Source: Campylobacterota bacterium (lineage in GTDB: Bacteria; Campylobacterota; Campylobacteria; Campylobacterales; Arcobacteraceae). From it: DNA of 57,502 nucleotides. The stretch is from the NCBI GenBank assembly GCA_003643835.1, contig QMKX01000008.1:1-57502 (forward strand), in the 5' to 3' direction. Below are positions 1 to 57,502 of this stretch, in pieces (position 1 is the stretch's first letter; each line of letters begins with the position of its first letter). The translations under genes were made by a program, and so were the position numbers. Under the pieces are notes generated by a model, which did no database searches, was not told the origin of the DNA, and was given only the letters and a program-made list of their open reading frames with translations.

Positions 1-76
1 CATAAAAATTCTTGAATTAACCAGTTAGTACTTCAAAAGTAGCCGTGGCGATTTTGCTTTGCAAAAACTTTCTGCG

Positions 77-121
77 AAAAACTGCTCCTTCTATGAGCTA
101 TAGAGGTTTTTAGAGGTGACC
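77..121. repeat. Short dispersed repeat, copy A
   Basis: Two short segments here recur elsewhere in the window. Bases 77-98 match 7642-7663 at 20 of 22 positions. Bases 104-121 match 21338-21355 at 17 of 18 positions. The segment sits where the decayed TRAP binding-protein gene loses similarity and supplies that gene's final stop codon. This fits a repeat that joined a truncated gene. No transposase is visible. The function is unknown. Confidence 0.5.
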
Positions 122-637
122 TTTATTTATAAACTTTTCTGAATTTTTATCGTAAGCTCTTGTGTTTAGACCTTTGAAATCATTTATTGAATTTATAGCT
201 TTGCTTGAATACAACCCGGTTGCTGGCCATGTTGTAATATATAAAAACTTTTGATTCCATTTTTTGGCTGTTTTTGCGTATATTGTTTTTGAAAGTTAGT
301 ATAATTTAAAGGCATCATCATAATCAGATGCAACAAACGGCAAAGCAGATATACCAAATACTTTTCCGCCATCCACTGTAAATTGCATAATCATATCAGT
401 CATTGCCACTGTGCCATCTTTGACTGCTTTTAGCGGGCTGCCGTTGACAAGTTTTGAGCCAGGGTGCACTTTGATACTAATAGTTCCTTTGCTGTATTTA
501 TACACCAATTTAGCAAACTTTATTGCCCCTTTAGTGTGAAAATTTGTCTCATCTTGTCTAACATTAAAATCAATTTTTACATTTCCTGCTACAGATAAAC
601 TGATCATCATAGCAACTATTATGACTTTTCTGAACAT
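110..637 (-). pseudogene. Broken TRAP transporter substrate-binding protein (DctP family)
   Basis: The first 113 codons encode a signal peptide and the start of a DctP-type periplasmic solute-binding protein, the component that captures organic acids for TRAP transporters. An in-frame TAA at 296-298 stops it. Reading past that stop in the same frame gives about 60 more codons that still look like DctP, including WPATGLYS and the typical INSINDFKGL segment, and ending at a TAA at 110-112. The whole remnant is about 170 codons, whereas the family is usually about 330. The gene is therefore broken twice: by a nonsense codon and by loss of its 3' half next to a short repeat. It starts directly after the gap stop codon, so it was probably the last gene of that operon. 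No TRAP membrane subunits are seen. A recoded stop is possible but unlikely given the truncation. Confidence 0.8.
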
Positions 638-1672
638 TTAGCTCTCCTTTGTTTTATCTCTAAATAGTTTAACTATATCCAACACCTTTGAAGCATATCC
701 CCACTCGTTGTCATACCATAGCACAAGTTTAATCAAGTGGCTATTTTTGACATCTGTCCATCTGTGGTCAATGATAGTAGAAAATGTTTGTTTTTGAAAA
801 TCTTTAGATACTAGCGGGTCATAATTGTTTAAAAATATATCAAATTTTTGTTTTGTTGCTATCAATTCGCAAAATTCTATTATCTGTTTTTTACTGCATG
901 CGGTTTTACTATATATAGATATATTGATAGCACCTACTACATCTGTAGGCACACGAAACGAGTTTGATGAAAACATATCACTACTTATTTTTGGCAAAAC
1001 TAAACTACAAGCATCGATAGTAGTTGTGCCACTTGGTATGATATTTTGCATAGCTCCTCGACCAAACTCAAAGCTACACTTCACATCTCTGTCATTGCTA
1101 CTTATACACTTGGCATCGAGAGTTTTTTGATGATTTAGCAGTGGGTGAATAGTCACAACATCGCCACAAACTATACCAAACTTATCATCAATTGCCTTCA
1201 ATATAGGCAAAATAGCTGTGGCATTGCACGAGCTTGTAGATACTATTTTGTGTTCTTTGGTATTAATGGAATTTTCATTTATTCCTATAATTATATTTAT
1301 ATCTGCTATGCTATTTGGATGTGTTAAAAATATATGTTTGACATCAAGTTTGTTTAAAACTTTTTTATCTATTTTCATTCCACTTGAATCTATAACTATG
1401 TCTATATTTTTAAGATTTATATCTTGTAGTTTATTATTATTAAAAACTTCTATTTTTGATTTTTGATTTTGTATAAAACTACCTACAGCTGTATATTTGT
1501 CGTCTATATTTCCATAAGTTGAATCATAGTTTATGATATATGCTATATTTTGTATATTTGTATTTATGTCGTTTATCGCTACTATATTTATATCATCGGT
1601 ATTTTGTGATATTCGCAAAATAGCTTTGCCAATTCTACCGATACCATTTATCAATATTTTATATGGTTTCAT
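638..1672 (-). CDS. gap: Glyceraldehyde-3-phosphate dehydrogenase
   Basis: Predicted NAD(P)-dependent GAPDH, interconverting glyceraldehyde 3-phosphate and 1,3-bisphosphoglycerate in glycolysis, gluconeogenesis or the Calvin-type direction; cytosolic tetramer. The 344-residue protein has the Rossmann motif NGIGRIGK (9-16). Its catalytic pair falls at the classical positions, Cys149 in STSSCNATA and His176. The active-site segment departs from the usual ASCTTNC. The C-terminal WYDNEWGYA signature is present. I start at the ATG at 1672 rather than a GTG-type codon 7 codons upstream, because the protein then begins just before the Rossmann strand. The start overlaps the end of der by 14 bp, so the two are probably cotranscribed. 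The divergent active site suggests a gap lineage of its own, but function is likely kept. Confidence 0.93.
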   Translation of the reverse strand: MKPYKILINGIGRIGKAILRISQNTDDINIVAINDINTNIQNIAYIINYDSTYGNIDDKYTAVGSFIQNQKSKIEVFNNNKLQDINLKNIDIVIDSSGMKIDKKVLNKLDVKHIFLTHPNSIADINIIIGINENSINTKEHKIVSTSSCNATAILPILKAIDDKFGIVCGDVVTIHPLLNHQKTLDAKCISSNDRDVKCSFEFGRGAMQNIIPSGTTTIDACSLVLPKISSDMFSSNSFRVPTDVVGAINISIYSKTACSKKQIIEFCELIATKQKFDIFLNNYDPLVSKDFQKQTFSTIIDHRWTDVKNSHLIKLVLWYDNEWGYASKVLDIVKLFRDKTKES

Positions 1673-3095
1673 ATATAGCCTTGTATGTTTCATCTGTAGT
1701 GATATTGTCTTTTTTGCCTCTCGCTATTATATGTATAGGGCAGCCATCAAATTCAAGTGAATACCTTAGAAAATTTATAAGATATCGTTTGTAGCTAAAG
1801 TGTAGCATATTTGGTTTGTTCATAACTACTGCTATAGTTGGTGGTGCTATTTTGTATTGGGTTGAAAAATAGATTTTAAGCATATTGCCAGCAGGGCTTG
1901 GAAGCGAGTGTCTTCTTGTGGCTTTTGTTATGGTTTCGTTGATTTTAGATGTAGCATATCGTCTATAGAAGTTATCGTATATCTCTATCAAAGTCCCTTT
2001 TAGCTTGTCCATGTTTCGTCCTGTTTTAGCAGAAACTGCAACTATAGGAGCATAGTATAAAAATCTAAATCGCAACCTTACTTCATCTATAAGTTTTTCA
2101 TAACTTTTTAGTTTTTCATCCCATTTGTTTAGGACTATTATAACTCCAAGTGCAAACTTATCAACCAACCCCGCTATCTTTTCATCTTGGTCGCTTATTG
2201 CAGTGCTTGCATCTATGATTATGAGGCATAGATTTGCTTGAGCCAACATATCGTTAGTGCGAAACAAAGCAAACTTTTCTATGCCGTCTATTTTGCCACG
2301 CCGCCGCAAACCTGCTGTGTCTACAAATGTAATCTTTTTGTCTTTGTATGTTGTGGTTTCATCTACTGGGTCAATAGTAGTGCCAGCTATAGAACTAACA
2401 ACCGATCTATCAACTCCAGTTATGGCATTGAGTATAGAGCTTTTGCCTACATTTACTTTGCCTATTATGGCGACTTTAAGGTGGTTTTCTTTTGTTTTGC
2501 TTTGTGAGATATTTTCTGTATTGTGTTCAAGCGATGTGTCATTTTCATAATTTAAAAACTCTTCGTCCATAACCAAAGGTAGTCTATCATAAAGCCAGCT
2601 TAAAAGTTTTTTAGTTCCTCTGTTGTGTGCTACAGATATAGCAAATATATTTGTCTCGTCTATACCAAACTTAAAAAATTGCCATACATTTTCAAGCTCT
2701 TTGTCGTTGTCAATTTTATTGACTACCAGCACAATATCTTGATTTGTTTTTTGGAGTTTGAAAAATAGTTTTTTGTCATTCTCTTCAAGTTGTTTTTTGC
2801 CATCTACCATAAACAGCACGATATCGCAATTTATTGCCATATCTATAGACTTTTGACTAACTTGCGAAAATATCTCAAAGTTGCTACTGTCGCTCATCTT
2901 AGATTTTTTAGATGTTGATATACCTCCTGTGTCTATGAGTGTCGCTTTTTTTTCCAATATATTTATATCTTTTTTTCTTATATCTCTTGTGGTGCCACTT
3001 ATATCGCTAATTATCGCAACTTTTTGTTTTACTATGAGATTAAAAAGTGAACTTTTTCCTACATTTGGTTGCCCTATCAAGGCTATGGTTTTCAA
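1659..3095 (-). CDS. der: Ribosome biogenesis GTPase Der (EngA)
   Basis: Double-GTPase needed for 50S subunit maturation. Two G domains are visible in the 478-residue protein. The first has the P loop GQPNVGKSS at residues 8-16 and DTGG. The second begins near residue 210 with GKVNVGKSS and has DTAGLRRRGK and NKWD. A C-terminal KH-like domain follows, as in the family. The linker between the G domains is acidic and Ser/Thr rich. Translation starts at a TTG whose TTGA overlaps the stop codon of the mscS-type gene, which suggests translational coupling. The usual family N-terminus (K-x-I-A-L-I-G) supports this start. Confidence 0.96.
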   Translation of the reverse strand: MKTIALIGQPNVGKSSLFNLIVKQKVAIISDISGTTRDIRKKDINILEKKATLIDTGGISTSKKSKMSDSSNFEIFSQVSQKSIDMAINCDIVLFMVDGKKQLEENDKKLFFKLQKTNQDIVLVVNKIDNDKELENVWQFFKFGIDETNIFAISVAHNRGTKKLLSWLYDRLPLVMDEEFLNYENDTSLEHNTENISQSKTKENHLKVAIIGKVNVGKSSILNAITGVDRSVVSSIAGTTIDPVDETTTYKDKKITFVDTAGLRRRGKIDGIEKFALFRTNDMLAQANLCLIIIDASTAISDQDEKIAGLVDKFALGVIIVLNKWDEKLKSYEKLIDEVRLRFRFLYYAPIVAVSAKTGRNMDKLKGTLIEIYDNFYRRYATSKINETITKATRRHSLPSPAGNMLKIYFSTQYKIAPPTIAVVMNKPNMLHFSYKRYLINFLRYSLEFDGCPIHIIARGKKDNITTDETYKAIYETI

Positions 3096-4120
3096 TCTAC
3101 TTGCCCTTTTTCGATATATATAGACGAAGATGGAAATGCAAAATTCGAGTTGTTTGATTTGACTATTTGCATAATTTTAAACATGGTATCTTCGCGAACT
3201 CGCATAAACTCATCCCAAGCAGTGCTTTTAGTAAAATAATAACAAAATATATTCAAGCTACTATCACCAAAGGCACTGAAATATATATGTATAGTATCTT
3301 TGTGGATATCTTTGTGTTTGTTTAGCATACTTTTTATCTGCTTGACGATATTTTTCATAGATTTTTCATCGGTGTCATATGTCAAACCAATGTCAAATTT
3401 AACTCTCCTTTTGCCCATTTTTGTCCAGTTTAATATAGAGCTATGTGCCAATGAGCCATTTGGTACAGAGACTAAAGCATTTGCAAAGGTGCGAATTTTT
3501 GTGCTTCGCATACCTATTGTTTCTACTATGCCTTCTGCGTCTGTCGTTTTTATCCAGTCTCCTATCTCAAATGGTTTGTCGCTAAATATCACAACCGAAC
3601 CAAATAGATTTGATACTGTATCTCTCGCAGCAAACGCCAAAGCCATACCCACAAGCCCAAGAGATGCCAAGAACCCGCCTATATTGTAGCCCCACTCTTG
3701 CAAAATAGTCATAAACGCTATAGCAAATATCAAAAATTTTATGATATTTAAAACAAAATTTGCTATATCATCGCTAAGACCTTTGCCAAACATTTTGGTA
3801 TAGCCAACTACTATATATGTCATTGGCTCCAATGCATTGTATATCATCCAAAATATTGCTACATAAAACAAACTCATGATAGAGTTGTCCAATATAAAAC
3901 CAACAGGATCGCCAAACGACACGATATCAGCAGCAAAATACGCACCCGTGACTGCTATCAAGAACTCCGTAGGTCGCTTGATAGCTTCTAAAACCTTGTC
4001 GTCTAAATCACTTGAAGTTTTGCCTGCAAGCTTACTGATAAAATCAAATATTGTTCGTCTTATGATTATCTTTGATAACCACACAAGAGCAAACAAAAAT
4101 ATAGCATATATATATAACAT
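3092..4120 (-). CDS. MscS-family mechanosensitive ion channel
   Basis: Membrane channel of the small-conductance mechanosensitive family, which releases solutes during hypo-osmotic shock. The 342-residue protein has several N-terminal membrane segments and then the pore-lining helix rich in Gly and Ala (GGFLASLGLVGMALAFAAR). The MscS beta domain follows (FEIGDWIKTTDAEGIVETIGMRSTKIRT), and then the alpha/beta cage domain. The order and length fit a standard MscS-like protein with extra N-terminal helices, not the large MscK type. It is first in an mscS-der-gap run and divergent from hemA across about 70 bp. The physiological substrate and gating threshold cannot be read from sequence. Confidence 0.9.
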   Translation of the reverse strand: MLYIYAIFLFALVWLSKIIIRRTIFDFISKLAGKTSSDLDDKVLEAIKRPTEFLIAVTGAYFAADIVSFGDPVGFILDNSIMSLFYVAIFWMIYNALEPMTYIVVGYTKMFGKGLSDDIANFVLNIIKFLIFAIAFMTILQEWGYNIGGFLASLGLVGMALAFAARDTVSNLFGSVVIFSDKPFEIGDWIKTTDAEGIVETIGMRSTKIRTFANALVSVPNGSLAHSSILNWTKMGKRRVKFDIGLTYDTDEKSMKNIVKQIKSMLNKHKDIHKDTIHIYFSAFGDSSLNIFCYYFTKSTAWDEFMRVREDTMFKIMQIVKSNNSNFAFPSSSIYIEKGQVD

Positions 4121-4190
4121 AAAAATACCTTTTTTGATTATTATACCATATTAAAGTTAAATTAGATAACATGTGCGAAAAAGGTTTTAT

Positions 4191-5453
4191 ATGTCATATC
4201 TTATCATAAGTTACACTCATAAAAATACAGACATAGACACAAGAGAAAAATTGGTATTTGGCGACGACAATGAAAAAGATATTTTCGTGCAAAAACTATT
4301 AAATCAAGATTATATAAGTGAAGTTATGTTGACATCTACTTGCAATAGAGTAGAACTTTTTTTATTTGCCAAAGATATCAAAAAAGCTGTTGCTTTTGCT
4401 ATAGATTGTCTTCAAGTGCACTCAAATATCGAGTATGAAGTGTTGTTTGACAGAGCTAGTATATATGACAATCAAAATGCAATATACCATCTGTTTTTAG
4501 TAGCATCTTCTTTAGATAGTCTGGTTGTAGGTGAGACACAAATTATAGGGCAAATAAAAGATGCCTTTAAGTATAGTTTGTCAAAAAAATACTGTGACAA
4601 AAATATAGTATCTGCCATAAACTATGCACTCAAATGTGCTACATCGGTGCGAAATGCTACATCGTTGGGTGAAGGTCAAGTATCGGTAGCTTCCACAGCG
4701 GTTGCTATAGCAAAAGATATTTTCAAAGACTCTAAACCACAAGCAGTAGTTGTAGGAGTAGGAGCTATGTGCCAAATAGCCATGAGGCACTTGCTTAAAA
4801 ATGGTTTTGATACAACAATACTAAACAGAAGTTATGAAAATGCAACAAAACTAAAAAAAATAATATTAAACGAAAAACCACAATATAAAAACAACATAAC
4901 TATAAAAAGATTTGAAAATTTAAACGATATTTTGCTTGATACACAGTTGCTTTTCACAGCAACATCTTCACAAAACACCATAATCAAACAACAAAACATA
5001 AAGCCATCAACCATACATAGGCATTGGTTTGATATGGCGGTGCCTCGCGATATAGACCATATAGAACAAACAAACTTGTCATTATATGCTGTGGATGATC
5101 TGAAACTTTTGATTGATAAAAATATAAAACTAAGACAAGCAGAAGCTAAAGAGGGTTACAAGATAGTAAAAAATATACAAAAAGAGTTTTTTGAGCATTT
5201 GGAACAGGTCAAGCTTCAACCTATCATCAAGCATTTGCATCTTAAAGCGCAAGCTATTATCGATGAAAAATTAGACAAAGCAATAAACAAAAAATTTATA
5301 GATATCTCAAATAAACAAAACACCAAAAAATTGTGTCAAACAATCATAGCAAAGCTACTCCACGAGCCAACTACTCACCTAAAATCAAAAAACAAAGAGT
5401 TGAATTTTGAGCAAATAGGCAAGTGCTTCAACAACTCTTTTAAGTTAATTTAA
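4191..5453 (+). CDS. hemA: Glutamyl-tRNA reductase
   Basis: First committed enzyme of C5-pathway tetrapyrrole synthesis, reducing glutamyl-tRNA with NADPH to glutamate-1-semialdehyde. The haem made this way supplies the many c-type cytochromes of this window. The 420-residue protein has the nucleophile Cys51 in TSTCNRVE, the conserved VVGETQI segment and a Rossmann motif (VVGVGAM). It ends with a helical dimerisation domain. A GTG at 4173 would add six residues, but the ATG at 4191 is preceded by an AAAAAGG ribosome site at the right distance and gives the normal family N-terminus. It is the first gene of a plus-strand run. Confidence 0.96.
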   Translation: MSYLIISYTHKNTDIDTREKLVFGDDNEKDIFVQKLLNQDYISEVMLTSTCNRVELFLFAKDIKKAVAFAIDCLQVHSNIEYEVLFDRASIYDNQNAIYHLFLVASSLDSLVVGETQIIGQIKDAFKYSLSKKYCDKNIVSAINYALKCATSVRNATSLGEGQVSVASTAVAIAKDIFKDSKPQAVVVGVGAMCQIAMRHLLKNGFDTTILNRSYENATKLKKIILNEKPQYKNNITIKRFENLNDILLDTQLLFTATSSQNTIIKQQNIKPSTIHRHWFDMAVPRDIDHIEQTNLSLYAVDDLKLLIDKNIKLRQAEAKEGYKIVKNIQKEFFEHLEQVKLQPIIKHLHLKAQAIIDEKLDKAINKKFIDISNKQNTKKLCQTIIAKLLHEPTTHLKSKNKELNFEQIGKCFNNSFKLI

Positions 5454-5462
5454 GTTTTGTTA

Positions 5463-5472
5463 GTTATAATGC
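5463..5472 (+). promoter_or_regulatory. Candidate -10 box for the cytochrome c lipoprotein gene
   Basis: TATAAT at 5465-5470 lies 23 bases before the ATG at 5493, in the short gap after hemA. In Campylobacterota the -10 box is the main sigma-70 element and a -35 is often not recognisable; none is seen here. An AAAAGGAG ribosome site follows at about 5480. Confidence 0.45.
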
Positions 5473-5492
5473 TATTTTAAAAAGGAGAAAAT

Positions 5493-6149
5493 ATGAAAAA
5501 ATATTATATAGTTGTCGCACTGGCGATATTGTTAAGCGGTTGTGGCTCAAAAGATGAGAAACAAGGAGAAGCACCAAAAGAAGAGAAAGTTGATACTTCT
5601 ACTGTTGATTCAAAAGATGGTAAAGAAAATGTTGAAGCAGTAAGTGGTATGCAAACCGATGATGTTTCACAAGAAAACTTGCCAAAAACTGAAGAGCCAG
5701 CTAAAGAAGTTGCACCTGCAAAAGAAGCAGCAAAAGAAGCAGCAAAAGAAGTAGCACCTGCTAAAGAAGCAGCAAAAGAAGCAGCAAAAGAAGTAGCACC
5801 TGCTAAAGAAGTAGCAAAAGAAGTAGCACCTGCTAAAGAAGTAGCAAAAGAAGTAGCACCTGCTAAAGAAGTAGCAAAAGAAGCAACCGAAAAAGCATCA
5901 GGTGACATAAATGTGATAGCCTTGTATGGTCCTTGTATGGGTTGCCACGGTGCCAAAGGTGAGAAAGTAGCTTTGGGCAAAAGCAAAATCATAAAAGATA
6001 TGAGCGAAGCAGATATTGTCAAAGCTATGATAGGATATAAAGACGGTTCATATGGTGGTGCCATGAAAGGTGTCATGGCAGGACAAGTCAAAAAACTAAA
6101 CACAGCAGAAATGCAAGCACTCGCAAAGCACATCAAGACACTAAAATAG
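5493..6149 (+). CDS. Lipoprotein c-type cytochrome with Ala-Lys-Glu repeat arm
   Basis: Predicted periplasmic, lipid-anchored monohaem cytochrome c that shuttles electrons. The 218-residue protein has three parts. A lipoprotein signal ends at LSGC (14-17). Residues 70-131 form a low-complexity arm built from units such as PAKEVAKEVA and PAKEAAKEAAKEVA. A small class I cytochrome domain follows with CMGCH at 148-152 and candidate Met ligands in the GAMKGVMAGQ stretch. The arm is highly charged and probably helical or extended, acting as a tether that lets the haem domain reach partners from the membrane. The cytochrome domain resembles cytochrome c553. The partner is unknown; bc1, oxidases and Sox proteins are all possible. 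Confidence 0.88.
   Translation: MKKYYIVVALAILLSGCGSKDEKQGEAPKEEKVDTSTVDSKDGKENVEAVSGMQTDDVSQENLPKTEEPAKEVAPAKEAAKEAAKEVAPAKEAAKEAAKEVAPAKEVAKEVAPAKEVAKEVAPAKEVAKEATEKASGDINVIALYGPCMGCHGAKGEKVALGKSKIIKDMSEADIVKAMIGYKDGSYGGAMKGVMAGQVKKLNTAEMQALAKHIKTLK
5700..5885 (+). repeat. In-frame tandem repeat encoding the AKE arm
   Basis: Imperfect tandem units of 30 bp (coding PAKEVAKEVA) and 42 bp (coding PAKEAAKEAAKEVA) follow each other. Both lengths are multiples of three, so slippage would change arm length without breaking the reading frame. Units near the 3' end are almost identical at DNA level, which indicates recent expansion. Confidence 0.85.
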
Positions 6150-6157
6150 CCCAAGGC

Positions 6158-6532
6158 GTGCAGTTTTACAAAGACAAAACAGGTGAATATTTAGATATAT
6201 TTTTCAAACTTCGCCAAATTGTTTTGTCGTTTGACAACATAACAGAGAAAAAAAATCCTAAACAAACTGCCTACTACGACAAGTATGGTGCAGTTTGTTT
6301 TATTCGTCCAAATAAAACTACAAATCAAACATATTGTATGTCACTTGCAAAAGGACACAAACTTATGGACAAATTTCCAAACTTACAAGGCTGTGGAAAA
6401 ATCACAAGGCATATAAATTTTAAGTCAATAGACGATATTGATATAAACTACATCAAAGATATAATCCAAGAGAGTTTGATACTAAATATGGAGCAATACG
6501 AGCTAAAAAAATTGGCAAAAAATATCAAGTAA
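6158..6532 (+). CDS. DUF1801/YdhG-like small protein
   Basis: A 124-residue cytosolic protein resembling the DUF1801 (YdhG-like) fold. The recognisable elements are YYDKYGAVCFIRP near the middle, then KLMDKFPNLQGCGKITRHI. The molecular role of this family is poorly known. Translation appears to start at a GTG at 6158 with an AAGG just upstream, only 8 bases after the cytochrome gene. The phosphagen kinase gene follows closely. It is probably cotranscribed with both, but nothing in the sequence links its function to them. Confidence 0.7.
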   Translation: MQFYKDKTGEYLDIFFKLRQIVLSFDNITEKKNPKQTAYYDKYGAVCFIRPNKTTNQTYCMSLAKGHKLMDKFPNLQGCGKITRHINFKSIDDIDINYIKDIIQESLILNMEQYELKKLAKNIK

Positions 6533-6575
6533 AGTGGTTTTAGATGAGCCCTTAAATTATAAACAAAGGAAAAAG

Positions 6576-7622
6576 ATGGCAAAAACACAAGAGTATCCAA
6601 TGTCAATAGAAGATTCAAGCTCACTACTGGCAAAACACCTCACCAAAGAGATTTTTGAAAAGTTGAGAGACAAAAGAACGGTAAATGATTATACACTGGC
6701 TCAAGCTATCAACTCAGGGGTTCAAAACCCTGATAGTGGTACCGGAGTATATGCAGGAGATGAGCAGTCTTATGAGATGTTTGCACCACTTTTTGACCCT
6801 ATCATCTATGAGTATCACGGACACAGCAAAGAGGACAAACACCAAAGCGACCTAAACCCAGCTAACTTAAAAGCTCCAAACCCAGACAAAGAGGGCAAAT
6901 ATATATTGTCCACAAGGATAAGAGTGGCAAGAAACATACAAGGCCTACCTTTAGGACCAGCTATAGACAAAGCAAAAAGAGAGAATATAGAACAAGATAT
7001 ATCAAATATATTGTGCCGGTCTCGTGGTGAACTTGCTGGCACATATTATAGCCTATCAAATATGAGCGAAGCAGATAGGCTATCACTAATAACTGACCAC
7101 TTTTTGTTTAAAGCAGGAGATAGATTTCTTCAAGCTGCTGGACTAAACCAAGACTGGCCAAGCGGTAGAGGTATATTTCACAATACAGACAAAACTTTTT
7201 TGGTATGGATAAACGAAGAGGACCAGCTTCGTATCATATCTATGCAAAATGGCGGTGATATACAAGAGGTATTTACACGACTTGCCAGTGCTATAGATAT
7301 GTTGTCGTCTCAAGTCAAGTTTGCCTACAGCGACCACTTGGGCTATATCACATCTTGTCCTACAAACTTAGGCACAGCTATGAGGGCAAGTGTGCATATA
7401 CGACTACCAAACTTGAGCGACAATACACAAGAGCTTGAAGCCATAGCAAAGATATATCACCTACAAATACGAGGTATCCACGGAGAGCATAGTAGCAGTG
7501 AGGACGGGGTATATGATATATCCAACAAAAGACGACTAGGTATCACAGAAGTTCAGTGTGTGCAAGATATGCACGATGGTGTGGTGGCGCTTATCAAAAG
7601 AGAGCAAGAGTTAGCACGATAA
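6576..7622 (+). CDS. Phosphagen (ATP:guanidino) kinase, arginine-kinase type
   Basis: Reversible transfer of phosphate between ATP and a guanidino compound, probably arginine, giving an energy-buffering phosphagen. The 348-residue protein has the full two-domain architecture. The all-alpha N-terminal domain contains GDEQSYEMFAPLFDPII. The catalytic domain has STRIRVARN (112-120), NEED (213-216, substrate-binding Glu), Cys261 in SCPTNLGT and the mobile loop GEHSSSE (303-309), then YDISNKRRLG. All known catalytic positions of animal arginine kinases are kept. It is full length, unlike the shorter bacterial protein-arginine kinase McsB. I use the ATG at 6576 behind AAAGGA rather than an upstream GTG. 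Substrate choice (arginine or another guanidine) is inferred only. Confidence 0.93.
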   Translation: MAKTQEYPMSIEDSSSLLAKHLTKEIFEKLRDKRTVNDYTLAQAINSGVQNPDSGTGVYAGDEQSYEMFAPLFDPIIYEYHGHSKEDKHQSDLNPANLKAPNPDKEGKYILSTRIRVARNIQGLPLGPAIDKAKRENIEQDISNILCRSRGELAGTYYSLSNMSEADRLSLITDHFLFKAGDRFLQAAGLNQDWPSGRGIFHNTDKTFLVWINEEDQLRIISMQNGGDIQEVFTRLASAIDMLSSQVKFAYSDHLGYITSCPTNLGTAMRASVHIRLPNLSDNTQELEAIAKIYHLQIRGIHGEHSSSEDGVYDISNKRRLGITEVQCVQDMHDGVVALIKREQELAR

Positions 7623-7641
7623 ACTCCCTTTAGAATTAACA

Positions 7642-7663
7642 AAAACTACTCTTTCTATGAGCC
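7642..7663. repeat. Short dispersed repeat, copy B
   Basis: These 22 bases match 77-98 with two differences and in the same orientation. The copy lies 20 bases after the phosphagen kinase stop codon, at the left edge of the accessory patch that holds the RhuM-family gene. No function is evident. Confidence 0.45.
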
Positions 7664-7719
7664 CGGTATTTAATCAGAGGGTTCAATTATATAGTGGGTC
7701 TGCAAAAATAAGTTGAATA

Positions 7720-8730
7720 TTATTTCTTATGTTTTAAAATCTTTTTAATCTTTTTATCAAAATCAGATTCTATTTTTTGTATTTTATTAAATTCATCATA
7801 TTCGCTAAATGCTTTTTTCTCTGCTTGACTTCTTGATATAGTTCCATTGTTTTCAAGTATTTTATACTCATTAAATTCAAGAAATTTATTTACTGAACTT
7901 GATAAACTATCCATAGTGAAAGTTGTGTGATTTTTTATGATTCTTTCAATATAATCAAAATATCCACTTATTGTATTTTCTAAATCTTTTATATCTTTTT
8001 CACTCAAATAATTCTTTGCTATTACTGTATCTGATTTTAAAACTCTTCCATCTGGTGAGTTTTTCCAAGTTTGTAGTCCCATAAATGGTTTTGTTTGGTC
8101 TGCGTAGTTTTTGATTATTTCTGCTGATGTTTGCCCACTTATTGCAAAGTGAAATTTATTTTGTACTGTTGCAAAAAAGTTTTTTGTTGTTTGAGAATTT
8201 TTGTCATAATCTATACTACACTCTGCAAATATATCTGTGATTTGTTGATATATTCTTCTTTCACTTGTTCGGATTGAACGAACTCTCTCAAGAAGTTCTT
8301 TGAAATAATCTTTACCAAAATATTTGCCATTTTTCATTCTATCATCATCTATGGCAAAACCTTTGATGATATACTCTCTTAATATTTTAGTTGCCCATAT
8401 TCTAAATTGTGTAGCTTTTGAAGAGTTTACACGATAACCAATTGATAAAATAGCATCAAGATTATAATATTTAGTTTGATAGTTTTTCCCATCTTCGGCA
8501 GTATGTTCCAAAATGGAACTAACTGAATTTTCTTCAAGTTCTCCACTATCAAATATATTCTTTAAGTGTTTAGTTATAGCTGGTCTTTGTACTCCAAAAA
8601 GTTCTGCAATTGCTTTTTGAGGTAGCCATAAAGTTTCATTGTGTAAATATGTTTCTACTCTTATATCACTATTTGGTGTAGTATATAGTAAAAAGTCTGT
8701 TAATTCATCTTTTATTGTTAATTTATTCAT
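7720..8730 (-). CDS. RhuM-family protein (virulence RhuM/Fic-associated type)
   Basis: A 336-residue protein of the RhuM family, common on genomic islands and plasmids and of unsettled biochemical role. The N-terminal part has the family signature: TLWLPQKAIAELFGV, then a helix-turn-helix-like segment (QRPAITKHLKNIF), then YYNLDAILSIGYRVNS and a region ending in RIWATKILREYI. The C-terminal half is helical with charged stretches. Leu is mostly TTA, and the gene looks more AT-rich than its neighbours, which fits horizontal acquisition. Its ATG overlaps the end of a 47-codon ORF, so translation of the two may be coupled. A toxin or DNA-binding role is possible but not shown. Confidence 0.85.
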   Translation of the reverse strand: MNKLTIKDELTDFLLYTTPNSDIRVETYLHNETLWLPQKAIAELFGVQRPAITKHLKNIFDSGELEENSVSSILEHTAEDGKNYQTKYYNLDAILSIGYRVNSSKATQFRIWATKILREYIIKGFAIDDDRMKNGKYFGKDYFKELLERVRSIRTSERRIYQQITDIFAECSIDYDKNSQTTKNFFATVQNKFHFAISGQTSAEIIKNYADQTKPFMGLQTWKNSPDGRVLKSDTVIAKNYLSEKDIKDLENTISGYFDYIERIIKNHTTFTMDSLSSSVNKFLEFNEYKILENNGTISRSQAEKKAFSEYDEFNKIQKIESDFDKKIKKILKHKK

Positions 8731-8866
8731 AAAGTTTATCTCTTACAAAATAATCATATAAATAAATCTCTAATCTATCAATAATTAAATCTTTAATTTC
8801 AAGCCAATTTTCTTTATTTTTTATTGTTTCATGATGTGTTAATACTAATAATTCTTTATAGTTCAT
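8723..8866 (-). CDS. 47-residue ORF overlapping the RhuM gene start
   Basis: A small ORF just upstream of the RhuM gene, beginning MNYKELLVLTHHET and ending VRDKLYE. It has an ATG, a good AAAGGA ribosome site at the right spacing and a TATAAT -10 box about 25 bases upstream. Its stop codon overlaps the RhuM start by 8 bases. The product is acidic and probably helical, with no signal peptide or membrane segment. I do not recognise a family. The layout (a small first gene with good signals, then RhuM) suggests a two-gene unit, as in antitoxin-effector pairs, but that is inference from layout alone. Confidence 0.55.
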   Translation of the reverse strand: MNYKELLVLTHHETIKNKENWLEIKDLIIDRLEIYLYDYFVRDKLYE

Positions 8867-8888
8867 TACCAAGTCCTTTCCTGTATTT

Positions 8889-8894
8889 ATTATA
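8889..8894 (-). promoter_or_regulatory. Candidate -10 box for the small ORF-RhuM unit
   Basis: On the minus strand TATAAT lies 22 bases before the ATG of the 47-codon ORF at 8866. The surrounding TTATTATAATA is nearly symmetric, so orientation is inferred from the gene. No -35 element is apparent. Confidence 0.4.
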
Positions 8895-9008
8895 ATAGAA
8901 AGTAGTTAAAAGATTAAAATGAGTCAAATTTTTTTTATTATTAAAATCTATTAAGTATTAATCTATACATTCCGTATTGTTTTCTTTTTTCACCATATAC
9001 CAAATCTT

Positions 9009-9248
9009 TCATTGTTTATTTTGATTGAAATATTGCTCAAAAGAAATAATAAATTCTTCAGACATAGCATCTGTAAGTTTTTCAATTTTTTTTAATTCTA
9101 CAATAGCTTTAAACATTAAATAAATACTAAATATATTAGATATTATTAAAAACCATGAAATATAGCTATCAAATCCAAATTCTTTTATGAAGCACACAGT
9201 GACTAATATTGCTATTATTATTATGATTATCAATAAATTACTATCCAT
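9009..9248 (-). CDS. Small membrane protein, unknown function
   Basis: A 79-residue ORF with two hydrophobic segments: a run of Ile near the N-terminus (LLIIIIIIAILVTVC) and a second around SWFLIISNIFSIYLM. A charged C-terminal tail follows (ELKKIEKL...). It starts with ATG but no clear ribosome site is seen. It follows the next small membrane ORF by 11 bases in the same direction, so the two may be expressed together. No family is recognised. Its place in the RhuM accessory patch suggests a mobile-origin gene, but it could also be decayed sequence. Confidence 0.45.
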   Translation of the reverse strand: MDSNLLIIIIIIAILVTVCFIKEFGFDSYISWFLIISNIFSIYLMFKAIVELKKIEKLTDAMSEEFIISFEQYFNQNKQ

Positions 9249-9259
9249 TTTTAGTTTTA

Positions 9260-9496
9260 TTATAGAATGCCTATATGAACTAAGTTTGACTGTATGTATA
9301 TTGATATATTGTTTCTTTTGATTGTTGTAGTAGCTGAATATAATAGTTTTTTTATTTCGGCTTTAATACAATATAAATCATTTTCATGCTGTTCTTTTTT
9401 GAGTTTTATATTATTGGCAACAAAAATAATATATTTTATAAAAAGTATCATCGCAGTTATAATAGAGACATATGAACCTATTCTTTCTATTGACAT
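9260..9496 (-). CDS. Small membrane-anchored protein, unknown function
   Basis: A 78-residue ORF starting at an ATG with GGGAGT upstream. One hydrophobic segment (YVSIITAMILFIKYIIFVA) is followed by a Lys-rich soluble part with a coiled-coil-like stretch (KLKKEQHENDLYCIKAEIKKLL). It is first of a pair with the 79-residue ORF downstream. I recognise no family. The good start signal favours a real gene. Confidence 0.45.
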   Translation of the reverse strand: MSIERIGSYVSIITAMILFIKYIIFVANNIKLKKEQHENDLYCIKAEIKKLLYSATTTIKRNNISIYIQSNLVHIGIL

Positions 9497-9888
9497 TTAA
9501 AGTACTCCCTAATAATCATTTGTAAGCATTATATCATGTTTATCTTATTTAATCATAAAAAAGGCATCTTTTCTCTTGTTCAAGATGTAATATAACACAA
9601 ATACAAAACTCAAAGTCTCTAAAATGTCAACTCCACTATCATAAGTCAGAAGTATATTTTGATACAATATTCCCATGAATTTAAGTAACCACACACAGCC
9701 CTTACAATCCGCATCTGAGATTCATCATATTTTGATATAGATAGCAAATTATAGTGAGATTGAGGAAAATAACTTTTTTAACTTATTATTTTCTATCGCT
9801 CAAAGCTTAAAAATACTTCTAAATATATAAAAACAAATGATATTAAGATTTTTTAATAGTTGCCTCACTATATAGTCTTACCATCAAA
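9497..9888. other. Gene-free stretch
   Basis: About 390 bases with no credible ORF, RNA gene or ribosome site. The only structure I see is a 9-base inverted pair (9750-9758 with 9864-9872) enclosing AT-rich sequence, too weak to call a mobile element. It forms the right end of the accessory patch. Confidence 0.5.
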
Positions 9889-10338
9889 CTAAACCCTAAG
9901 ATCAACTTCCCAAAAAAAGTCTATCCATTCATATGCTTCCTTGACTGTGAAATCAGGTTGCAGCATAGCTGTAGGTTTGTAAAATATCGTAGCTATCTTG
10001 AACTCACAGTGAGGATACACTCCACGAAGTTTAGCGATGATGTATTTCATACTCTCGCCACTATCAACTATATCATCGACAAGCACCACCTTTTTTCTGT
10101 TTTCAAGATTTGGTATATTGAACACCTTACAGTGGTCTAACTTTTTTTGACCATCATACATGATAGAGTTCACACTATACACCTCTCGTGTGTCCATAGC
10201 TTCGCCAAGTAGTTGAGCTAAAGCCATACCACCACGGGCTACTGCTACGAGGGCATCGGGTTTATACTCTACAACTTGGCCCAGTAAAACTTTGCTATCT
10301 GCTAGAAATTCATCGTAGCCATAATATATTTTTTTCAA
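9889..10338 (-). CDS. Phosphoribosyltransferase (xanthine/guanine type)
   Basis: A 149-residue type I phosphoribosyltransferase that probably salvages a purine base with PRPP. The PRPP-binding loop is VVLVDDIVDSG at residues 84-94. VAVARGGMALAQLLG near residue 32 is the pyrophosphate-binding loop. Length and the late acidic/aromatic end (WIDFFWEVD) fit the Gpt/xanthine-guanine group better than HprT, but base specificity cannot be fixed. It starts at TTG with a TTGA overlap on the stop codon of the NCS2 permease gene. The pair probably imports and salvages a purine. Confidence 0.87.
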   Translation of the reverse strand: MKKIYYGYDEFLADSKVLLGQVVEYKPDALVAVARGGMALAQLLGEAMDTREVYSVNSIMYDGQKKLDHCKVFNIPNLENRKKVVLVDDIVDSGESMKYIIAKLRGVYPHCEFKIATIFYKPTAMLQPDFTVKEAYEWIDFFWEVDLRV

Positions 10339-11630
10339 ACTATAAACACTAAAAGTGATATAGCCGTGATGACCAAAAGCCCTAAGTTTATATCTTCAAA
10401 CTCTCGTTTGAGAAGTTTTAAAGCAGTATATACCACAAAACCAGCAGCGAAGCCGTTTGTGATAGAAAATGTCAAAGGCATAAGCACCACTATCAAAAAT
10501 GCAGCACTGGTCACTGCTGTGTCGTTGTTTTTGAAGTTTATGTTGCCAAGTTCAGTGAACATCAATATCCCCACTACAACTAGCACTGGATATATGGCAT
10601 TTGGTGGAATTGATTTGAAAAGTGGTAGCATAAACAAAGTCAAGACAAACAAGAGTCCAGTAAATACAGCAGTCAAGCCAGTTCGTCCGCCCTCCTCTAC
10701 TCCACTGGCACTTTCTATAAATGCAGTTGTAGTAGAAACCCCTAGCAAACTACCGCCCACAGTGGCTATAGCATCTGCTTCAAGAGTTTTCTCCAAAGCT
10801 TTGTCATTTTCGTCACCAGTTTGAAACAAGTTTGCTCTCGTGCCAACTCCAGTTAATGTGCCCAAAGTATCAAACATATCTGTGACCAAAAATGTGATAA
10901 CAACAGGTAGCAAACTAAGCGACAAGGCACTCATGATATCAAGCTCAAACAGTATAGGCGATATAGATGCCGGCATACCAACTATAGCTTCTGGCAGTTG
11001 TCCTACTCCCATAACCCAACCGATGATAGATGTGATAGCGATACCCAATATAAAAGCACCTTTGACTTTGTAGGTATAAAACCCAAGAGTGATAAACAGC
11101 CCTACGATACCCAATATGACAGCAGGAGAACCTATCTCACCTAACGATACAAGTGTAGCTTTATTTGCTGTGATGATACCCATCTGCTTGAGACCGATAA
11201 ATGCTATAAATGCACCAATACCAGCACTGATAGCACGGCGAAGATCCACAGGTATGCTAGTCATGAGCCACACTCTAAACTTTGTAAATGACAACACTAC
11301 AAATATAACACCACTTAAAAATACTATACCCAAAGCAGTCTGCCAAGCGATACCCATACCTAGCACCAAACCATATGCAAAATAAGCATTTAGCCCCATA
11401 CCTACACTCATGGCTATAGGTGTATTTGACCAGTAGCCGCTAAATATAGTTGATAGTATAGTGATGAGTGCTGTAGCCGTGACCACAGCTCCCATAGGAA
11501 GCCCAGCATCTGCTAATATAAATCCATTTACTGGAACTATATACATCATAGTCAAAAATGTAGTAAAACCTGCGAAAAACTCTTGTTTAACTGTAGTGCC
11601 GTGACTACTTAAACCAAATCGTGAAAACAT
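10335..11630 (-). CDS. NCS2-family purine permease (AzgA/PbuG type)
   Basis: A 431-residue inner-membrane nucleobase:cation symporter with 12-14 hydrophobic segments. The N-terminal FAGFTTFLTMMYIVPVN and VGMGLNAYFAYG stretches, and the conserved DMFDTLGTLTGVG motif in the middle, identify the AzgA/GhxP/PbuG branch, which transports adenine, guanine or hypoxanthine. I start at the ATG at 11630; a TTG one codon upstream also reads in frame. AGGAT lies just before it. The phosphoribosyltransferase gene follows with coupled start, forming an uptake-salvage operon divergent from petABC. Confidence 0.92.
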   Translation of the reverse strand: MFSRFGLSSHGTTVKQEFFAGFTTFLTMMYIVPVNGFILADAGLPMGAVVTATALITILSTIFSGYWSNTPIAMSVGMGLNAYFAYGLVLGMGIAWQTALGIVFLSGVIFVVLSFTKFRVWLMTSIPVDLRRAISAGIGAFIAFIGLKQMGIITANKATLVSLGEIGSPAVILGIVGLFITLGFYTYKVKGAFILGIAITSIIGWVMGVGQLPEAIVGMPASISPILFELDIMSALSLSLLPVVITFLVTDMFDTLGTLTGVGTRANLFQTGDENDKALEKTLEADAIATVGGSLLGVSTTTAFIESASGVEEGGRTGLTAVFTGLLFVLTLFMLPLFKSIPPNAIYPVLVVVGILMFTELGNINFKNNDTAVTSAAFLIVVLMPLTFSITNGFAAGFVVYTALKLLKREFEDINLGLLVITAISLLVFIV

Positions 11631-11756
11631 CAAAAATCCTTTTAAAAAATTGTGCTATTTTATCAAAACAATATGAAAGATAGCAAAATTTTTATATAAA
11701 ATTTAATTTTAAGTTATTTATGATAAAATTGTGTAATTTTTTAAAAAAGGAAACAT

Positions 11757-12260
11757 ATGTCAAATGAGACAAAAAGAAGAGACTTTATAGGTATGTCTTT
11801 TGGTGCGGTAGCAGCTGTGGGTGGTGCTGTATCACTTGTAGGTATGAAAAAGGCTTGGGACCCGCTACCATCGGTGTTGGCCGCTGGATTTATCAAGATT
11901 GATTTAGCAGGTATTGGTTTAGAGCCAGGCAAACCTCAAACATACAAATGGCGAGGCAAGCCTATATTTGTATTACTCAAAACAGCAGATATGAAAGATT
12001 TTGATGGTGATTTGGTGCTGGGTGACAAGCGATATACGATAGTTGAAGGGCTTTGTACTCACTTAGGTTGCATACCTGCATGGAAAAAAGATATATGGAA
12101 GTGTGCTTGTCATGGTGGCGAGTTCAATGCAAATGGCGAAGAAACATTTGGACCACCACCAAAACCATTGGTTGTGCCTCCATTTAGTGTAGAAGGTTCT
12201 GTGCTTACTCTTGGCGAGGCAAGCGAACAATCAAATGCTATGCAAAAAGCAAGAGCATAA
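11757..12260 (+). CDS. petA: Ubiquinol/menaquinol-cytochrome c reductase Rieske Fe-S subunit
   Basis: High-potential [2Fe-2S] subunit of the cytochrome bc1 complex, taking an electron from quinol and passing it to cytochrome c1. The 167-residue protein has a Tat-type N-terminus (KRRDFIGM) that also acts as membrane anchor. The cluster motifs are CTHLGC (100-105) and CACHGG (116-121). By analogy C100, H102, C116 and H119 bind the cluster and C105/C118 form the disulfide. It heads a three-gene operon with petB 9 bases downstream. TATGATAAAAT about 38 bases upstream could be its -10 box, and AAAAAAGG precedes the ATG. Confidence 0.96.
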   Translation: MSNETKRRDFIGMSFGAVAAVGGAVSLVGMKKAWDPLPSVLAAGFIKIDLAGIGLEPGKPQTYKWRGKPIFVLLKTADMKDFDGDLVLGDKRYTIVEGLCTHLGCIPAWKKDIWKCACHGGEFNANGEETFGPPPKPLVVPPFSVEGSVLTLGEASEQSNAMQKARA

Positions 12261-12269
12261 GGAGTATAT

Positions 12270-13517
12270 ATGGCAAAAGTAAATGAATCTTTATTTAGTG
12301 TAGAGGGCTTGGACAAAAGACTTGCTATAAAAAAGTTTTGGAAAGTGATGATGACAGAATACTGGATACCAAAAGATATAAACTTCTTGTGGGCTATGGG
12401 TGTGGTGCTGGCTGTCACATTTAAAATCCTTATAATTAGTGGTATATTTCTCATGATGTATTATAAACCCGATGTAAATTTAGCATTTGATAGTGTGAAC
12501 TATACTATCATGCAAGAGGTTGGTTATGGTTGGCTGTTTCGACATATGCATGGAGTTGCAGCGTCTGTGATATTTTTAGTGATATATATACATATGTTTA
12601 CTGGTATCTATTATGGTAGTTATAAAAAAGGCAGAGAGATGATATGGATATCTGGTATGCTACTGTTTATGACATTTAGTGCTGCTGGCTTCTCTGGATA
12701 TATGCTTCCTTGGGGACAGATGTCGTATTGGGCTGCTGCTGTTATCACAAACTTGTTTGCTGGTGGTTCACTTGAAGCATGGGGGCTTGTAGAGTGGATA
12801 CGGGGCGGATTTGCTGTCAATGATGCCACGCTTACTAGATTTTATATGCTTCATGTATTTTTGTTGCCTATTAGTATATTGGCTATAATAGTATTGCACT
12901 TTTATGCACTTAGAATTCCGCATGTAAACAACCAAAATAGCGAAGAGATAGACTATGACGTAGAAGCACAAAAATATCTCGATGGAAACAAAAAAGAATC
13001 AAAAGTGATACCATTTTGGCCTGTATTTTTGAGCAAAGATTTTGCAGTTCTTGCGGTGTTTTTGATATTTTATTTTTATTTGGTGTTTTTCAACTACAAC
13101 TTCGCTATGGACCCTGTGAACTTTGACCCAGCAAACTCTATGGTTACACCAGCTCATATCTACCCTGAGTGGTATTTTTTGTGGTCATATGAGACTTTAA
13201 GAGGTCCATTTTTCGATGTGCTGGGTATGAAAGCTATGGATATAGGGCTTATTATATTTGGTTTTGCTCAAGTTGCATTTTTGATAGTGCCGTTTTTGGA
13301 CAAAGACCCTGATATATTGCCAGCTCATAAGCGAAAAAAGTTTCAAATATGGTTTTGGATCATGGTAGTTGATATGATGGTTTTAACTATATACGGTAAG
13401 CTACCACCAACAGGAGCAAATGCTTGGGTAGGATTTGGTGCTACGCTGACATTTTTATCTTTGTTTATATCTTTGCCATTTATCACAAAAAGTGATGCTA
13501 AAAAAAGAGGAGTATAA
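12270..13517 (+). CDS. petB: Cytochrome bc1 complex cytochrome b
   Basis: Di-b-haem transmembrane subunit carrying both quinone sites. It is one 415-residue chain, joining the parts that in chloroplast-type complexes are split into cytochrome b6 and subunit IV. The haem histidines lie in HMHGVAASV / IYIHMF and in the fourth-helix region MLHVF / IVLHFYALR. The Qo-site signature PEWYF is present in IYPEWYFLWSYETLRG. An AAGGAG site precedes the ATG. It lies 9 bases after petA and 2 bases before petC. Confidence 0.96.
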   Translation: MAKVNESLFSVEGLDKRLAIKKFWKVMMTEYWIPKDINFLWAMGVVLAVTFKILIISGIFLMMYYKPDVNLAFDSVNYTIMQEVGYGWLFRHMHGVAASVIFLVIYIHMFTGIYYGSYKKGREMIWISGMLLFMTFSAAGFSGYMLPWGQMSYWAAAVITNLFAGGSLEAWGLVEWIRGGFAVNDATLTRFYMLHVFLLPISILAIIVLHFYALRIPHVNNQNSEEIDYDVEAQKYLDGNKKESKVIPFWPVFLSKDFAVLAVFLIFYFYLVFFNYNFAMDPVNFDPANSMVTPAHIYPEWYFLWSYETLRGPFFDVLGMKAMDIGLIIFGFAQVAFLIVPFLDKDPDILPAHKRKKFQIWFWIMVVDMMVLTIYGKLPPTGANAWVGFGATLTFLSLFISLPFITKSDAKKRGV

Positions 13518-13519
13518 TC

Positions 13520-14383
13520 ATGAGAGAGTTTAAGATATTAGCCATATTGGTTGTGTTTACTGGTATTTTGTATTGGGGTGTTGAACCATTTGCTCATAGT
13601 CAAATGCATGCTCACGTAGATAAACCAGATTATGAGTTTAAAGATTTAAAAGGAACAGGTGAGCTAAAAGGCGACGCCACAAATGGTGCTACTTTGGTTC
13701 AAGCTAATTGTATAGCTTGTCATAGTATAAAAAGTGCCTCTTTTCCACCACTTATGGACGATGCTACAAGTGCCGCTTCATATGGTGTAGTGCCACCTGA
13801 TTTGGGTTCGTCTGGCTTGATATACGATGCTAACTATTTATCTGCATTTATAAACGACCCAGCTACTGCCACAAATACGAAACACAAGTTTGTAGATGGT
13901 GTAGCTCACCCGATGCCAGCATACAACTGGATGCCACCACAAGATATAGCAGATATGGTAGCATACTTACAAAGTATAGCACCAAAAGAGTTATCAAACA
14001 AACAAGTATTTGCCGATGCATGTCAGAGATGCCATAGTATCAAATACGGTGACTTCTATGGCGGAAGTATGACAGCCCAGAGCGATGTGTCAAAATATAT
14101 GGGCAAAGAAGCTCCTGATTTGTCGCAATACATACGAAGTAGAAGCAAAACCTACTTGCATGAATTTATCAATAACCCTCAAAAACATATAGAGGCTACT
14201 GCTATGCCACGAGTTGGTTTGACCAAAAAAGCAGAAGAACAAGTAGTAACTTATATGGAAAATGTAGGCGATAGCAAAAAACAAGAACGAGAAAGCCTAG
14301 CTTGGCCATTTTTAGGCTACTTGCTTGTCCTTGCTATATTTGCTTGGATTTGGAAATTTAAGATATGGAGAGATATTCATTAG
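13520..14383 (+). CDS. petC: Dihaem cytochrome c1-type subunit of bc1 complex
   Basis: Electron acceptor from the Rieske protein. The 287-residue protein has an N-terminal membrane segment, two haem c motifs (CIACH 64-68 and CQRCH 168-172) and a C-terminal membrane anchor (WPFLGYLLVLAIFAWIW). Two haems in cytochrome-c4-like tandem are characteristic of the bc1 complexes of Campylobacterota, unlike the monohaem c1 of alpha- and gammaproteobacteria. Candidate Met ligands lie in HPMPAYNW and TAMPRVG. It ends the pet operon and is followed by a hairpin. Confidence 0.94.
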   Translation: MREFKILAILVVFTGILYWGVEPFAHSQMHAHVDKPDYEFKDLKGTGELKGDATNGATLVQANCIACHSIKSASFPPLMDDATSAASYGVVPPDLGSSGLIYDANYLSAFINDPATATNTKHKFVDGVAHPMPAYNWMPPQDIADMVAYLQSIAPKELSNKQVFADACQRCHSIKYGDFYGGSMTAQSDVSKYMGKEAPDLSQYIRSRSKTYLHEFINNPQKHIEATAMPRVGLTKKAEEQVVTYMENVGDSKKQERESLAWPFLGYLLVLAIFAWIWKFKIWRDIH

Positions 14384-14797
14384 ATATATTTGAAAAATGA
14401 GATATCAAACAAATATCTAATATGTTTTGTATCAAGGCTAAAGCCTTGATACAAAAAAGATATTAAACTTACAACAAAGCAGCCTCAAGTTTGTTATATA
14501 GTTATTTTGTATAAAAATTATAAAAATTTATAGATAATATAAAACAAATATTATAATAACCCAAAATATCCACAAGGTATCAGCAATAAAACTAAAAGTA
14601 AATACCCAAAATTTTGTGAGGTGTAATTTTATGTATAAAATTTTAGAATACAACTTCACGATACTACGATAGCACAAATATATTGTTTTATAAAAACCAA
14701 TAACAATTTTTGATTGATAATTCAACAAAACTATCGATAGTAAGTATTTATAAGAACTCTTATAGTTTATAAAAAACTAAAACAAAAGTGAGAGTTT
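14384..14797. other. Intergenic stretch with a strong hairpin
   Basis: About 410 AT-rich bases between the convergent pet operon and RDD gene. Apart from the hairpin at 14425-14456 I see no RNA gene and no convincing ORF. A 66-codon minus-strand frame at 14528-14728 starts with TTG without a ribosome site and is rejected. Confidence 0.5.
14425..14456. terminator. Perfect 15-bp stem hairpin after petC
   Basis: Inverted arms of 15 bases (14425-14439 and 14442-14456) separated by two A residues, 42 bases after the petC stop. The stem itself contains the T and A runs and no U-tract follows on the plus strand. It may therefore act as a 3' RNA-stabilising structure or a weak bidirectional terminator between the convergent operons. 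Confidence 0.6.
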
Positions 14798-15190
14798 TCA
14801 AGCTTTGATTACTATGGTGTTGGTCAGTATGTCGTGTATCATATGTTTCTCTTTTTTGAAAAAAGGCACAAATAGTAGCACAATAGTTATGGCACTAAAC
14901 ATAAATATCAAGTATCGGTTCACGGCTTGAACTATACTTATGTTTTGCACTGTTTTTTTATCTACTACTTTTATGTCGTAGGCCTTCATACCCGGAGTTT
15001 GTCCTTTGAGACACCAAAATATTATGACAACAGCGCCATATATGCCTGCTGTAGCCCAGCGAGCTATGTCACTACTTTGCATCTGCTCTTTGGTATCAAA
15101 TACTATATAAGTAGTGATATACATGATAGGCATCATAATCATAAACATATCTACCACAAATGCTTTGAACCTATACGACAATGCTACCAA
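14798..15190 (-). CDS. RDD-family membrane protein
   Basis: A 130-residue protein with three hydrophobic segments and the RDD pattern: YRFKAFVVDMF near the N-terminus (R and D in the first helix), GQTPGMKAYDIKVVD in the loop, and a final hydrophobic helix before KEKHMIHDILTNT. RDD proteins are small inner-membrane proteins, mostly of unknown function; some act in ion exchange. Translation starts at TTG immediately after the pyrE stop codon, with an AGGG in the end of pyrE. It is last in secG-frr-pyrE-RDD, an order typical of Campylobacterota. Confidence 0.88.
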   Translation of the reverse strand: MVALSYRFKAFVVDMFMIMMPIMYITTYIVFDTKEQMQSSDIARWATAGIYGAVVIIFWCLKGQTPGMKAYDIKVVDKKTVQNISIVQAVNRYLIFMFSAITIVLLFVPFFKKEKHMIHDILTNTIVIKA

Positions 15191-15802
15191 TTATTTTGCC
15201 CTACTACCTGGCTTGACGACTTTGGTATCGCCACTTTTACATATAGGACAATCGCTTGACTCAAACATATCTATATGTATGTTGCCAAGTGCAAAAAGTG
15301 GTATATTACAATACAAAAAACAGTTTGATTTTGCAGGTGTTTTATCTTGTGTAGTTTTACAAAAGCCCCTATTTGCCAGACAAGCAAAGCCTACTATATT
15401 TGCTCCCAAACTCTCCAATACTTTCGCACACTCCATAGCGGATTTTCCTGTAGTTATGATATCTTCACATATAAGTATATTTTCGCCCTGTTTTATATCA
15501 AACCCTCGCCGAAGTGCCATATCACCCGATACTCTTTCTGTGAAAATATATCGTTTGTTCATAGATGTAGCCAAACTAAACCCAGCTATAAGCCCACCAA
15601 TTGCTGGCGAACAAATAGTATCTATATGTATATCGGTTTGGTTGATTTGTTTGGTTAGTTCATCTGTCAAGTTTTTTGCTATTTGTGGATTTTCAAGTAG
15701 TTTTGCACTTTGTAGGTATCGCGATGAATGATAGCCGCTACTCAAAAGAAAATGCCCCTCAAGCAATGCCTCGTGGCTTTTATATATAGCTTCTATATCC
15801 AT
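15191..15802 (-). CDS. pyrE: Orotate phosphoribosyltransferase
   Basis: Converts orotate and PRPP to OMP in de novo pyrimidine synthesis. The 203-residue protein has HFLLSSGYHSSRYLQ near the N-terminus (substrate-binding), CSPAIGGLIAG, and the PRPP motif ILICEDIITTGKS. The C-terminal part carries a pair of CxxC-like elements (SSDCPICKSGD), a possible metal-binding extension common in this clade's PyrE. It starts at an ATG 3 bases after frr and is followed directly by the RDD gene. Confidence 0.94.
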   Translation of the reverse strand: MDIEAIYKSHEALLEGHFLLSSGYHSSRYLQSAKLLENPQIAKNLTDELTKQINQTDIHIDTICSPAIGGLIAGFSLATSMNKRYIFTERVSGDMALRRGFDIKQGENILICEDIITTGKSAMECAKVLESLGANIVGFACLANRGFCKTTQDKTPAKSNCFLYCNIPLFALGNIHIDMFESSDCPICKSGDTKVVKPGSRAK

Positions 15803-15805
15803 ATA

Positions 15806-16363
15806 TCAAACTTTGAGTATCTCTGCTTCTTTTGTATTAAATATCTCGTCTGCTTTTGTATTAAATTTATCAGTAAGTTTTTGTATATCTTCTTGTTTTT
15901 GTTTGCTATCATCTTCTGTGATATTTTTGTCTTTTAGAGCTTGTTTTATGATATCATTTGCATGTTTTCTATTGTTTCGTATTGACACTTTTGCATGGTC
16001 AGTCATAGCTTTAGCACTCTTGGCCGACAAATGTCTTTGTTCTACTGTCATAGGTGGAAAATATAGCACTACAGACTCTCCATTGTTGTTTGGATTTACA
16101 CCTATGTTTGCTGTTGATATCGCTTGTTCTATATCTTTAAGCAAATTTTTCTCCCATGGTGATATTGTTATAGTTGTAGCATCATTTGCTATAATAGTAG
16201 CTACTTTAGAAAGCTCTGTATCAGTTCCATAATAATCTACAGTTATGTTGTCCAATATAGCAGGATTTACTTTGCCAGTTCTTAAGGTTTTATAGTCCCT
16301 TTTTAAAGCTTCTATGCCTGCTTGCATAGTTGTGATTGTGTCTTGATTTAAAGTCGTTATCAT
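15806..16363 (-). CDS. frr: Ribosome recycling factor
   Basis: Releases ribosomes from mRNA after termination, together with EF-G. The length of 185 residues is exactly typical. Recognisable parts are the N-terminal helix ([22 protein letters not shown]), [32 protein letters not shown] and the [13 protein letters not shown] signature. The ATG lies one base after the secG stop, so the genes are tightly linked. Confidence 0.97.
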
Positions 16364-16364
16364 A

Positions 16365-16766
16365 TTATTTCTTTGTAGTATTGATATCGGGTGATTTTGG
16401 TGTAGCTATAGGAACTGACGTATCGTCTTTTTTGTCAAGCGATAGTGGTGCTTGCGGTGCTGTTTGAGTTGGTTCTTGGGTTTTAGTTTTAGCTGGTATC
16501 AAGCTATCTGTATCTACCACATCGACAGCACTTTGTAGCCGCTCTTGATTGTATAAATAACCCAATGTTATAGTATTAACTACAAAAAGAAAACCTACAA
16601 TAAAAGTAAATTTGGTCAGAAAATTGCCAGGTCCTTTTGCTCCAAATACAGAGTCATTGCTTCCGCTATAAGCTCCCAGACCTATGCTTGAACTTTTTTG
16701 AAGTAGCACAGTGATAGTTAACACAATCGTCAAAACAAACTGTGTTATAAATAAAGTAGATGTCAT
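16365..16766 (-). CDS. secG: Protein translocase subunit SecG
   Basis: Small SecYEG-associated membrane protein that aids protein export. The 133-residue protein has two hydrophobic helices ([20 protein letters not shown] and [18 protein letters not shown]). Between them lies the conserved loop with [13 protein letters not shown] and [14 protein letters not shown]. The C-terminal 60 residues are a Pro/Thr/Lys-rich tail, longer than in E. coli but usual in this group. It is the first gene of the secG-frr-pyrE-RDD run. Confidence 0.94.
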
Positions 16767-16839
16767 CTTATACCTTTAAAATTTTTAGTATAATATCTAA
16801 AATACCTTAAAGAAACTTGTAAAAAATATACAAGATGAC

Positions 16840-16872
16840 AAAACCACCAAGATTTATAACATCGGTGGTTTT
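16840..16872 (-). terminator. Hairpin after the rhodanese gene
   Basis: Nine-base arms AAAACCACC (16840-16848) and GGTGGTTTT (16864-16872), with an inner GAT/ATC pair. It lies just downstream of the end of the soxCDYZ-rhodanese unit on the minus strand. The arm ends in four U followed by a mixed sequence, so it is a moderate intrinsic terminator. Confidence 0.55.
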
Positions 16873-16886
16873 AAAAAGACTTAAAA

Positions 16887-17723
16887 CTACAAAGCTTCGT
16901 TTGGAGTTAATTTACAGTTTTTATTTTTTTTGTCGCATACATAAGATATGTCATATATAAATACTCTTTTTTTAAGCTCTTCATCTTTTATTGATCGTCT
17001 TGCATCTACTGAGACCACACCAGAGTTACAATGCAACACAATTATACCATCTTTTGGAAATTTACTTGTATCCATGGTCTCTTTTTTTGTGTCAAATGGT
17101 GCGTTTGTAGCTCCTTTTATATGTTCTGCATTATACTGTTTGGCTTTTCTAGTATCTACTATATGGACACCTTTTGGTGGATTTTTACCATCTTTCATCT
17201 GGCCATATAACCAAAACTGATCTACAAGACCATCTTCATTTGCTTCACCATCTTCTGGTAACAAATAGAGCTGGACACCATTTACAGTGATAGGATCAAG
17301 TGTCGGTTTGTATGGTCCTGTTTGTGCTTTTGATTTTCGCACTAAACCCATAGTTGGCTTGCCTTTTGCTTTCCATTCTGGGTATCCGCCTTTATATACA
17401 AATACATTTTTGTATCCTGCTTTTTGAAGTTTGGCCGCTATCTTATCAGATAATTTACAAGCATAGCCCCCACAATATGTCACAATATTCGCTATTCTAT
17501 TGATAGGCAAAAATCTTTTTTGCTCTTCATATAACTTTGGTGTGATATTGACAGAACCCATGATAGTGCCTATTTGATACTTTTTATATGGCCTTGCATC
17601 TATAAAAAGAGTTTTTTTACCTTTGTATAACTCTTCTGCTTTATTGATATCTATGATATTTAACTTACCTTTTGCTATGACAAACGATGTCCCAATCAAC
17701 AACAACAACATAATTTTTTTCAT
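16887..17723 (-). CDS. Periplasmic two-domain rhodanese
   Basis: Predicted sulfurtransferase exported to the periplasm. A signal peptide (KKIMLLLLIGTSFVIAKG) is followed by two rhodanese domains. The first has IDARPYKKYQIGTIMGSVNI and Cys84 in TYCGGYACK. The second has IVDTRKAKQYNAEHIKGATN and Cys232 in LHCNSGVVS. Both domains keep a Cys at the active-loop position, though the loops are not the common CRxGxR type. It lies about 150 bases beyond soxZ on the same strand with its own possible promoter, so a role in handling sulfane sulfur from Sox or polysulfide is likely. The acceptor is unknown. Confidence 0.88.
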   Translation of the reverse strand: MKKIMLLLLIGTSFVIAKGKLNIIDINKAEELYKGKKTLFIDARPYKKYQIGTIMGSVNITPKLYEEQKRFLPINRIANIVTYCGGYACKLSDKIAAKLQKAGYKNVFVYKGGYPEWKAKGKPTMGLVRKSKAQTGPYKPTLDPITVNGVQLYLLPEDGEANEDGLVDQFWLYGQMKDGKNPPKGVHIVDTRKAKQYNAEHIKGATNAPFDTKKETMDTSKFPKDGIIVLHCNSGVVSVDARRSIKDEELKKRVFIYDISYVCDKKNKNCKLTPNEAL

Positions 17724-17870
17724 ATTTTTCCTTTTTTTGCCAAATTATTGGCATATTATCTAAATTTTTATAGGTATAAACTACAAAAATACACCTCACT
17801 GCTTTTGCGACTGAACTATTATATCATAAAATTTTCAAAATTTATAGATTTTCATAAAATTTATCAAAAT

Positions 17871-18176
17871 TTATTTGATTTTCTTGGTCTCTGTCTTGGT
17901 TTTGCCTAGTTTATCTACCCATACCATAGTGATATCATCGCCTGCTTTAGCACCTACAATTTTATTATCAAGTTTGTATTTCAATATAGGGTTTTTTGAT
18001 AAAAATTGACTTGAAGATACTTCAAATACTGGCTTATTTGCTATAGTTGCTTTCCAGTTTGTTATGAAGTTTGCTTCAACTCCCTTAGCTTTTGCTGCTT
18101 TGTATGGTAGCATAATATGCTTTGCCATAGCTTTGACTTTGATGATGTCGCCTTTTATTTTCGCTTTTATTTTCAT
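17871..18176 (-). CDS. soxZ: Sulfur-oxidation protein SoxZ (copy 1)
   Basis: Immunoglobulin-like partner of SoxY; the SoxYZ heterodimer carries the sulfur intermediate between Sox enzymes. The 101-residue protein has the family pattern AKIKGDIIKVKAMAKHIM near the start, NFITNWKATI in the middle, VFEVSSSQFLSKNPIL, and the terminal DDITMVWVDKLGK. No signal peptide; SoxZ is known to be exported with SoxY through the Tat pathway. It is the last sox gene of the soxCDYZ operon, 9 bases after soxY. Confidence 0.95.
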   Translation of the reverse strand: MKIKAKIKGDIIKVKAMAKHIMLPYKAAKAKGVEANFITNWKATIANKPVFEVSSSQFLSKNPILKYKLDNKIVGAKAGDDITMVWVDKLGKTKTETKKIK

Positions 18177-18185
18177 ATTTTCTCC

Positions 18186-18647
18186 TTATCCTTCACATCC
18201 GCCAAGAGCGACTTCGAGTGATTTACTATCTTCGTATAGTTTGCCATCGGTTCCTTCTACTATCACGGTAATCGTGCCTGATTCTTGCATCTTCATCTTT
18301 AAACTATTGTCAATAATAGTGCCATCAAACACTGTAAATACAGCGACCAAGCTCTCAGGATTTTTGTTTTGCAACACTGCTACTGATTTGGCCTTGATAG
18401 AGGATGAAAACTTCACAGGTATCGCAGCTCCATTTGCTGCTACTTTTGGTATATTTAAAGTAACACCCTCTTTGATTGTATCAGCTGTGCCATAAAGCTC
18501 CTTGATAGCATCTGCTACTTTGTGGCTTTTGTCACCCTCCCACGCAGATAAGTTGGATTTTCTATAATCCTTTGCCATCATAATTGTTGGCGATACCGCT
18601 GTTGCAAGCGCAATAGCACCTAAACTCAAAAAATTTCTTCTTTTCAT
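18186..18647 (-). CDS. soxY: Sulfur carrier SoxY (copy 1, GGCEG tail)
   Basis: SoxY binds sulfur intermediates on the Cys of its C-terminal swinging arm. The 153-residue protein begins with a Tat signal (KRRNFLSLGAIALATAV) and has the usual Ig-like body. The tail reads GGCEG rather than the almost universal GGCGG; the codons GGC GGA TGT GAA GGA TAA are clear. The second SoxY of the window has GGCGG. The Glu beside the carrier Cys could change its reach or reactivity, so the two SoxYZ pairs may serve different partners. It lies between soxD and soxZ. Confidence 0.94.
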   Translation of the reverse strand: MKRRNFLSLGAIALATAVSPTIMMAKDYRKSNLSAWEGDKSHKVADAIKELYGTADTIKEGVTLNIPKVAANGAAIPVKFSSSIKAKSVAVLQNKNPESLVAVFTVFDGTIIDNSLKMKMQESGTITVIVEGTDGKLYEDSKSLEVALGGCEG

Positions 18648-18659
18648 ATTTTCTCCTTT

Positions 18660-19808
18660 TTATTTTAAGTTGATCATATAATCAACCACCTTTTTAAACT
18701 CGTCATCACTTATGCCAGCTCCACCTTTTGGTGGCATGACATTTAATCCTTTTATACCTCTTTTATAAATCCCTTTTATACCACCGTTTTTCTTTTTTGC
18801 TTCCCAGTCAGCTTTTTTGCCAGCTACTGGAGCGCCCATACTATCGTCTGTATGGCACATAGCACAGCTGTCTTTATATATTTTTTTCACATCAAGTTTA
18901 GAACTTTTTACTGATAGCTTGTCTTTTTTGTTTGATAAAGGTGGGTGAAAATCACTTATGCCACCGTTTCTTACTCCTACTATTTTTGCAGACTTTTTTT
19001 GACAATTTTTCATACATCGTTTGGCATATGCTACTTTGATAGCTCCAAAATTTTTTGGATTTTTGTAGTATTTTCGCACTCTTTCTAACGAGCCTTTGCC
19101 TTCTATTTTAGGTTCAAACCCATCTGCGTTTGGCATCTTGATTTTTAGAAATTTATCTTTGGTTAGTTCATATTCATCATCAACCAATTTACCATCTATT
19201 TTTATCTCATTGATATTTAATATATATGCTACAAGTGCATATACTTCGTCATCTTTTAGAGTTTTGCTTCTTGTGTGTGGCATACCGTCTCTTATATACC
19301 ACCACAAAGTGCTAGCTTGTGGCCAATACGAACCAAACACTCTTACTGGTCCATCGGCATCTGGTTTATTTCTTTGGTTTTTTAAGCTTTTTTGTTGTGT
19401 GTAGGCATTGCCTTTTGACAAAGCAGGATAACCTCCACCGCCACTACCAAAGTCTCCATGACAGCTGACACATTGTGCTTCATAAAGTTCTTCACCATCT
19501 TCTACTGTGCCACTACCATCTGGCAAACCAGTGCCATCGGCCATGATATCAGTATCCCATGCTTTTAACTCATTTTTAGTTGGTTTTCTACCAAACTTAT
19601 AGCCACCTTTTAAAGTTTTTTCATTTATTCTATATGGTCCTGTTTTGCTGTCTTTAACTGGATGATACACTCCACCATCGATAGTAGGATGGCTATCAAT
19701 AGTTCCCACCGCACTTGGTATGTATTCACCTTTTTTAGCAAACAATACGGCACTTGATATAAGAAAAACTATGCTACAAAAAATAATTTTACGATCGTAT
19801 TTGAACAT
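18660..19808 (-). CDS. soxD: Dihaem cytochrome SoxD (copy 1)
   Basis: Electron-accepting subunit of the Sox(CD)2 sulfane dehydrogenase. The 382-residue protein has a signal peptide and two haem c motifs, CVSCH (113-117) and CAMCH (315-319), with a MPPKGG Met-ligand motif near the end. Between the haems lies a non-haem pair KRCMKNC (265-269), also present in the second SoxD. I start at the ATG at 19808 behind GGGGAGG; the start overlaps soxC by 20 bases. An in-frame start further upstream would add residues lacking a signal peptide. Confidence 0.92.
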   Translation of the reverse strand: MFKYDRKIIFCSIVFLISSAVLFAKKGEYIPSAVGTIDSHPTIDGGVYHPVKDSKTGPYRINEKTLKGGYKFGRKPTKNELKAWDTDIMADGTGLPDGSGTVEDGEELYEAQCVSCHGDFGSGGGGYPALSKGNAYTQQKSLKNQRNKPDADGPVRVFGSYWPQASTLWWYIRDGMPHTRSKTLKDDEVYALVAYILNINEIKIDGKLVDDEYELTKDKFLKIKMPNADGFEPKIEGKGSLERVRKYYKNPKNFGAIKVAYAKRCMKNCQKKSAKIVGVRNGGISDFHPPLSNKKDKLSVKSSKLDVKKIYKDSCAMCHTDDSMGAPVAGKKADWEAKKKNGGIKGIYKRGIKGLNVMPPKGGAGISDDEFKKVVDYMINLK

Positions 19809-21123
19809 GATTGACCTCCCCTGTTTTTGCAACTTCCCAAGTTTCAATAGCATTTCTATGATACACACTCTCAACTCCCATGACACTTGTCTCTTGGTCT
19901 ATAGTAGGCTGAATATAACCAGCATCGTCCATAGCTCTCGATGTAAGTAGCAGTGTTTTGCCTTTTTTGTATTTATGCATATAACTCCACCTAGTCCAAC
20001 ATTTTGGAAGCACCAAGCCTTTGAGTTTGGCTTTTTTGAAATTTTTGCCACCATCAAATGATAAATCAACTGCTGTGATAGTCCCCATACCAGACCATGC
20101 TAAACCCTCTATCTCTATTAGGTCACCATCTTTTAGATCTGTCCATGGTATCTCTGGGCTTGGACTTGTGACTGTTGAGTTTACTTCATTTGCATAGAAA
20201 TGTTGCACTGCTTTGCCAGTTGGTTTGAGTGCTGTATATTTACTCGTCTCCTCTTTAGCATACCAAGGTTCACTTGCAAACTCAAGTCGTTTTAGCCACT
20301 TGACACACAAGTTTCCTTCCCAACCAGGTAACAATAATCTCACAGGATAACCCTGCTCTGGTCGCAGTGCTTCACCATTTTGACCCCATACTATCATAGC
20401 ATCATCAAGCACTTTGTCTATAGGAACTGTTCGCCCCATCTCTGAGTTGTCACTTCCTTCACTTAACATCCACTTCGCTTGTGGTTTAAGTCCCAAATCT
20501 TTGAGTATAGTTTTGATATATACGCCAGTCCATTGAGCACAGCTCATAAACCCTTTTGCAAACTGCAATGAATTGTATTGAGTAGCTCTCCACTCCTGAC
20601 CGCCATTTGCAGGACACTCCAAAAAGTGTGTCCTTGTGACACTTGGATATCGTTTGAGTTGTTTTAAAGTCAAAACTATTGGTTTTTTGACAAGTCCGTG
20701 TATCATCAACCTAAACTTATTTGGATCTATATGAGCAGTGCCACCATGACTTCTACTAAAAAACAATCCATTTGGTGTGATAATACCCTCTATGTCTTGT
20801 ATAGGCGACACCGCTATGGCCGCTCTATAGTTGCCTGAAGCTAAAAGTTTGGTATATCGTCTTGTAACATTGTGCTCGTATAACGATGGCACTCCGTATA
20901 GATTTTTCGTGATAGGATCGCCCCAATGTTGTCCCCACGGGGCATGGTGTGTGATAGCTTTGTCATCGGCTAAAACCTTGACAGGGTCAAGCACGCTCAA
21001 AGCTGCCACAGCACTTACCGATATAGCTGCTGACTTTTTGAAAAACTCCCTTCTGCTTTTTTGAGCAGCTGGTAGTTTTTGTGTATTTAACCTTGAAGTA
21101 TCATGCAAGTTTGTATTTGTCAT
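19789..21123 (-). CDS. soxC: Molybdenum sulfane dehydrogenase SoxC (copy 1)
   Basis: Molybdopterin subunit of Sox(CD)2, a sulfite-oxidase relative that oxidises SoxY-bound sulfane sulfur. The 444-residue protein has a Tat signal (KSRREFFKKSAAISV), needed because it folds with Moco in the cytosol. The Moco-binding Cys is Cys170 in FLECPANGGQEW. Further motifs are LRPEQGYPVRLLLPGWEGN and the C-terminal dimer domain with SFDGGKNF. It heads soxC-soxD-soxY-soxZ. An AAGGAG site and two GGTATAAT boxes stand upstream. A second copy with the same catalytic Cys position is at 30589-31920. Confidence 0.95.
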   Translation of the reverse strand: MTNTNLHDTSRLNTQKLPAAQKSRREFFKKSAAISVSAVAALSVLDPVKVLADDKAITHHAPWGQHWGDPITKNLYGVPSLYEHNVTRRYTKLLASGNYRAAIAVSPIQDIEGIITPNGLFFSRSHGGTAHIDPNKFRLMIHGLVKKPIVLTLKQLKRYPSVTRTHFLECPANGGQEWRATQYNSLQFAKGFMSCAQWTGVYIKTILKDLGLKPQAKWMLSEGSDNSEMGRTVPIDKVLDDAMIVWGQNGEALRPEQGYPVRLLLPGWEGNLCVKWLKRLEFASEPWYAKEETSKYTALKPTGKAVQHFYANEVNSTVTSPSPEIPWTDLKDGDLIEIEGLAWSGMGTITAVDLSFDGGKNFKKAKLKGLVLPKCWTRWSYMHKYKKGKTLLLTSRAMDDAGYIQPTIDQETSVMGVESVYHRNAIETWEVAKTGEVNHVQIRS

Positions 21124-21140
21124 TCTTTCTCCTTTTTGAA

Positions 21141-21171
21141 ATTATACCTTTACGATATGTGCCATTATACC
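21141..21171 (-). promoter_or_regulatory. Tandem extended -10 boxes upstream of soxC copy 1
   Basis: On the minus strand the sequence AAGGTATAAT occurs twice, with TATAAT at 21141-21146 and 21164-21169, 23 bases apart. The nearer box is 18 bases from the soxC ATG, so it can only serve a very short leader; the farther box is better placed. The repeat could mark two transcription starts or an overlapping operator. Confidence 0.45.
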
Positions 21172-21301
21172 TTAAAAACATAACAACAAGCAAAAATATT
21201 ATCTTTTTGCTTGTTGTATATGTTGTGATTAAACTATGTATAACTTTTATTTATCGTTTTGGTATTTTATATTTTTTTGCTACAATGTATATATTTAAAG
21301 T

Positions 21302-21352
21302 CACTTCTAAAAACCTCTATGCTCATAGCTTTAGGGTAGGTTTTTAGAGGTG
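21302..21352. repeat. Nested hairpin upstream of the MOSC gene
   Basis: Outer arms of 15 bases (21302-21316 and 21338-21352, one mismatch) enclose a loop containing a second small stem, CTATG-CT-CATAG. Its right arm is shared with bases 104-121 of the window. It ends 20 bases before the MOSC start codon, so it would lie in the 5' leader or in the promoter gap between soxC and the MOSC gene. It may be a terminator, a leader structure or a mobile repeat. Confidence 0.5.
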
Positions 21353-21372
21353 GCCTAAATCTTTAGGAATAT

Positions 21373-21804
21373 ATGAAAACAACACACATAAACATAATCT
21401 CACTTCATATATCAACACAAAATGGTAGTATAAAAAAAGATAACATAACTATCGATATGCTTGGCATAGAAGGCGATAAATTTTATGATAAAACTACAAA
21501 TAGAGCAGTGCTCATAACCTCAACAAAAGCATATGATATTATGAAACAAAATGGTATCGTAGCATCTTTTGGTTCTTTGGGTGAAAATATCTTGATAGAC
21601 TTTGATACAAACAACCTAAAAGAAAAAGATATATTAACTATAGACGAAGTGGAACTACAAATCACTCAAAACTGCACCATATGCGAGCACTTATCTTGTA
21701 TAGACAAAAGCGTGCCAAAACTACTCAAACACGATAGAGGTATATTTGCAAAAGTTTTAAAAGGTGGGATTATAAAATCAAGCTCAAATATGAAAATTTT
21801 ATGA
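21373..21804 (+). CDS. MOSC-domain protein
   Basis: A 143-residue single MOSC domain (molybdenum cofactor sulfurase C-terminal fold). Characteristic elements are GIEGDKFYDKTTNRAVLITS, ASFGSLGENILID and the conserved Cys region NCTICEHL followed by the LLKHDRGIFAKVLKGG end. Such proteins bind Moco or carry sulfur, and some help mature molybdoenzymes. It stands alone on the plus strand between the two sox operons. Because SoxC is a Moco enzyme, a maturation role is plausible, but position is the only support. Confidence 0.87.
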   Translation: MKTTHINIISLHISTQNGSIKKDNITIDMLGIEGDKFYDKTTNRAVLITSTKAYDIMKQNGIVASFGSLGENILIDFDTNNLKEKDILTIDEVELQITQNCTICEHLSCIDKSVPKLLKHDRGIFAKVLKGGIIKSSSNMKIL

Positions 21805-21826
21805 TAAGTTTGATTTTTTGACTATT

Positions 21827-22543
21827 TTATGGCAAAGCTATCACGACATCTACTACCTTATCATCTGTATCGAGAAAACTATGACCTACATCTTTTATAG
21901 GCAGTATCGTAGTATTCAATTTTTGTTTTTGTAAATTTTTGTGAAAGTTTATACTTCTTTTTGGTGGCGATATTTTATCTTTTTCACCATACACTACGAT
22001 ATATTTTGCTTTTTTGTCAAGTTTTTTTGTATCTATTTTATCATATTTTCCACCTGCCAAGACTGCTACTTGGATGAGTTGCTTCTCTTTAGTCATAATA
22101 GTAGCTATCATAGATGCCCCTGCACTATGAGCGACTACGACAAGAGTTTTGGCTTTGTGTTTTTGTTTGAGATTTTTTAATATATTTGATATAAACTCTA
22201 AATAATCTTTGTTTTTTGTTTGTTTTTTGTCTGATATGATAGCTTTAAATTTGTTGGTCGTTGAACCACTGTATCCAGGCTGTGCTACCGCTACAACTGT
22301 TTTGTCTGTTTGCATAGATAAGTCTTGTGCAAAACTTGAGTAAATTCCTAACACATTTGCCCCCTCCTTCCACATACCGTGAAGCAACACTATCAAGCTA
22401 TCTTTTTGTTCACCAATAGCAGTAGATAACTCTATACACTCAGGTGCTATATATATGTGGTTTGGTTTTTTTTCACATTTTGACTCGATATTACTGCTAA
22501 AAATTGGCGATATAAACACCAAAACTATTAATATATTTTTCAT
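21827..22543 (-). CDS. Exported alpha/beta hydrolase
   Basis: A 238-residue alpha/beta-hydrolase with an N-terminal signal peptide (KNILIVLVFISPIFS). Catalytic elements visible are LLHGMWKEG (oxyanion side), the nucleophile Ser in VVAHSAGASM, and a late Asp and His (VYGEKDKISPP; DVGHSF). It resembles small esterases or serine hydrolases; the substrate cannot be told. Its ATGA start overlaps the stop of the rhodanese-lactamase gene, making it the last gene of a four-gene unit downstream of soxB. Confidence 0.82.
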   Translation of the reverse strand: MKNILIVLVFISPIFSSNIESKCEKKPNHIYIAPECIELSTAIGEQKDSLIVLLHGMWKEGANVLGIYSSFAQDLSMQTDKTVVAVAQPGYSGSTTNKFKAIISDKKQTKNKDYLEFISNILKNLKQKHKAKTLVVVAHSAGASMIATIMTKEKQLIQVAVLAGGKYDKIDTKKLDKKAKYIVVYGEKDKISPPKRSINFHKNLQKQKLNTTILPIKDVGHSFLDTDDKVVDVVIALP

Positions 22544-23853
22544 TGGAACTCCATTTGTCTAAAAAGCACACCGATATTTTGTCGTCCCAATTCTCGGTAT
22601 GTATCAAGGTGTTCGAAAGCTCGCATATCTATCTTGTATGCATCTGTTTGATCACCACCATCATCTATAATTTTCTGTATGCTTGATTGTAAGTGTATTA
22701 GATAATCTTTTGTGTATTTTGTAACTGTTTTCATATTTGTCACATCTCCGTGTCCTGGCACTACAATTTTAGGCTTTAGTTTAGCGAACTTCTCCCAAGC
22801 TTGAAGCCACTTTGGAACTTCGGTTATTTCAAATATCGGCAAAAGCCTTTGGTTAAATGCCAAATCACCAGCAAATATGACCTTTTGTTTGGGTATCCAC
22901 AAAGCTATGTCGCTGTGTTCGTGAGCATAACCAAAGTATCTCGCTTCAACTTTGATGCCGCCTAAATCAAACTCCTTTTTTGTATCAAAAACAATATCAG
23001 GCAACACTATTTTAGTGAAAGATAGTTTGTCTTTCATTCTGTTTGCTCTTTTTTCTAAAAATGTCTTGTCGTTTTTTTTGTTTTTTATCTCTTCTTTGGC
23101 TATTTTGTGTGCTACTATTTTAGCACCTTGCTCTTTCCAATAGTTGCTTCCAAGCATAGCATGACCTTGTGAATTTTCAAGCAGAACATATTTCACCGGT
23201 AGTTTTGTGATTTTTTTGATCTCTTCGTGCAAAGCTTTTGCCAACAAATAGTTAGCCCCCGCATTCCACACCATGACCGCTTTGTTTCCTATGACAAAGC
23301 CTAAGTTGTTGTTGTGTCCGCTGTTTTCATATGTAGATGGCGATGTCCTGCCAATTGAAGTATATATATTTTTAGCTACCTTTTTAACTTTTGAGTATAA
23401 TATAGAATTAGTATCTTTGTCAAGCGAGCTAACTGGTAGTTTGTTTTGTCTCCAAACTTCGAAGCTCTCTTTGTAGTAAAGCAAATTTTTATAACCCATA
23501 TTTTTCAATCTAACCGATGCCAAGGCACTTCTGTTGCCATTTAGGCAATGCACCACAAAAACTTCGTCCATATCTACTTCGTCGCTTATTATAAACTCAA
23601 GCTTGTCTCGTGGTATATTTATGACCTTGTTTGCTTTTATAAATCCGCCATCTTGCACTATGTCTGCTTTTGTTCTTATGTCTATTATTTTGGTGTTCGG
23701 TTTTTTAGACAATAACGATACCAAATCTTTTGTGTTTATAGTGCTACTTTCAAGTGTCTTTTGTGCTTTTTTCACTAACTTGTCTGCTTTTATTATCTCT
23801 CCAGATAAACTACTACACAAAAACATTGCTGCTATTAAAACATATCTTTTCAT
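22540..23853 (-). CDS. Rhodanese fused to metallo-beta-lactamase fold protein
   Basis: A 437-residue exported protein of two parts. A rhodanese domain (about 40-140) has IDIRTKADIVQ and Cys103 in VVHCLNGNRSA. A metallo-beta-lactamase fold domain (about 160-437) resembles SoxH-like hydrolases. In the second domain the usual HxHxDH metal motif is replaced by ENSQGHAMLG (226-235). The later motifs HEHSD (311-315), FAGD (327-330) and PGHG (366-369) are kept. Metal binding may be mononuclear or absent. Related fusions handle persulfides (glutathione persulfide dioxygenase types), so a periplasmic persulfide role is possible. I use the ATG at 23853, which shares its A with the thioredoxin-like gene's TGA. 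Confidence 0.86.
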   Translation of the reverse strand: MKRYVLIAAMFLCSSLSGEIIKADKLVKKAQKTLESSTINTKDLVSLLSKKPNTKIIDIRTKADIVQDGGFIKANKVINIPRDKLEFIISDEVDMDEVFVVHCLNGNRSALASVRLKNMGYKNLLYYKESFEVWRQNKLPVSSLDKDTNSILYSKVKKVAKNIYTSIGRTSPSTYENSGHNNNLGFVIGNKAVMVWNAGANYLLAKALHEEIKKITKLPVKYVLLENSQGHAMLGSNYWKEQGAKIVAHKIAKEEIKNKKNDKTFLEKRANRMKDKLSFTKIVLPDIVFDTKKEFDLGGIKVEARYFGYAHEHSDIALWIPKQKVIFAGDLAFNQRLLPIFEITEVPKWLQAWEKFAKLKPKIVVPGHGDVTNMKTVTKYTKDYLIHLQSSIQKIIDDGGDQTDAYKIDMRAFEHLDTYRELGRQNIGVLFRQMEFQ

Positions 23854-24266
23854 CACAAATCCTCTGCAAGAGAAACTTCATCTATAAAAGACTCTACAGT
23901 TTGAAAACCAAGCATTTTGTAGTTTTCGTTTTCATTTTTGCTGTCTATTAAAAAAATTGTTGGTATCATATTTGACTGGAATTTTTTTGGATAAGTATCT
24001 CTGTATTTATTCAATGATACAAAAATATAATTATTCATTATGAAGTTTTGTGTCTCTTTTTGATTGAGCGTTTCATTTTTCATTTTATTGCACCAAGGAC
24101 AATGCGGTGAATGTAGCATCATCATCAAGTTTTTATTTGATTTTTTTGCTTCTTTTAAAGCAATTTCGTAATTTTTATATACTTTAAACTCTTTTGCCTG
24201 AACTACTGACAACAATACCAATGCAAAAAATAATACAAAAGTTTTTTTAAAATGGCGTGATATCAT
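23853..24266 (-). CDS. Periplasmic thioredoxin-fold protein (SoxW-like)
   Basis: A 137-residue protein with a signal peptide and a thioredoxin fold. The redox motif is CPWC (56-59) in LHSPHCPWCNKM, and the cis-Pro region is MIPTIFLID. Proteins of this kind (SoxW, DsbD-linked thioredoxins) keep SoxY or other periplasmic thiols reduced. It overlaps the DsrE-like gene by 20 bases and is followed by the rhodanese-lactamase fusion, so it belongs to a sulfur-handling unit. No DsbD/CcdA electron donor is seen in the window. Confidence 0.86.
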   Translation of the reverse strand: MISRHFKKTFVLFFALVLLSVVQAKEFKVYKNYEIALKEAKKSNKNLMMMLHSPHCPWCNKMKNETLNQKETQNFIMNNYIFVSLNKYRDTYPKKFQSNMIPTIFLIDSKNENENYKMLGFQTVESFIDEVSLAEDL

Positions 24267-24687
24267 ACCAACCTCCTGCTACTTTTTCAATCACTTGAGC
24301 TATACCTGCTTGCACATACGATATATCTTTTATGAAATCTTTTTTCTTCCAGTGCATACTATCCATAGTGTTGATACATCCTACAAACTCTACACCATAC
24401 TCCATAACAGATTGAATTCTTGAGAGTGTTTTTTTGTCATAATCCTTTTTTATAGCCCTCATACCTTTTGCATATACCACTACGACTATATTTAAAGTTG
24501 TATCAGGATATATTTTCAATACATTGTTTATGGTGCTTAAGGTTTGATTTACCTTATCTATATCATCTGTGTTTAGTTTTATGAGCCACTTTCGTGGATT
24601 TTCAAACGATGGTTTAGGTTCGCTAAACTCCATCTTGGCAAATAACGATACTGCGAGTATTAAAACTACAATTAATTTTTTTAACAT
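24247..24687 (-). CDS. Periplasmic DsrE-like protein
   Basis: A 146-residue protein with a signal peptide (KKLIVVLILAVSLFA) and a DsrE/DsrF-like fold: WLIKLNTDDIDKVNQTLSTINN, then NIVVVVYAKGMRAI, then the loop VEFVGCINTMDS that holds the only conserved Cys. Cytosolic DsrE proteins carry sulfur on such a Cys; the role of the exported version is not established. It starts the accessory operon, separated from soxB by a terminator-like hairpin. Confidence 0.82.
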   Translation of the reverse strand: MLKKLIVVLILAVSLFAKMEFSEPKPSFENPRKWLIKLNTDDIDKVNQTLSTINNVLKIYPDTTLNIVVVVYAKGMRAIKKDYDKKTLSRIQSVMEYGVEFVGCINTMDSMHWKKKDFIKDISYVQAGIAQVIEKVAGGWYDITPF

Positions 24688-24724
24688 ATTTTATTCCTTT
24701 TTATTTTTTTGAAAAATAACATAT

Positions 24725-24772
24725 TTTCCAAAAAAATAAAACCGACCAAGAAGTATAGCAGATACCTCTTGG
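24725..24772 (-). terminator. Intrinsic terminator after soxB
   Basis: Arms 24746-24756 and 24762-24772 (11 bases, one mismatch) form a stem that, read on the minus strand, is followed by a T-rich tract (TTTTATTTTTTT). It lies 19 bases past the soxB stop and before the DsrE-like gene, so it likely ends the main sox transcript or lowers readthrough. Confidence 0.75.
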
Positions 24773-24790
24773 ATTTAAGTTATTTTTCTC

Positions 24791-26554
24791 TTAATATATA
24801 CCCGGATTACCTTTTATTCCTATCATATCTGGCGTATCTATTTTTAGATTTTTTATATGTTTGACATCTTTTAAATATGTAACTACAGTCTCCCATATAG
24901 GCTCGCCGTCTGATTTACCATTGACCGTTGACCAGCCAGCTACTTTATACATTTTATTTGGCTCTATAGCTTTGCCATTGCTTAATTTTAAGTTTGTAAT
25001 TCGTTTGCCAAAACCTTTTTTAGGTTCAATTGTATATGATACTCCGCCAGTTCTCACCATATCACCACCTTGTTGATAAAACGGATCTGGGTTAAATAGA
25101 TTGTCCGCCACATCTTCTAGTATCTCTTTGACCAAACTACCTTTCATAGGTCGAATGTATGTTTCAGCATATGTCATAGCAGTTTGTGTAGCTATATCAT
25201 CAAATGTTATATTGTGTCCTTTAGGCACAGATACACCCCACCTAAAACCAGGACTCAAAGATATATCAGCACCCTTTACTACTCTCAAAGCATCACAGAG
25301 CACTTGGTCAAAACTGCCATTGAAATTTCCTCGTCTATACAAAGTATCATCAGTGGTTGCTATGATTTCGTTTAATGTTTTTTCATATGGTTTTCGCACC
25401 TTGTCTACATATGCTTTCATCTTTTTGTCTTCTGGTATTAGGTCTGAAAATATTGGCAACAATGTAAACTTAAAGTCTTTGATTTTGCCTTTTCTTATAT
25501 CTAAGTCAAGAACATTTAGAAACTTACCGTTGCTGCCTGCATTGCAAACATAGGTTAGACCTTTTTTGTTTTTCACAGGCACTGCTTCAGGCACACCGTC
25601 GTGTGTATGGCCGCCCATTATAAAGTCAATACCGCTTACTACATTTGCTAGCTTTTGATCTACATCAAAACCATTGTGCGAAAGAAGTATCACGGCATCT
25701 GGTTTCTCTTTTTTCTCTATCTTGTCTACTATTGCTTGGAGCTCATCTTGTTTGATACCAAAAGTCCAATCTGGTATAAATCTTTTTGGATTTGCTATAG
25801 TAGTATAAGGGAATGCTTGCCCAATTACCGCAACTCTAATACCTTTTAGTTTTTTGATAGTATATGGCTTAAATGCCAATCCACTATCTTCGTCATATGC
25901 TGGGCTTCCATCAAACAAGGCATCCTCTTTTACAAATACATTTTGTGCTAAAAACTCTGCGTTTAATAGTTTTATATTTTTATGTATTTCTGCTGCTTTG
26001 TATGTAAACTCCCAGTGTCCTACACATATATCAACTCCCAACTCGTTCATGGCACCCACCATATCTTGACCTCTTGTTTGAAGTGAAGTCCAACTTCCCT
26101 GCCAAGTATCACCACCATCCATAAGCAAAGTTTTCTCTTTGCCGTAGCTCTGTCTTAGATAATTTACCACAGTTTGCAGCTGTGCAAAACCGCCTACTTT
26201 GCCCATAGCTTTTGAGTGTTTTTCAAAATTCACACAACTATAAGCATACTCAAGTCGTTTGTTACCTTTTATACCATAATAGTCAAGCAACTTATCGCCT
26301 ACTATATGTGGTGGTTTGCCATAGTTTTCATGAAATCCAAGATTTACACTAGGTTCTCTAAAATACACTGGTTTTAGCTGTGCATGGCAATCTGTCATAT
26401 GCATCAATCTTACATTGCCAAATGGCTTGAGTTTATAATAATCTTTTAGTTTGTTTTTAGTTGCTGGCATTCGTCTATGTGATTTTGCAAATACTGGAGC
26501 AGAACCAAGCACTGCCATCATATATACAAACTCTCGTCTTCCCATTTTTGTCAT
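24791..26554 (-). CDS. soxB: Thiosulfohydrolase SoxB
   Basis: Dimanganese enzyme that hydrolyses the terminal sulfonate from SoxY-bound cysteine S-thiosulfonate, releasing sulfate. The 587-residue protein begins with a Tat signal (GRREFVYMMAVLGSAPVFA) and has the 5'-nucleotidase-like metallophosphatase motifs: MTDCHAQL (D55, H57), GGDTWQGS, VGHWEFT and GGHTHDG. The C-terminal nucleotidase-type domain follows. It is the last gene of the main sox operon but is separated from the preceding gene by a 400-base stretch of repeats and hairpins. Confidence 0.96.
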   Translation of the reverse strand: MTKMGRREFVYMMAVLGSAPVFAKSHRRMPATKNKLKDYYKLKPFGNVRLMHMTDCHAQLKPVYFREPSVNLGFHENYGKPPHIVGDKLLDYYGIKGNKRLEYAYSCVNFEKHSKAMGKVGGFAQLQTVVNYLRQSYGKEKTLLMDGGDTWQGSWTSLQTRGQDMVGAMNELGVDICVGHWEFTYKAAEIHKNIKLLNAEFLAQNVFVKEDALFDGSPAYDEDSGLAFKPYTIKKLKGIRVAVIGQAFPYTTIANPKRFIPDWTFGIKQDELQAIVDKIEKKEKPDAVILLSHNGFDVDQKLANVVSGIDFIMGGHTHDGVPEAVPVKNKKGLTYVCNAGSNGKFLNVLDLDIRKGKIKDFKFTLLPIFSDLIPEDKKMKAYVDKVRKPYEKTLNEIIATTDDTLYRRGNFNGSFDQVLCDALRVVKGADISLSPGFRWGVSVPKGHNITFDDIATQTAMTYAETYIRPMKGSLVKEILEDVADNLFNPDPFYQQGGDMVRTGGVSYTIEPKKGFGKRITNLKLSNGKAIEPNKMYKVAGWSTVNGKSDGEPIWETVVTYLKDVKHIKNLKIDTPDMIGIKGNPGIY

Positions 26555-26571
26555 AAATATCCTTTTTCAAT

Positions 26572-26841
26572 TTTTGTCTCGTTCGTGCTCCTTGACTTGA
26601 GATATGAAATCTGTGTCAATTCCGCTACTTTGGTCGTATGCGAGTTGCTTCATTTTTTTGTCTCGTTGTTGTCTCACTCGTGCTATCGCTTGACGGATAC
26701 ATCCGTCTGTGCTCCCTAACGAGTGCTCGCAGTGTTTTGCTCGTGTTTTGTCTCGTTCGTGCTCCTTGACTTGAGATATGAAATCTGTGTCAATTCCGCT
26801 ACTTTGGTCGTATGCGAGTTGCTTCATTTTTTTGTCTCGTT
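26572..26841. repeat. 96-bp direct repeat pair between soxB and soxA side
   Basis: Bases 26572-26667 and 26746-26841 are identical over 96 positions, with a repeat period of 174 bases. The spacer has related short words (GTCTCRTTCGTGCT-type). On the minus strand the array is open for 86 codons, because the period is a multiple of three, giving a peptide in which one segment occurs twice. That peptide has no recognisable fold and no ribosome site. The region is less AT-rich than the flanks. I treat it as a repeat, not a gene. Confidence 0.85.
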
Positions 26842-26872
26842 CCGTGCTATAGACAAGTTTTGTGTTTTTGTT

Positions 26873-26913
26873 TTAACCAATGTATAATCTTAATAAGATT
26901 ATACATTGGTTAA
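26873..26913. repeat. Perfect 20-bp-arm palindrome in the sox operon
   Basis: Bases 26873-26892 are the exact inverse complement of 26894-26913 around a single A. In RNA this is a 20-bp stem with almost no loop, or a cruciform in DNA. It is only about 40 bases past the end of the small sox-operon gene and before the repeat pair. No U-tract follows on the minus strand. It may protect the upstream soxCDXYZA mRNA or block readthrough into soxB. Confidence 0.8.
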
Positions 26914-26914
26914 G

Positions 26915-26948
26915 TTTATAAACAGGGGTAAAAACCTCTGTTTATAAA
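26915..26948 (-). terminator. Second hairpin downstream of the small sox-operon gene
   Basis: Arms TTTATAAACAGGGGT (26915-26929) and the complementary ACCTCTGTTTATAAA region (ending 26948) pair with one G-U-type mismatch around AAAA. It lies next to the perfect palindrome, giving two hairpins in a row within 80 bases. The type is uncertain: attenuator, processing site or terminator. Confidence 0.5.
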
Positions 26949-26954
26949 ATATGG

Positions 26955-27359
26955 TTAAAACTTATAACCATCTCCTGGTATTGATAACTTGTATGTTTTT
27001 TGTGCTTCTTTTGCTTGTGTCAATGATGTTATAGCAAAATGACAAGCTCTTTGGGCTGCATAGTTTACATCAAGTTTTGTTTTTGACTTGTCTTTACCCT
27101 TGAAGTGCATAGGTTGAACTGTTTTTTCGCCGTTTGCCACAGCATCTTCTACTGCTTTGATTAGGTCTGTATTGTTTACATTTAGTCGCCTAAACTCCAC
27201 ACCTTTTGCTTTAGCTTCTTTGTTATGAACTTTTGCATAGCCAACAACTTTGTCTATACCCAACTTTGCTACATCACACTGTTTGTTTACATTGTGAGCA
27301 AAACTGTTTGTAGCCCAAACTAAAGTTATCGCTGCAAATATTTTTAATAAATTTTTCAT
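26955..27359 (-). CDS. Small periplasmic protein in the sox operon (SoxK-like?)
   Basis: A 134-residue protein with a signal peptide (KNLLKIFAAITLVWATNSFA). The mature part has two Cys (KQCDVAKLG and QRACHFAI) that could form a disulfide; CH is present but no CxxCH haem motif. It sits directly after soxA, the position where some sulfur oxidisers carry soxK/SAXB, a SoxAX-binding subunit. I cannot confirm that relation from sequence, so the name is a guess from location and size. Confidence 0.7.
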   Translation of the reverse strand: MKNLLKIFAAITLVWATNSFAHNVNKQCDVAKLGIDKVVGYAKVHNKEAKAKGVEFRRLNVNNTDLIKAVEDAVANGEKTVQPMHFKGKDKSKTKLDVNYAAQRACHFAITSLTQAKEAQKTYKLSIPGDGYKF

Positions 27360-27369
27360 ATATATACTC

Positions 27370-28293
27370 CTATTTTCTTATGTCTGGACCATCGATTTTC
27401 ATACCATTTGACATATATGCCATAAAGTACAAAAGCTCTCTCATCTCTTTGCTATCTGCTTTTGGTGGGACTTGTCCCTCATCTTTGATACAGCCTTCCA
27501 TTCGTCTCTCCAAAGTCCCAAGACCATCTGAAGTTTTGCTCTTGGCACCCCATTTTAGCCTATACACTGGAAAGTGTGTCGCATGTCCCAATAGTTGCGA
27601 CAAACTTTCATTTCTCACTCTTTGACCTGCTCCTTGGACATGACACGAAGCACATGAAAGTTTTAGATAACCTCTTTGACTATAATAATATTTTTTGCCT
27701 CTTTCATAAGCTTGTTGTGCTTTTTTTGAGTTTATTTTTATATCCATATTTTTGTCCGCTTGCTTGGTTTGGTCAGCAAAATATGCTTCTATGTGTGTTA
27801 TCTTACCTTTTTTCAAATTTAGTTTCTCTTCACCTGCTTTGACTACACAATCATTTATAGCTACACTCAAAGTCACTACTTTGCCTGTTTTATCGTCAAA
27901 ATATGGATAGTTTCCACCTATTTTGGTATCTGGAAAACACTTTTTAAGTGCTTCGCTGTTTTTATAAATATCTTCACCTTTTTCTATAAACTCTTCGTAT
28001 GGTGGCATCTCTTTTATCTCATCGTATTGCACTTTGCCTTGCTTTGAAAATGCATAGTTGCCTATAGCAAAATCATGGTGTTTTAAACCTTTTGTTATGT
28101 TTTCTTTCAACTCTTTGTCCGTTGAGTATGGAAAAAACTGATTTCTATTTTTTTCTGGGTCTTCAAACTTAGCTTCAAAATACTTCACGAGTGCTTTCCT
28201 ATCTTTTTCTGCTTGTTTATCATATTTACCTGCATTTGATACAACTGCAAATATTGTCAAAACCATAAACAATTTTATCATTTTTGATAACAT
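27370..28293 (-). CDS. soxA: SoxA, monohaem catalytic cytochrome of SoxAX
   Basis: SoxAX links thiosulfate to the SoxY carrier cysteine. The 307-residue protein has a signal peptide and one haem motif, CASCH (214-218). The Cys ligand of the active-site haem is Cys268 in RRMEGCIKDEG. The N-terminal domain, which holds a second haem in dihaem SoxA proteins, here has Cys119 and Cys149 but no CxxCH, so it is the monohaem type. It lies between soxZ and the small putative SoxK-like gene. Confidence 0.95.
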   Translation of the reverse strand: MLSKMIKLFMVLTIFAVVSNAGKYDKQAEKDRKALVKYFEAKFEDPEKNRNQFFPYSTDKELKENITKGLKHHDFAIGNYAFSKQGKVQYDEIKEMPPYEEFIEKGEDIYKNSEALKKCFPDTKIGGNYPYFDDKTGKVVTLSVAINDCVVKAGEEKLNLKKGKITHIEAYFADQTKQADKNMDIKINSKKAQQAYERGKKYYYSQRGYLKLSCASCHVQGAGQRVRNESLSQLLGHATHFPVYRLKWGAKSKTSDGLGTLERRMEGCIKDEGQVPPKADSKEMRELLYFMAYMSNGMKIDGPDIRK

Positions 28294-28324
28294 ATATTCT
28301 CCTTTTTATTTTTTAGATATTTAT

Positions 28325-28627
28325 CTATTTTGCTATTCCGTCACTTGAGTTAGTGCCACCAAGTATATCTACCCATTTGATAGTGATTTTATCACCTTTT
28401 TTGCCTTTGTATTTAAACTTCAAAAATGGATCTTTTGAAAAAAATTGTGAGCTACTAATTTCATACACGATTTTTCCATCAACTTGTGCTGTTAGATGTG
28501 TTATGAAGTTTTGTTTTACTTTCAATTTTTTTGCTTCTATGCTACTATGCATTGGGTGTTTAGCTAAAGCCATCACTGTTACTACGCCATCTTTTTCTTT
28601 TGCTTTTATTCTAGTTTTACCTGCCAT
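28325..28627 (-). CDS. soxZ: Sulfur-oxidation protein SoxZ (copy 2)
   Basis: Partner of SoxY in the sulfur-carrier dimer. The 100-residue protein shares the family pattern: TRIKAKEKDGVVTVMALAKHPM, NFITHLTAQVDG, VYEISSSQFFSKDPFLKFKY and the DKITIKWVDILG end. It differs clearly from copy 1 at 17871-18176 (for example a longer polar tail NSSDGIAK), so the duplication is not recent. It follows soxY after 45 bases. Confidence 0.95.
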   Translation of the reverse strand: MAGKTRIKAKEKDGVVTVMALAKHPMHSSIEAKKLKVKQNFITHLTAQVDGKIVYEISSSQFFSKDPFLKFKYKGKKGDKITIKWVDILGGTNSSDGIAK

Positions 28628-28672
28628 ATTTTTTCCTTTTATTATATTTTATTTTGTTGTTTTGGTTTATTG

Positions 28673-29122
28673 TCAACCGCCACAACCACCTTTTGTAACT
28701 TTAACTAATTTTTTATCTGTGTAAAGCTTTCCATCTGATTCGACTACTGCTGTAACTGTTCCTGTTTTTTGCATCTTTATTCTAAGTGAATAATCCACAA
28801 CTCCACCAGCTGGCACAGTCCATACTGCTACTGCTGCTTCTGGGTTTGAGTCTTGATATAAAGATACCGTTGTAGCACTTAAATCAGAGCTTATAGTGAT
28901 AGGCACTATAGCTCCATTTTCTGCTATATCTGGGGCTTTTAATTTTACTTTGCCTTGTGTAGTTGAGCTACTTCCATACAACCCCTCTATAGCTTTTGAT
29001 ACATCTTTTTCCAACCATGCTTTTTCTTTGGTTTTTCTAAAATCCACTGCGCTTAAGCTGACAGGCAAAACTGTTGCTGCCGCAACTCCCAATCCTATTT
29101 CTATAAAATTTCTTCTATTCAT
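28673..29122 (-). CDS. soxY: Sulfur carrier SoxY (copy 2, GGCGG tail)
   Basis: SoxY with the canonical carrier arm: the 149-residue protein ends in KGGCGG. A Tat signal is present (NRRNFIEIGLGVAAATV). It is in the operon holding soxX, soxA and soxB and is therefore the likelier partner of SoxAX and SoxB, whereas the GGCEG copy is next to the other soxCD. Confidence 0.95.
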   Translation of the reverse strand: MNRRNFIEIGLGVAAATVLPVSLSAVDFRKTKEKAWLEKDVSKAIEGLYGSSSTTQGKVKLKAPDIAENGAIVPITISSDLSATTVSLYQDSNPEAAVAVWTVPAGGVVDYSLRIKMQKTGTVTAVVESDGKLYTDKKLVKVTKGGCGG

Positions 29123-29134
29123 ATTGTTTCCTTT

Positions 29135-29491
29135 TTAATTTATTGTCTTAAGATATGCCACAAGTGCATTTATCTCATCTTTACTCAACCAACCACTTTT
29201 TCCAAATGCAGGCATTTGTGATATTGGGTTTGTCGTATATGGGTCATATATTTTGTCATACAAAGCTTTTTCTGGCCATGCTGACAACGACACAAGTTTA
29301 GGTCCCATGCTTCCTGGTCCCATCTTTTGTATATCTTCTTTTCCATTTATGTCATGGCAAGCTATACAATTTCCTAAAGTTTTTGTTTTAAACAACTCTT
29401 CACCTTGCTTGACTAGATCATTTGATAAACCCATGGTCGCTACTAAACCACTAATAGTTAATACTATTGGCAACTTTTTAAATATATTCAT
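29135..29491 (-). CDS. soxX: SoxX, monohaem cytochrome of SoxAX
   Basis: Electron-accepting subunit of the SoxAX complex. The 118-residue protein has a signal peptide and one haem motif, CIACH (42-46) in LGNCIACHDING. The Met ligand is probably in SQMPAFGKSGWLS, and it ends in a typical class I helix (ALVAYLKTIN). It lies between soxD and soxY in the main sox operon and is the only SoxX in the window. Confidence 0.93.
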   Translation of the reverse strand: MNIFKKLPIVLTISGLVATMGLSNDLVKQGEELFKTKTLGNCIACHDINGKEDIQKMGPGSMGPKLVSLSAWPEKALYDKIYDPYTTNPISQMPAFGKSGWLSKDEINALVAYLKTIN

Positions 29492-29507
29492 ATTTTCTCC
29501 TTTTTGT

Positions 29508-30611
29508 TTATTTGCTATTTTCTATCATATATTTTATGATATTTTCCATCTCTTCGTTTTTTAAATCCATAGCACCCCCTTTTGGTGGCATAGCCCCAAT
29601 ACCATTTATGGCATTGTTTAGCACTTTTTTAAAATCTTTTTTTACTATCTTTTCCCAATCTTGTTTTTCCCCAAATCGTGGTGCTCCAGCTACTCCATCA
29701 TCGTGGCATCCTGCACACGAAGCTTCATATTTGGCTTGTCCTGGATTATTTGAGCCTGCTTTTGGTTCTATTTTGCCATAGTAGTGCCTCTCTTCGCCAA
29801 ATTCAGGTTCGACTGTGGTCGCATCTACTTTGATACGGTTTATAACTGTTTTGCCTTTGATACAGTTTTTCATACATCTTTTGTTTTTAGTGTCTGGCAC
29901 TCGCAAATTGTTGTATGCAAAACCTTTTTCATTTGGCATTTTAACAGCTTTTAAAAATTTAGCATCTATTATCGTGTCATCTTCTATCTCCTTATCGTTT
30001 ACTTTTATCTCATTTACCTGAAGCAAATAACCGATTATTCCATAAGTATCGCTATTTGACAACGATTTAGGAGCAGACAAAGGCATAGCTGTTTGTATAT
30101 ACCAAAATATAGGTGCTACATATGGCATATAACTACCAAATGTCTTAAGCGGACCAGGGTCCCCTCCTGATGCAGGTTTTAAATTCAAAGTTTCTTGTCC
30201 GCCTGATAGTATAGGAAATCTTCCAACACCTTCACCAAACTCACCATGACAAGAAGCACACTTCAAACTATAAACTTCAGCACCTTTTTCTACTGACATT
30301 TTTCCCTTTGGCAAACCTTTTCCATCGGGTCTCACATCTGTGTTCCAAGCTTTTGATTGTTTTTTAGTTGCTTTTTGTCCAAGAGAGAAACCTTTAGCTG
30401 AATATGGTGAATGATAAACATGTTTGACTTTGAAATTTTTTGGCTTTTTTATGGCTCCGTCCACGTTTATCTTGTTGCCTTTTTTGTCTTTTGTTTCGCT
30501 TGGATACGGGTATTTATCTGGGTTAGCAGGGGTATGCCCTTTTGCAAACACAATAGTGCTTGACAATAACAACAAAACTAATATATATTTAACTTTCGTA
30601 TATGTGAACAT
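29508..30611 (-). CDS. soxD: Dihaem cytochrome SoxD (copy 2)
   Basis: Second SoxD, 367 residues, with a signal peptide and haem motifs CASCH (118-122) and CAGCH (299-303), plus the AMPPKGG ligand region near the end. It shares the non-haem RCMKNC pair with copy 1. Sequence identity with copy 1 is only moderate outside the haem and core motifs, so they are old paralogues or separately acquired. The start overlaps soxC copy 2 by 23 bases, exactly the arrangement of the other pair. Confidence 0.93.
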   Translation of the reverse strand: MFTYTKVKYILVLLLLSSTIVFAKGHTPANPDKYPYPSETKDKKGNKINVDGAIKKPKNFKVKHVYHSPYSAKGFSLGQKATKKQSKAWNTDVRPDGKGLPKGKMSVEKGAEVYSLKCASCHGEFGEGVGRFPILSGGQETLNLKPASGGDPGPLKTFGSYMPYVAPIFWYIQTAMPLSAPKSLSNSDTYGIIGYLLQVNEIKVNDKEIEDDTIIDAKFLKAVKMPNEKGFAYNNLRVPDTKNKRCMKNCIKGKTVINRIKVDATTVEPEFGEERHYYGKIEPKAGSNNPGQAKYEASCAGCHDDGVAGAPRFGEKQDWEKIVKKDFKKVLNNAINGIGAMPPKGGAMDLKNEEMENIIKYMIENSK

Positions 30612-31920
30612 TGTTTACCTCCCCGTTTGATTTTACTTCCCAAGTTTGTATTGCATTTCTATGATATATTCCCTCTTTGCCGCGTGCATTGTTTAGTTGT
30701 GTGGCAGTAGGTTGCGTGAAGCCCGTATCATCGGTAGCTCTACTTTGGATCATCATAGAATTTTTATTCCATTTTGTTTTAAAGGCAAACCTTGTGACAG
30801 CCTTAGGTAGTTGCATACTTGTAAATTGAGCCAGCTTCCAAGTTTTACCACCGTCTATTGATACATCAACAGCAGTGATAGTTCCTTTACCGCTCCAAGC
30901 AATACCCTCTATCATGATGAACCCTCGTTTTTTATCTCGCCAATCTCTCTCGGGGCATGGTGAAGTTATAACACTATTTGCACTAAAAGCCCAGTTATAC
31001 ATCAATGCATGTCCATCTTTGGTTAGCATAGTGTATTTGGTGCTCTCTTCACGCACCATCCATGATTTAGTATCAAACTTAAGTCGTCTTAGCCATTTTA
31101 TCTGCATCACTCCTTCCCAACCCGGCAAAAACAACCTCACAGGATAACCCTGTTCTGGTCGCAAAGCTTCGCCGTTTTGTGCATACACAAGTATGGCATC
31201 GTCAAGAACCTTTTCTATAGGTATAGACCTACCGACACCAGCAGGGTCAGAGCCTTCTGGAAACATCCATTTCGCACCTTTTTTAAGCCCTACATCCTCA
31301 AGTATAGTTCGTAAAGGCACTCCAGTAACTTCACTACAAGCCAACATACCGTGTGTTGCTTGAAGTGAATTTAAGTTCGCACCTCTCCACTCCATACCAT
31401 TGTTAGCAGCGCACTCAAACGAATGAATAACCGACACACTAGGGTATCGTTTGATATCTTCAAGTGTCAAGATGATATCCTTTTTTACCAGTCCATGTAT
31501 AAGCAACCTATACTCTTTTGGATTTATGTCTATTACCCCTCCATGGCACCTCGTAAAGTGTAGGCCATTTGGCACTATTATACCTTTGAGGTCTTGCCAC
31601 GGTGTGAAACTAACAGATGCCTTCTTATCAGCAGTGAGCCATGGCACTTCACGGCGAACAACATGTTTTTCAAACTTCGATGGAGACCCATATGGGTCAT
31701 GATTTGTATCTCGTCCCCATTTTAGTCCCCAAGCAGGGTTGTTTGGTGGAAGATTGTTTTTATCTATTTTGTATTTTGCATTGGCGTTTGTAGCTATACC
31801 ACCTAACGAAGCTATAGCTGCTGTTGAAAGAACTACACCTTTTTTTAAAAACTCTCTTCTTTTTGTCTGTGGATCAACCGTATTTATATTTTCAATTAGC
31901 TCATCTTTTTTTATTTTCAA
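30589..31920 (-). CDS. soxC: Molybdenum sulfane dehydrogenase SoxC (copy 2)
   Basis: Second SoxC, 443 residues, with a Tat signal (TKRREFLKKGVVLSTAAIA) and the Moco Cys at the same residue number, Cys170, in SFECAANNGMEW. LRPEQGYPVRLFLPGWEGV and SIDGGKTW are kept. It starts at a TTG preceded by a perfect AGGAGG six bases away, which decides the start. It heads the operon soxC-D-X-Y-Z-A-(small)-B, so all enzymes of the complete Sox pathway are in one transcription unit. Confidence 0.95.
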   Translation of the reverse strand: MKIKKDELIENINTVDPQTKRREFLKKGVVLSTAAIASLGGIATNANAKYKIDKNNLPPNNPAWGLKWGRDTNHDPYGSPSKFEKHVVRREVPWLTADKKASVSFTPWQDLKGIIVPNGLHFTRCHGGVIDINPKEYRLLIHGLVKKDIILTLEDIKRYPSVSVIHSFECAANNGMEWRGANLNSLQATHGMLACSEVTGVPLRTILEDVGLKKGAKWMFPEGSDPAGVGRSIPIEKVLDDAILVYAQNGEALRPEQGYPVRLFLPGWEGVMQIKWLRRLKFDTKSWMVREESTKYTMLTKDGHALMYNWAFSANSVITSPCPERDWRDKKRGFIMIEGIAWSGKGTITAVDVSIDGGKTWKLAQFTSMQLPKAVTRFAFKTKWNKNSMMIQSRATDDTGFTQPTATQLNNARGKEGIYHRNAIQTWEVKSNGEVNNVHIYES

Positions 31921-31982
31921 ATAATACCTCCTACTGTATTGTCACAGAACATGAAAATACTTTTCCAAATTCCGGTGTTGTA

Positions 31983-31991
31983 ATTATACCA
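31983..31991 (-). promoter_or_regulatory. Candidate extended -10 promoter of the main sox operon
   Basis: On the minus strand TGGTATAAT lies about 65 bases upstream of the soxC (copy 2) start (TATAAT at 31983-31988). No convincing -35 is seen, as is usual in this phylum. It is the best candidate promoter for soxCDXYZA-B. Confidence 0.45.
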
Positions 31992-32125
31992 GAAAAAAAT
32001 GTGATTAACCTGAAAATTGCCAGAAATTCAGTTGTATATCTTGAAGTTTTGTTGTATATAAAAAATTATTATTTATCTTGATTGTTTTTAAGAACTATAT
32101 TAGAGCACTCTTAATATAACTATGA

Positions 32126-32131
32126 TATAAT
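32126..32131 (+). promoter_or_regulatory. Candidate -10 box for the lipoprotein gene
   Basis: TATAAT lies 19 bases upstream of the ATG at 32150, with AAAAGGA in between as ribosome site. This makes the leader very short. No -35 element is apparent. Confidence 0.4.
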
Positions 32132-32149
32132 ACATTCAAAAGGATTCTT

Positions 32150-33337
32150 ATGAGATATTATATATATAGTTTGATAGTTGTTTTTCTGTTCGTTGGTTGT
32201 GGGCAAGATTATTATGATTTAGATTTTGACAAAAATAACGACAAAACAAAAAAAGATACAAAAAACAAAAAAACAAAAAAATATAAGATAGATGAAACAA
32301 TTGACAATAGAAAAATACAAAACGATGAAAATAATAACGAAAAACCAAACACCCCAAACGAGCTACTTGATGAAAAACTTTTAAAAAAACCTATGTATAA
32401 TCCAAGTTTTAATAATAGTTCCACAAACAAAATAGCTCTTTTGTATTCATCTAAAACTATAGGCAAATTTGCTATCAATGCCACGAACTCAGTATTGGGA
32501 TATTTACTTTCTCAAAACCAGCCATTTGAATTAAAAGTTTTTGATATTGCTTCCCAATCAACCTCATCTATAGCAAGCGCTCTACAAAAAGCACAAACCT
32601 TTGGCCATAAAAATATCGTAGCTATACTTACAAATAGTAGCTATAACAATCTTATAAACTATAACGATATTGATGATTTTTCAATATACCTACCACTCAT
32701 AAACAAAAAAAATACCATAAATCGCAAAGACAATATCATATATGGTGGGCTTGATTATGAAAAACAACTTGAATTGTTGTCAAGAAAAACTCAAAAAAAA
32801 TCTATAGAGTATTACTCTTTTAATACAATTGGTAAAATCTTGCATAAAAACACAACAAAAATTGACCCCAAAGTCAAATACTCCCAATCAATACAGCGAA
32901 ATCAAAAATCTTTCAATAGCTTGATTGGCAAAAAAAAGTGGCTTATAGACGATAGTTCAGTGTATCTAAACACCTCTTTGGTGACAAGCTCCATAATACT
33001 ATCAACAATCAAAGCAAAACAGATAAAGCCAGCAAACATACTCAGCACTCAAATAAATTTTAGTCCTGTGTTGTTGTCTATGACTGGGGCAAATGCTTTA
33101 AAAGGGCTAACCATAGCCAACTCAATAAGACCTATAGATCAAGCAAGCACTGAAAATATTGCCTTGCTTGGTGGTGATATTAGATACAATTGGATTAGCT
33201 ACTCTACAATCGTAGGAGTTGATATTTTTTTGGATCAAAATAAAAAAATTGAGCCAAATATCATAGATGGGCAAGTTGATTTTGATGTTAGGTTGTTCAA
33301 AGCTGTAAATGGTAGCTTAATTCAAAATAAGTTTTAA
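32150..33337 (+). CDS. Lipoprotein with periplasmic-binding-protein-like domain
   Basis: A 395-residue predicted lipoprotein. The signal ends at FVGC (14-17); a Lys/Asn/Asp-rich linker of about 50 residues follows. The main domain starts near residue 85 (KIALLYSSKTIGKFAINATNS) and alternates beta strands and helices, resembling the LppC/LpoA or type I periplasmic-binding fold. LpoA-type proteins activate penicillin-binding proteins, but I would not assign that role without a structure search. It is convergent with queC and overlaps its stop by 4 bases. Confidence 0.72.
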   Translation: MRYYIYSLIVVFLFVGCGQDYYDLDFDKNNDKTKKDTKNKKTKKYKIDETIDNRKIQNDENNNEKPNTPNELLDEKLLKKPMYNPSFNNSSTNKIALLYSSKTIGKFAINATNSVLGYLLSQNQPFELKVFDIASQSTSSIASALQKAQTFGHKNIVAILTNSSYNNLINYNDIDDFSIYLPLINKKNTINRKDNIIYGGLDYEKQLELLSRKTQKKSIEYYSFNTIGKILHKNTTKIDPKVKYSQSIQRNQKSFNSLIGKKKWLIDDSSVYLNTSLVTSSIILSTIKAKQIKPANILSTQINFSPVLLSMTGANALKGLTIANSIRPIDQASTENIALLGGDIRYNWISYSTIVGVDIFLDQNKKIEPNIIDGQVDFDVRLFKAVNGSLIQNKF

Positions 33338-34023
33338 GTGTCCAACACTTTGGTTATATACTCAATACTATCATTTAATCCAGCTTTTTTGAAGCCATCA
33401 AGTCTAAGCCTACAACTATCGCACAATCCACAAGCTACGAGTTCATTTTTGTAGCAACTCCAAGTTTTATCTATAGGAACTTTTAATTTTATAGCTATTA
33501 GGGTTATATCTTTTTTTGTTTTATTTAAAAGCGGTGTTATCAAGCTTATCTTTTGAGATGGTTTAACTCCTTCATTTATACACTCTTGTTGTTTGGTTAT
33601 GAACTCTTTTGTGCAGTCTGGATAACCACTACCATCTTCTTGAACTATGCCTATATGTATTTGAGTGGCGCTATGTTTTATAGCCACGGCACTTGCTATA
33701 CTTAGGAAAATTCCATTGCGAAATGGCACATAAGTTGATGGCACACTACTATTTATACCACTTGTAGGCACTATCATATTTGTATCTGTCAAAGAGCTAC
33801 ACCCAACATCAGTAAAAAAAGGCAAATCAATCTCATATCTATCTTTGTGTGGCAAGTTTAAACTATCGCAAATATCATTAAAACACTTGAGTTCTTTTTT
33901 AAGGGTTTTTTGCCCATAATTAAAATGAACCGGTATTATATTTAAGCCACTTTTTTTTGCCATATAAGCACAAGTAGATGAGTCCAACCCACCACTTAAC
34001 ACCACTATTGCTACCGTTTTCAA
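33334..34023 (-). CDS. queC: 7-cyano-7-deazaguanine synthase
   Basis: ATP-dependent enzyme forming preQ0 for queuosine synthesis. The 229-residue protein has the PP-loop motif VVLSGGLDSST near the N-terminus and the C-terminal zinc-binding set, with Cys in WSCYKNE and CGLCDSCRLR. It starts at a TTG in a TTGA overlap with the moeA stop codon. It is last of argH-moeA-queC. Confidence 0.95.
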   Translation of the reverse strand: MKTVAIVVLSGGLDSSTCAYMAKKSGLNIIPVHFNYGQKTLKKELKCFNDICDSLNLPHKDRYEIDLPFFTDVGCSSLTDTNMIVPTSGINSSVPSTYVPFRNGIFLSIASAVAIKHSATQIHIGIVQEDGSGYPDCTKEFITKQQECINEGVKPSQKISLITPLLNKTKKDITLIAIKLKVPIDKTWSCYKNELVACGLCDSCRLRLDGFKKAGLNDSIEYITKVLDT

Positions 34024-35231
34024 TTTTCAAAACTTTTTTTTGTGGTGCTAAACTCTTTATGATTTATAGGTATTATATTGATATCTTGATTTTTTTTTAT
34101 TGTTTGTGTGTTTGTATTTATCACAGCAAATGAGTTATTGTTATTTAGCACACTAACCATACCGGGCAACTTTTTAGTAGCAGCATTAAAATTTTCACCA
34201 TCAAAATATCCCGGCAATAGTGTTGTATATTTTGCTTTATGAGAAAAATTTTCTTTTAGTTTTGTTTTGATTATTTTATGATATATAGCACTACTATGTT
34301 TTAAAACCTCAATAAGTATCGTGCCAAACATCTCAAAAATTATCTGCATAGCAAATGGATTGCCGGGTAGGTTTAAAACATAAGTTTCACCTATTTTACC
34401 TATCATTGTTGGCTTTCCTGGTTTGATTTTTATACCCTCTACCAACATATTCATATTTAGGTTTTCAAATGCTTTTTTAGTCCAATCAGCATCTCCCACA
34501 CTAGCTCCACCCGAAGTGATAATAATATCAAAATCCAAAGATTGTTTGACGATATCTTCAATTGATTTTATATCATCTTTTGATGTGCCTATAAATTTGA
34601 CATCACAATTTAACTCTTTGCATCTTGCTACAAGCGATGGTGAGTTTGAGTTGTATATTTGGTGTGGTTTTATACTCTCTTGGTAGTTTTTTAGTTCCTC
34701 TCCACTAGCAAATATTGCTACTTTTAATCTATCATATACTTCTATATCTTTCACTCCTTGAGAAGCCAATACACAAATAGTAGCAAAATTTATGCATTCA
34801 TTTTGTTTTATCACTATATCACCTTGTTTTATATCCTCTCCAACAGTTCGTATATTTTGGCCGACATCAAATTTCTTTTTTAGTTTGATATGGTTATTTG
34901 ATAACTCTACATCTTCTATAGGCACAACTATACAAGCAGAGTCTGGAACTTTTGCACCTGTCATTATCTTAACTGTTTGAGAGCTGTTTATATCAAAACT
35001 CTTATCTTCGCCACTTAGTATTCTTCCTTTTATTTCATATTTTTGTTTTTTGTTATAAATACTTATGGCATATCCATCCATAGCAGATGTTCTAAATCGT
35101 GGCAGGTTTATACTTGCTTTGATTGTTGTAGCTGATATTTGATTTGTAGCATCAATAATATCTATTTGACTTGTTTTTTGTTTTGGTTTTATGCTTTGTA
35201 TTTGCTTCAGCACTTTGTTTGGTTCTATCAT
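34020..35231 (-). CDS. moeA: Molybdopterin molybdenumtransferase
   Basis: Inserts molybdate into adenylated molybdopterin, the last step of Moco synthesis. The 403-residue protein has the expected [11 protein letters not shown] motif, [23 protein letters not shown] and [12 protein letters not shown] with LPGNPFA. I start at the ATG at 35231 behind GGAG; it overlaps argH by 4 bases (ATGA). SoxC in both operons and MOSC-type handling need Moco, which makes this gene functionally linked to sulfur oxidation though not adjacent. Confidence 0.94.
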
Positions 35232-36619
35232 TTTGTCTCCGTAAGCCACTTTTTTATCTCGTTTATTTGGTTTTTTGTTTGATTTTCACTTGTGCCACCA
35301 TAACTATCGCGACTATTCATAGAGTTTTTCAAATCCAAACACTCAAGCACCTCATCGTTTATATCTTTCAATTGAGAGCTTGAAGCTTTTAGCTCATCTA
35401 TAGTCAAAGCTGATATATCTTTGTTTATTTTTTTTGCATATTTTACTACTTCTTTAGTAGTATGGTATGCTATACGAAACGGAATATTGTGTTTTTTCAC
35501 AAGATAGTCAGCCAAATCAGTGGCACTTATATGCCCTACTTTACAAGCATTTTGCATATTATTATTGTTTATTGTTATATTTTTTATCATATCATTTAAA
35601 ATATCAAGCGACATCTCTATTGTATCAATACTATCAAACACCCCCTCTTTGTCCTCTTGGGTGTCTTTGTTGTAAGCCAATGGCAACGACTTCATAACCA
35701 CAAGTAGCGATATAAGATTGCCATACACACGGCCAGTTTTACCGCGAAGTAGTTCTGGCACATCTGGGTTCTTTTTTTGTGGCATTATCGAGCTTGTCGT
35801 GGCATATTCATCACTTATTGTCACAAATCCAAACTCGCTACTTGACCACATTATAAGCTCTTCACTTAATCTACTTATATGCATAGAGGTCATGCTTATG
35901 TTAAACAGCATCTCCAAAGCCATATCTCGGTTTGAACTTGTATCCAAGGCACTCGATGTTGGAGCATTAAAACCTAAAAGCTGGGCTGTTTTATCCCTAT
36001 CTATATTGTGAGAAGTTCCAGCAAGTGCGCATGAACCGAGCGGACAAAGGTTGTTTCTATTTTTTGAACTTTGAAATCTATCATAATCTCTTTTGAACAT
36101 TTGAACATATGCGAGTAAATGATATGCGAAGTTGATAGGTTGTGCGTGTTGCAAGTGTGTCAATCCGGGCATCAAAGTGTCTATATGTTTATCGGCCAAT
36201 TTTACAAATGTAGTTATAATATCTTTTAGTTTATTTGATATTGAGTTATTTTTATCTTGCAAATACATAGCCATATCAGTAGCTACTTGGTCGTTTCTAC
36301 TTCTTGCTGTGTGTAGCTTGCCAGCCGTGTCGCCTATAAGTTTTGTTAATCTCGCCTCTATAGCCATATGTATATCTTCATCTTGGATATTCCACTTAAA
36401 CTTATCTGTTTGTATCTCATCTTTTATTTGAAGTAAGCCATTTTCAATTTTTTGTTGTTCATCGTTTGTGATGATATTTTGCATACACAACATCTTTGCG
36501 TGTGCTATGCTGCCTTGTATATCTTGTGAGTATAGCTTCTTGTCAAACATCAACGAGGCGTTGAATTGGTTGAGAAGTTTTGCATTTGTGTTTTTTAGTA
36601 TTTGGTCATCTTTGCTCAT
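35228..36619 (-). CDS. argH: Argininosuccinate lyase
   Basis: Cleaves argininosuccinate to arginine and fumarate, the last step of arginine synthesis. The 463-residue protein has the fumarase-superfamily signature [19 protein letters not shown]. Earlier motifs are [13 protein letters not shown] and [11 protein letters not shown]. It starts the argH-moeA-queC run. In this organism arginine may also feed the phosphagen kinase at 6.6 kb, an inference only. Confidence 0.96.
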
Positions 36620-36791
36620 ATTTGTCCTTTTGTATTATGATTTTTGTCAATTTTATGCTTTTTGAGTTGTTGTAAGTTTTTTATGTTAATGTTGTCTCAC
36701 TTACGGAAAGTCCCTGCTTCACACTTTCCTTTTTCAACATACTAAAATTATGATTATGGTGGTTTTAGCGGTGTTTTTGTTTATTTTTTGA

Positions 36792-37532
36792 TTATTTTCC
36801 AGATACTGTTTTTCCTGTAAAATCAATGATACCAGATGTATAGTTTGATACTTTTTTCCAGCCTAAATCCTTGAGCATCTCTTGACAATAAACACTTCTG
36901 CTACCTGTTAAACAATACAGCACTATATTGTCTTCTTTTTTATCTTCTATACAAGAAAGCGACTGATAAAATGTCGTAGTAGGCACTAAATAATCCGTTC
37001 CTTCTATTCTGTTGTCTTCGTATTCCATATACTCTCTCACATCAACCAAGCTAAACTCTACAAAACCCAATGCCCTAGCTTCAAGCAGAGACTCTATCTC
37101 GTGAGAATCGAGCTGTTCAATCTTAAGTAGTGCTTCGCACTCATCCTTTGTCAAACCGCGCGAGTGTGTATGCGATACTTCCAAAGCTTTCTCTTTGATT
37201 GCATTTTCTTTTGTATACTCTTGTGTGCAAAATATACCACAATGACACTTTCCATCATTTGGTATCTCTTTTTCTATAGCTGGCTTACAAGGACATATTC
37301 TATTGTCTGCTTTTTTTTGTTCCTCTTTGGTTTCACCTTGGACCATAAAACACGGACAATATCTTTTGTTATATATAATTTTATTTCGTGCTAATCCCAT
37401 AGTCACACCTTCGTTTACCTCTTCTATAGGGTTATACACCCAACCAAAAGATTCGCAAACTTTGTCTGTAAATTTGCCTGTTTTTTCCAACTCTGTTTTG
37501 AACTCTTGTGAGTTCATATCTATTTTTATCAT
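36792..37532 (-). CDS. Ferredoxin-thioredoxin reductase-type Fe-S domain fused to rhodanese
   Basis: A 246-residue cytosolic fusion. The N-terminal part resembles the catalytic chain of ferredoxin:thioredoxin reductase. Its motifs are CPC (59-61), CPC (80-82) and CHC (96-98), supplying the four [4Fe-4S] ligands and the active disulfide. The spacings (18 and 13 residues) are longer than the classical 16 and 8. The C-terminal part (about 150-246) is a rhodanese with VDVREYMEYEDNRIEGT and Cys207 in LYCLTGSRS. It could reduce persulfide or thioredoxin using ferredoxin, but partners are unknown. No FTR variable subunit is seen. It follows the lipoprotein gene by 9 bases. Confidence 0.87.
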   Translation of the reverse strand: MIKIDMNSQEFKTELEKTGKFTDKVCESFGWVYNPIEEVNEGVTMGLARNKIIYNKRYCPCFMVQGETKEEQKKADNRICPCKPAIEKEIPNDGKCHCGIFCTQEYTKENAIKEKALEVSHTHSRGLTKDECEALLKIEQLDSHEIESLLEARALGFVEFSLVDVREYMEYEDNRIEGTDYLVPTTTFYQSLSCIEDKKEDNIVLYCLTGSRSVYCQEMLKDLGWKKVSNYTSGIIDFTGKTVSGK

Positions 37533-37541
37533 AATTTCTCC

Positions 37542-38036
37542 TCAGAACTGTTCGTATAATATATTTGCTGTTATGTTTTCATCTATTTTTATCCATTTTA
37601 AATGCAACTTATCATTGATTGTGATATTTATATCATCTTTTGCTACTTCAACTATAAAATAATCAGCCCAACTATTTTTTATAGGCAAACTTTCATAAAG
37701 CGAGCTGTTTTTGTGCAACTTTGTCAGATTTATATCTTCATAATCATTGATGGTGAGCTTATATTTGCTTTTGTTATTTTCTTCATCGACCTTATAAAAT
37801 CCTATAGCAAAATGAAAGATATTATCGTCCCATTTGACACTGGTTTGGTTTAGATATGTAGATATCATAAAAGCTTTTATGGTATTGTTGTTTTCTATTA
37901 TATCTGCTTTTTTTGTGTTTTGTATCAAGCTTTGGTAATCTTTCGTAGAATCAAAAATATAGTTTACGAAGCTATTGTTTGAGCTACAAGAAACAAATAA
38001 AAGAACGGCAAAAAAGAGAACTATATACTTGGTCAT
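37542..38036 (-). CDS. Small lipoprotein, unknown function
   Basis: A 164-residue predicted lipoprotein; the signal peptide ends at FVSC (14-17). The mature part is rich in Asn, Asp and Lys with beta-like stretches such as FHFAIGFYKVDEE and WADYFIVEVAKDDINITI. I recognise no family. It is immediately downstream of thrC on the same strand (6 bases), followed by the Fe-S/rhodanese fusion. Confidence 0.75.
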   Translation of the reverse strand: MTKYIVLFFAVLLFVSCSSNNSFVNYIFDSTKDYQSLIQNTKKADIIENNNTIKAFMISTYLNQTSVKWDDNIFHFAIGFYKVDEENNKSKYKLTINDYEDINLTKLHKNSSLYESLPIKNSWADYFIVEVAKDDINITINDKLHLKWIKIDENITANILYEQF

Positions 38037-38042
38037 AAACTT

Positions 38043-39515
38043 TTAGACAAACTTTATGATATGCTTGTCTATATCCTCTTTTTCAATAATATCTTTATGT
38101 ATTATCTCTTTTTGCCACAGCTGTTTTATAGCCATATTTGTTTTGTTTTTAATTATACTTGATATTATATCTATCGCCTCTTTGTCGCTATATGCTATGT
38201 CGTCATTTTGTATTGCATTTAAAACTGTTGTAGAAAATTTTGACCACACTGCTGTGCTTGACAAAACTATCTTTTTATCTGTTTTAAACTCTTGATATGC
38301 CTTGATGCATGTAGCTGTATGCGGATCCATAAGATAACCGTCATCAAAATAGTTCTTGATTGTTTGTTTCGCAAACTCATCATCACAACAGGTGGCTTTA
38401 AATACTTTTTGTATTTGTTGTTTTTCATCAGATGTCAATACAAATATATTGTTTTTATTTAGATTTTCCATAAGTTCTTTTGTCCTATCACACCCAAACA
38501 TATCAAAAAGCACCCTCTCTATGTTTGAGGATTTTAGTATATCCATAGCTGGAGATGTTGTTTGTATCAATTTTTTGTCTCTTATGTCATATATGCCATC
38601 ATTTATAAACTGCGTTAATATATTGTTTTGATTTGAAGCTACGAGTATATTGTCTATATTTAAACCCATCTTTTTAGCATAATATGCTCCTACTGCATTG
38701 CCAAAATTTCCCGATGGAATACATATGTCTATGTATTCGTCTTTTGTTATTTGATTTGTTTTGACAAGTTGCAAATAACTGTATATATGGTAAACTATTT
38801 GAAATAAAATTCTACCAAAATTCACACTATTTGCGGCGCTTAAACTTGTAGATGTTTTTGATAATCTTTTTTTAAAATCATCGCACTCAAGAAGCCTTTT
38901 CAGAGCAGTTTGTGCATCATCAAATGTTCCTTTGATTCCAAGCACTTTTAGATTCTTTCCACTCATTGTTGTCATTTGAAGTCGCTGGACATCGCTCGTG
39001 CCGCCAGCTGGATACAAACAAACTACTTTTATATTTTCTTTATTTTGAAAGCTATGAAGTGCTGATGGTCCTGTGTCGCCTGAAGTAGCTACAAGTATGA
39101 TGTATTTTTGGTTTTTTCTTTTTGCAAGCGCTGACAATATAAAGCCAAAAGGCTGTATAGCCATATCTTTAAATGCTCCTGTAGGTCCATGATACAGCTC
39201 ACAACTATATAGATTTTCATCTATTTTTACTATAGGAGCTGGGTTGCTTGCGTCATCAAACTTATCATAAAGAGCTACGGCTTCTTCTATATCGGCTTTT
39301 TCTATATCTATATCAAACTTTGTAATTATAAACTTTGTTAACTTTTTGAAACTTTTGTTATGAAACTCTTGCACAAAATTTTTATCTAATTTTGGTAGTT
39401 TTGCAGGACTATAAAGTCCACCATATGAAGCCAAAGGGTTAAGTATGGCTTCGCTAAATACTACTTCATTTGGTCTGTTTTTTTGCGAACCTCTTGTAGA
39501 TATAAACTTTGTCAA
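38043..39515 (-). CDS. thrC: Threonine synthase
   Basis: PLP enzyme forming threonine from O-phosphohomoserine. The 490-residue protein begins with ISTRGSQ and has the PLP-Lys motif GPTGAFKDMA, VATSGDTGPSA and SGNFGNAVGAYYAKKMG. Length fits the longer (proteobacterial) ThrC type. It starts at a TTG within a TTGA overlap on the nuoN stop. Translation is thus coupled to the end of the complex I operon, an unrelated metabolic link. Confidence 0.95.
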   Translation of the reverse strand: MTKFISTRGSQKNRPNEVVFSEAILNPLASYGGLYSPAKLPKLDKNFVQEFHNKSFKKLTKFIITKFDIDIEKADIEEAVALYDKFDDASNPAPIVKIDENLYSCELYHGPTGAFKDMAIQPFGFILSALAKRKNQKYIILVATSGDTGPSALHSFQNKENIKVVCLYPAGGTSDVQRLQMTTMSGKNLKVLGIKGTFDDAQTALKRLLECDDFKKRLSKTSTSLSAANSVNFGRILFQIVYHIYSYLQLVKTNQITKDEYIDICIPSGNFGNAVGAYYAKKMGLNIDNILVASNQNNILTQFINDGIYDIRDKKLIQTTSPAMDILKSSNIERVLFDMFGCDRTKELMENLNKNNIFVLTSDEKQQIQKVFKATCCDDEFAKQTIKNYFDDGYLMDPHTATCIKAYQEFKTDKKIVLSSTAVWSKFSTTVLNAIQNDDIAYSDKEAIDIISSIIKNKTNMAIKQLWQKEIIHKDIIEKEDIDKHIIKFV

Positions 39516-40996
39516 AACCCGCTAATCCCTACATAATAACCAATAAACTCCAAAAGAGGATCAATAAACAGCACAGATACTGTAGTTATGATAGCTGATA
39601 TACCTATGACTGATTTGAGTGTGGTATTTGCATTGCCCATGACTACTATATTTGTATCTTCTACTTTGTCTTTTAGGAACATAAAAACAATAAGCTTAAG
39701 ATAATAATACACCGCAATAGCAGAATTTAGAGCCATAATTATCGCTAATACGAGCTCATCTGCGCTTATAGTGGCGCCTATTAGATACATCTTTCCCCAA
39801 AACAAACTAAAAGGTGGCACACCAGCAAGAGATAACATAAACAAACCCATGATTGATGCCGTTATTGGTGAAGTCTTCACCAAGCCTGCGAACTTTTCAA
39901 ATGGATGCCCATCGCCAAATTTTTTGTCTTTTTTTCTTCTATGCACCCATAAAATTGCAAATGCTCCAAGATTTGTAAATAAAAAAAGTATCCAATACAA
40001 AAACAGGCCTTCAGTTGCACGTGTCGTGCCTACAAGCACCGCTACCAAAGCAAATCCTGCATGCGAGATAGATGAATATGCCAACATTCTTTTGATATCT
40101 GTTTGAACCAATGCTATCATATTTGGCACAGTCATAGTAGCTACGATGATAAAATACAATAAATAATACACAAATGTGTTTTCGACCAATATAAAAATCT
40201 CAAAAAATCTCAAAGCTACGACAAACCCAGCTATTTTTGGCACAATTGATATAAATCCAGCAAGTGCTGCACTTGAACCTTCATATACATCTGGAGCCCA
40301 GATATGAAATGGCACCAAAGTAAGTTTAAAACCAAGTGCCGCTACTATAAATACGGTGCCTATCAAAATATATGGATAGTTCGCAAATCCAGATGAAACA
40401 AAAACTTCGGCCATTTTGCCAAGCTCTACTGTGCCTGATACGCCATAAAGCACCATAGAACCAAAAGCAAAAAATGCAGTCGCCAGCGCTCCTAATGTAA
40501 AATACTTTATAGCTGCTTCAATTGATTTAGAGCGGTTATGCATAGCTATTATGGTATATATAGCCATAGATGATGTCTCAATACCTACAAATATGAGTAT
40601 CAAGCTATCAGAACTTACCATAAACTGAAAACCAGCTACCATAAACAAAAATAAAGCAAAATACTCAGGGTATCTGTATTCGTGAAATCTTGACTGAGAC
40701 AAAGCAAGCAAGACAAACAAAGCAGAACCTACGAGTATAATAGCTTGTGCCAATAAAGATATGCCATCTACTAACATCAAATCAAAAAATCCGCGAGTAT
40801 CGTTGCTATATGTCAAAACAACAGCCAAATCAATCATCAAAAACATAATTGTCATCATCACATAAAATGACTTATGTAGTTTGTCTGTGATTAGGTCTAT
40901 AGTTAATATCGTCAATGCCCCAAAAATTGTGACAATCATAGGCAAAATTGTTAGCACATTTAACTGTTCAAAAGATATAGAAATAGGTTGTATCAT
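39512..40996 (-). CDS. nuoN: NADH-quinone oxidoreductase subunit N
   Basis: Proton-pumping antiporter-like subunit of complex I. The 494-residue protein has about 14 hydrophobic segments. Conserved elements are the proton-path Glu in FVGIETSSMAIY, FKLTLVPFHIWAPDVYEGS and IKRMLAYSSISHAG. Its ATG overlaps the nuoM stop (ATGA). Last of the nuo genes; thrC is coupled to its end. Confidence 0.95.
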   Translation of the reverse strand: MIQPISISFEQLNVLTILPMIVTIFGALTILTIDLITDKLHKSFYVMMTIMFLMIDLAVVLTYSNDTRGFFDLMLVDGISLLAQAIILVGSALFVLLALSQSRFHEYRYPEYFALFLFMVAGFQFMVSSDSLILIFVGIETSSMAIYTIIAMHNRSKSIEAAIKYFTLGALATAFFAFGSMVLYGVSGTVELGKMAEVFVSSGFANYPYILIGTVFIVAALGFKLTLVPFHIWAPDVYEGSSAALAGFISIVPKIAGFVVALRFFEIFILVENTFVYYLLYFIIVATMTVPNMIALVQTDIKRMLAYSSISHAGFALVAVLVGTTRATEGLFLYWILFLFTNLGAFAILWVHRRKKDKKFGDGHPFEKFAGLVKTSPITASIMGLFMLSLAGVPPFSLFWGKMYLIGATISADELVLAIIMALNSAIAVYYYLKLIVFMFLKDKVEDTNIVVMGNANTTLKSVIGISAIITTVSVLFIDPLLEFIGYYVGISGF

Positions 40997-42522
40997 TGTA
41001 TTTTCTCCCCAATTGTGTTGTATTTAGCTATTTTAGATTTTGTAGTTGGTTCGCTTGCTTTTATATACATCTTTTGAACCAACTGTTTAACTGTATTGTT
41101 TACTGGCTCTAATATCGGTTTCGGATACACTCCTAAAAAAATCACTATCATCACAAGTGGCGCAAGAGCAAATAGCTCTCTACCTTTAATATCCTGAAGT
41201 TTTTCATTTATAGGATTAGTTATTGGGCCAAAAAATGTTTTTTTATACAACACAAGCATATATACAGCACCCAAAACAATAGTGAGTCCTGCTATTATAG
41301 TGATAGTTGGGCTAACTACAAAAAATCCAAGAAGCGACAAAAACTCACCAACAAAACCAATAGTAAGTGGCAAACCAACCGATGCCATAAGCATGACACC
41401 AAATATCACTGCAAATATCGGCATAGTTTTAGCCAATCCCCCAAACTCACTCATCATTTTTGTGCCTCTTTTATCGTATAGGACACCTACTAGCATAAAC
41501 AAAGCTCCAGACACAACACCATGTGATATCATGAGAAACAATGCTCCTCCAATACCCTCTGTGTTTATGGCAAATATACCAAGTATTATAACTCCCATAT
41601 GAGATACAGATGAGTATGCTACAACTTGTTTGATATCCTCTTGAGCATATGCTACCATGGCTGTATATATGATAGCTATAAGCGCAAGTATAGCCATAGG
41701 TATCATAAATGCCACAGATGCATCAGGAAAAAGTGGTAGTGAAAACCTCACAAAACCATATGTTCCCATCTTTAATAATACTGCTGCTAATATAGTAGAA
41801 CCTATTGTAGGTGCTTGTCCGTGTGCATAAGGTAGCCAAGTGTGAAATGGTACCATAGGCACCTTTATAGCAAACCCAGCAAAAAATGCAACAAAAAGCC
41901 AAAGTTGTAGATGATAAGGCACGATGAGCATATCCCAGTCCATCAAATTGAAACTCCAATTACCAGTAAACTGAAAATACACATAAGCTAAATACAGCAT
42001 ACCTACAAGCATGAGTAGCGAACCAGTAAAAGTATATAAAAAGAACTTGACAGATGCATAAATTCGTAGCTTACCACCCCAAGCTCCCACTATATATAAC
42101 ATAGGCACAAGCGATAACTCCCAAAACAGATAAAACAATATAGCATCAAGTGCTACAAACACTCCTATCATGGTCATCTCTAAAAATAGCACCGTTAGTA
42201 TGAGGTTTTTTATATCTTTTTTTTCTGTTAGTCCTATGACTGCTATCATAGTCATAAATGTGGTCATCAAAACAAGAAACAAAGATATACCATCTATGCC
42301 TATATTGTAGCTAATACCATATTGTGACACAATTGGTATAAACTCAGCAAACTGTATGCCAGCATCACTATTATCAAAAAGATACCACATATAAACACTA
42401 ATCAAAAACTCGACAACTACTACTAATATACCATAAGCTCGTATAGAGTTTTTATCTACTACGAAGCCCATCACAGCAGCGAGTGCTGGAAAAAATATAA
42501 TAATCGTTAATATATACTCCAT
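40993..42522 (-). CDS. nuoM: NADH-quinone oxidoreductase subunit M
   Basis: Antiporter-like proton-pumping subunit. The 509-residue, polytopic protein has YLFWELSLVPMLYIVGAWGG, KVPMVPFHTWLPYAHGQAPT and IKQVVAYSSVSHMG, all at expected relative positions. It lies 3 bases after nuoL and overlaps nuoN by 4. Confidence 0.96.
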   Translation of the reverse strand: MEYILTIIIFFPALAAVMGFVVDKNSIRAYGILVVVVEFLISVYMWYLFDNSDAGIQFAEFIPIVSQYGISYNIGIDGISLFLVLMTTFMTMIAVIGLTEKKDIKNLILTVLFLEMTMIGVFVALDAILFYLFWELSLVPMLYIVGAWGGKLRIYASVKFFLYTFTGSLLMLVGMLYLAYVYFQFTGNWSFNLMDWDMLIVPYHLQLWLFVAFFAGFAIKVPMVPFHTWLPYAHGQAPTIGSTILAAVLLKMGTYGFVRFSLPLFPDASVAFMIPMAILALIAIIYTAMVAYAQEDIKQVVAYSSVSHMGVIILGIFAINTEGIGGALFLMISHGVVSGALFMLVGVLYDKRGTKMMSEFGGLAKTMPIFAVIFGVMLMASVGLPLTIGFVGEFLSLLGFFVVSPTITIIAGLTIVLGAVYMLVLYKKTFFGPITNPINEKLQDIKGRELFALAPLVMIVIFLGVYPKPILEPVNNTVKQLVQKMYIKASEPTTKSKIAKYNTIGEKIQ

Positions 42523-42525
42523 ACT

Positions 42526-44466
42526 CTATCCCCTTACTATTAAATTTAAATATACTACTACAAATACGATAAATGCTACTAAACCAAATGTCATCCACTT
42601 CAAAGCAGTAGATAAGTTTGCTGTTTGCATAATTCTGGAATTTTCTCCACCTTTGTATATAGTTGTGGCGATTGTATCAACTATAGCATCAATAATCTTA
42701 CTATCAATTACCTTGAAACAATATTTCGAAAGTTTTAGATATGGCTTATTTATAAGCTTGTCTATCAAGTGTGGCATATAATACTGATTTGCTAAAGTTT
42801 TAAAATAAAATCTATTTTGTAATTTATCGCTAAAGTATCCACCTTTTTTGATAAATACAAACACTGCAAAAGCGATACCACCCAAGGCTATGAATGATGT
42901 TATAGCTATAAGTATATTTACTGTTTCAGGTGAAACATGTATATTTAACTTTGGTAAGGTATTTGTCACAAGCTTTACATAACTATCTTTGAAAAACCCA
43001 GCTATCATAGCAAGTATTGCCAATGGTGCCATAGATGCTATGACAAAAGCATATGTCTCGTGTGGATGAACTTTCTCTTTGTCATAGTTCTCCTTGCCAA
43101 AAAATACATACATAATCAATCTAAAAGAATAAAAAGCAGTAAGTCCAGCAGTTATCCAAAGCACTGTCCACAATATATAACTATGTGTTCCAAAAGCTAC
43201 TTCAAGTATGAGGTCTTTTGAGAAAAAACCAGCAAACGGATATATACCTGACAATGCTACAGAGGCTATTATCATGATAATAGCAGTGCTTTTCATATGT
43301 TTATACAATCCACCCATCTTTTTGATATTTATCTCATCGTTTGTTGCATGCATAACATTACCAGCTCCTAAAAACAGCACTGATTTGAAAAATGCATGAG
43401 TAGCAAGATGAAATAAAGCTACCCAATATGCTCCTAAACCGCCAGCTACAAACATATATCCCAATTGTGATAAAGTTGAGTATGCTATGATTTTTTTCAT
43501 ATTTGTTGCTACTAAAGCCATAGTAGCCGCCCCAAATGCTACAAAAGCACCAAGAGACGCTATGAAGTATCCTACTTCTGGCACAACTGTAAATATTTCA
43601 TTTGCACGAACTATCAAATACACACCAGCAGTAACCATAGTAGCCGCATGTATAAGTGCCGATACAGGAGTAGGACCCTCCATAGCATTGGCAAGCCAAG
43701 TGTTGAAAGGAAATTGAGCTGATTTGCCCATGGCTCCTATAAATAAAGTACAAGCTATAAGAACAACAGTCATACTGTTTAGTTCTCCTATTTTATCAAA
43801 TACTATATCGTATTGCAAACTTCCTATATTCCAGTATATAAGAAATATACCTACAAGCATACCAAGGTCTGCTACTCTATTCATAATAAATGCTTCATTT
43901 GCAGCATAAGATGGCGATATAGATGAGTATGGCGATAAAGTAGAGTATGGTGAATTGTATATATCTTTCGTGGTTGGCTGGTCTTTTTTATGATACCAAA
44001 AACCAATAAGAAGCCAAGAACAAAGTCCTACTCCTTCCCAGCCTATAAATAAGCCTAAAAAGTTGTCTGACATAACCAACACCATCATAGAAAACACGAA
44101 AGCAGATAGATATGAGAAAAATCTATTGAAACTTCTATCGTGATCCATATATCCTATAGAATGTATATGAACCATAGTGGATACAATTGTTACAACTACC
44201 ATCATCACTACACTAACATGATCTACTACAAATCCATAAGGTATGTTGATATTGCCTATAACTATCCAATCCATAAGTTTGACATGTATTATGTCGCTTG
44301 TGACAAATATATAGTTAAGCAGTATCAAAGATGATATCATAGATACACCAAGAAGCATAGATGTAACAACGCCTGTGAAAACTTTTCTTTCGCTGTTGCC
44401 AAATAATCCAGCAAACAACGAACCTACAAGAGGGCTAAAAAGTGCTATGTATAGATATGTTTCCAT
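42526..44466 (-). CDS. nuoL: NADH-quinone oxidoreductase subunit L with a Ser-Pro-Tyr insertion
   Basis: Distal antiporter-like subunit carrying the long lateral helix. The 646-residue protein has GWEGVGLCSWLLIGFWY, FPFNTWLANAMEGPTPVSALIHAATMV-type core (split here over two motifs, FNTWLANAMEG and SALIHAATMV), and MKKIIAYSTLSQLG. An extra segment of about 26 residues (162-187) stands between GFWYHK and AANEAF, where most NuoL have 5-8 residues. It contains SPYSTL/SPYSSI/SPSY repeats. I start at the ATG at 44466; a TTG two codons upstream overlaps nuoK as TTGA. Confidence 0.94.
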   Translation of the reverse strand: METYLYIALFSPLVGSLFAGLFGNSERKVFTGVVTSMLLGVSMISSLILLNYIFVTSDIIHVKLMDWIVIGNINIPYGFVVDHVSVVMMVVVTIVSTMVHIHSIGYMDHDRSFNRFFSYLSAFVFSMMVLVMSDNFLGLFIGWEGVGLCSWLLIGFWYHKKDQPTTKDIYNSPYSTLSPYSSISPSYAANEAFIMNRVADLGMLVGIFLIYWNIGSLQYDIVFDKIGELNSMTVVLIACTLFIGAMGKSAQFPFNTWLANAMEGPTPVSALIHAATMVTAGVYLIVRANEIFTVVPEVGYFIASLGAFVAFGAATMALVATNMKKIIAYSTLSQLGYMFVAGGLGAYWVALFHLATHAFFKSVLFLGAGNVMHATNDEINIKKMGGLYKHMKSTAIIMIIASVALSGIYPFAGFFSKDLILEVAFGTHSYILWTVLWITAGLTAFYSFRLIMYVFFGKENYDKEKVHPHETYAFVIASMAPLAILAMIAGFFKDSYVKLVTNTLPKLNIHVSPETVNILIAITSFIALGGIAFAVFVFIKKGGYFSDKLQNRFYFKTLANQYYMPHLIDKLINKPYLKLSKYCFKVIDSKIIDAIVDTIATTIYKGGENSRIMQTANLSTALKWMTFGLVAFIVFVVVYLNLIVRG

Positions 44467-44468
44467 TT

Positions 44469-44774
44469 TCAACCTTTCATATTTTGTAAACTATCTAAGT
44501 TTATGGTATTGTATCTTTTGTACCAAAGTATCAAAAGTCCTAAACCAATTGCAACTTCACTTGCCGCTATTGCGACTATGAAAAATGCAAACATCTGTCC
44601 TGTAAGATCGCCGTGAAATTTTGATATGGCTGCTAAAGCAATATTTACAGCATTTAGCATAATTTCAGTTGCAAAAAATAGCATGATGAGATTTTTTCGT
44701 CTCAATACACCAACTAAACCAATGATAAATATAATCGTGCTTACTATCAAATAATCATTTAATATTAATGCCAT
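44469..44774 (-). CDS. nuoK: NADH-quinone oxidoreductase subunit K
   Basis: Small three-helix membrane subunit (101 residues). The conserved Glu residues lie in FFATEIMLNAVNIAL and IAASEVAIGLGLLI. Its ATG overlaps the nuoJ end by 10 bases, and nuoL follows at once. Confidence 0.96.
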   Translation of the reverse strand: MALILNDYLIVSTIIFIIGLVGVLRRKNLIMLFFATEIMLNAVNIALAAISKFHGDLTGQMFAFFIVAIAASEVAIGLGLLILWYKRYNTINLDSLQNMKG

Positions 44775-45349
44775 CGTTTGTCCTTTGTCTCTTCTATCAT
44801 ATGTTTGTAGGCATCTATCTCATCTTCTGGCATGGTTGTTATGCTTACATCCATCTTTTTGCCAGCGAGTATTATGCCACCTATCATAGCTACGAGCAAC
44901 ATCACAGCTGCCACTTCAAATGGTATAAGATATTTTGTAAATAGCACCAATCCAACATCTTGGATATTTCCATACTCTTTATGTATAGGATAATACGCAC
45001 TGATATTGTCTGCTATTATTGGTGCTGCAAATACAGCTACTATCACCAAAGCTATCAAACCAGACAATACAAATGTGATTTTAGGATTTATCACTGACTC
45101 TTTGACATCTTTGATACTATCAAAAAACATCATACCAAAAGCATACAAAGCCATAACAGCACCTGTATATACTACTATTTGCACTACTCCCAAAAAATCA
45201 GCGTCAAGCAAAAAGAAAAATGCCGATATAAATATCATGCCAGCTGCGAGAGAACTCAAAGAGTACAACACATTTTTGCTCATCACTGTTATCAAAAACA
45301 TAACAATAGTCAAAAAACTAAAGATATAAAAAGCTACCATCTCAAACAT
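44765..45349 (-). CDS. nuoJ: NADH-quinone oxidoreductase subunit J
   Basis: Five-helix membrane subunit (194 residues), whose third helix takes part in coupling quinone reduction to pumping. Visible features are DADFLGVVQIVVYTGAVMALYAFGMM and FEVAAVMLLVAMIGGIILA. AAAGGAG precedes the ATG, 9 bases after nuoI. Confidence 0.95.
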   Translation of the reverse strand: MFEMVAFYIFSFLTIVMFLITVMSKNVLYSLSSLAAGMIFISAFFFLLDADFLGVVQIVVYTGAVMALYAFGMMFFDSIKDVKESVINPKITFVLSGLIALVIVAVFAAPIIADNISAYYPIHKEYGNIQDVGLVLFTKYLIPFEVAAVMLLVAMIGGIILAGKKMDVSITTMPEDEIDAYKHMIEETKDKRWH

Positions 45350-45358
45350 AAATCTCCT

Positions 45359-45982
45359 TTAATACGATAATGGGGTTTTTTCGATTTTGTCATCGGCATC
45401 TGGTGATACCGCTCCAAAACCATCGTATTCTACTTGTGTGCTTAGTTTGTCAAGTGGTGTCAAGAGATCATCTTTTATCACAAAATGCTCTCGTTGTTCG
45501 CTGACATTTTCATATCTACCACCGTGAACTATAGCAAGTTCAGGACAAACTTCAGCACAATAACCACAAAATATACATCGGCCTAAGTTTATACTATATT
45601 CGCTTACTTCTTTTCTGTGGTTTTTGTCTATTTTTGTGTCCATCTTGATACAGTTTGCTATACAAATTTTCTCACACAATCCACACCCTATACATCTGTT
45701 TTCGCCACTTTCAAGAAGTCCCAGTATCTTATGCACTGCTCTATATCTGCTACTTACTGGTAGTTTCTCTTGTGGATATTTCAAAGTGTGCATCTGTCTT
45801 TTGAACAATGCTTTTAGCATAATACCAAATGTGATTTTTAGTCCGCCAAACAACTCTGTGCCAAAACCGCGCTTAACAACTTGTTTAAAATGCTGCATTG
45901 GTGTCGTAGGATAGTCATCTATAGCGATATGTATGTATTCGCTATTTCCTATGTTTCTATCGTTTGTTTTATCTATATTCAT
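45359..45982 (-). CDS. nuoI: NADH-quinone oxidoreductase subunit I
   Basis: Carries clusters N6a and N6b leading to the quinone site. The 207-residue protein has two 4Fe-4S motifs, CIGCGLCEKIC and CIFCGYCAEVCPE, preceded by the family region FKQVVKRGFGTELFGGLKIT. I start at the ATG at 45982 behind AGGAG; an upstream in-frame start would overlap nuoH heavily and add 39 residues not found in the family. Confidence 0.95.
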   Translation of the reverse strand: MNIDKTNDRNIGNSEYIHIAIDDYPTTPMQHFKQVVKRGFGTELFGGLKITFGIMLKALFKRQMHTLKYPQEKLPVSSRYRAVHKILGLLESGENRCIGCGLCEKICIANCIKMDTKIDKNHRKEVSEYSINLGRCIFCGYCAEVCPELAIVHGGRYENVSEQREHFVIKDDLLTPLDKLSTQVEYDGFGAVSPDADDKIEKTPLSY

Positions 45983-45990
45983 AATATCTC

Positions 45991-46983
45991 CTATATCAAC
46001 ATCATCACAAAACCGGTGATGAGTATATTCACGATAGCCAATGGCATCAACACTTTCCAACAAAACCACATAAGCTGATCTGGTCTTATGTGTGGCCAAG
46101 ATGCCCTAGTCCAAAGGAACAAAAATATCAAAAAACCAACTTTTAGTAGTATGGCAACCCAACCGGGTATAAAAGCCCAGTCGTTGTATCCACCTAAAAA
46201 TATCAAAGCAGTTAAAAATGATACAGTAAACAAATTTGCATACTCGCCTATAAAAAACATACCCCATCGCATACCGCTATACTCTGTAGCATAACCCGAT
46301 ATCACCTCTGCTTCGTGTTCAAGCAAATCAAATGGTGTTCTATTTGTTTCAGCATAAGCAGCTATCAAAAACAGAAAAAATGCCACAGGTTGTGTCCATA
46401 TAAGCCAACTAAAAAATCCTCCGCTTTGATAGTCGTTTATATCTATAAGCGATAAACTACCTACAAGCATGATAGGAGCCAATATAGACAATCCAGTGAC
46501 AACTTCATAAGACAACAATTGTATAGCTGTTCTGGCGCCTCCCAGCAGTCCCCATTTGTTTGCTTGTGCCATACCACCAAGTAAAGGACCATAAAGTCCA
46601 GTAGCCATAGCACCCAATACAAAAAGTAATCCTACATTGATATCTGCTATGATTGGGCGAACAGTATAACCCATAACTTCAAATTGTGGAAAAAATGGCA
46701 CTGCCGTCATAGCTATAAATGCTGTTGCCGCAGTGATAACTGGTGCTATCATAAATATAGGTCGCACTGCGTTTGCTGGCACAAAATCCTCTTTGGTAAA
46801 TAGTTTGATACCGTCTGCAAGTATTTGTATGACACCAAATGGACCCACATGTGTAGGACCCAATCGTCTTTGCATAAATGCCAGAATTTTTCTTTCAATA
46901 TATGTCGTAAATCCAGCAAGTGCAGAAAACACAAGTAGCACTACCATCACTTTTGCGACTGTTTCTATCATATAACTATCCAT
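45991..46983 (-). CDS. nuoH: NADH-quinone oxidoreductase subunit H
   Basis: Membrane subunit forming much of the quinone-binding chamber. The 330-residue protein has ERKILAFMQRRLGPTHVGPFG, QILADGIKLFTKED, AETNRTPFDLLEHEAEVISGY and RASWPHIRPDQLM, all typical. It lies 3 bases after nuoG. Confidence 0.96.
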   Translation of the reverse strand: MDSYMIETVAKVMVVLLVFSALAGFTTYIERKILAFMQRRLGPTHVGPFGVIQILADGIKLFTKEDFVPANAVRPIFMIAPVITAATAFIAMTAVPFFPQFEVMGYTVRPIIADINVGLLFVLGAMATGLYGPLLGGMAQANKWGLLGGARTAIQLLSYEVVTGLSILAPIMLVGSLSLIDINDYQSGGFFSWLIWTQPVAFFLFLIAAYAETNRTPFDLLEHEAEVISGYATEYSGMRWGMFFIGEYANLFTVSFLTALIFLGGYNDWAFIPGWVAILLKVGFLIFLFLWTRASWPHIRPDQLMWFCWKVLMPLAIVNILITGFVMMLI

Positions 46984-46986
46984 ATT

Positions 46987-49380
46987 TTATACCTTTTTTA
47001 TCTCAAATTTACTATATCTACAATTATCAAATAGCAGTTTGTTTGTAGAATTTTTTGTAAATGTTGAGATATAACCAATATCGCCAGATATTTGATTGTC
47101 TTCATATATATTTACTACTACACTTACTCCATTTGCTTTTATCTCGACTTTATCTTTGTTTTTCAAAGCAAATTTCTCAAGATACTCTTTTGAGACGAAA
47201 AAACCACTTTTGTTGTGCAATTTCTTTGATTTTGACGAAAATTCATTGAACTGGTCTATAGGGTTTGCCATATACAAAACAGTTCCATTTGTATCATCTT
47301 GTGATATATCTTCTACTTCGTGTTTGGTATTTATTTTAAAAGAGTTTATCTCATAACCTCTATAACACGCTTGGTCATTGCCATAAAAATTGCTAAGTTT
47401 ATCGAATTTTATATTTTGAAACCCTTTTTTCTTTGGTAGTTGTTTTGTATAGTTTATCGTCAAACTTTCACTTAAGCCAAGATTATTTACTATGTCATTT
47501 AAAGTCCAGCCACCATATGATAAACCAGCATTTGTAGGCACAACCTTTTTGTCTATATTGGTAAATGTGCCCTCTTGTTGAAGCAAGGTCGGCATATCTA
47601 TGTCACCATCACCCAAAGCAGACAACTCAAAAGCGGCTTTTTCGTTGTATCCTACTATATTGTCTCCTGCTTTTTCATCCAAATCACATATCAAGCTAAC
47701 TCCCAAACTATTTGTCTGTGGTGGTATTATCACCACATCAAAATCAGTCCACCGCTCAATAGCACCACAAAGTTTTGCTATATTTTTGGATTGTTTGTTG
47801 TATATACAATCTTCACCCACTATTAGACTATATCGCTCTTTTTTGGCTCTCATACTCTCTATAGTTTCAAGCAAACTATCATCTGCGCCTATTATATCAA
47901 GTAGTTTTGTAGTAGATATCTCTATATTGTTATTGTGTTGTGTTTGGTCATCTTTGGCAGTATCATTTGACATAATTTTTTTAGTTGTTTTAAAACTATC
48001 AATATATTTTGTGATATCTTTTGGAAGATTTTCTGCAAATACACTAAGTATTAGATACAATACTGCTTCTTCGCTATTTAGTTTTGTGGCAATTGTTTCT
48101 ATATTTTTGCCCTTTTTACCAAACTGGTCTACTACATTGTCTATTATCGGATGAAAATACACACCAGCGCCTTTGTTTATAGTTATGGAGTTATTGAAAC
48201 CATATCTCACTACTGGCGAATCGTTTTTTAGCATAGAGCCTACTGACACCACAAAATCACTTTTGTGTATGCCTTCGAGCGAGCCTTTATACAAACTTTC
48301 GCCAGATACACTACTAAAATCTTTTAAAAAGTTTTGATACCTAAAAGCATCGTCATTTATAAGTTTTATTTTGTGTGCGGCTTTAAGTTTTTGTAGTATG
48401 AGTGCCTCTTCATTTGTGATATATGAGTTAAACTTGATTGTATCAGCATTTTTGATAGCTTTTATAGCTTTGTCTAACTTTTTCTTCTCTTTTTTAGAGA
48501 CATCATTGGCATAATCAAACCCAAACCTTGTGGCACCTGTGAGTGATATATAGTGCGAGTCGTTTGTGACTCTGTATATCTCTTGTGTGTTGCTATTTGT
48601 TATATTTTTGCCTTTTGTTTCATAATAAATTAGACCACAATCACTACTAAATGGATTTGATGCTGGCACTTTGGTCAGTTCCCAAGCATTTGATTTGTAT
48701 TGAAAATCAGCACTCGCCATAGCTCCTACAGGGCACACGGCTATACACTCACCACAATTAGTGCATTTGTCTGCCTCAAATCCTATGAGCGATTTGTTTA
48801 GTTTGTTCCACATGGCATATGCATCTTTTGGCATCGTTTCTTTAAATGTTTTGTCAAGTGGGTCTGTGTCTCTTTTTATAGTAGCAAGTGCATTTGAGCC
48901 TATCATATCTTTGCACACAGTTACGCACTTTTCACACACTATACACAACCCTGGGTCATAGTTCATCACTCCCCAATTGTTTGTAGGTCTGTCTGTATCT
49001 TTTATAGCGAAAGATTGCTTATCTACACCCATAAGCATAGTATAATCTTGCAACTCACACTCGCCACTTTGGTCGCATACCCCGCACTGCAACGGGTGAT
49101 TTATATCGTATACCTCCATGATTGCTCGTCTTTCATCGACTATATTTGCTGTATTTGTAGATATAACCATACCATCTTTGACTTTAGTATTACACGAATA
49201 CACTTGTTTGTCGTCAGCTTGGACCAAACAAATTCTACAAGCAAGTGTAGGACTACACCTCGTAAGATAACACAAAGCTGGAACAAAAATATTGTTTGCT
49301 CTAGCTACATTTAATATAAATTCGCCCTCTTTTGTCTGACATATTTTGCCATCTATTATGACGCTAATTGTATCGTTCAT
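46987..49380 (-). CDS. nuoG: NADH-quinone oxidoreductase subunit G
   Basis: Large Fe-S subunit of the complex I arm. The 797-residue protein has an N-terminal 2Fe-2S domain (CYLTRCSPTLACRICLV) and the His/Cys region CGVCDQSGECELQDY. Two ferredoxin motifs follow, CIVCEKCVTVC and CTNCGECIAVCPVG. The large C-terminal molybdopterin-oxidoreductase-like domain has weak conservation, as in Campylobacterota. It is the first nuo gene here. nuoA-F are not next to it, so the complex must be encoded in two places or lacks some subunits. Campylobacterota complex I is known to use electron donors other than NADH, so the name follows family usage. Confidence 0.93.
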   Translation of the reverse strand: MNDTISVIIDGKICQTKEGEFILNVARANNIFVPALCYLTRCSPTLACRICLVQADDKQVYSCNTKVKDGMVISTNTANIVDERRAIMEVYDINHPLQCGVCDQSGECELQDYTMLMGVDKQSFAIKDTDRPTNNWGVMNYDPGLCIVCEKCVTVCKDMIGSNALATIKRDTDPLDKTFKETMPKDAYAMWNKLNKSLIGFEADKCTNCGECIAVCPVGAMASADFQYKSNAWELTKVPASNPFSSDCGLIYYETKGKNITNSNTQEIYRVTNDSHYISLTGATRFGFDYANDVSKKEKKKLDKAIKAIKNADTIKFNSYITNEEALILQKLKAAHKIKLINDDAFRYQNFLKDFSSVSGESLYKGSLEGIHKSDFVVSVGSMLKNDSPVVRYGFNNSITINKGAGVYFHPIIDNVVDQFGKKGKNIETIATKLNSEEAVLYLILSVFAENLPKDITKYIDSFKTTKKIMSNDTAKDDQTQHNNNIEISTTKLLDIIGADDSLLETIESMRAKKERYSLIVGEDCIYNKQSKNIAKLCGAIERWTDFDVVIIPPQTNSLGVSLICDLDEKAGDNIVGYNEKAAFELSALGDGDIDMPTLLQQEGTFTNIDKKVVPTNAGLSYGGWTLNDIVNNLGLSESLTINYTKQLPKKKGFQNIKFDKLSNFYGNDQACYRGYEINSFKINTKHEVEDISQDDTNGTVLYMANPIDQFNEFSSKSKKLHNKSGFFVSKEYLEKFALKNKDKVEIKANGVSVVVNIYEDNQISGDIGYISTFTKNSTNKLLFDNCRYSKFEIKKV

Positions 49381-49487
49381 GTATATTCCTCAAAGATTTA
49401 CCAAAATTATCTATCGGGTATTTTGACTATAATATCACAATAATCTTAATTTTGCTATAAATTGATTTTATTTATAAAAAATTGACA

Positions 49488-49739
49488 CTATCTTTGTCTT
49501 AGTGCTTCATCTTTATATCTTGCCATAGGTGAGAGTATATACTCTATCAACCTTCTTTTACCTATTTTTATATCAACTGTGCATATCATACCCGGTATCA
49601 GTTTTACTTCTTTATCGTCTATTTTCATTTTGTCTTTTGTGAGTTCTATGATTGTATCACCAGACTGGACAACATTGCTTGTGGTTTTGTTTTTGTTTGA
49701 TTTGTATTTTCTAAATCTTTGTTTTTCATTTTTTTTATC
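49488..49739 (-). pseudogene. C-terminal remnant of a HlyD-type membrane fusion protein
   Basis: An open frame of 83 codons without a start codon ends in KLIPGMICTVDIKIGKRR, then LIEYILSPMARYKDEALRQR. This is the diagnostic end of HlyD-family type I secretion adaptors (PGM...G.RR.IEY.LSP...ALR.). Just before it NVVQSGDTI resembles the earlier VVxPGDxL motif, which in whole proteins is about 90 residues away, suggesting an internal deletion as well. Only the C-terminal fifth of the family length is present. The stop codon of the Rpn-type gene lies 3 bases from the open frame's beginning, so insertion or rearrangement probably destroyed the secretion gene. Confidence 0.75.
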
Positions 49740-50622
49740 TTATTTTTTTTATCTGTTCTACAGACAAGCCAGTTATAGTTGATATTGTTTTATCATCCAA
49801 TCCTTGAGATATAGAGTTTTTAGCTATATTCAACTTCTCTTTCTCAATTCCTTTCTCAATTCCTTTTTTTTCTCCTTTTTTTTCTCCTTTTTTTTCTCCT
49901 TTTTTCTTAGCTTTTCTTATAGCAGTTTGTCTAGCATTTATCTCATCAAACTCTTTTAGAGATATATACTCGTATACCTCTATCTCTTTTTTAGTCCAAC
50001 TGTTTTGATTGGCTATACTAAAAGCATATTCAAACTCTTTTATATTTTTGTATTGAGCTGGGATTAGATCAAGGATAGAAGCATTGTTTATGAAATATAT
50101 CCACCTGTCTAATATTGAGTTTAGTTGTGTTAGGTCTTTATCAAACTTCTTAAGTTCAATAAAACAAAACTCAAAGTCTTTTATGTCTTGGGTGTTGGTT
50201 TCTTGGTTTATGATAAGATGTCTTGATATGAAGCTTTTGTTTTCAAACATATTAAAATTTAATATGCCTATAAAATACACTTTGTTAAGTTTAGTATAGT
50301 CTTGTTTTATATCTAATTGTTCAACATAAGCTTTAGATGTATAATACAAACTTCTTTTGTCAAACTCGCCCAAATCTTTCTTTTGCATCTCTACTATGAA
50401 CTTATCACCATTTTGGTTTATAGCTTTTATATCAAGTATAGTCTCTTTGAGTCCTGGTATTTTAGGCACTTGATATGGGTTGGCTAATGATACATCCACT
50501 ATAGTTTTATCATCTTTGAAATCCAACACAGAGTTCAAAAAAGATATAAGTATCTCTTTTTTATTTTCATCGCCAAATATCTTTTTGAAAGCTAAATCAT
50601 TTTTAGGGTCTACAAATCTCAT
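49735..50622 (-). CDS. Rpn family recombination-promoting nuclease / PD-(D/E)XK transposase-like protein
   Basis: A 295-residue member of the PD-(D/E)XK family annotated as Rpn or putative transposase. The N-terminus RFVDPKNDLAFKKIFGDE is the family signature. The nuclease core is visible as ILDIKAINQNGDKFIVEMQ (Asp and E-x-Q). Near the C-terminus a tandem KKGE repeat, then IEKG repeats, form a charged linker before a final helix-turn-helix-like part (GLDDKTISTITGLSVEQIKKI). Rpn proteins stimulate recombination and act in phage defence in some species. It stands where nuoA-F might be expected and beside a HlyD remnant. Confidence 0.88.
   Translation of the reverse strand: MRFVDPKNDLAFKKIFGDENKKEILISFLNSVLDFKDDKTIVDVSLANPYQVPKIPGLKETILDIKAINQNGDKFIVEMQKKDLGEFDKRSLYYTSKAYVEQLDIKQDYTKLNKVYFIGILNFNMFENKSFISRHLIINQETNTQDIKDFEFCFIELKKFDKDLTQLNSILDRWIYFINNASILDLIPAQYKNIKEFEYAFSIANQNSWTKKEIEVYEYISLKEFDEINARQTAIRKAKKKGEKKGEKKGEKKGIEKGIEKEKLNIAKNSISQGLDDKTISTITGLSVEQIKKIR
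49862..49910 (-). repeat. 12-bp tandem repeat within the Rpn-type gene
   Basis: About four copies of a 12-base unit (TTTTTTTCTCCT on the plus strand) code for the KKGE repeats. Because 12 is a multiple of three, copy-number change would lengthen or shorten the linker without a frameshift. Confidence 0.7.
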
Positions 50623-50761
50623 GCCTAATCCTTTTTGAGTTATTGTATCTAAAGTTTATTAAACTATTTTTATTATAAATATTAAGGCAAAACTTCTATG
50701 CTACTAATCGATGATAAGGTTGGTTATGTGCTACTTTGCCTATAGCAGTTTATTGAACACT

Positions 50762-52804
50762 CTACATTAGCTTGACGAAGTCAGACAATATATCTCGTTT
50801 TATGCCACCAAAATTTATCTTTAGTTTATATGATTTGCCAGCGACTTTTGCTGTGTCAATAACCCCAAGACCAAAAACTTCATGTTTGACCGTGTCGCCT
50901 TTTTTGAAGGTTTTTGATTTTTGTATCATAAGTCCTCCTTGCACCAGACCACTTTCACTTAAAAATCTACTTTTTGATAGTGCTGTTCGCCTACCCTTAT
51001 AAAAACGGTTATGAACAAAACTCAAAGTCAAAGTAGTCTTAGCTCTCGTAAATGCAACATAACCCAGCCTTCGCTCTTCGCATATATCGGCAGTGAGATG
51101 TGGAAAAAACCCTTCCTCCAAACCTACGATAAATATATGTTTATACTCCAAACCTTTGCTCGCATGGATACTCAAAAGCGATATAGCATCTTCTTGTAGT
51201 TCATTGTTTTCTATAGACAACGAAATTTTGTTTAGAAAGCTATCCATATCGTTGTCGCTATTTTCTAAAAAATAATCTTTCGTCAAGGCATAAAACTCAT
51301 CTATATTTGCTATTCTATCCTCACCGTCTGGCATAGATTTGTAGTTTTTTTGTATCTCAAACATATCTTCAAAAGCATCTATAAATGTCATCTTGGCATC
51401 TCTTAATATATCAAGTAGCTCTTGTATAGAAGCTACAAAAAGCTTGAGGGTTCTATAGTTTTTTTGTCCTACGAGAGATATCATTTGTTCCTTGGGGGCA
51501 CTGTCGAGTAGCTCAAATATTGGAATAGAGGTTTGTTTTGAGAGGTCGTCGAGTTTGTTTATGGTAGTTTTTCCTATGCCTCGTTTGGGGACATTGACTA
51601 TTCGTTTAAATGAAAAATTGTCATTTGGTTGGACTATGGTTCTAAAATATGCTACCAAATCTTTTATCTCCATCCTTTCATAAAATCTTTTGCCGCCTAT
51701 TAGTTTGTAGTTTATACCGGCTTTCGATAGGCCGTCTTCAAGCTGTCGGCTTAGGGCATTGACTCTATACAATATAGCTATGTCGTTTGGATCTTCGCCA
51801 CTTGATACAAGCGTGTTAATATCTCTTATGATTTTTTGTGTTTCAAGTCTCTCATCTATAGACTCATATACTTTTGGCTTCTCGCCTGCTTCTTTCGTGC
51901 CTATGAGTTTTTTGCCAAGTCTGTCTTGATTGTGCTCTATCAAAAGATTGGCGTATTTGAGTATTTGGGTTGTAGAACGATAATTTTTTTCTAACTTTAT
52001 CACTTTTGTGTTTTTGAAGTTTTTTTCAAAATTTAATATATTTTTGATAGTAGCGCCTCTCCACTCATATATACTTTGGTCATCGTCACCTACTACACAT
52101 ATGTTGTCGTGAGTGCAACATAGTTTGCACAATAACTTATATTGGAGCATGTTTGTATCTTGATACTCATCTACCATAATATATTTATACTTTTCGCTTG
52201 TGGCTTTTGCTATATCGTCAAATTTATCCAGTATTTTGAAAGGTAAAAGCAACAAATCATCAAAATCCACGAGATTATTTTTTTCTAAATAGTTCTCGTA
52301 TTGTTCATATACCATAGCTGTAGAAGCTACATCGTCACCTTGCATAGCTCTTGCGTCATTTATAGTTTGTATATTGTTTTTAAATTTTGATATTTTTGAG
52401 GCTACTATTGGCACATCTATATTTTTATCAAAACTTCTTATTATACGTTTTTTATCGTCTGTGTCTATTATCATAAAACTATTTTTTCTGCCCAATTTTT
52501 CCATATGCAACTTCAAAAACAACAAACCAAACTTGTGAAAAGTGCACAAAAGTGGTGGCACCGAAACTTCGCCTATGAGCTCAAAAGCTCTGTGTCTCAT
52601 CTGTGTTGCTGCCTTGTTTGTAAATGTCAAAGTCACGATAGACATAGGGTCAATACCAAGTGATATAAGATAAGCCAGCCTATTGGTTATGGTCAAAGTC
52701 TTGCCACTTCCTGCACCTGCTAGTATAAGCATAGAGCCATCTATATGTTTGACCGCTTCTATTTGTGCTTCGTTTAGGTTAGCAAAATTATAGTTTTGTG
52801 GCAT
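50762..52804 (-). CDS. UvrD/PcrA/Rep-family ATP-dependent DNA helicase
   Basis: Superfamily 1A 3'-5' helicase for repair or replication restart. The 680-residue protein has the Q motif NLNEAQIEAV, Walker A GAGSGKT (30-36), VDEYQDTN (motif II), DDDQSIYEWRGA (motif III), LEKNYRST (IV), IHASKGLEYKHIFI (V) and RRLGYVAFTRAK (VI). A C-terminal Tudor-like segment (KKGDTVKHEVFGLGVI) fits PcrA/UvrD rather than Rep. It is single, with its own ribosome site (AGGAG). Confidence 0.93.
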   Translation of the reverse strand: MPQNYNFANLNEAQIEAVKHIDGSMLILAGAGSGKTLTITNRLAYLISLGIDPMSIVTLTFTNKAATQMRHRAFELIGEVSVPPLLCTFHKFGLLFLKLHMEKLGRKNSFMIIDTDDKKRIIRSFDKNIDVPIVASKISKFKNNIQTINDARAMQGDDVASTAMVYEQYENYLEKNNLVDFDDLLLLPFKILDKFDDIAKATSEKYKYIMVDEYQDTNMLQYKLLCKLCCTHDNICVVGDDDQSIYEWRGATIKNILNFEKNFKNTKVIKLEKNYRSTTQILKYANLLIEHNQDRLGKKLIGTKEAGEKPKVYESIDERLETQKIIRDINTLVSSGEDPNDIAILYRVNALSRQLEDGLSKAGINYKLIGGKRFYERMEIKDLVAYFRTIVQPNDNFSFKRIVNVPKRGIGKTTINKLDDLSKQTSIPIFELLDSAPKEQMISLVGQKNYRTLKLFVASIQELLDILRDAKMTFIDAFEDMFEIQKNYKSMPDGEDRIANIDEFYALTKDYFLENSDNDMDSFLNKISLSIENNELQEDAISLLSIHASKGLEYKHIFIVGLEEGFFPHLTADICEERRLGYVAFTRAKTTLTLSFVHNRFYKGRRTALSKSRFLSESGLVQGGLMIQKSKTFKKGDTVKHEVFGLGVIDTAKVAGKSYKLKINFGGIKRDILSDFVKLM

Positions 52805-52862
52805 TTACGCTCCTTTTTAAGCATACAATATCTAAATTTATTTAAGTTTAAGAATAATATGC

Positions 52863-52868
52863 TATAAT
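52863..52868 (+). promoter_or_regulatory. Candidate -10 box for the DUF882 gene
   Basis: TATAAT lies 26 bases upstream of the TTG start at 52894 in the divergent gap with the helicase gene. An AAAAGG ribosome site (52882-52887) lies between. No -35 is recognisable. Confidence 0.4.
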
Positions 52869-52893
52869 TTCATCAAAAAATAAAAGGCAATGC

Positions 52894-53610
52894 TTGAATT
52901 TAGAAAAAAATACACAAGACAACAGAAGATATTTTCTCAAAAAAGCTGCCACTTTGTGTGGTGTTGGTATGCTTTTTCCTTCGTTGGCTTATACAAATGA
53001 CGATAACATACACAAAGAGATACAAGAGAGCATATTTGGCGACACGAGCTCTATAAATGAAGATATCCAAAACGATATCTTTGGCAAAGTTACAGATGAA
53101 GGCTACGAGAATATACCACAAAAATTTACCTCATCAAACGATATAGATACAAACGAATACAGAAGTTTGCAACTATACAATACACACACAACTGAAAGAC
53201 TAAATATCATATACTACCAAGATGGCAAGTATCTACGACACTCTATGAATGCTATAAACAAAATCATGGCAGACCACAGGACGGGGAAAACTGTCAATAT
53301 GGACAAAAAATTGATAGATACTTTATATATGCTCAAAAAAAGCACAAACAATAGCGAGAACTCCTATATCAATATAATATCAGCATATAGGTCACCTGTA
53401 TCAAATAGAAAACTAAGGCGAAGAAGTAGAAGAGTAGCAAAAAATAGCTTCCATACTAAAGGTCAAGCGATAGATATAAATATCGACAATGTTTCTTTAA
53501 GCAAAGTGCGAAAAAAAGCAAAACTCCTGCACAAAGGTGGAGTTGGCTACTATCCTAGGTCAAAATTTGTGCATATAGATGTAGGAGATGTGCGAAGCTG
53601 GAGAGGATAA
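52894..53610 (+). CDS. Tat-exported DUF882 (YcbK-like peptidase fold) protein
   Basis: A 238-residue exported protein of the DUF882/YcbK family, related to peptidase M15 enzymes of the cell wall. The N-terminus has a twin-arginine signal (NRRYFLKKAATLCGVGML). The conserved core has SAYRSPVSN, SFHTKGQAIDI (metal His and Asp) and FVHIDVGDVR. A peptidoglycan role is inferred from the family. It starts at a TTG seven bases after AAAAGG; the nearer ATG is out of frame. Confidence 0.85.
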   Translation: MNLEKNTQDNRRYFLKKAATLCGVGMLFPSLAYTNDDNIHKEIQESIFGDTSSINEDIQNDIFGKVTDEGYENIPQKFTSSNDIDTNEYRSLQLYNTHTTERLNIIYYQDGKYLRHSMNAINKIMADHRTGKTVNMDKKLIDTLYMLKKSTNNSENSYINIISAYRSPVSNRKLRRRSRRVAKNSFHTKGQAIDINIDNVSLSKVRKKAKLLHKGGVGYYPRSKFVHIDVGDVRSWRG

Positions 53611-53622
53611 ACAAAACAACTC

Positions 53623-54525
53623 TTGACAAATGACACAAAAAAAGCAGTGCGATATATGCTGTTTTCTTCTTTTTTATTTGCTTTTACTGGTGCATTTGCA
53701 AAACTTCTCAGCTCACATATGAGCTCTGTAGAGGTTGTGTTTTTTCGAAATATCGTAGGTGTAGTTATAATATCATTTGCTATATACTCTCACCCAATAT
53801 CACAAATAGGCGGCAAGCCATTTTTGCTCTTTTTTCGTGGGCTTGTAGGTTTTATGGCTTTGTTGATGTATTTTTACAATATAGCAAATATATCGTTAGC
53901 GGAAGCTCAAACATTTAACAAAATCTCTCCTATATTTACAGCTATATTTACATATCTATTGTTAGACGAAAAACTTTCAAAACTTGCCATATTTGGTGTG
54001 GGTATAGGGTTTATTGGAGTGTTGTTTGTCACTGGATTTGATATTTGGGCTTTAAGCAAGACAGACTGGCTTGGTATAGTTAGCGGTGTGTTAGCTGGCT
54101 TGGCTTATACATCTATACGAGAGCTTAGAAAATATTATGACAACAAAATTATCGTGCTGTCGTTTATGTTGACAGGCGCCATAGGACCTATAGTGCTTAT
54201 GGTTTTGTCAAACTACTTTGACACCGATAAGTTTGACTGGGTATTTGGAAGTTTTGTTTTTCCATCTGGCATATCTTGGGTTTATATAGCAGGTCTTGGG
54301 CTTTTTGCTACTGCTTCACAATACTATATGACCAAAGCATATAGTTTGGCAAGTGGAGGTATAGTAGGGACTATTAGCTACAGCAACATCATATTTTCTA
54401 TAGCTATTGGAGTGATGCTGGGTGATAGCTGGCCTTCGACATTTGTATATATTGGCATAGTTTTAGTGATACTAAGTGGGTTATTTGTGACAATCACACC
54501 CAAAAATATGTCAAAACAAGTTTAG
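53623..54525 (+). CDS. EamA/DMT-superfamily transporter
   Basis: A 300-residue inner-membrane protein with about ten hydrophobic helices in two EamA repeats. The first repeat starts FLFAFTGAFAKLLSSH with the conserved VVFFRNIVG, and the second begins around DWLGIVSGVLAGLAYTSIREL. Family members export metabolites such as amino acids; the substrate here is unknown. The start is likely a TTG 12 bases after the previous gene; a GTG 8 codons on is an alternative. Confidence 0.85.
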   Translation: MTNDTKKAVRYMLFSSFLFAFTGAFAKLLSSHMSSVEVVFFRNIVGVVIISFAIYSHPISQIGGKPFLLFFRGLVGFMALLMYFYNIANISLAEAQTFNKISPIFTAIFTYLLLDEKLSKLAIFGVGIGFIGVLFVTGFDIWALSKTDWLGIVSGVLAGLAYTSIRELRKYYDNKIIVLSFMLTGAIGPIVLMVLSNYFDTDKFDWVFGSFVFPSGISWVYIAGLGLFATASQYYMTKAYSLASGGIVGTISYSNIIFSIAIGVMLGDSWPSTFVYIGIVLVILSGLFVTITPKNMSKQV

Positions 54526-54569
54526 TTTAAATATTTTTGGATAAAATACAAAAAAACCAAAGGCAAAAT

Positions 54570-54875
54570 ATGTATGCGATTATAAAATGTGGCGGAAAAC
54601 AATACAAAGTCCAAGAGGGCGATATATTAGATGTAGATAAATTAAGCAAAGAACCAAAAGAAAAGATAACCATAAACGATGTGATAGCTATAGACGATGG
54701 CAAACTAAAGACAGCCAAAGATGTCAAAAAATCAAAAGTTGAAGCAAGTGTCATAAACGAAGGGCGAGATAAAAAAGTCATAATATACAAAAAACGGCGT
54801 AGAAAAGACAGCAAACTCAAACGAGGCTTCAGACGAAGTTTCACTAAAATACAAATCACAAAAATTGTAGCATAA
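54570..54875 (+). CDS. rplU: 50S ribosomal protein L21
   Basis: Ribosomal protein binding 23S rRNA. The 101-residue protein begins [18 protein letters not shown] and ends in [16 protein letters not shown], typical of L21. I start at the ATG at 54570 since the longer in-frame extension does not match the family. It heads rplU-rpmA-obgE-mqnE. Confidence 0.97.
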
Positions 54876-54884
54876 GGATAATAA

Positions 54885-55133
54885 ATGGCACACAAGAAAG
54901 GTCAAGGTAGCACCAACAACAACAGAGACTCAGCAGGTAGAAGACTAGGAGTGAAAAAATACGGCGGCGAGAAAGTCGTAGCAGGAAATATAATCATAAG
55001 ACAACGAGGCACAAAAGTTCACACGGGCAACAATGTTGGCATAGGCAAAGACCACACGATATATGCTCTAATAGATGGGGAAGTTAAGTTTGAAAACAAA
55101 GACAGAAAACGAAAAAAAGTATCTGTGTATTAG
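54885..55133 (+). CDS. rpmA: 50S ribosomal protein L27
   Basis: Ribosomal protein whose N-terminus reaches the peptidyl transferase centre. The 82-residue protein begins [20 protein letters not shown] with no N-terminal pre-sequence. The [18 protein letters not shown] core is typical. An AAGG site precedes the ATG, 9 bases after rplU. Confidence 0.97.
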
Positions 55134-55145
55134 AATTTTGTCTTA

Positions 55146-56243
55146 ATGTTTGTAGACATTGTTAAATTATCTTTATCGTCTGGCAAAGGTGGTGAGGGTT
55201 GCACCTCTTTTAGAAAAGAGAAATTTGTAGTCAAAGGCGGTCCAGACGGAGGTGATGGTGGCAAAGGTGGTGATTTGCTTTTTGAAGTATCAAACAACAC
55301 AGACACTCTTAGTAAATATGCTGGCAAAAAACACCTCAAAGCAGAAGATGGCCTGCCAGGTGGAGGTGCGAGGTGTTCTGGCAAAGCTGGAACAAGCTTG
55401 GTCCTGAAAGTTCCGCCGGGCACACAAGTTTTTGATGACAACAGCGATGAACTACTGCTTGATTTGACAAACGATGGCGATATTGTCAAACTTTTAAGTG
55501 GCGGCAAAGGTGGGCTTGGCAACTATCACTTCAAATCATCAAGACACCAAACTCCCAGATATCATCAGCCCGGATTAAGTGGCACGACAATCAGTGTGCG
55601 TTTGGAGCTTAAACTTATAGCCGATGTAGGATTGGTAGGATTTCCAAATGTAGGCAAATCTACTTTGATATCCACAATATCAAATGCCAAACCACATATA
55701 GCCAACTACGAATTTACAACACTGATACCAAACTTAGGTGTAGTCAAAAGCGGAGAATATACAAACTTCGTGATGGCAGATATACCGGGCATAATAGAAG
55801 GTGCTAATATAGGCAAAGGTTTGGGTTTGGATTTTTTGAGGCATATCCAACGAACCAAGACTATATTATATATGCTCGATGTATCACACTACATTTCACC
55901 TCTTTTGCAATACAAAACACTATATTTGGAACTATCAAAATACTCAAAAATTTTGGGTGAAAGTAGCTTTGCTATAGCTTTGACAAAAATAGACACCATA
56001 AGCCAAAAAGAAGTAAATAAAATATCAAAAGAGTTGTTTGAATTTTTTGACATATCAAAAAGTGACGCGCTGCTTTATGACACGAAAGAAAACCTCGACT
56101 ACCATTTTCAAGACAAACAAAATATAAAACAAAATCTACCATATTTTATTTTGCCTTTGTCGTCTGCTACACATATAAACACCAATTCTGTAGCTTATGC
56201 TTTGCAAGATATGATAACAAACAACAAAATACAAAGAGGATAG
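55146..56243 (+). CDS. obgE: GTPase Obg
   Basis: Essential large-subunit-associated GTPase. The 365-residue protein has the glycine-rich N-terminal Obg fold (LSSGKGGEGCTSFRKEKF, GGPDGGDGGKGGDL) and the G domain: GFPNVGKST, the switch region ANYEFTTLIPNLG, DIPGIIEGA, TKID. The C-terminal OCT-like part is short. It follows rpmA by 12 bases and precedes mqnE by 3, the usual order in this phylum for the first three genes. Confidence 0.96.
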   Translation: MFVDIVKLSLSSGKGGEGCTSFRKEKFVVKGGPDGGDGGKGGDLLFEVSNNTDTLSKYAGKKHLKAEDGLPGGGARCSGKAGTSLVLKVPPGTQVFDDNSDELLLDLTNDGDIVKLLSGGKGGLGNYHFKSSRHQTPRYHQPGLSGTTISVRLELKLIADVGLVGFPNVGKSTLISTISNAKPHIANYEFTTLIPNLGVVKSGEYTNFVMADIPGIIEGANIGKGLGLDFLRHIQRTKTILYMLDVSHYISPLLQYKTLYLELSKYSKILGESSFAIALTKIDTISQKEVNKISKELFEFFDISKSDALLYDTKENLDYHFQDKQNIKQNLPYFILPLSSATHINTNSVAYALQDMITNNKIQRG

Positions 56244-56246
56244 TAT

Positions 56247-57290
56247 TTGACAACAAAATACAAACGAATAAACATAGACGAGGCTGTGGCTTTATACGAT
56301 ATGGATTTGATATCATTGGGCAAGATGGCAAATAAAATTAGGCGACAAAAGTTTGGCGACAAAACATATTATAATATAAACAAACACATAAACCCTACAA
56401 ATATATGCAAAGATGTTTGCCAGTTTTGTAGCTTTAGTGCAAGTAGAAAAAATCCTTTCCAATACACTATGACACACGAGCAAATACTAAAAAACATAAA
56501 CGAGAGCATACAAAATGGCATAAACGAAGTGCATATGGTATCTGCTCACAATAAAGATGTGCCACTTTCGTGGTATATGGATATATTTAAAAAAATCAAA
56601 ACCAAATACCCCAAACTTCATATCAAAGCTCTAACTGCTGCTGAGATACATTTTCTTAGTTGCGAACACGACAAAACTTATGAACAAATAATAGATATGA
56701 TGATATCAAATGGAGTAGATTCTATGCCAGGTGGTGGAGCAGAGATATTTGATGAAAAAGTGCGAAAAAAAATCTGCGGTGGCAAGGTTGTCTCAAATGA
56801 CTGGCTACACATACACAAACTATGGCACCAAAAAGGCAAAAAATCAAATGCCACTATGTTGTTTGGGCACATAGAAAGCAGAGCAAATCGTATAGACCAT
56901 ATGATAAGACTAAGAGAACTCCAAGACAAAACAGGAGGATTTAACTGCTTTATACCTCTCGTGTATCAAACCAAAAACAACTACTTAAACATAAAAGAGC
57001 CACTCACAGCCATAGAGATACTCAAAACCATAGCTATATCGAGGTTGATGCTTGACAATATCGAAAACATAAAAGCGTATTGGGTCACATCTACTATCAA
57101 ACTAAGTCTAATTGCCCAAGAGTTCGGGGCAAATGATCTTGATGGCACTATAGAAAACGAACAAATAAACAGCGCAGCAGGAGCAGACAGCAAAAACGGT
57201 ATTAAACTACACGAGCTTACAGGTTTGATAACAAACAGCGGGTTTGAGCCTGTTTGTCGTGATAGTTTATACAATGAAATTGTGAATTAA
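56247..57290 (+). CDS. mqnE: Aminofutalosine synthase (radical SAM)
   Basis: Radical SAM enzyme of the futalosine route to menaquinone, joining chorismate-derived enolpyruvylbenzoate and SAM. The 347-residue protein has the cluster motif CKDVCQFC with Cys54, Cys58 and Cys61, preceded by HINPTN, which distinguishes MqnE from the paralogue MqnC. Later motifs GGGAEIFDEKVRKKICGGK and GHIES are typical. It starts at a TTG six bases after AGAGGA, 3 bases past obgE. Menaquinone is the expected quinone for the bc1 and Nuo complexes encoded here. Confidence 0.93.
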   Translation: MTTKYKRINIDEAVALYDMDLISLGKMANKIRRQKFGDKTYYNINKHINPTNICKDVCQFCSFSASRKNPFQYTMTHEQILKNINESIQNGINEVHMVSAHNKDVPLSWYMDIFKKIKTKYPKLHIKALTAAEIHFLSCEHDKTYEQIIDMMISNGVDSMPGGGAEIFDEKVRKKICGGKVVSNDWLHIHKLWHQKGKKSNATMLFGHIESRANRIDHMIRLRELQDKTGGFNCFIPLVYQTKNNYLNIKEPLTAIEILKTIAISRLMLDNIENIKAYWVTSTIKLSLIAQEFGANDLDGTIENEQINSAAGADSKNGIKLHELTGLITNSGFEPVCRDSLYNEIVN

Positions 57291-57391
57291 AACAATAATT
57301 ATCACAAAAACTATATAAATTTGATAAAACCCCCTCAACTTTTATAAATTTATGATATAGTAAGTAATACCTCTTAAATAAAGGAGATAAT

Positions 57392-57502
57392 ATGAAACTA
57401 AACATTCTAAAACAGATATTTAGTATAATTATAAGTGTCTATCTGATACTCTTGCCTCTAAGTGCTACAAATATAAAAACAGATGGTTCTACAAACACTA
57501 CG
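57392..57502 (+). CDS. Start of a secreted protein, possibly two-partner-secretion exoprotein (partial)
   Basis: Only 37 codons are inside the window. An AAGGAG site precedes the ATG. The product begins with a signal peptide (LNILKQIFSIIISVYLILLPLS) and continues ATNIKTDGSTNTT. The motif NI-x-TDGxTNT near the mature start resembles the beginning of filamentous haemagglutinin-type TPS exoproteins. The call rests on this short stretch alone. It has its own promoter gap of about 100 bases after mqnE, with TATGATATAG about 32 bases upstream as a possible -10 region. Confidence 0.4.
   Translation, partial: MKLNILKQIFSIIISVYLILLPLSATNIKTDGSTNTT

Follow-up and report, generated by a model that had tools for sequence, protein, structure and literature searches.

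The locus described here raises the question of what a ferredoxin–thioredoxin reductase (FTR)-type catalytic domain does when it shares one polypeptide with a rhodanese. FTR chemistry is known for the link between ferredoxin and thioredoxin. Neither domain is new, and parts of the FTR–rhodanese protein already receive labels from annotation pipelines; no paper that describes the fusion or reports experiments on it was found in the open-access literature searched. The gene lies in a window of 57,502 nucleotides (the whole stretch of DNA that was analysed) and is read on the minus strand, a point absent from the first-pass annotation of this DNA; a plus-strand reading of 36792–37532 is ruled out by several stops in frame. 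The features of the locus are the following.

37542–40996, minus strand: upstream co-directional genes for NuoN, threonine synthase and a small lipoprotein-like ORF, from gene ends and Pfam
37538–37542, minus strand: AGGAG, resembling a ribosome-binding site and overlapping the stop of the gene upstream (37542–38036)
36792–37532, minus strand: whole ORF of 246 amino acids with an ATG start, comprising FTR catalytic domain, linker and rhodanese; 65 fused relatives aligned
37179–37493, minus strand: FTR catalytic (FeThRed_B) domain, residues 14–118; PF02943, fold match to 1dj7 and 7pwe
37350–37358, minus strand: C59-P-C61, invariant and aligned to solved FTRs
37287–37295, minus strand: C80-P-C82, invariant in 65/65 fused and 44/44 FTR-only relatives
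37239–37247, minus strand: C96-H-C98, both cysteines invariant in the same 65/65 and 44/44
37227–37229, minus strand: Cys102, the seventh cysteine, within CHCGIFC, invariant in 65/65 and 44/44
37059–37178, minus strand: linker, residues 119–158, with the invariant His123 and an HSRGLTK motif
36819–37058, minus strand: rhodanese domain, residues 159–238; PF00581, solved rhodaneses being the top fold matches
36912–36914, minus strand: Cys207, the rhodanese active-site cysteine in the CLTGSR loop, conserved in 65/65 fused proteins and 14/14 separate rhodaneses

Pfam recognises two domains only on the ORF protein, FeThRed_B (PF02943, E 2.7e-35, 121 bits against a cut-off of 22; E 6.0e-36 for the same protein in the profile search of the genome) and Rhodanese (PF00581, E 5.8e-11, 43.2 bits against a cut-off of 22.2). 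This agrees with the first-pass annotation, which had read an FTR-like domain from CPC, CPC and CHC motifs (C59PC61, C80PC82 and C96HC98) and a C-terminal rhodanese with Cys207, found here in the C207LTGSR loop. The six-cysteine CPC/CPC/CHC pattern of the FTR family, with its four ligands and two redox cysteines, is present. By analogy with FTR, Cys59, Cys80, Cys82 and Cys96 would be the cluster ligands, and Cys61 and Cys98 would form the redox disulfide, the former as its attacking and the latter as its cluster-side cysteine. The spacing had been noticed at first sight to be longer than in classical FTR, and it is: the protein has CPC-X18-CPC-X13-CHC, against spacers, counted in alignments, of X16/X8 in plant FTR (7bzk) and X14/X12 in the proteins of Methanosarcina (4tpu) and Desulfotalea (7pwe). 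The longer second spacer is thus a trait of the non-photosynthetic FTR-like reductases and not a defect. An FtrB-type selenoprotein was considered and rejected, with 61.5 bits against the NF041072 cut-off of 160, no in-frame UGA and an open frame.

The AlphaFold2 model, built from 49 sequences, has a mean pLDDT of 91 and a pTM of 0.67, so that the domains are well predicted and their mutual arrangement is not assured. In Foldseek searches, rhodaneses rank first, followed by FTR 1dj7 (28% identity, TM 0.66 by target length); the matches also include 7pwe, the Desulfotalea glutaredoxin/ferredoxin disulfide reductase fusion, and, among rhodaneses, those of the persulfide reductase 6pfz, of Bacillus anthracis CoADR-RHD and of the persulfide dioxygenase–rhodanese 5ve3. 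The condition under which the first-pass annotation would have given up its reading, a model in which the cysteines could not form an FTR-type cluster, did not arise: the domain matches 1dj7 and 7pwe by fold, and the six cysteines align with those of solved FTRs.

The reading that is favoured here, tentatively and with chances a little short of even, is that the protein may be a cytoplasmic, single-subunit, ferredoxin-dependent persulfide or polysulfide reductase. Thiosulfate, polysulfide or a low-molecular-weight persulfide would donate sulfane sulfur to Cys207, giving Cys207-S-SH; in Npsr, likewise, the rhodanese cysteine is thought to take up sulfane sulfur first (PMC7969121). The reduced Cys61/Cys98 pair would then attack this persulfide, or one relayed via Cys102, giving HS- and a Cys61–Cys98 disulfide. 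The putative [4Fe-4S] cluster on Cys59, Cys80, Cys82 and Cys96 would reopen the disulfide with two electrons delivered singly by reduced ferredoxin, as in FTR, whose chemistry consists of cleaving disulfides by ferredoxin electrons with cluster assistance (PMC9025218, PMC7278568). The likely purpose of the enzyme would be twofold in an autotroph that oxidises sulfur, produces reduced ferredoxin and has no detected sulfite reductase: sulfide would become available for the synthesis of cysteine and Fe-S, and reactive sulfane sulfur would be held at a low level.

The first-pass annotation had seen no variable subunit near the gene, and the absence extends to the whole genome. In this genome (1.43 Mb, 96% complete), profile searches find a single FTR-B gene and no FTR variable subunit (PF02941), of which the control search finds one in Synechococcus. 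A heterodimeric photosynthetic-type FTR is thus ruled out, as no PF02941 partner exists anywhere in the genome, and the protein has the FTR-like domain without variable subunit that is expected of a single-subunit ferredoxin:disulfide reductase. The genome also encodes a TrxB with CATC (CxxC) and GGGDTA motifs (C6:42248-43165, L126), which, together with the lack of a variable subunit, argues against a chloroplast-type FTR role. This TrxB carries YRGDKFRA at the place where E. coli-type TrxB has HRRxxFRA, and its pyridine-nucleotide preference may differ from that of the E. coli type.

These data bear on a second explanation, that the protein acts on thioredoxin or on protein disulfides in general, as an FDR-like ferredoxin:disulfide reductase; the rhodanese would then serve for docking or sensing, and persulfide chemistry would be secondary. 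It gains from the standalone FTR domain, which keeps all seven cysteines, from the relatives 4tpu and 7pwe, whose accessory domains are different ones (the title of 7pwe names it a ferredoxin disulfide reductase fusion), and from the known reduction of thioredoxins and disulfides by FTRs and FDRs (PMC7278568). It is nevertheless rather unlikely, as a TrxB-like match is present in 296/296 genomes surveyed, the source genome included (235 of them above the curated cut-off), and as the rhodanese cysteine and its loop are invariant in both fused and separate proteins, a constraint for which a module used for docking alone would have no need.

The genome encodes ATP-citrate lyase as well as two POR-type oxidoreductases, and in three Arcobacter-type loci the fusion lies 138–209 nt behind oorDABC, the ferredoxin-like and POR subunits of which were confirmed; the link of the protein to carbon-fixation redox is contextual and consists of these observations. 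The NIR_SIR domain of sulfite reductase has no match in the genome or in its congener, and there is one weak PF01507 match in the genome. Many genomes that carry the FTR–rhodanese do have sulfite reductase, so that its lack does not explain the presence of the protein, and a general rule by which the protein is needed where sulfite reductase is missing was dropped, the argument being confined to the present genome.

Relatives for the conservation analysis came from two sources, 298 genomes of the class and a set of named genome contigs, with scan patterns aimed at close relatives. In the alignment, Cys59, 61, 80, 82, 96, 98 and 102 are invariant across the fused and FTR-only relatives, and the linker His123 is unchanged in 65/65 fused proteins; the first-pass annotation had mentioned neither the invariant Cys102 and His123 nor the conservation across the class. 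Cys26, Cys132, Cys194 and Cys216 vary among relatives, Cys216, the second rhodanese-domain cysteine, being conserved in 36/65 fused relatives and missing from every separate rhodanese. An equivalent of Cys102 is not present at that place in plant FTR, 4tpu or 7pwe in the alignment. PF02943 is found in 100/296 genomes of the class (about a third) and in most surveyed families; of two families of numerous small genomes, which are taken to be of Campylobacter/Helicobacter type, it occurs in one genome of the first and in none of the second. On these sequence comparisons, conservation of the gene is wide among the free-living bacteria related to Campylobacter. A close relative (54% identity) on a metagenome-assembled contig labelled Fibrobacter succinogenes (L071) is probably from a mislabelled or mixed bin.

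The two domains occur in several arrangements. The fused form is found in Arcobacteraceae, Sulfurimonas, some Sulfurovum and other families. The split form consists of neighbouring genes on the same strand, mostly 3–57 nt apart, in many Sulfurovum-type loci, and FTR and rhodanese are annotated as separate genes in Sulfurovum mangrovi. Since the same two domains are close same-strand neighbours in Sulfurovum, their pairing appears to be functional and not a mere gene fusion; the coupling of a reductase to a sulfurtransferase, suggested at first sight, is thus supported by the split neighbour genes as more than one fusion event. The FTR domain stands alone in Hydrogenimonas, Nitratiruptor and Nitratifractor, and the FTR-only versions without neighbouring rhodanese in Hydrogenimonas and Nitratiruptor keep Cys102, so that the FTR domain must have a use independent of the rhodanese. 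A tandem form, FTR followed by FTR–rhodanese, is found in one family, mostly beside glnB/amtB-like genes, with ORFs of about 100 residues without assigned function and a DUF7897 gene downstream. At the tandem loci L112:2223-3285, L113:2338-3391, L114:2247-3309 and L116:2726-3780 the standalone FTR overlaps the fusion or lies just upstream of it; L113 has an extra rhodanese.

In a fifth form, the FTR domain is followed by a C-terminal domain that is weakly TusA-like (Pfam E 0.0096, below cut-off; UPF0033 structure 3hz7, E 0.077). These paralogues have CHCALFG, with no cysteine at the place of Cys102. The lineage is seen in other genomes of the class (L117:1975-2595, L118:2284-2943, L119:2197-2871 and L120:2238-2882), and its TusA/UPF0033-like domain of about 100 residues apparently lacks the usual cysteine (LDTRGxPxDxRRxLPVPD); it is possibly another fusion of FTR to a sulfur carrier. 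The FTR-domain tree is poorly resolved (few columns, weak support), the fused, split and standalone states each needing several state changes on it. Besides one Pseudanabaena rhodanese, a plasmid search matches nothing but the split pair on a Sulfurovum plasmid. In Sulfurovum mangrovi (NZ_CP087125.1, L128) the split genes lie beside dapE, gatC and pilT on a 395-kb 'plasmid', which may be a chromid or a mis-assigned piece of chromosome.

The gaps between NuoN, threonine synthase, the small lipoprotein-like ORF and the FTR–rhodanese are −4, 6 and 9 nt, and the complex I genes beyond NuoN extend to 49380; the short gaps and the AGGAG site over the upstream stop make co-transcription with the end of the complex I genes likely. 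In a promoter and terminator scan, promoter-like sites were no more frequent than in shuffled sequences. Within the complex I region, a NuoI-like ORF with a TTG start (45359–46099) overlaps a NuoH-like ORF (45991–46983) by 109 nt, so that the true NuoI-like start is probably further downstream. Flanking ORFs of the relatives, clustered all against all, gave no conserved sulfur-gene neighbourhood; they are mostly housekeeping genes (argG, rplI, hslUV, dapE) and vary.

Downstream, after a gap of 172 nt, lie argH, moeA and queC, the last two on the same strand as the fusion gene. The closeness of moeA and queC is what would favour a role as a biosynthetic sulfur donor (for tRNA thiolation, molybdopterin or Fe-S), in which the FTR domain only resolves the turnover disulfide, and the rhodanese does score against ThiI_C-, MoeB/MoeZ- and PspE-type models, always below the cut-offs. 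Such a donor is nonetheless improbable, given that argH and the gap separate the gene from moeA and queC, that the gene order is not preserved in relatives, and that Cys216 has the patchy distribution described above.

Elsewhere in the window, at 16887–31920, two SoxCD/SoxYZ-like clusters and a UshA/SoxB-like gene are seen, their sulfur-oxidation assignments being made by eye, and this part also holds a tandem-rhodanese protein (16887–17723) and a rhodanese–metallo-beta-lactamase protein (22540–23856). One could place the protein within sulfur oxidation, the rhodanese gathering cytoplasmic sulfane sulfur and the protein passing sulfur or electrons to energy metabolism. The probability of this is very small: the nearest sox-like gene is about 5 kb away, the linkage in relatives is to housekeeping genes, and ferredoxin is a poor electron acceptor for persulfide oxidation. 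The further rhodaneses in the window and the two sox-like clusters speak for it, as does the rise on S0 of two rhodanese-like genes in Sulfurovum indicum (PMC10045233), which have not been matched to the FTR–rhodanese family.

Reduction of persulfide or polysulfide by ferredoxin is the reading retained here, in the tentative terms given above. It draws on both domains with their invariant cysteines and their repeated linkage, on the fold matches to FTR (1dj7 and 7pwe) and to the rhodaneses of 6pfz, CoADR-RHD and 5ve3, on the separate FTR lineage with its weakly TusA-like sulfur-carrier domain, and on the POR-type oxidoreductases, the ATP-citrate lyase, the proximity to oorDABC and the missing NIR_SIR match. 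The FTR-only versions, the carriers with sulfite reductase and the housekeeping neighbourhoods count against it. A broader proposal, possible rather than probable, is that the family may form a new class of FTR-type ferredoxin:persulfide oxidoreductases, iron-sulfur enzymes which would draw on low-potential ferredoxin to turn rhodanese-bound persulfide into sulfide with Cys102 as a relay and would be widespread in fused, split and tandem forms in chemoautotrophic Campylobacteria. If persulfide reduction is indeed its role, ferredoxin electrons would enter sulfur handling directly in Campylobacteria, which dominate many sulfidic habitats, and the retention of a single FTR gene by a chemoautotroph without detected sulfite reductase would be explained. 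The protein is small and directly testable by standard assays.

Compared with known systems, the protein has in common with the FTR catalytic subunit FTRC (PF02943; 1dj7, 2pu9, 7bzk) the six-cysteine pattern and the fold, and differs from it by the lack of a variable subunit, the longer spacers, Cys102, the C-terminal rhodanese and the TrxB already in the genome. With 4tpu (deposited as a rubredoxin) and 7pwe it shares an FTR-like domain fused to an accessory domain, which is here a C-terminal rhodanese and in those proteins rubredoxin or glutaredoxin; its third motif is CHC, whereas theirs is CYC. FtrB_double_U selenoproteins (NF041072) share the FTR-B homology, and the present protein has Cys at all positions. 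The single-domain rhodaneses PspE (2jtq), GlpE (1gmx) and HP1203 (2k0z) have the same fold and active loop, unfused to a reductase. Npsr and CoADR-RHD (6pfz, 3icr) present the same order, with the reductase domain first and the rhodanese, which has its catalytic cysteine, at the C-terminal end, but the reductase in them is large, works with NAD(P)H and depends on FAD/CoA, in contrast to the FTR-type Fe-S domain of about 12 kDa found here. The FTR–rhodanese protein has no Pfam match to a pyridine-nucleotide-disulfide reductase (FAD/NAD(P)H) domain, and only its rhodanese part matches Npsr and CoADR-RHD. We infer by analogy that Npsr would be its closest functional counterpart, with an FTR-type Fe-S disulfide site in place of the flavoprotein module.
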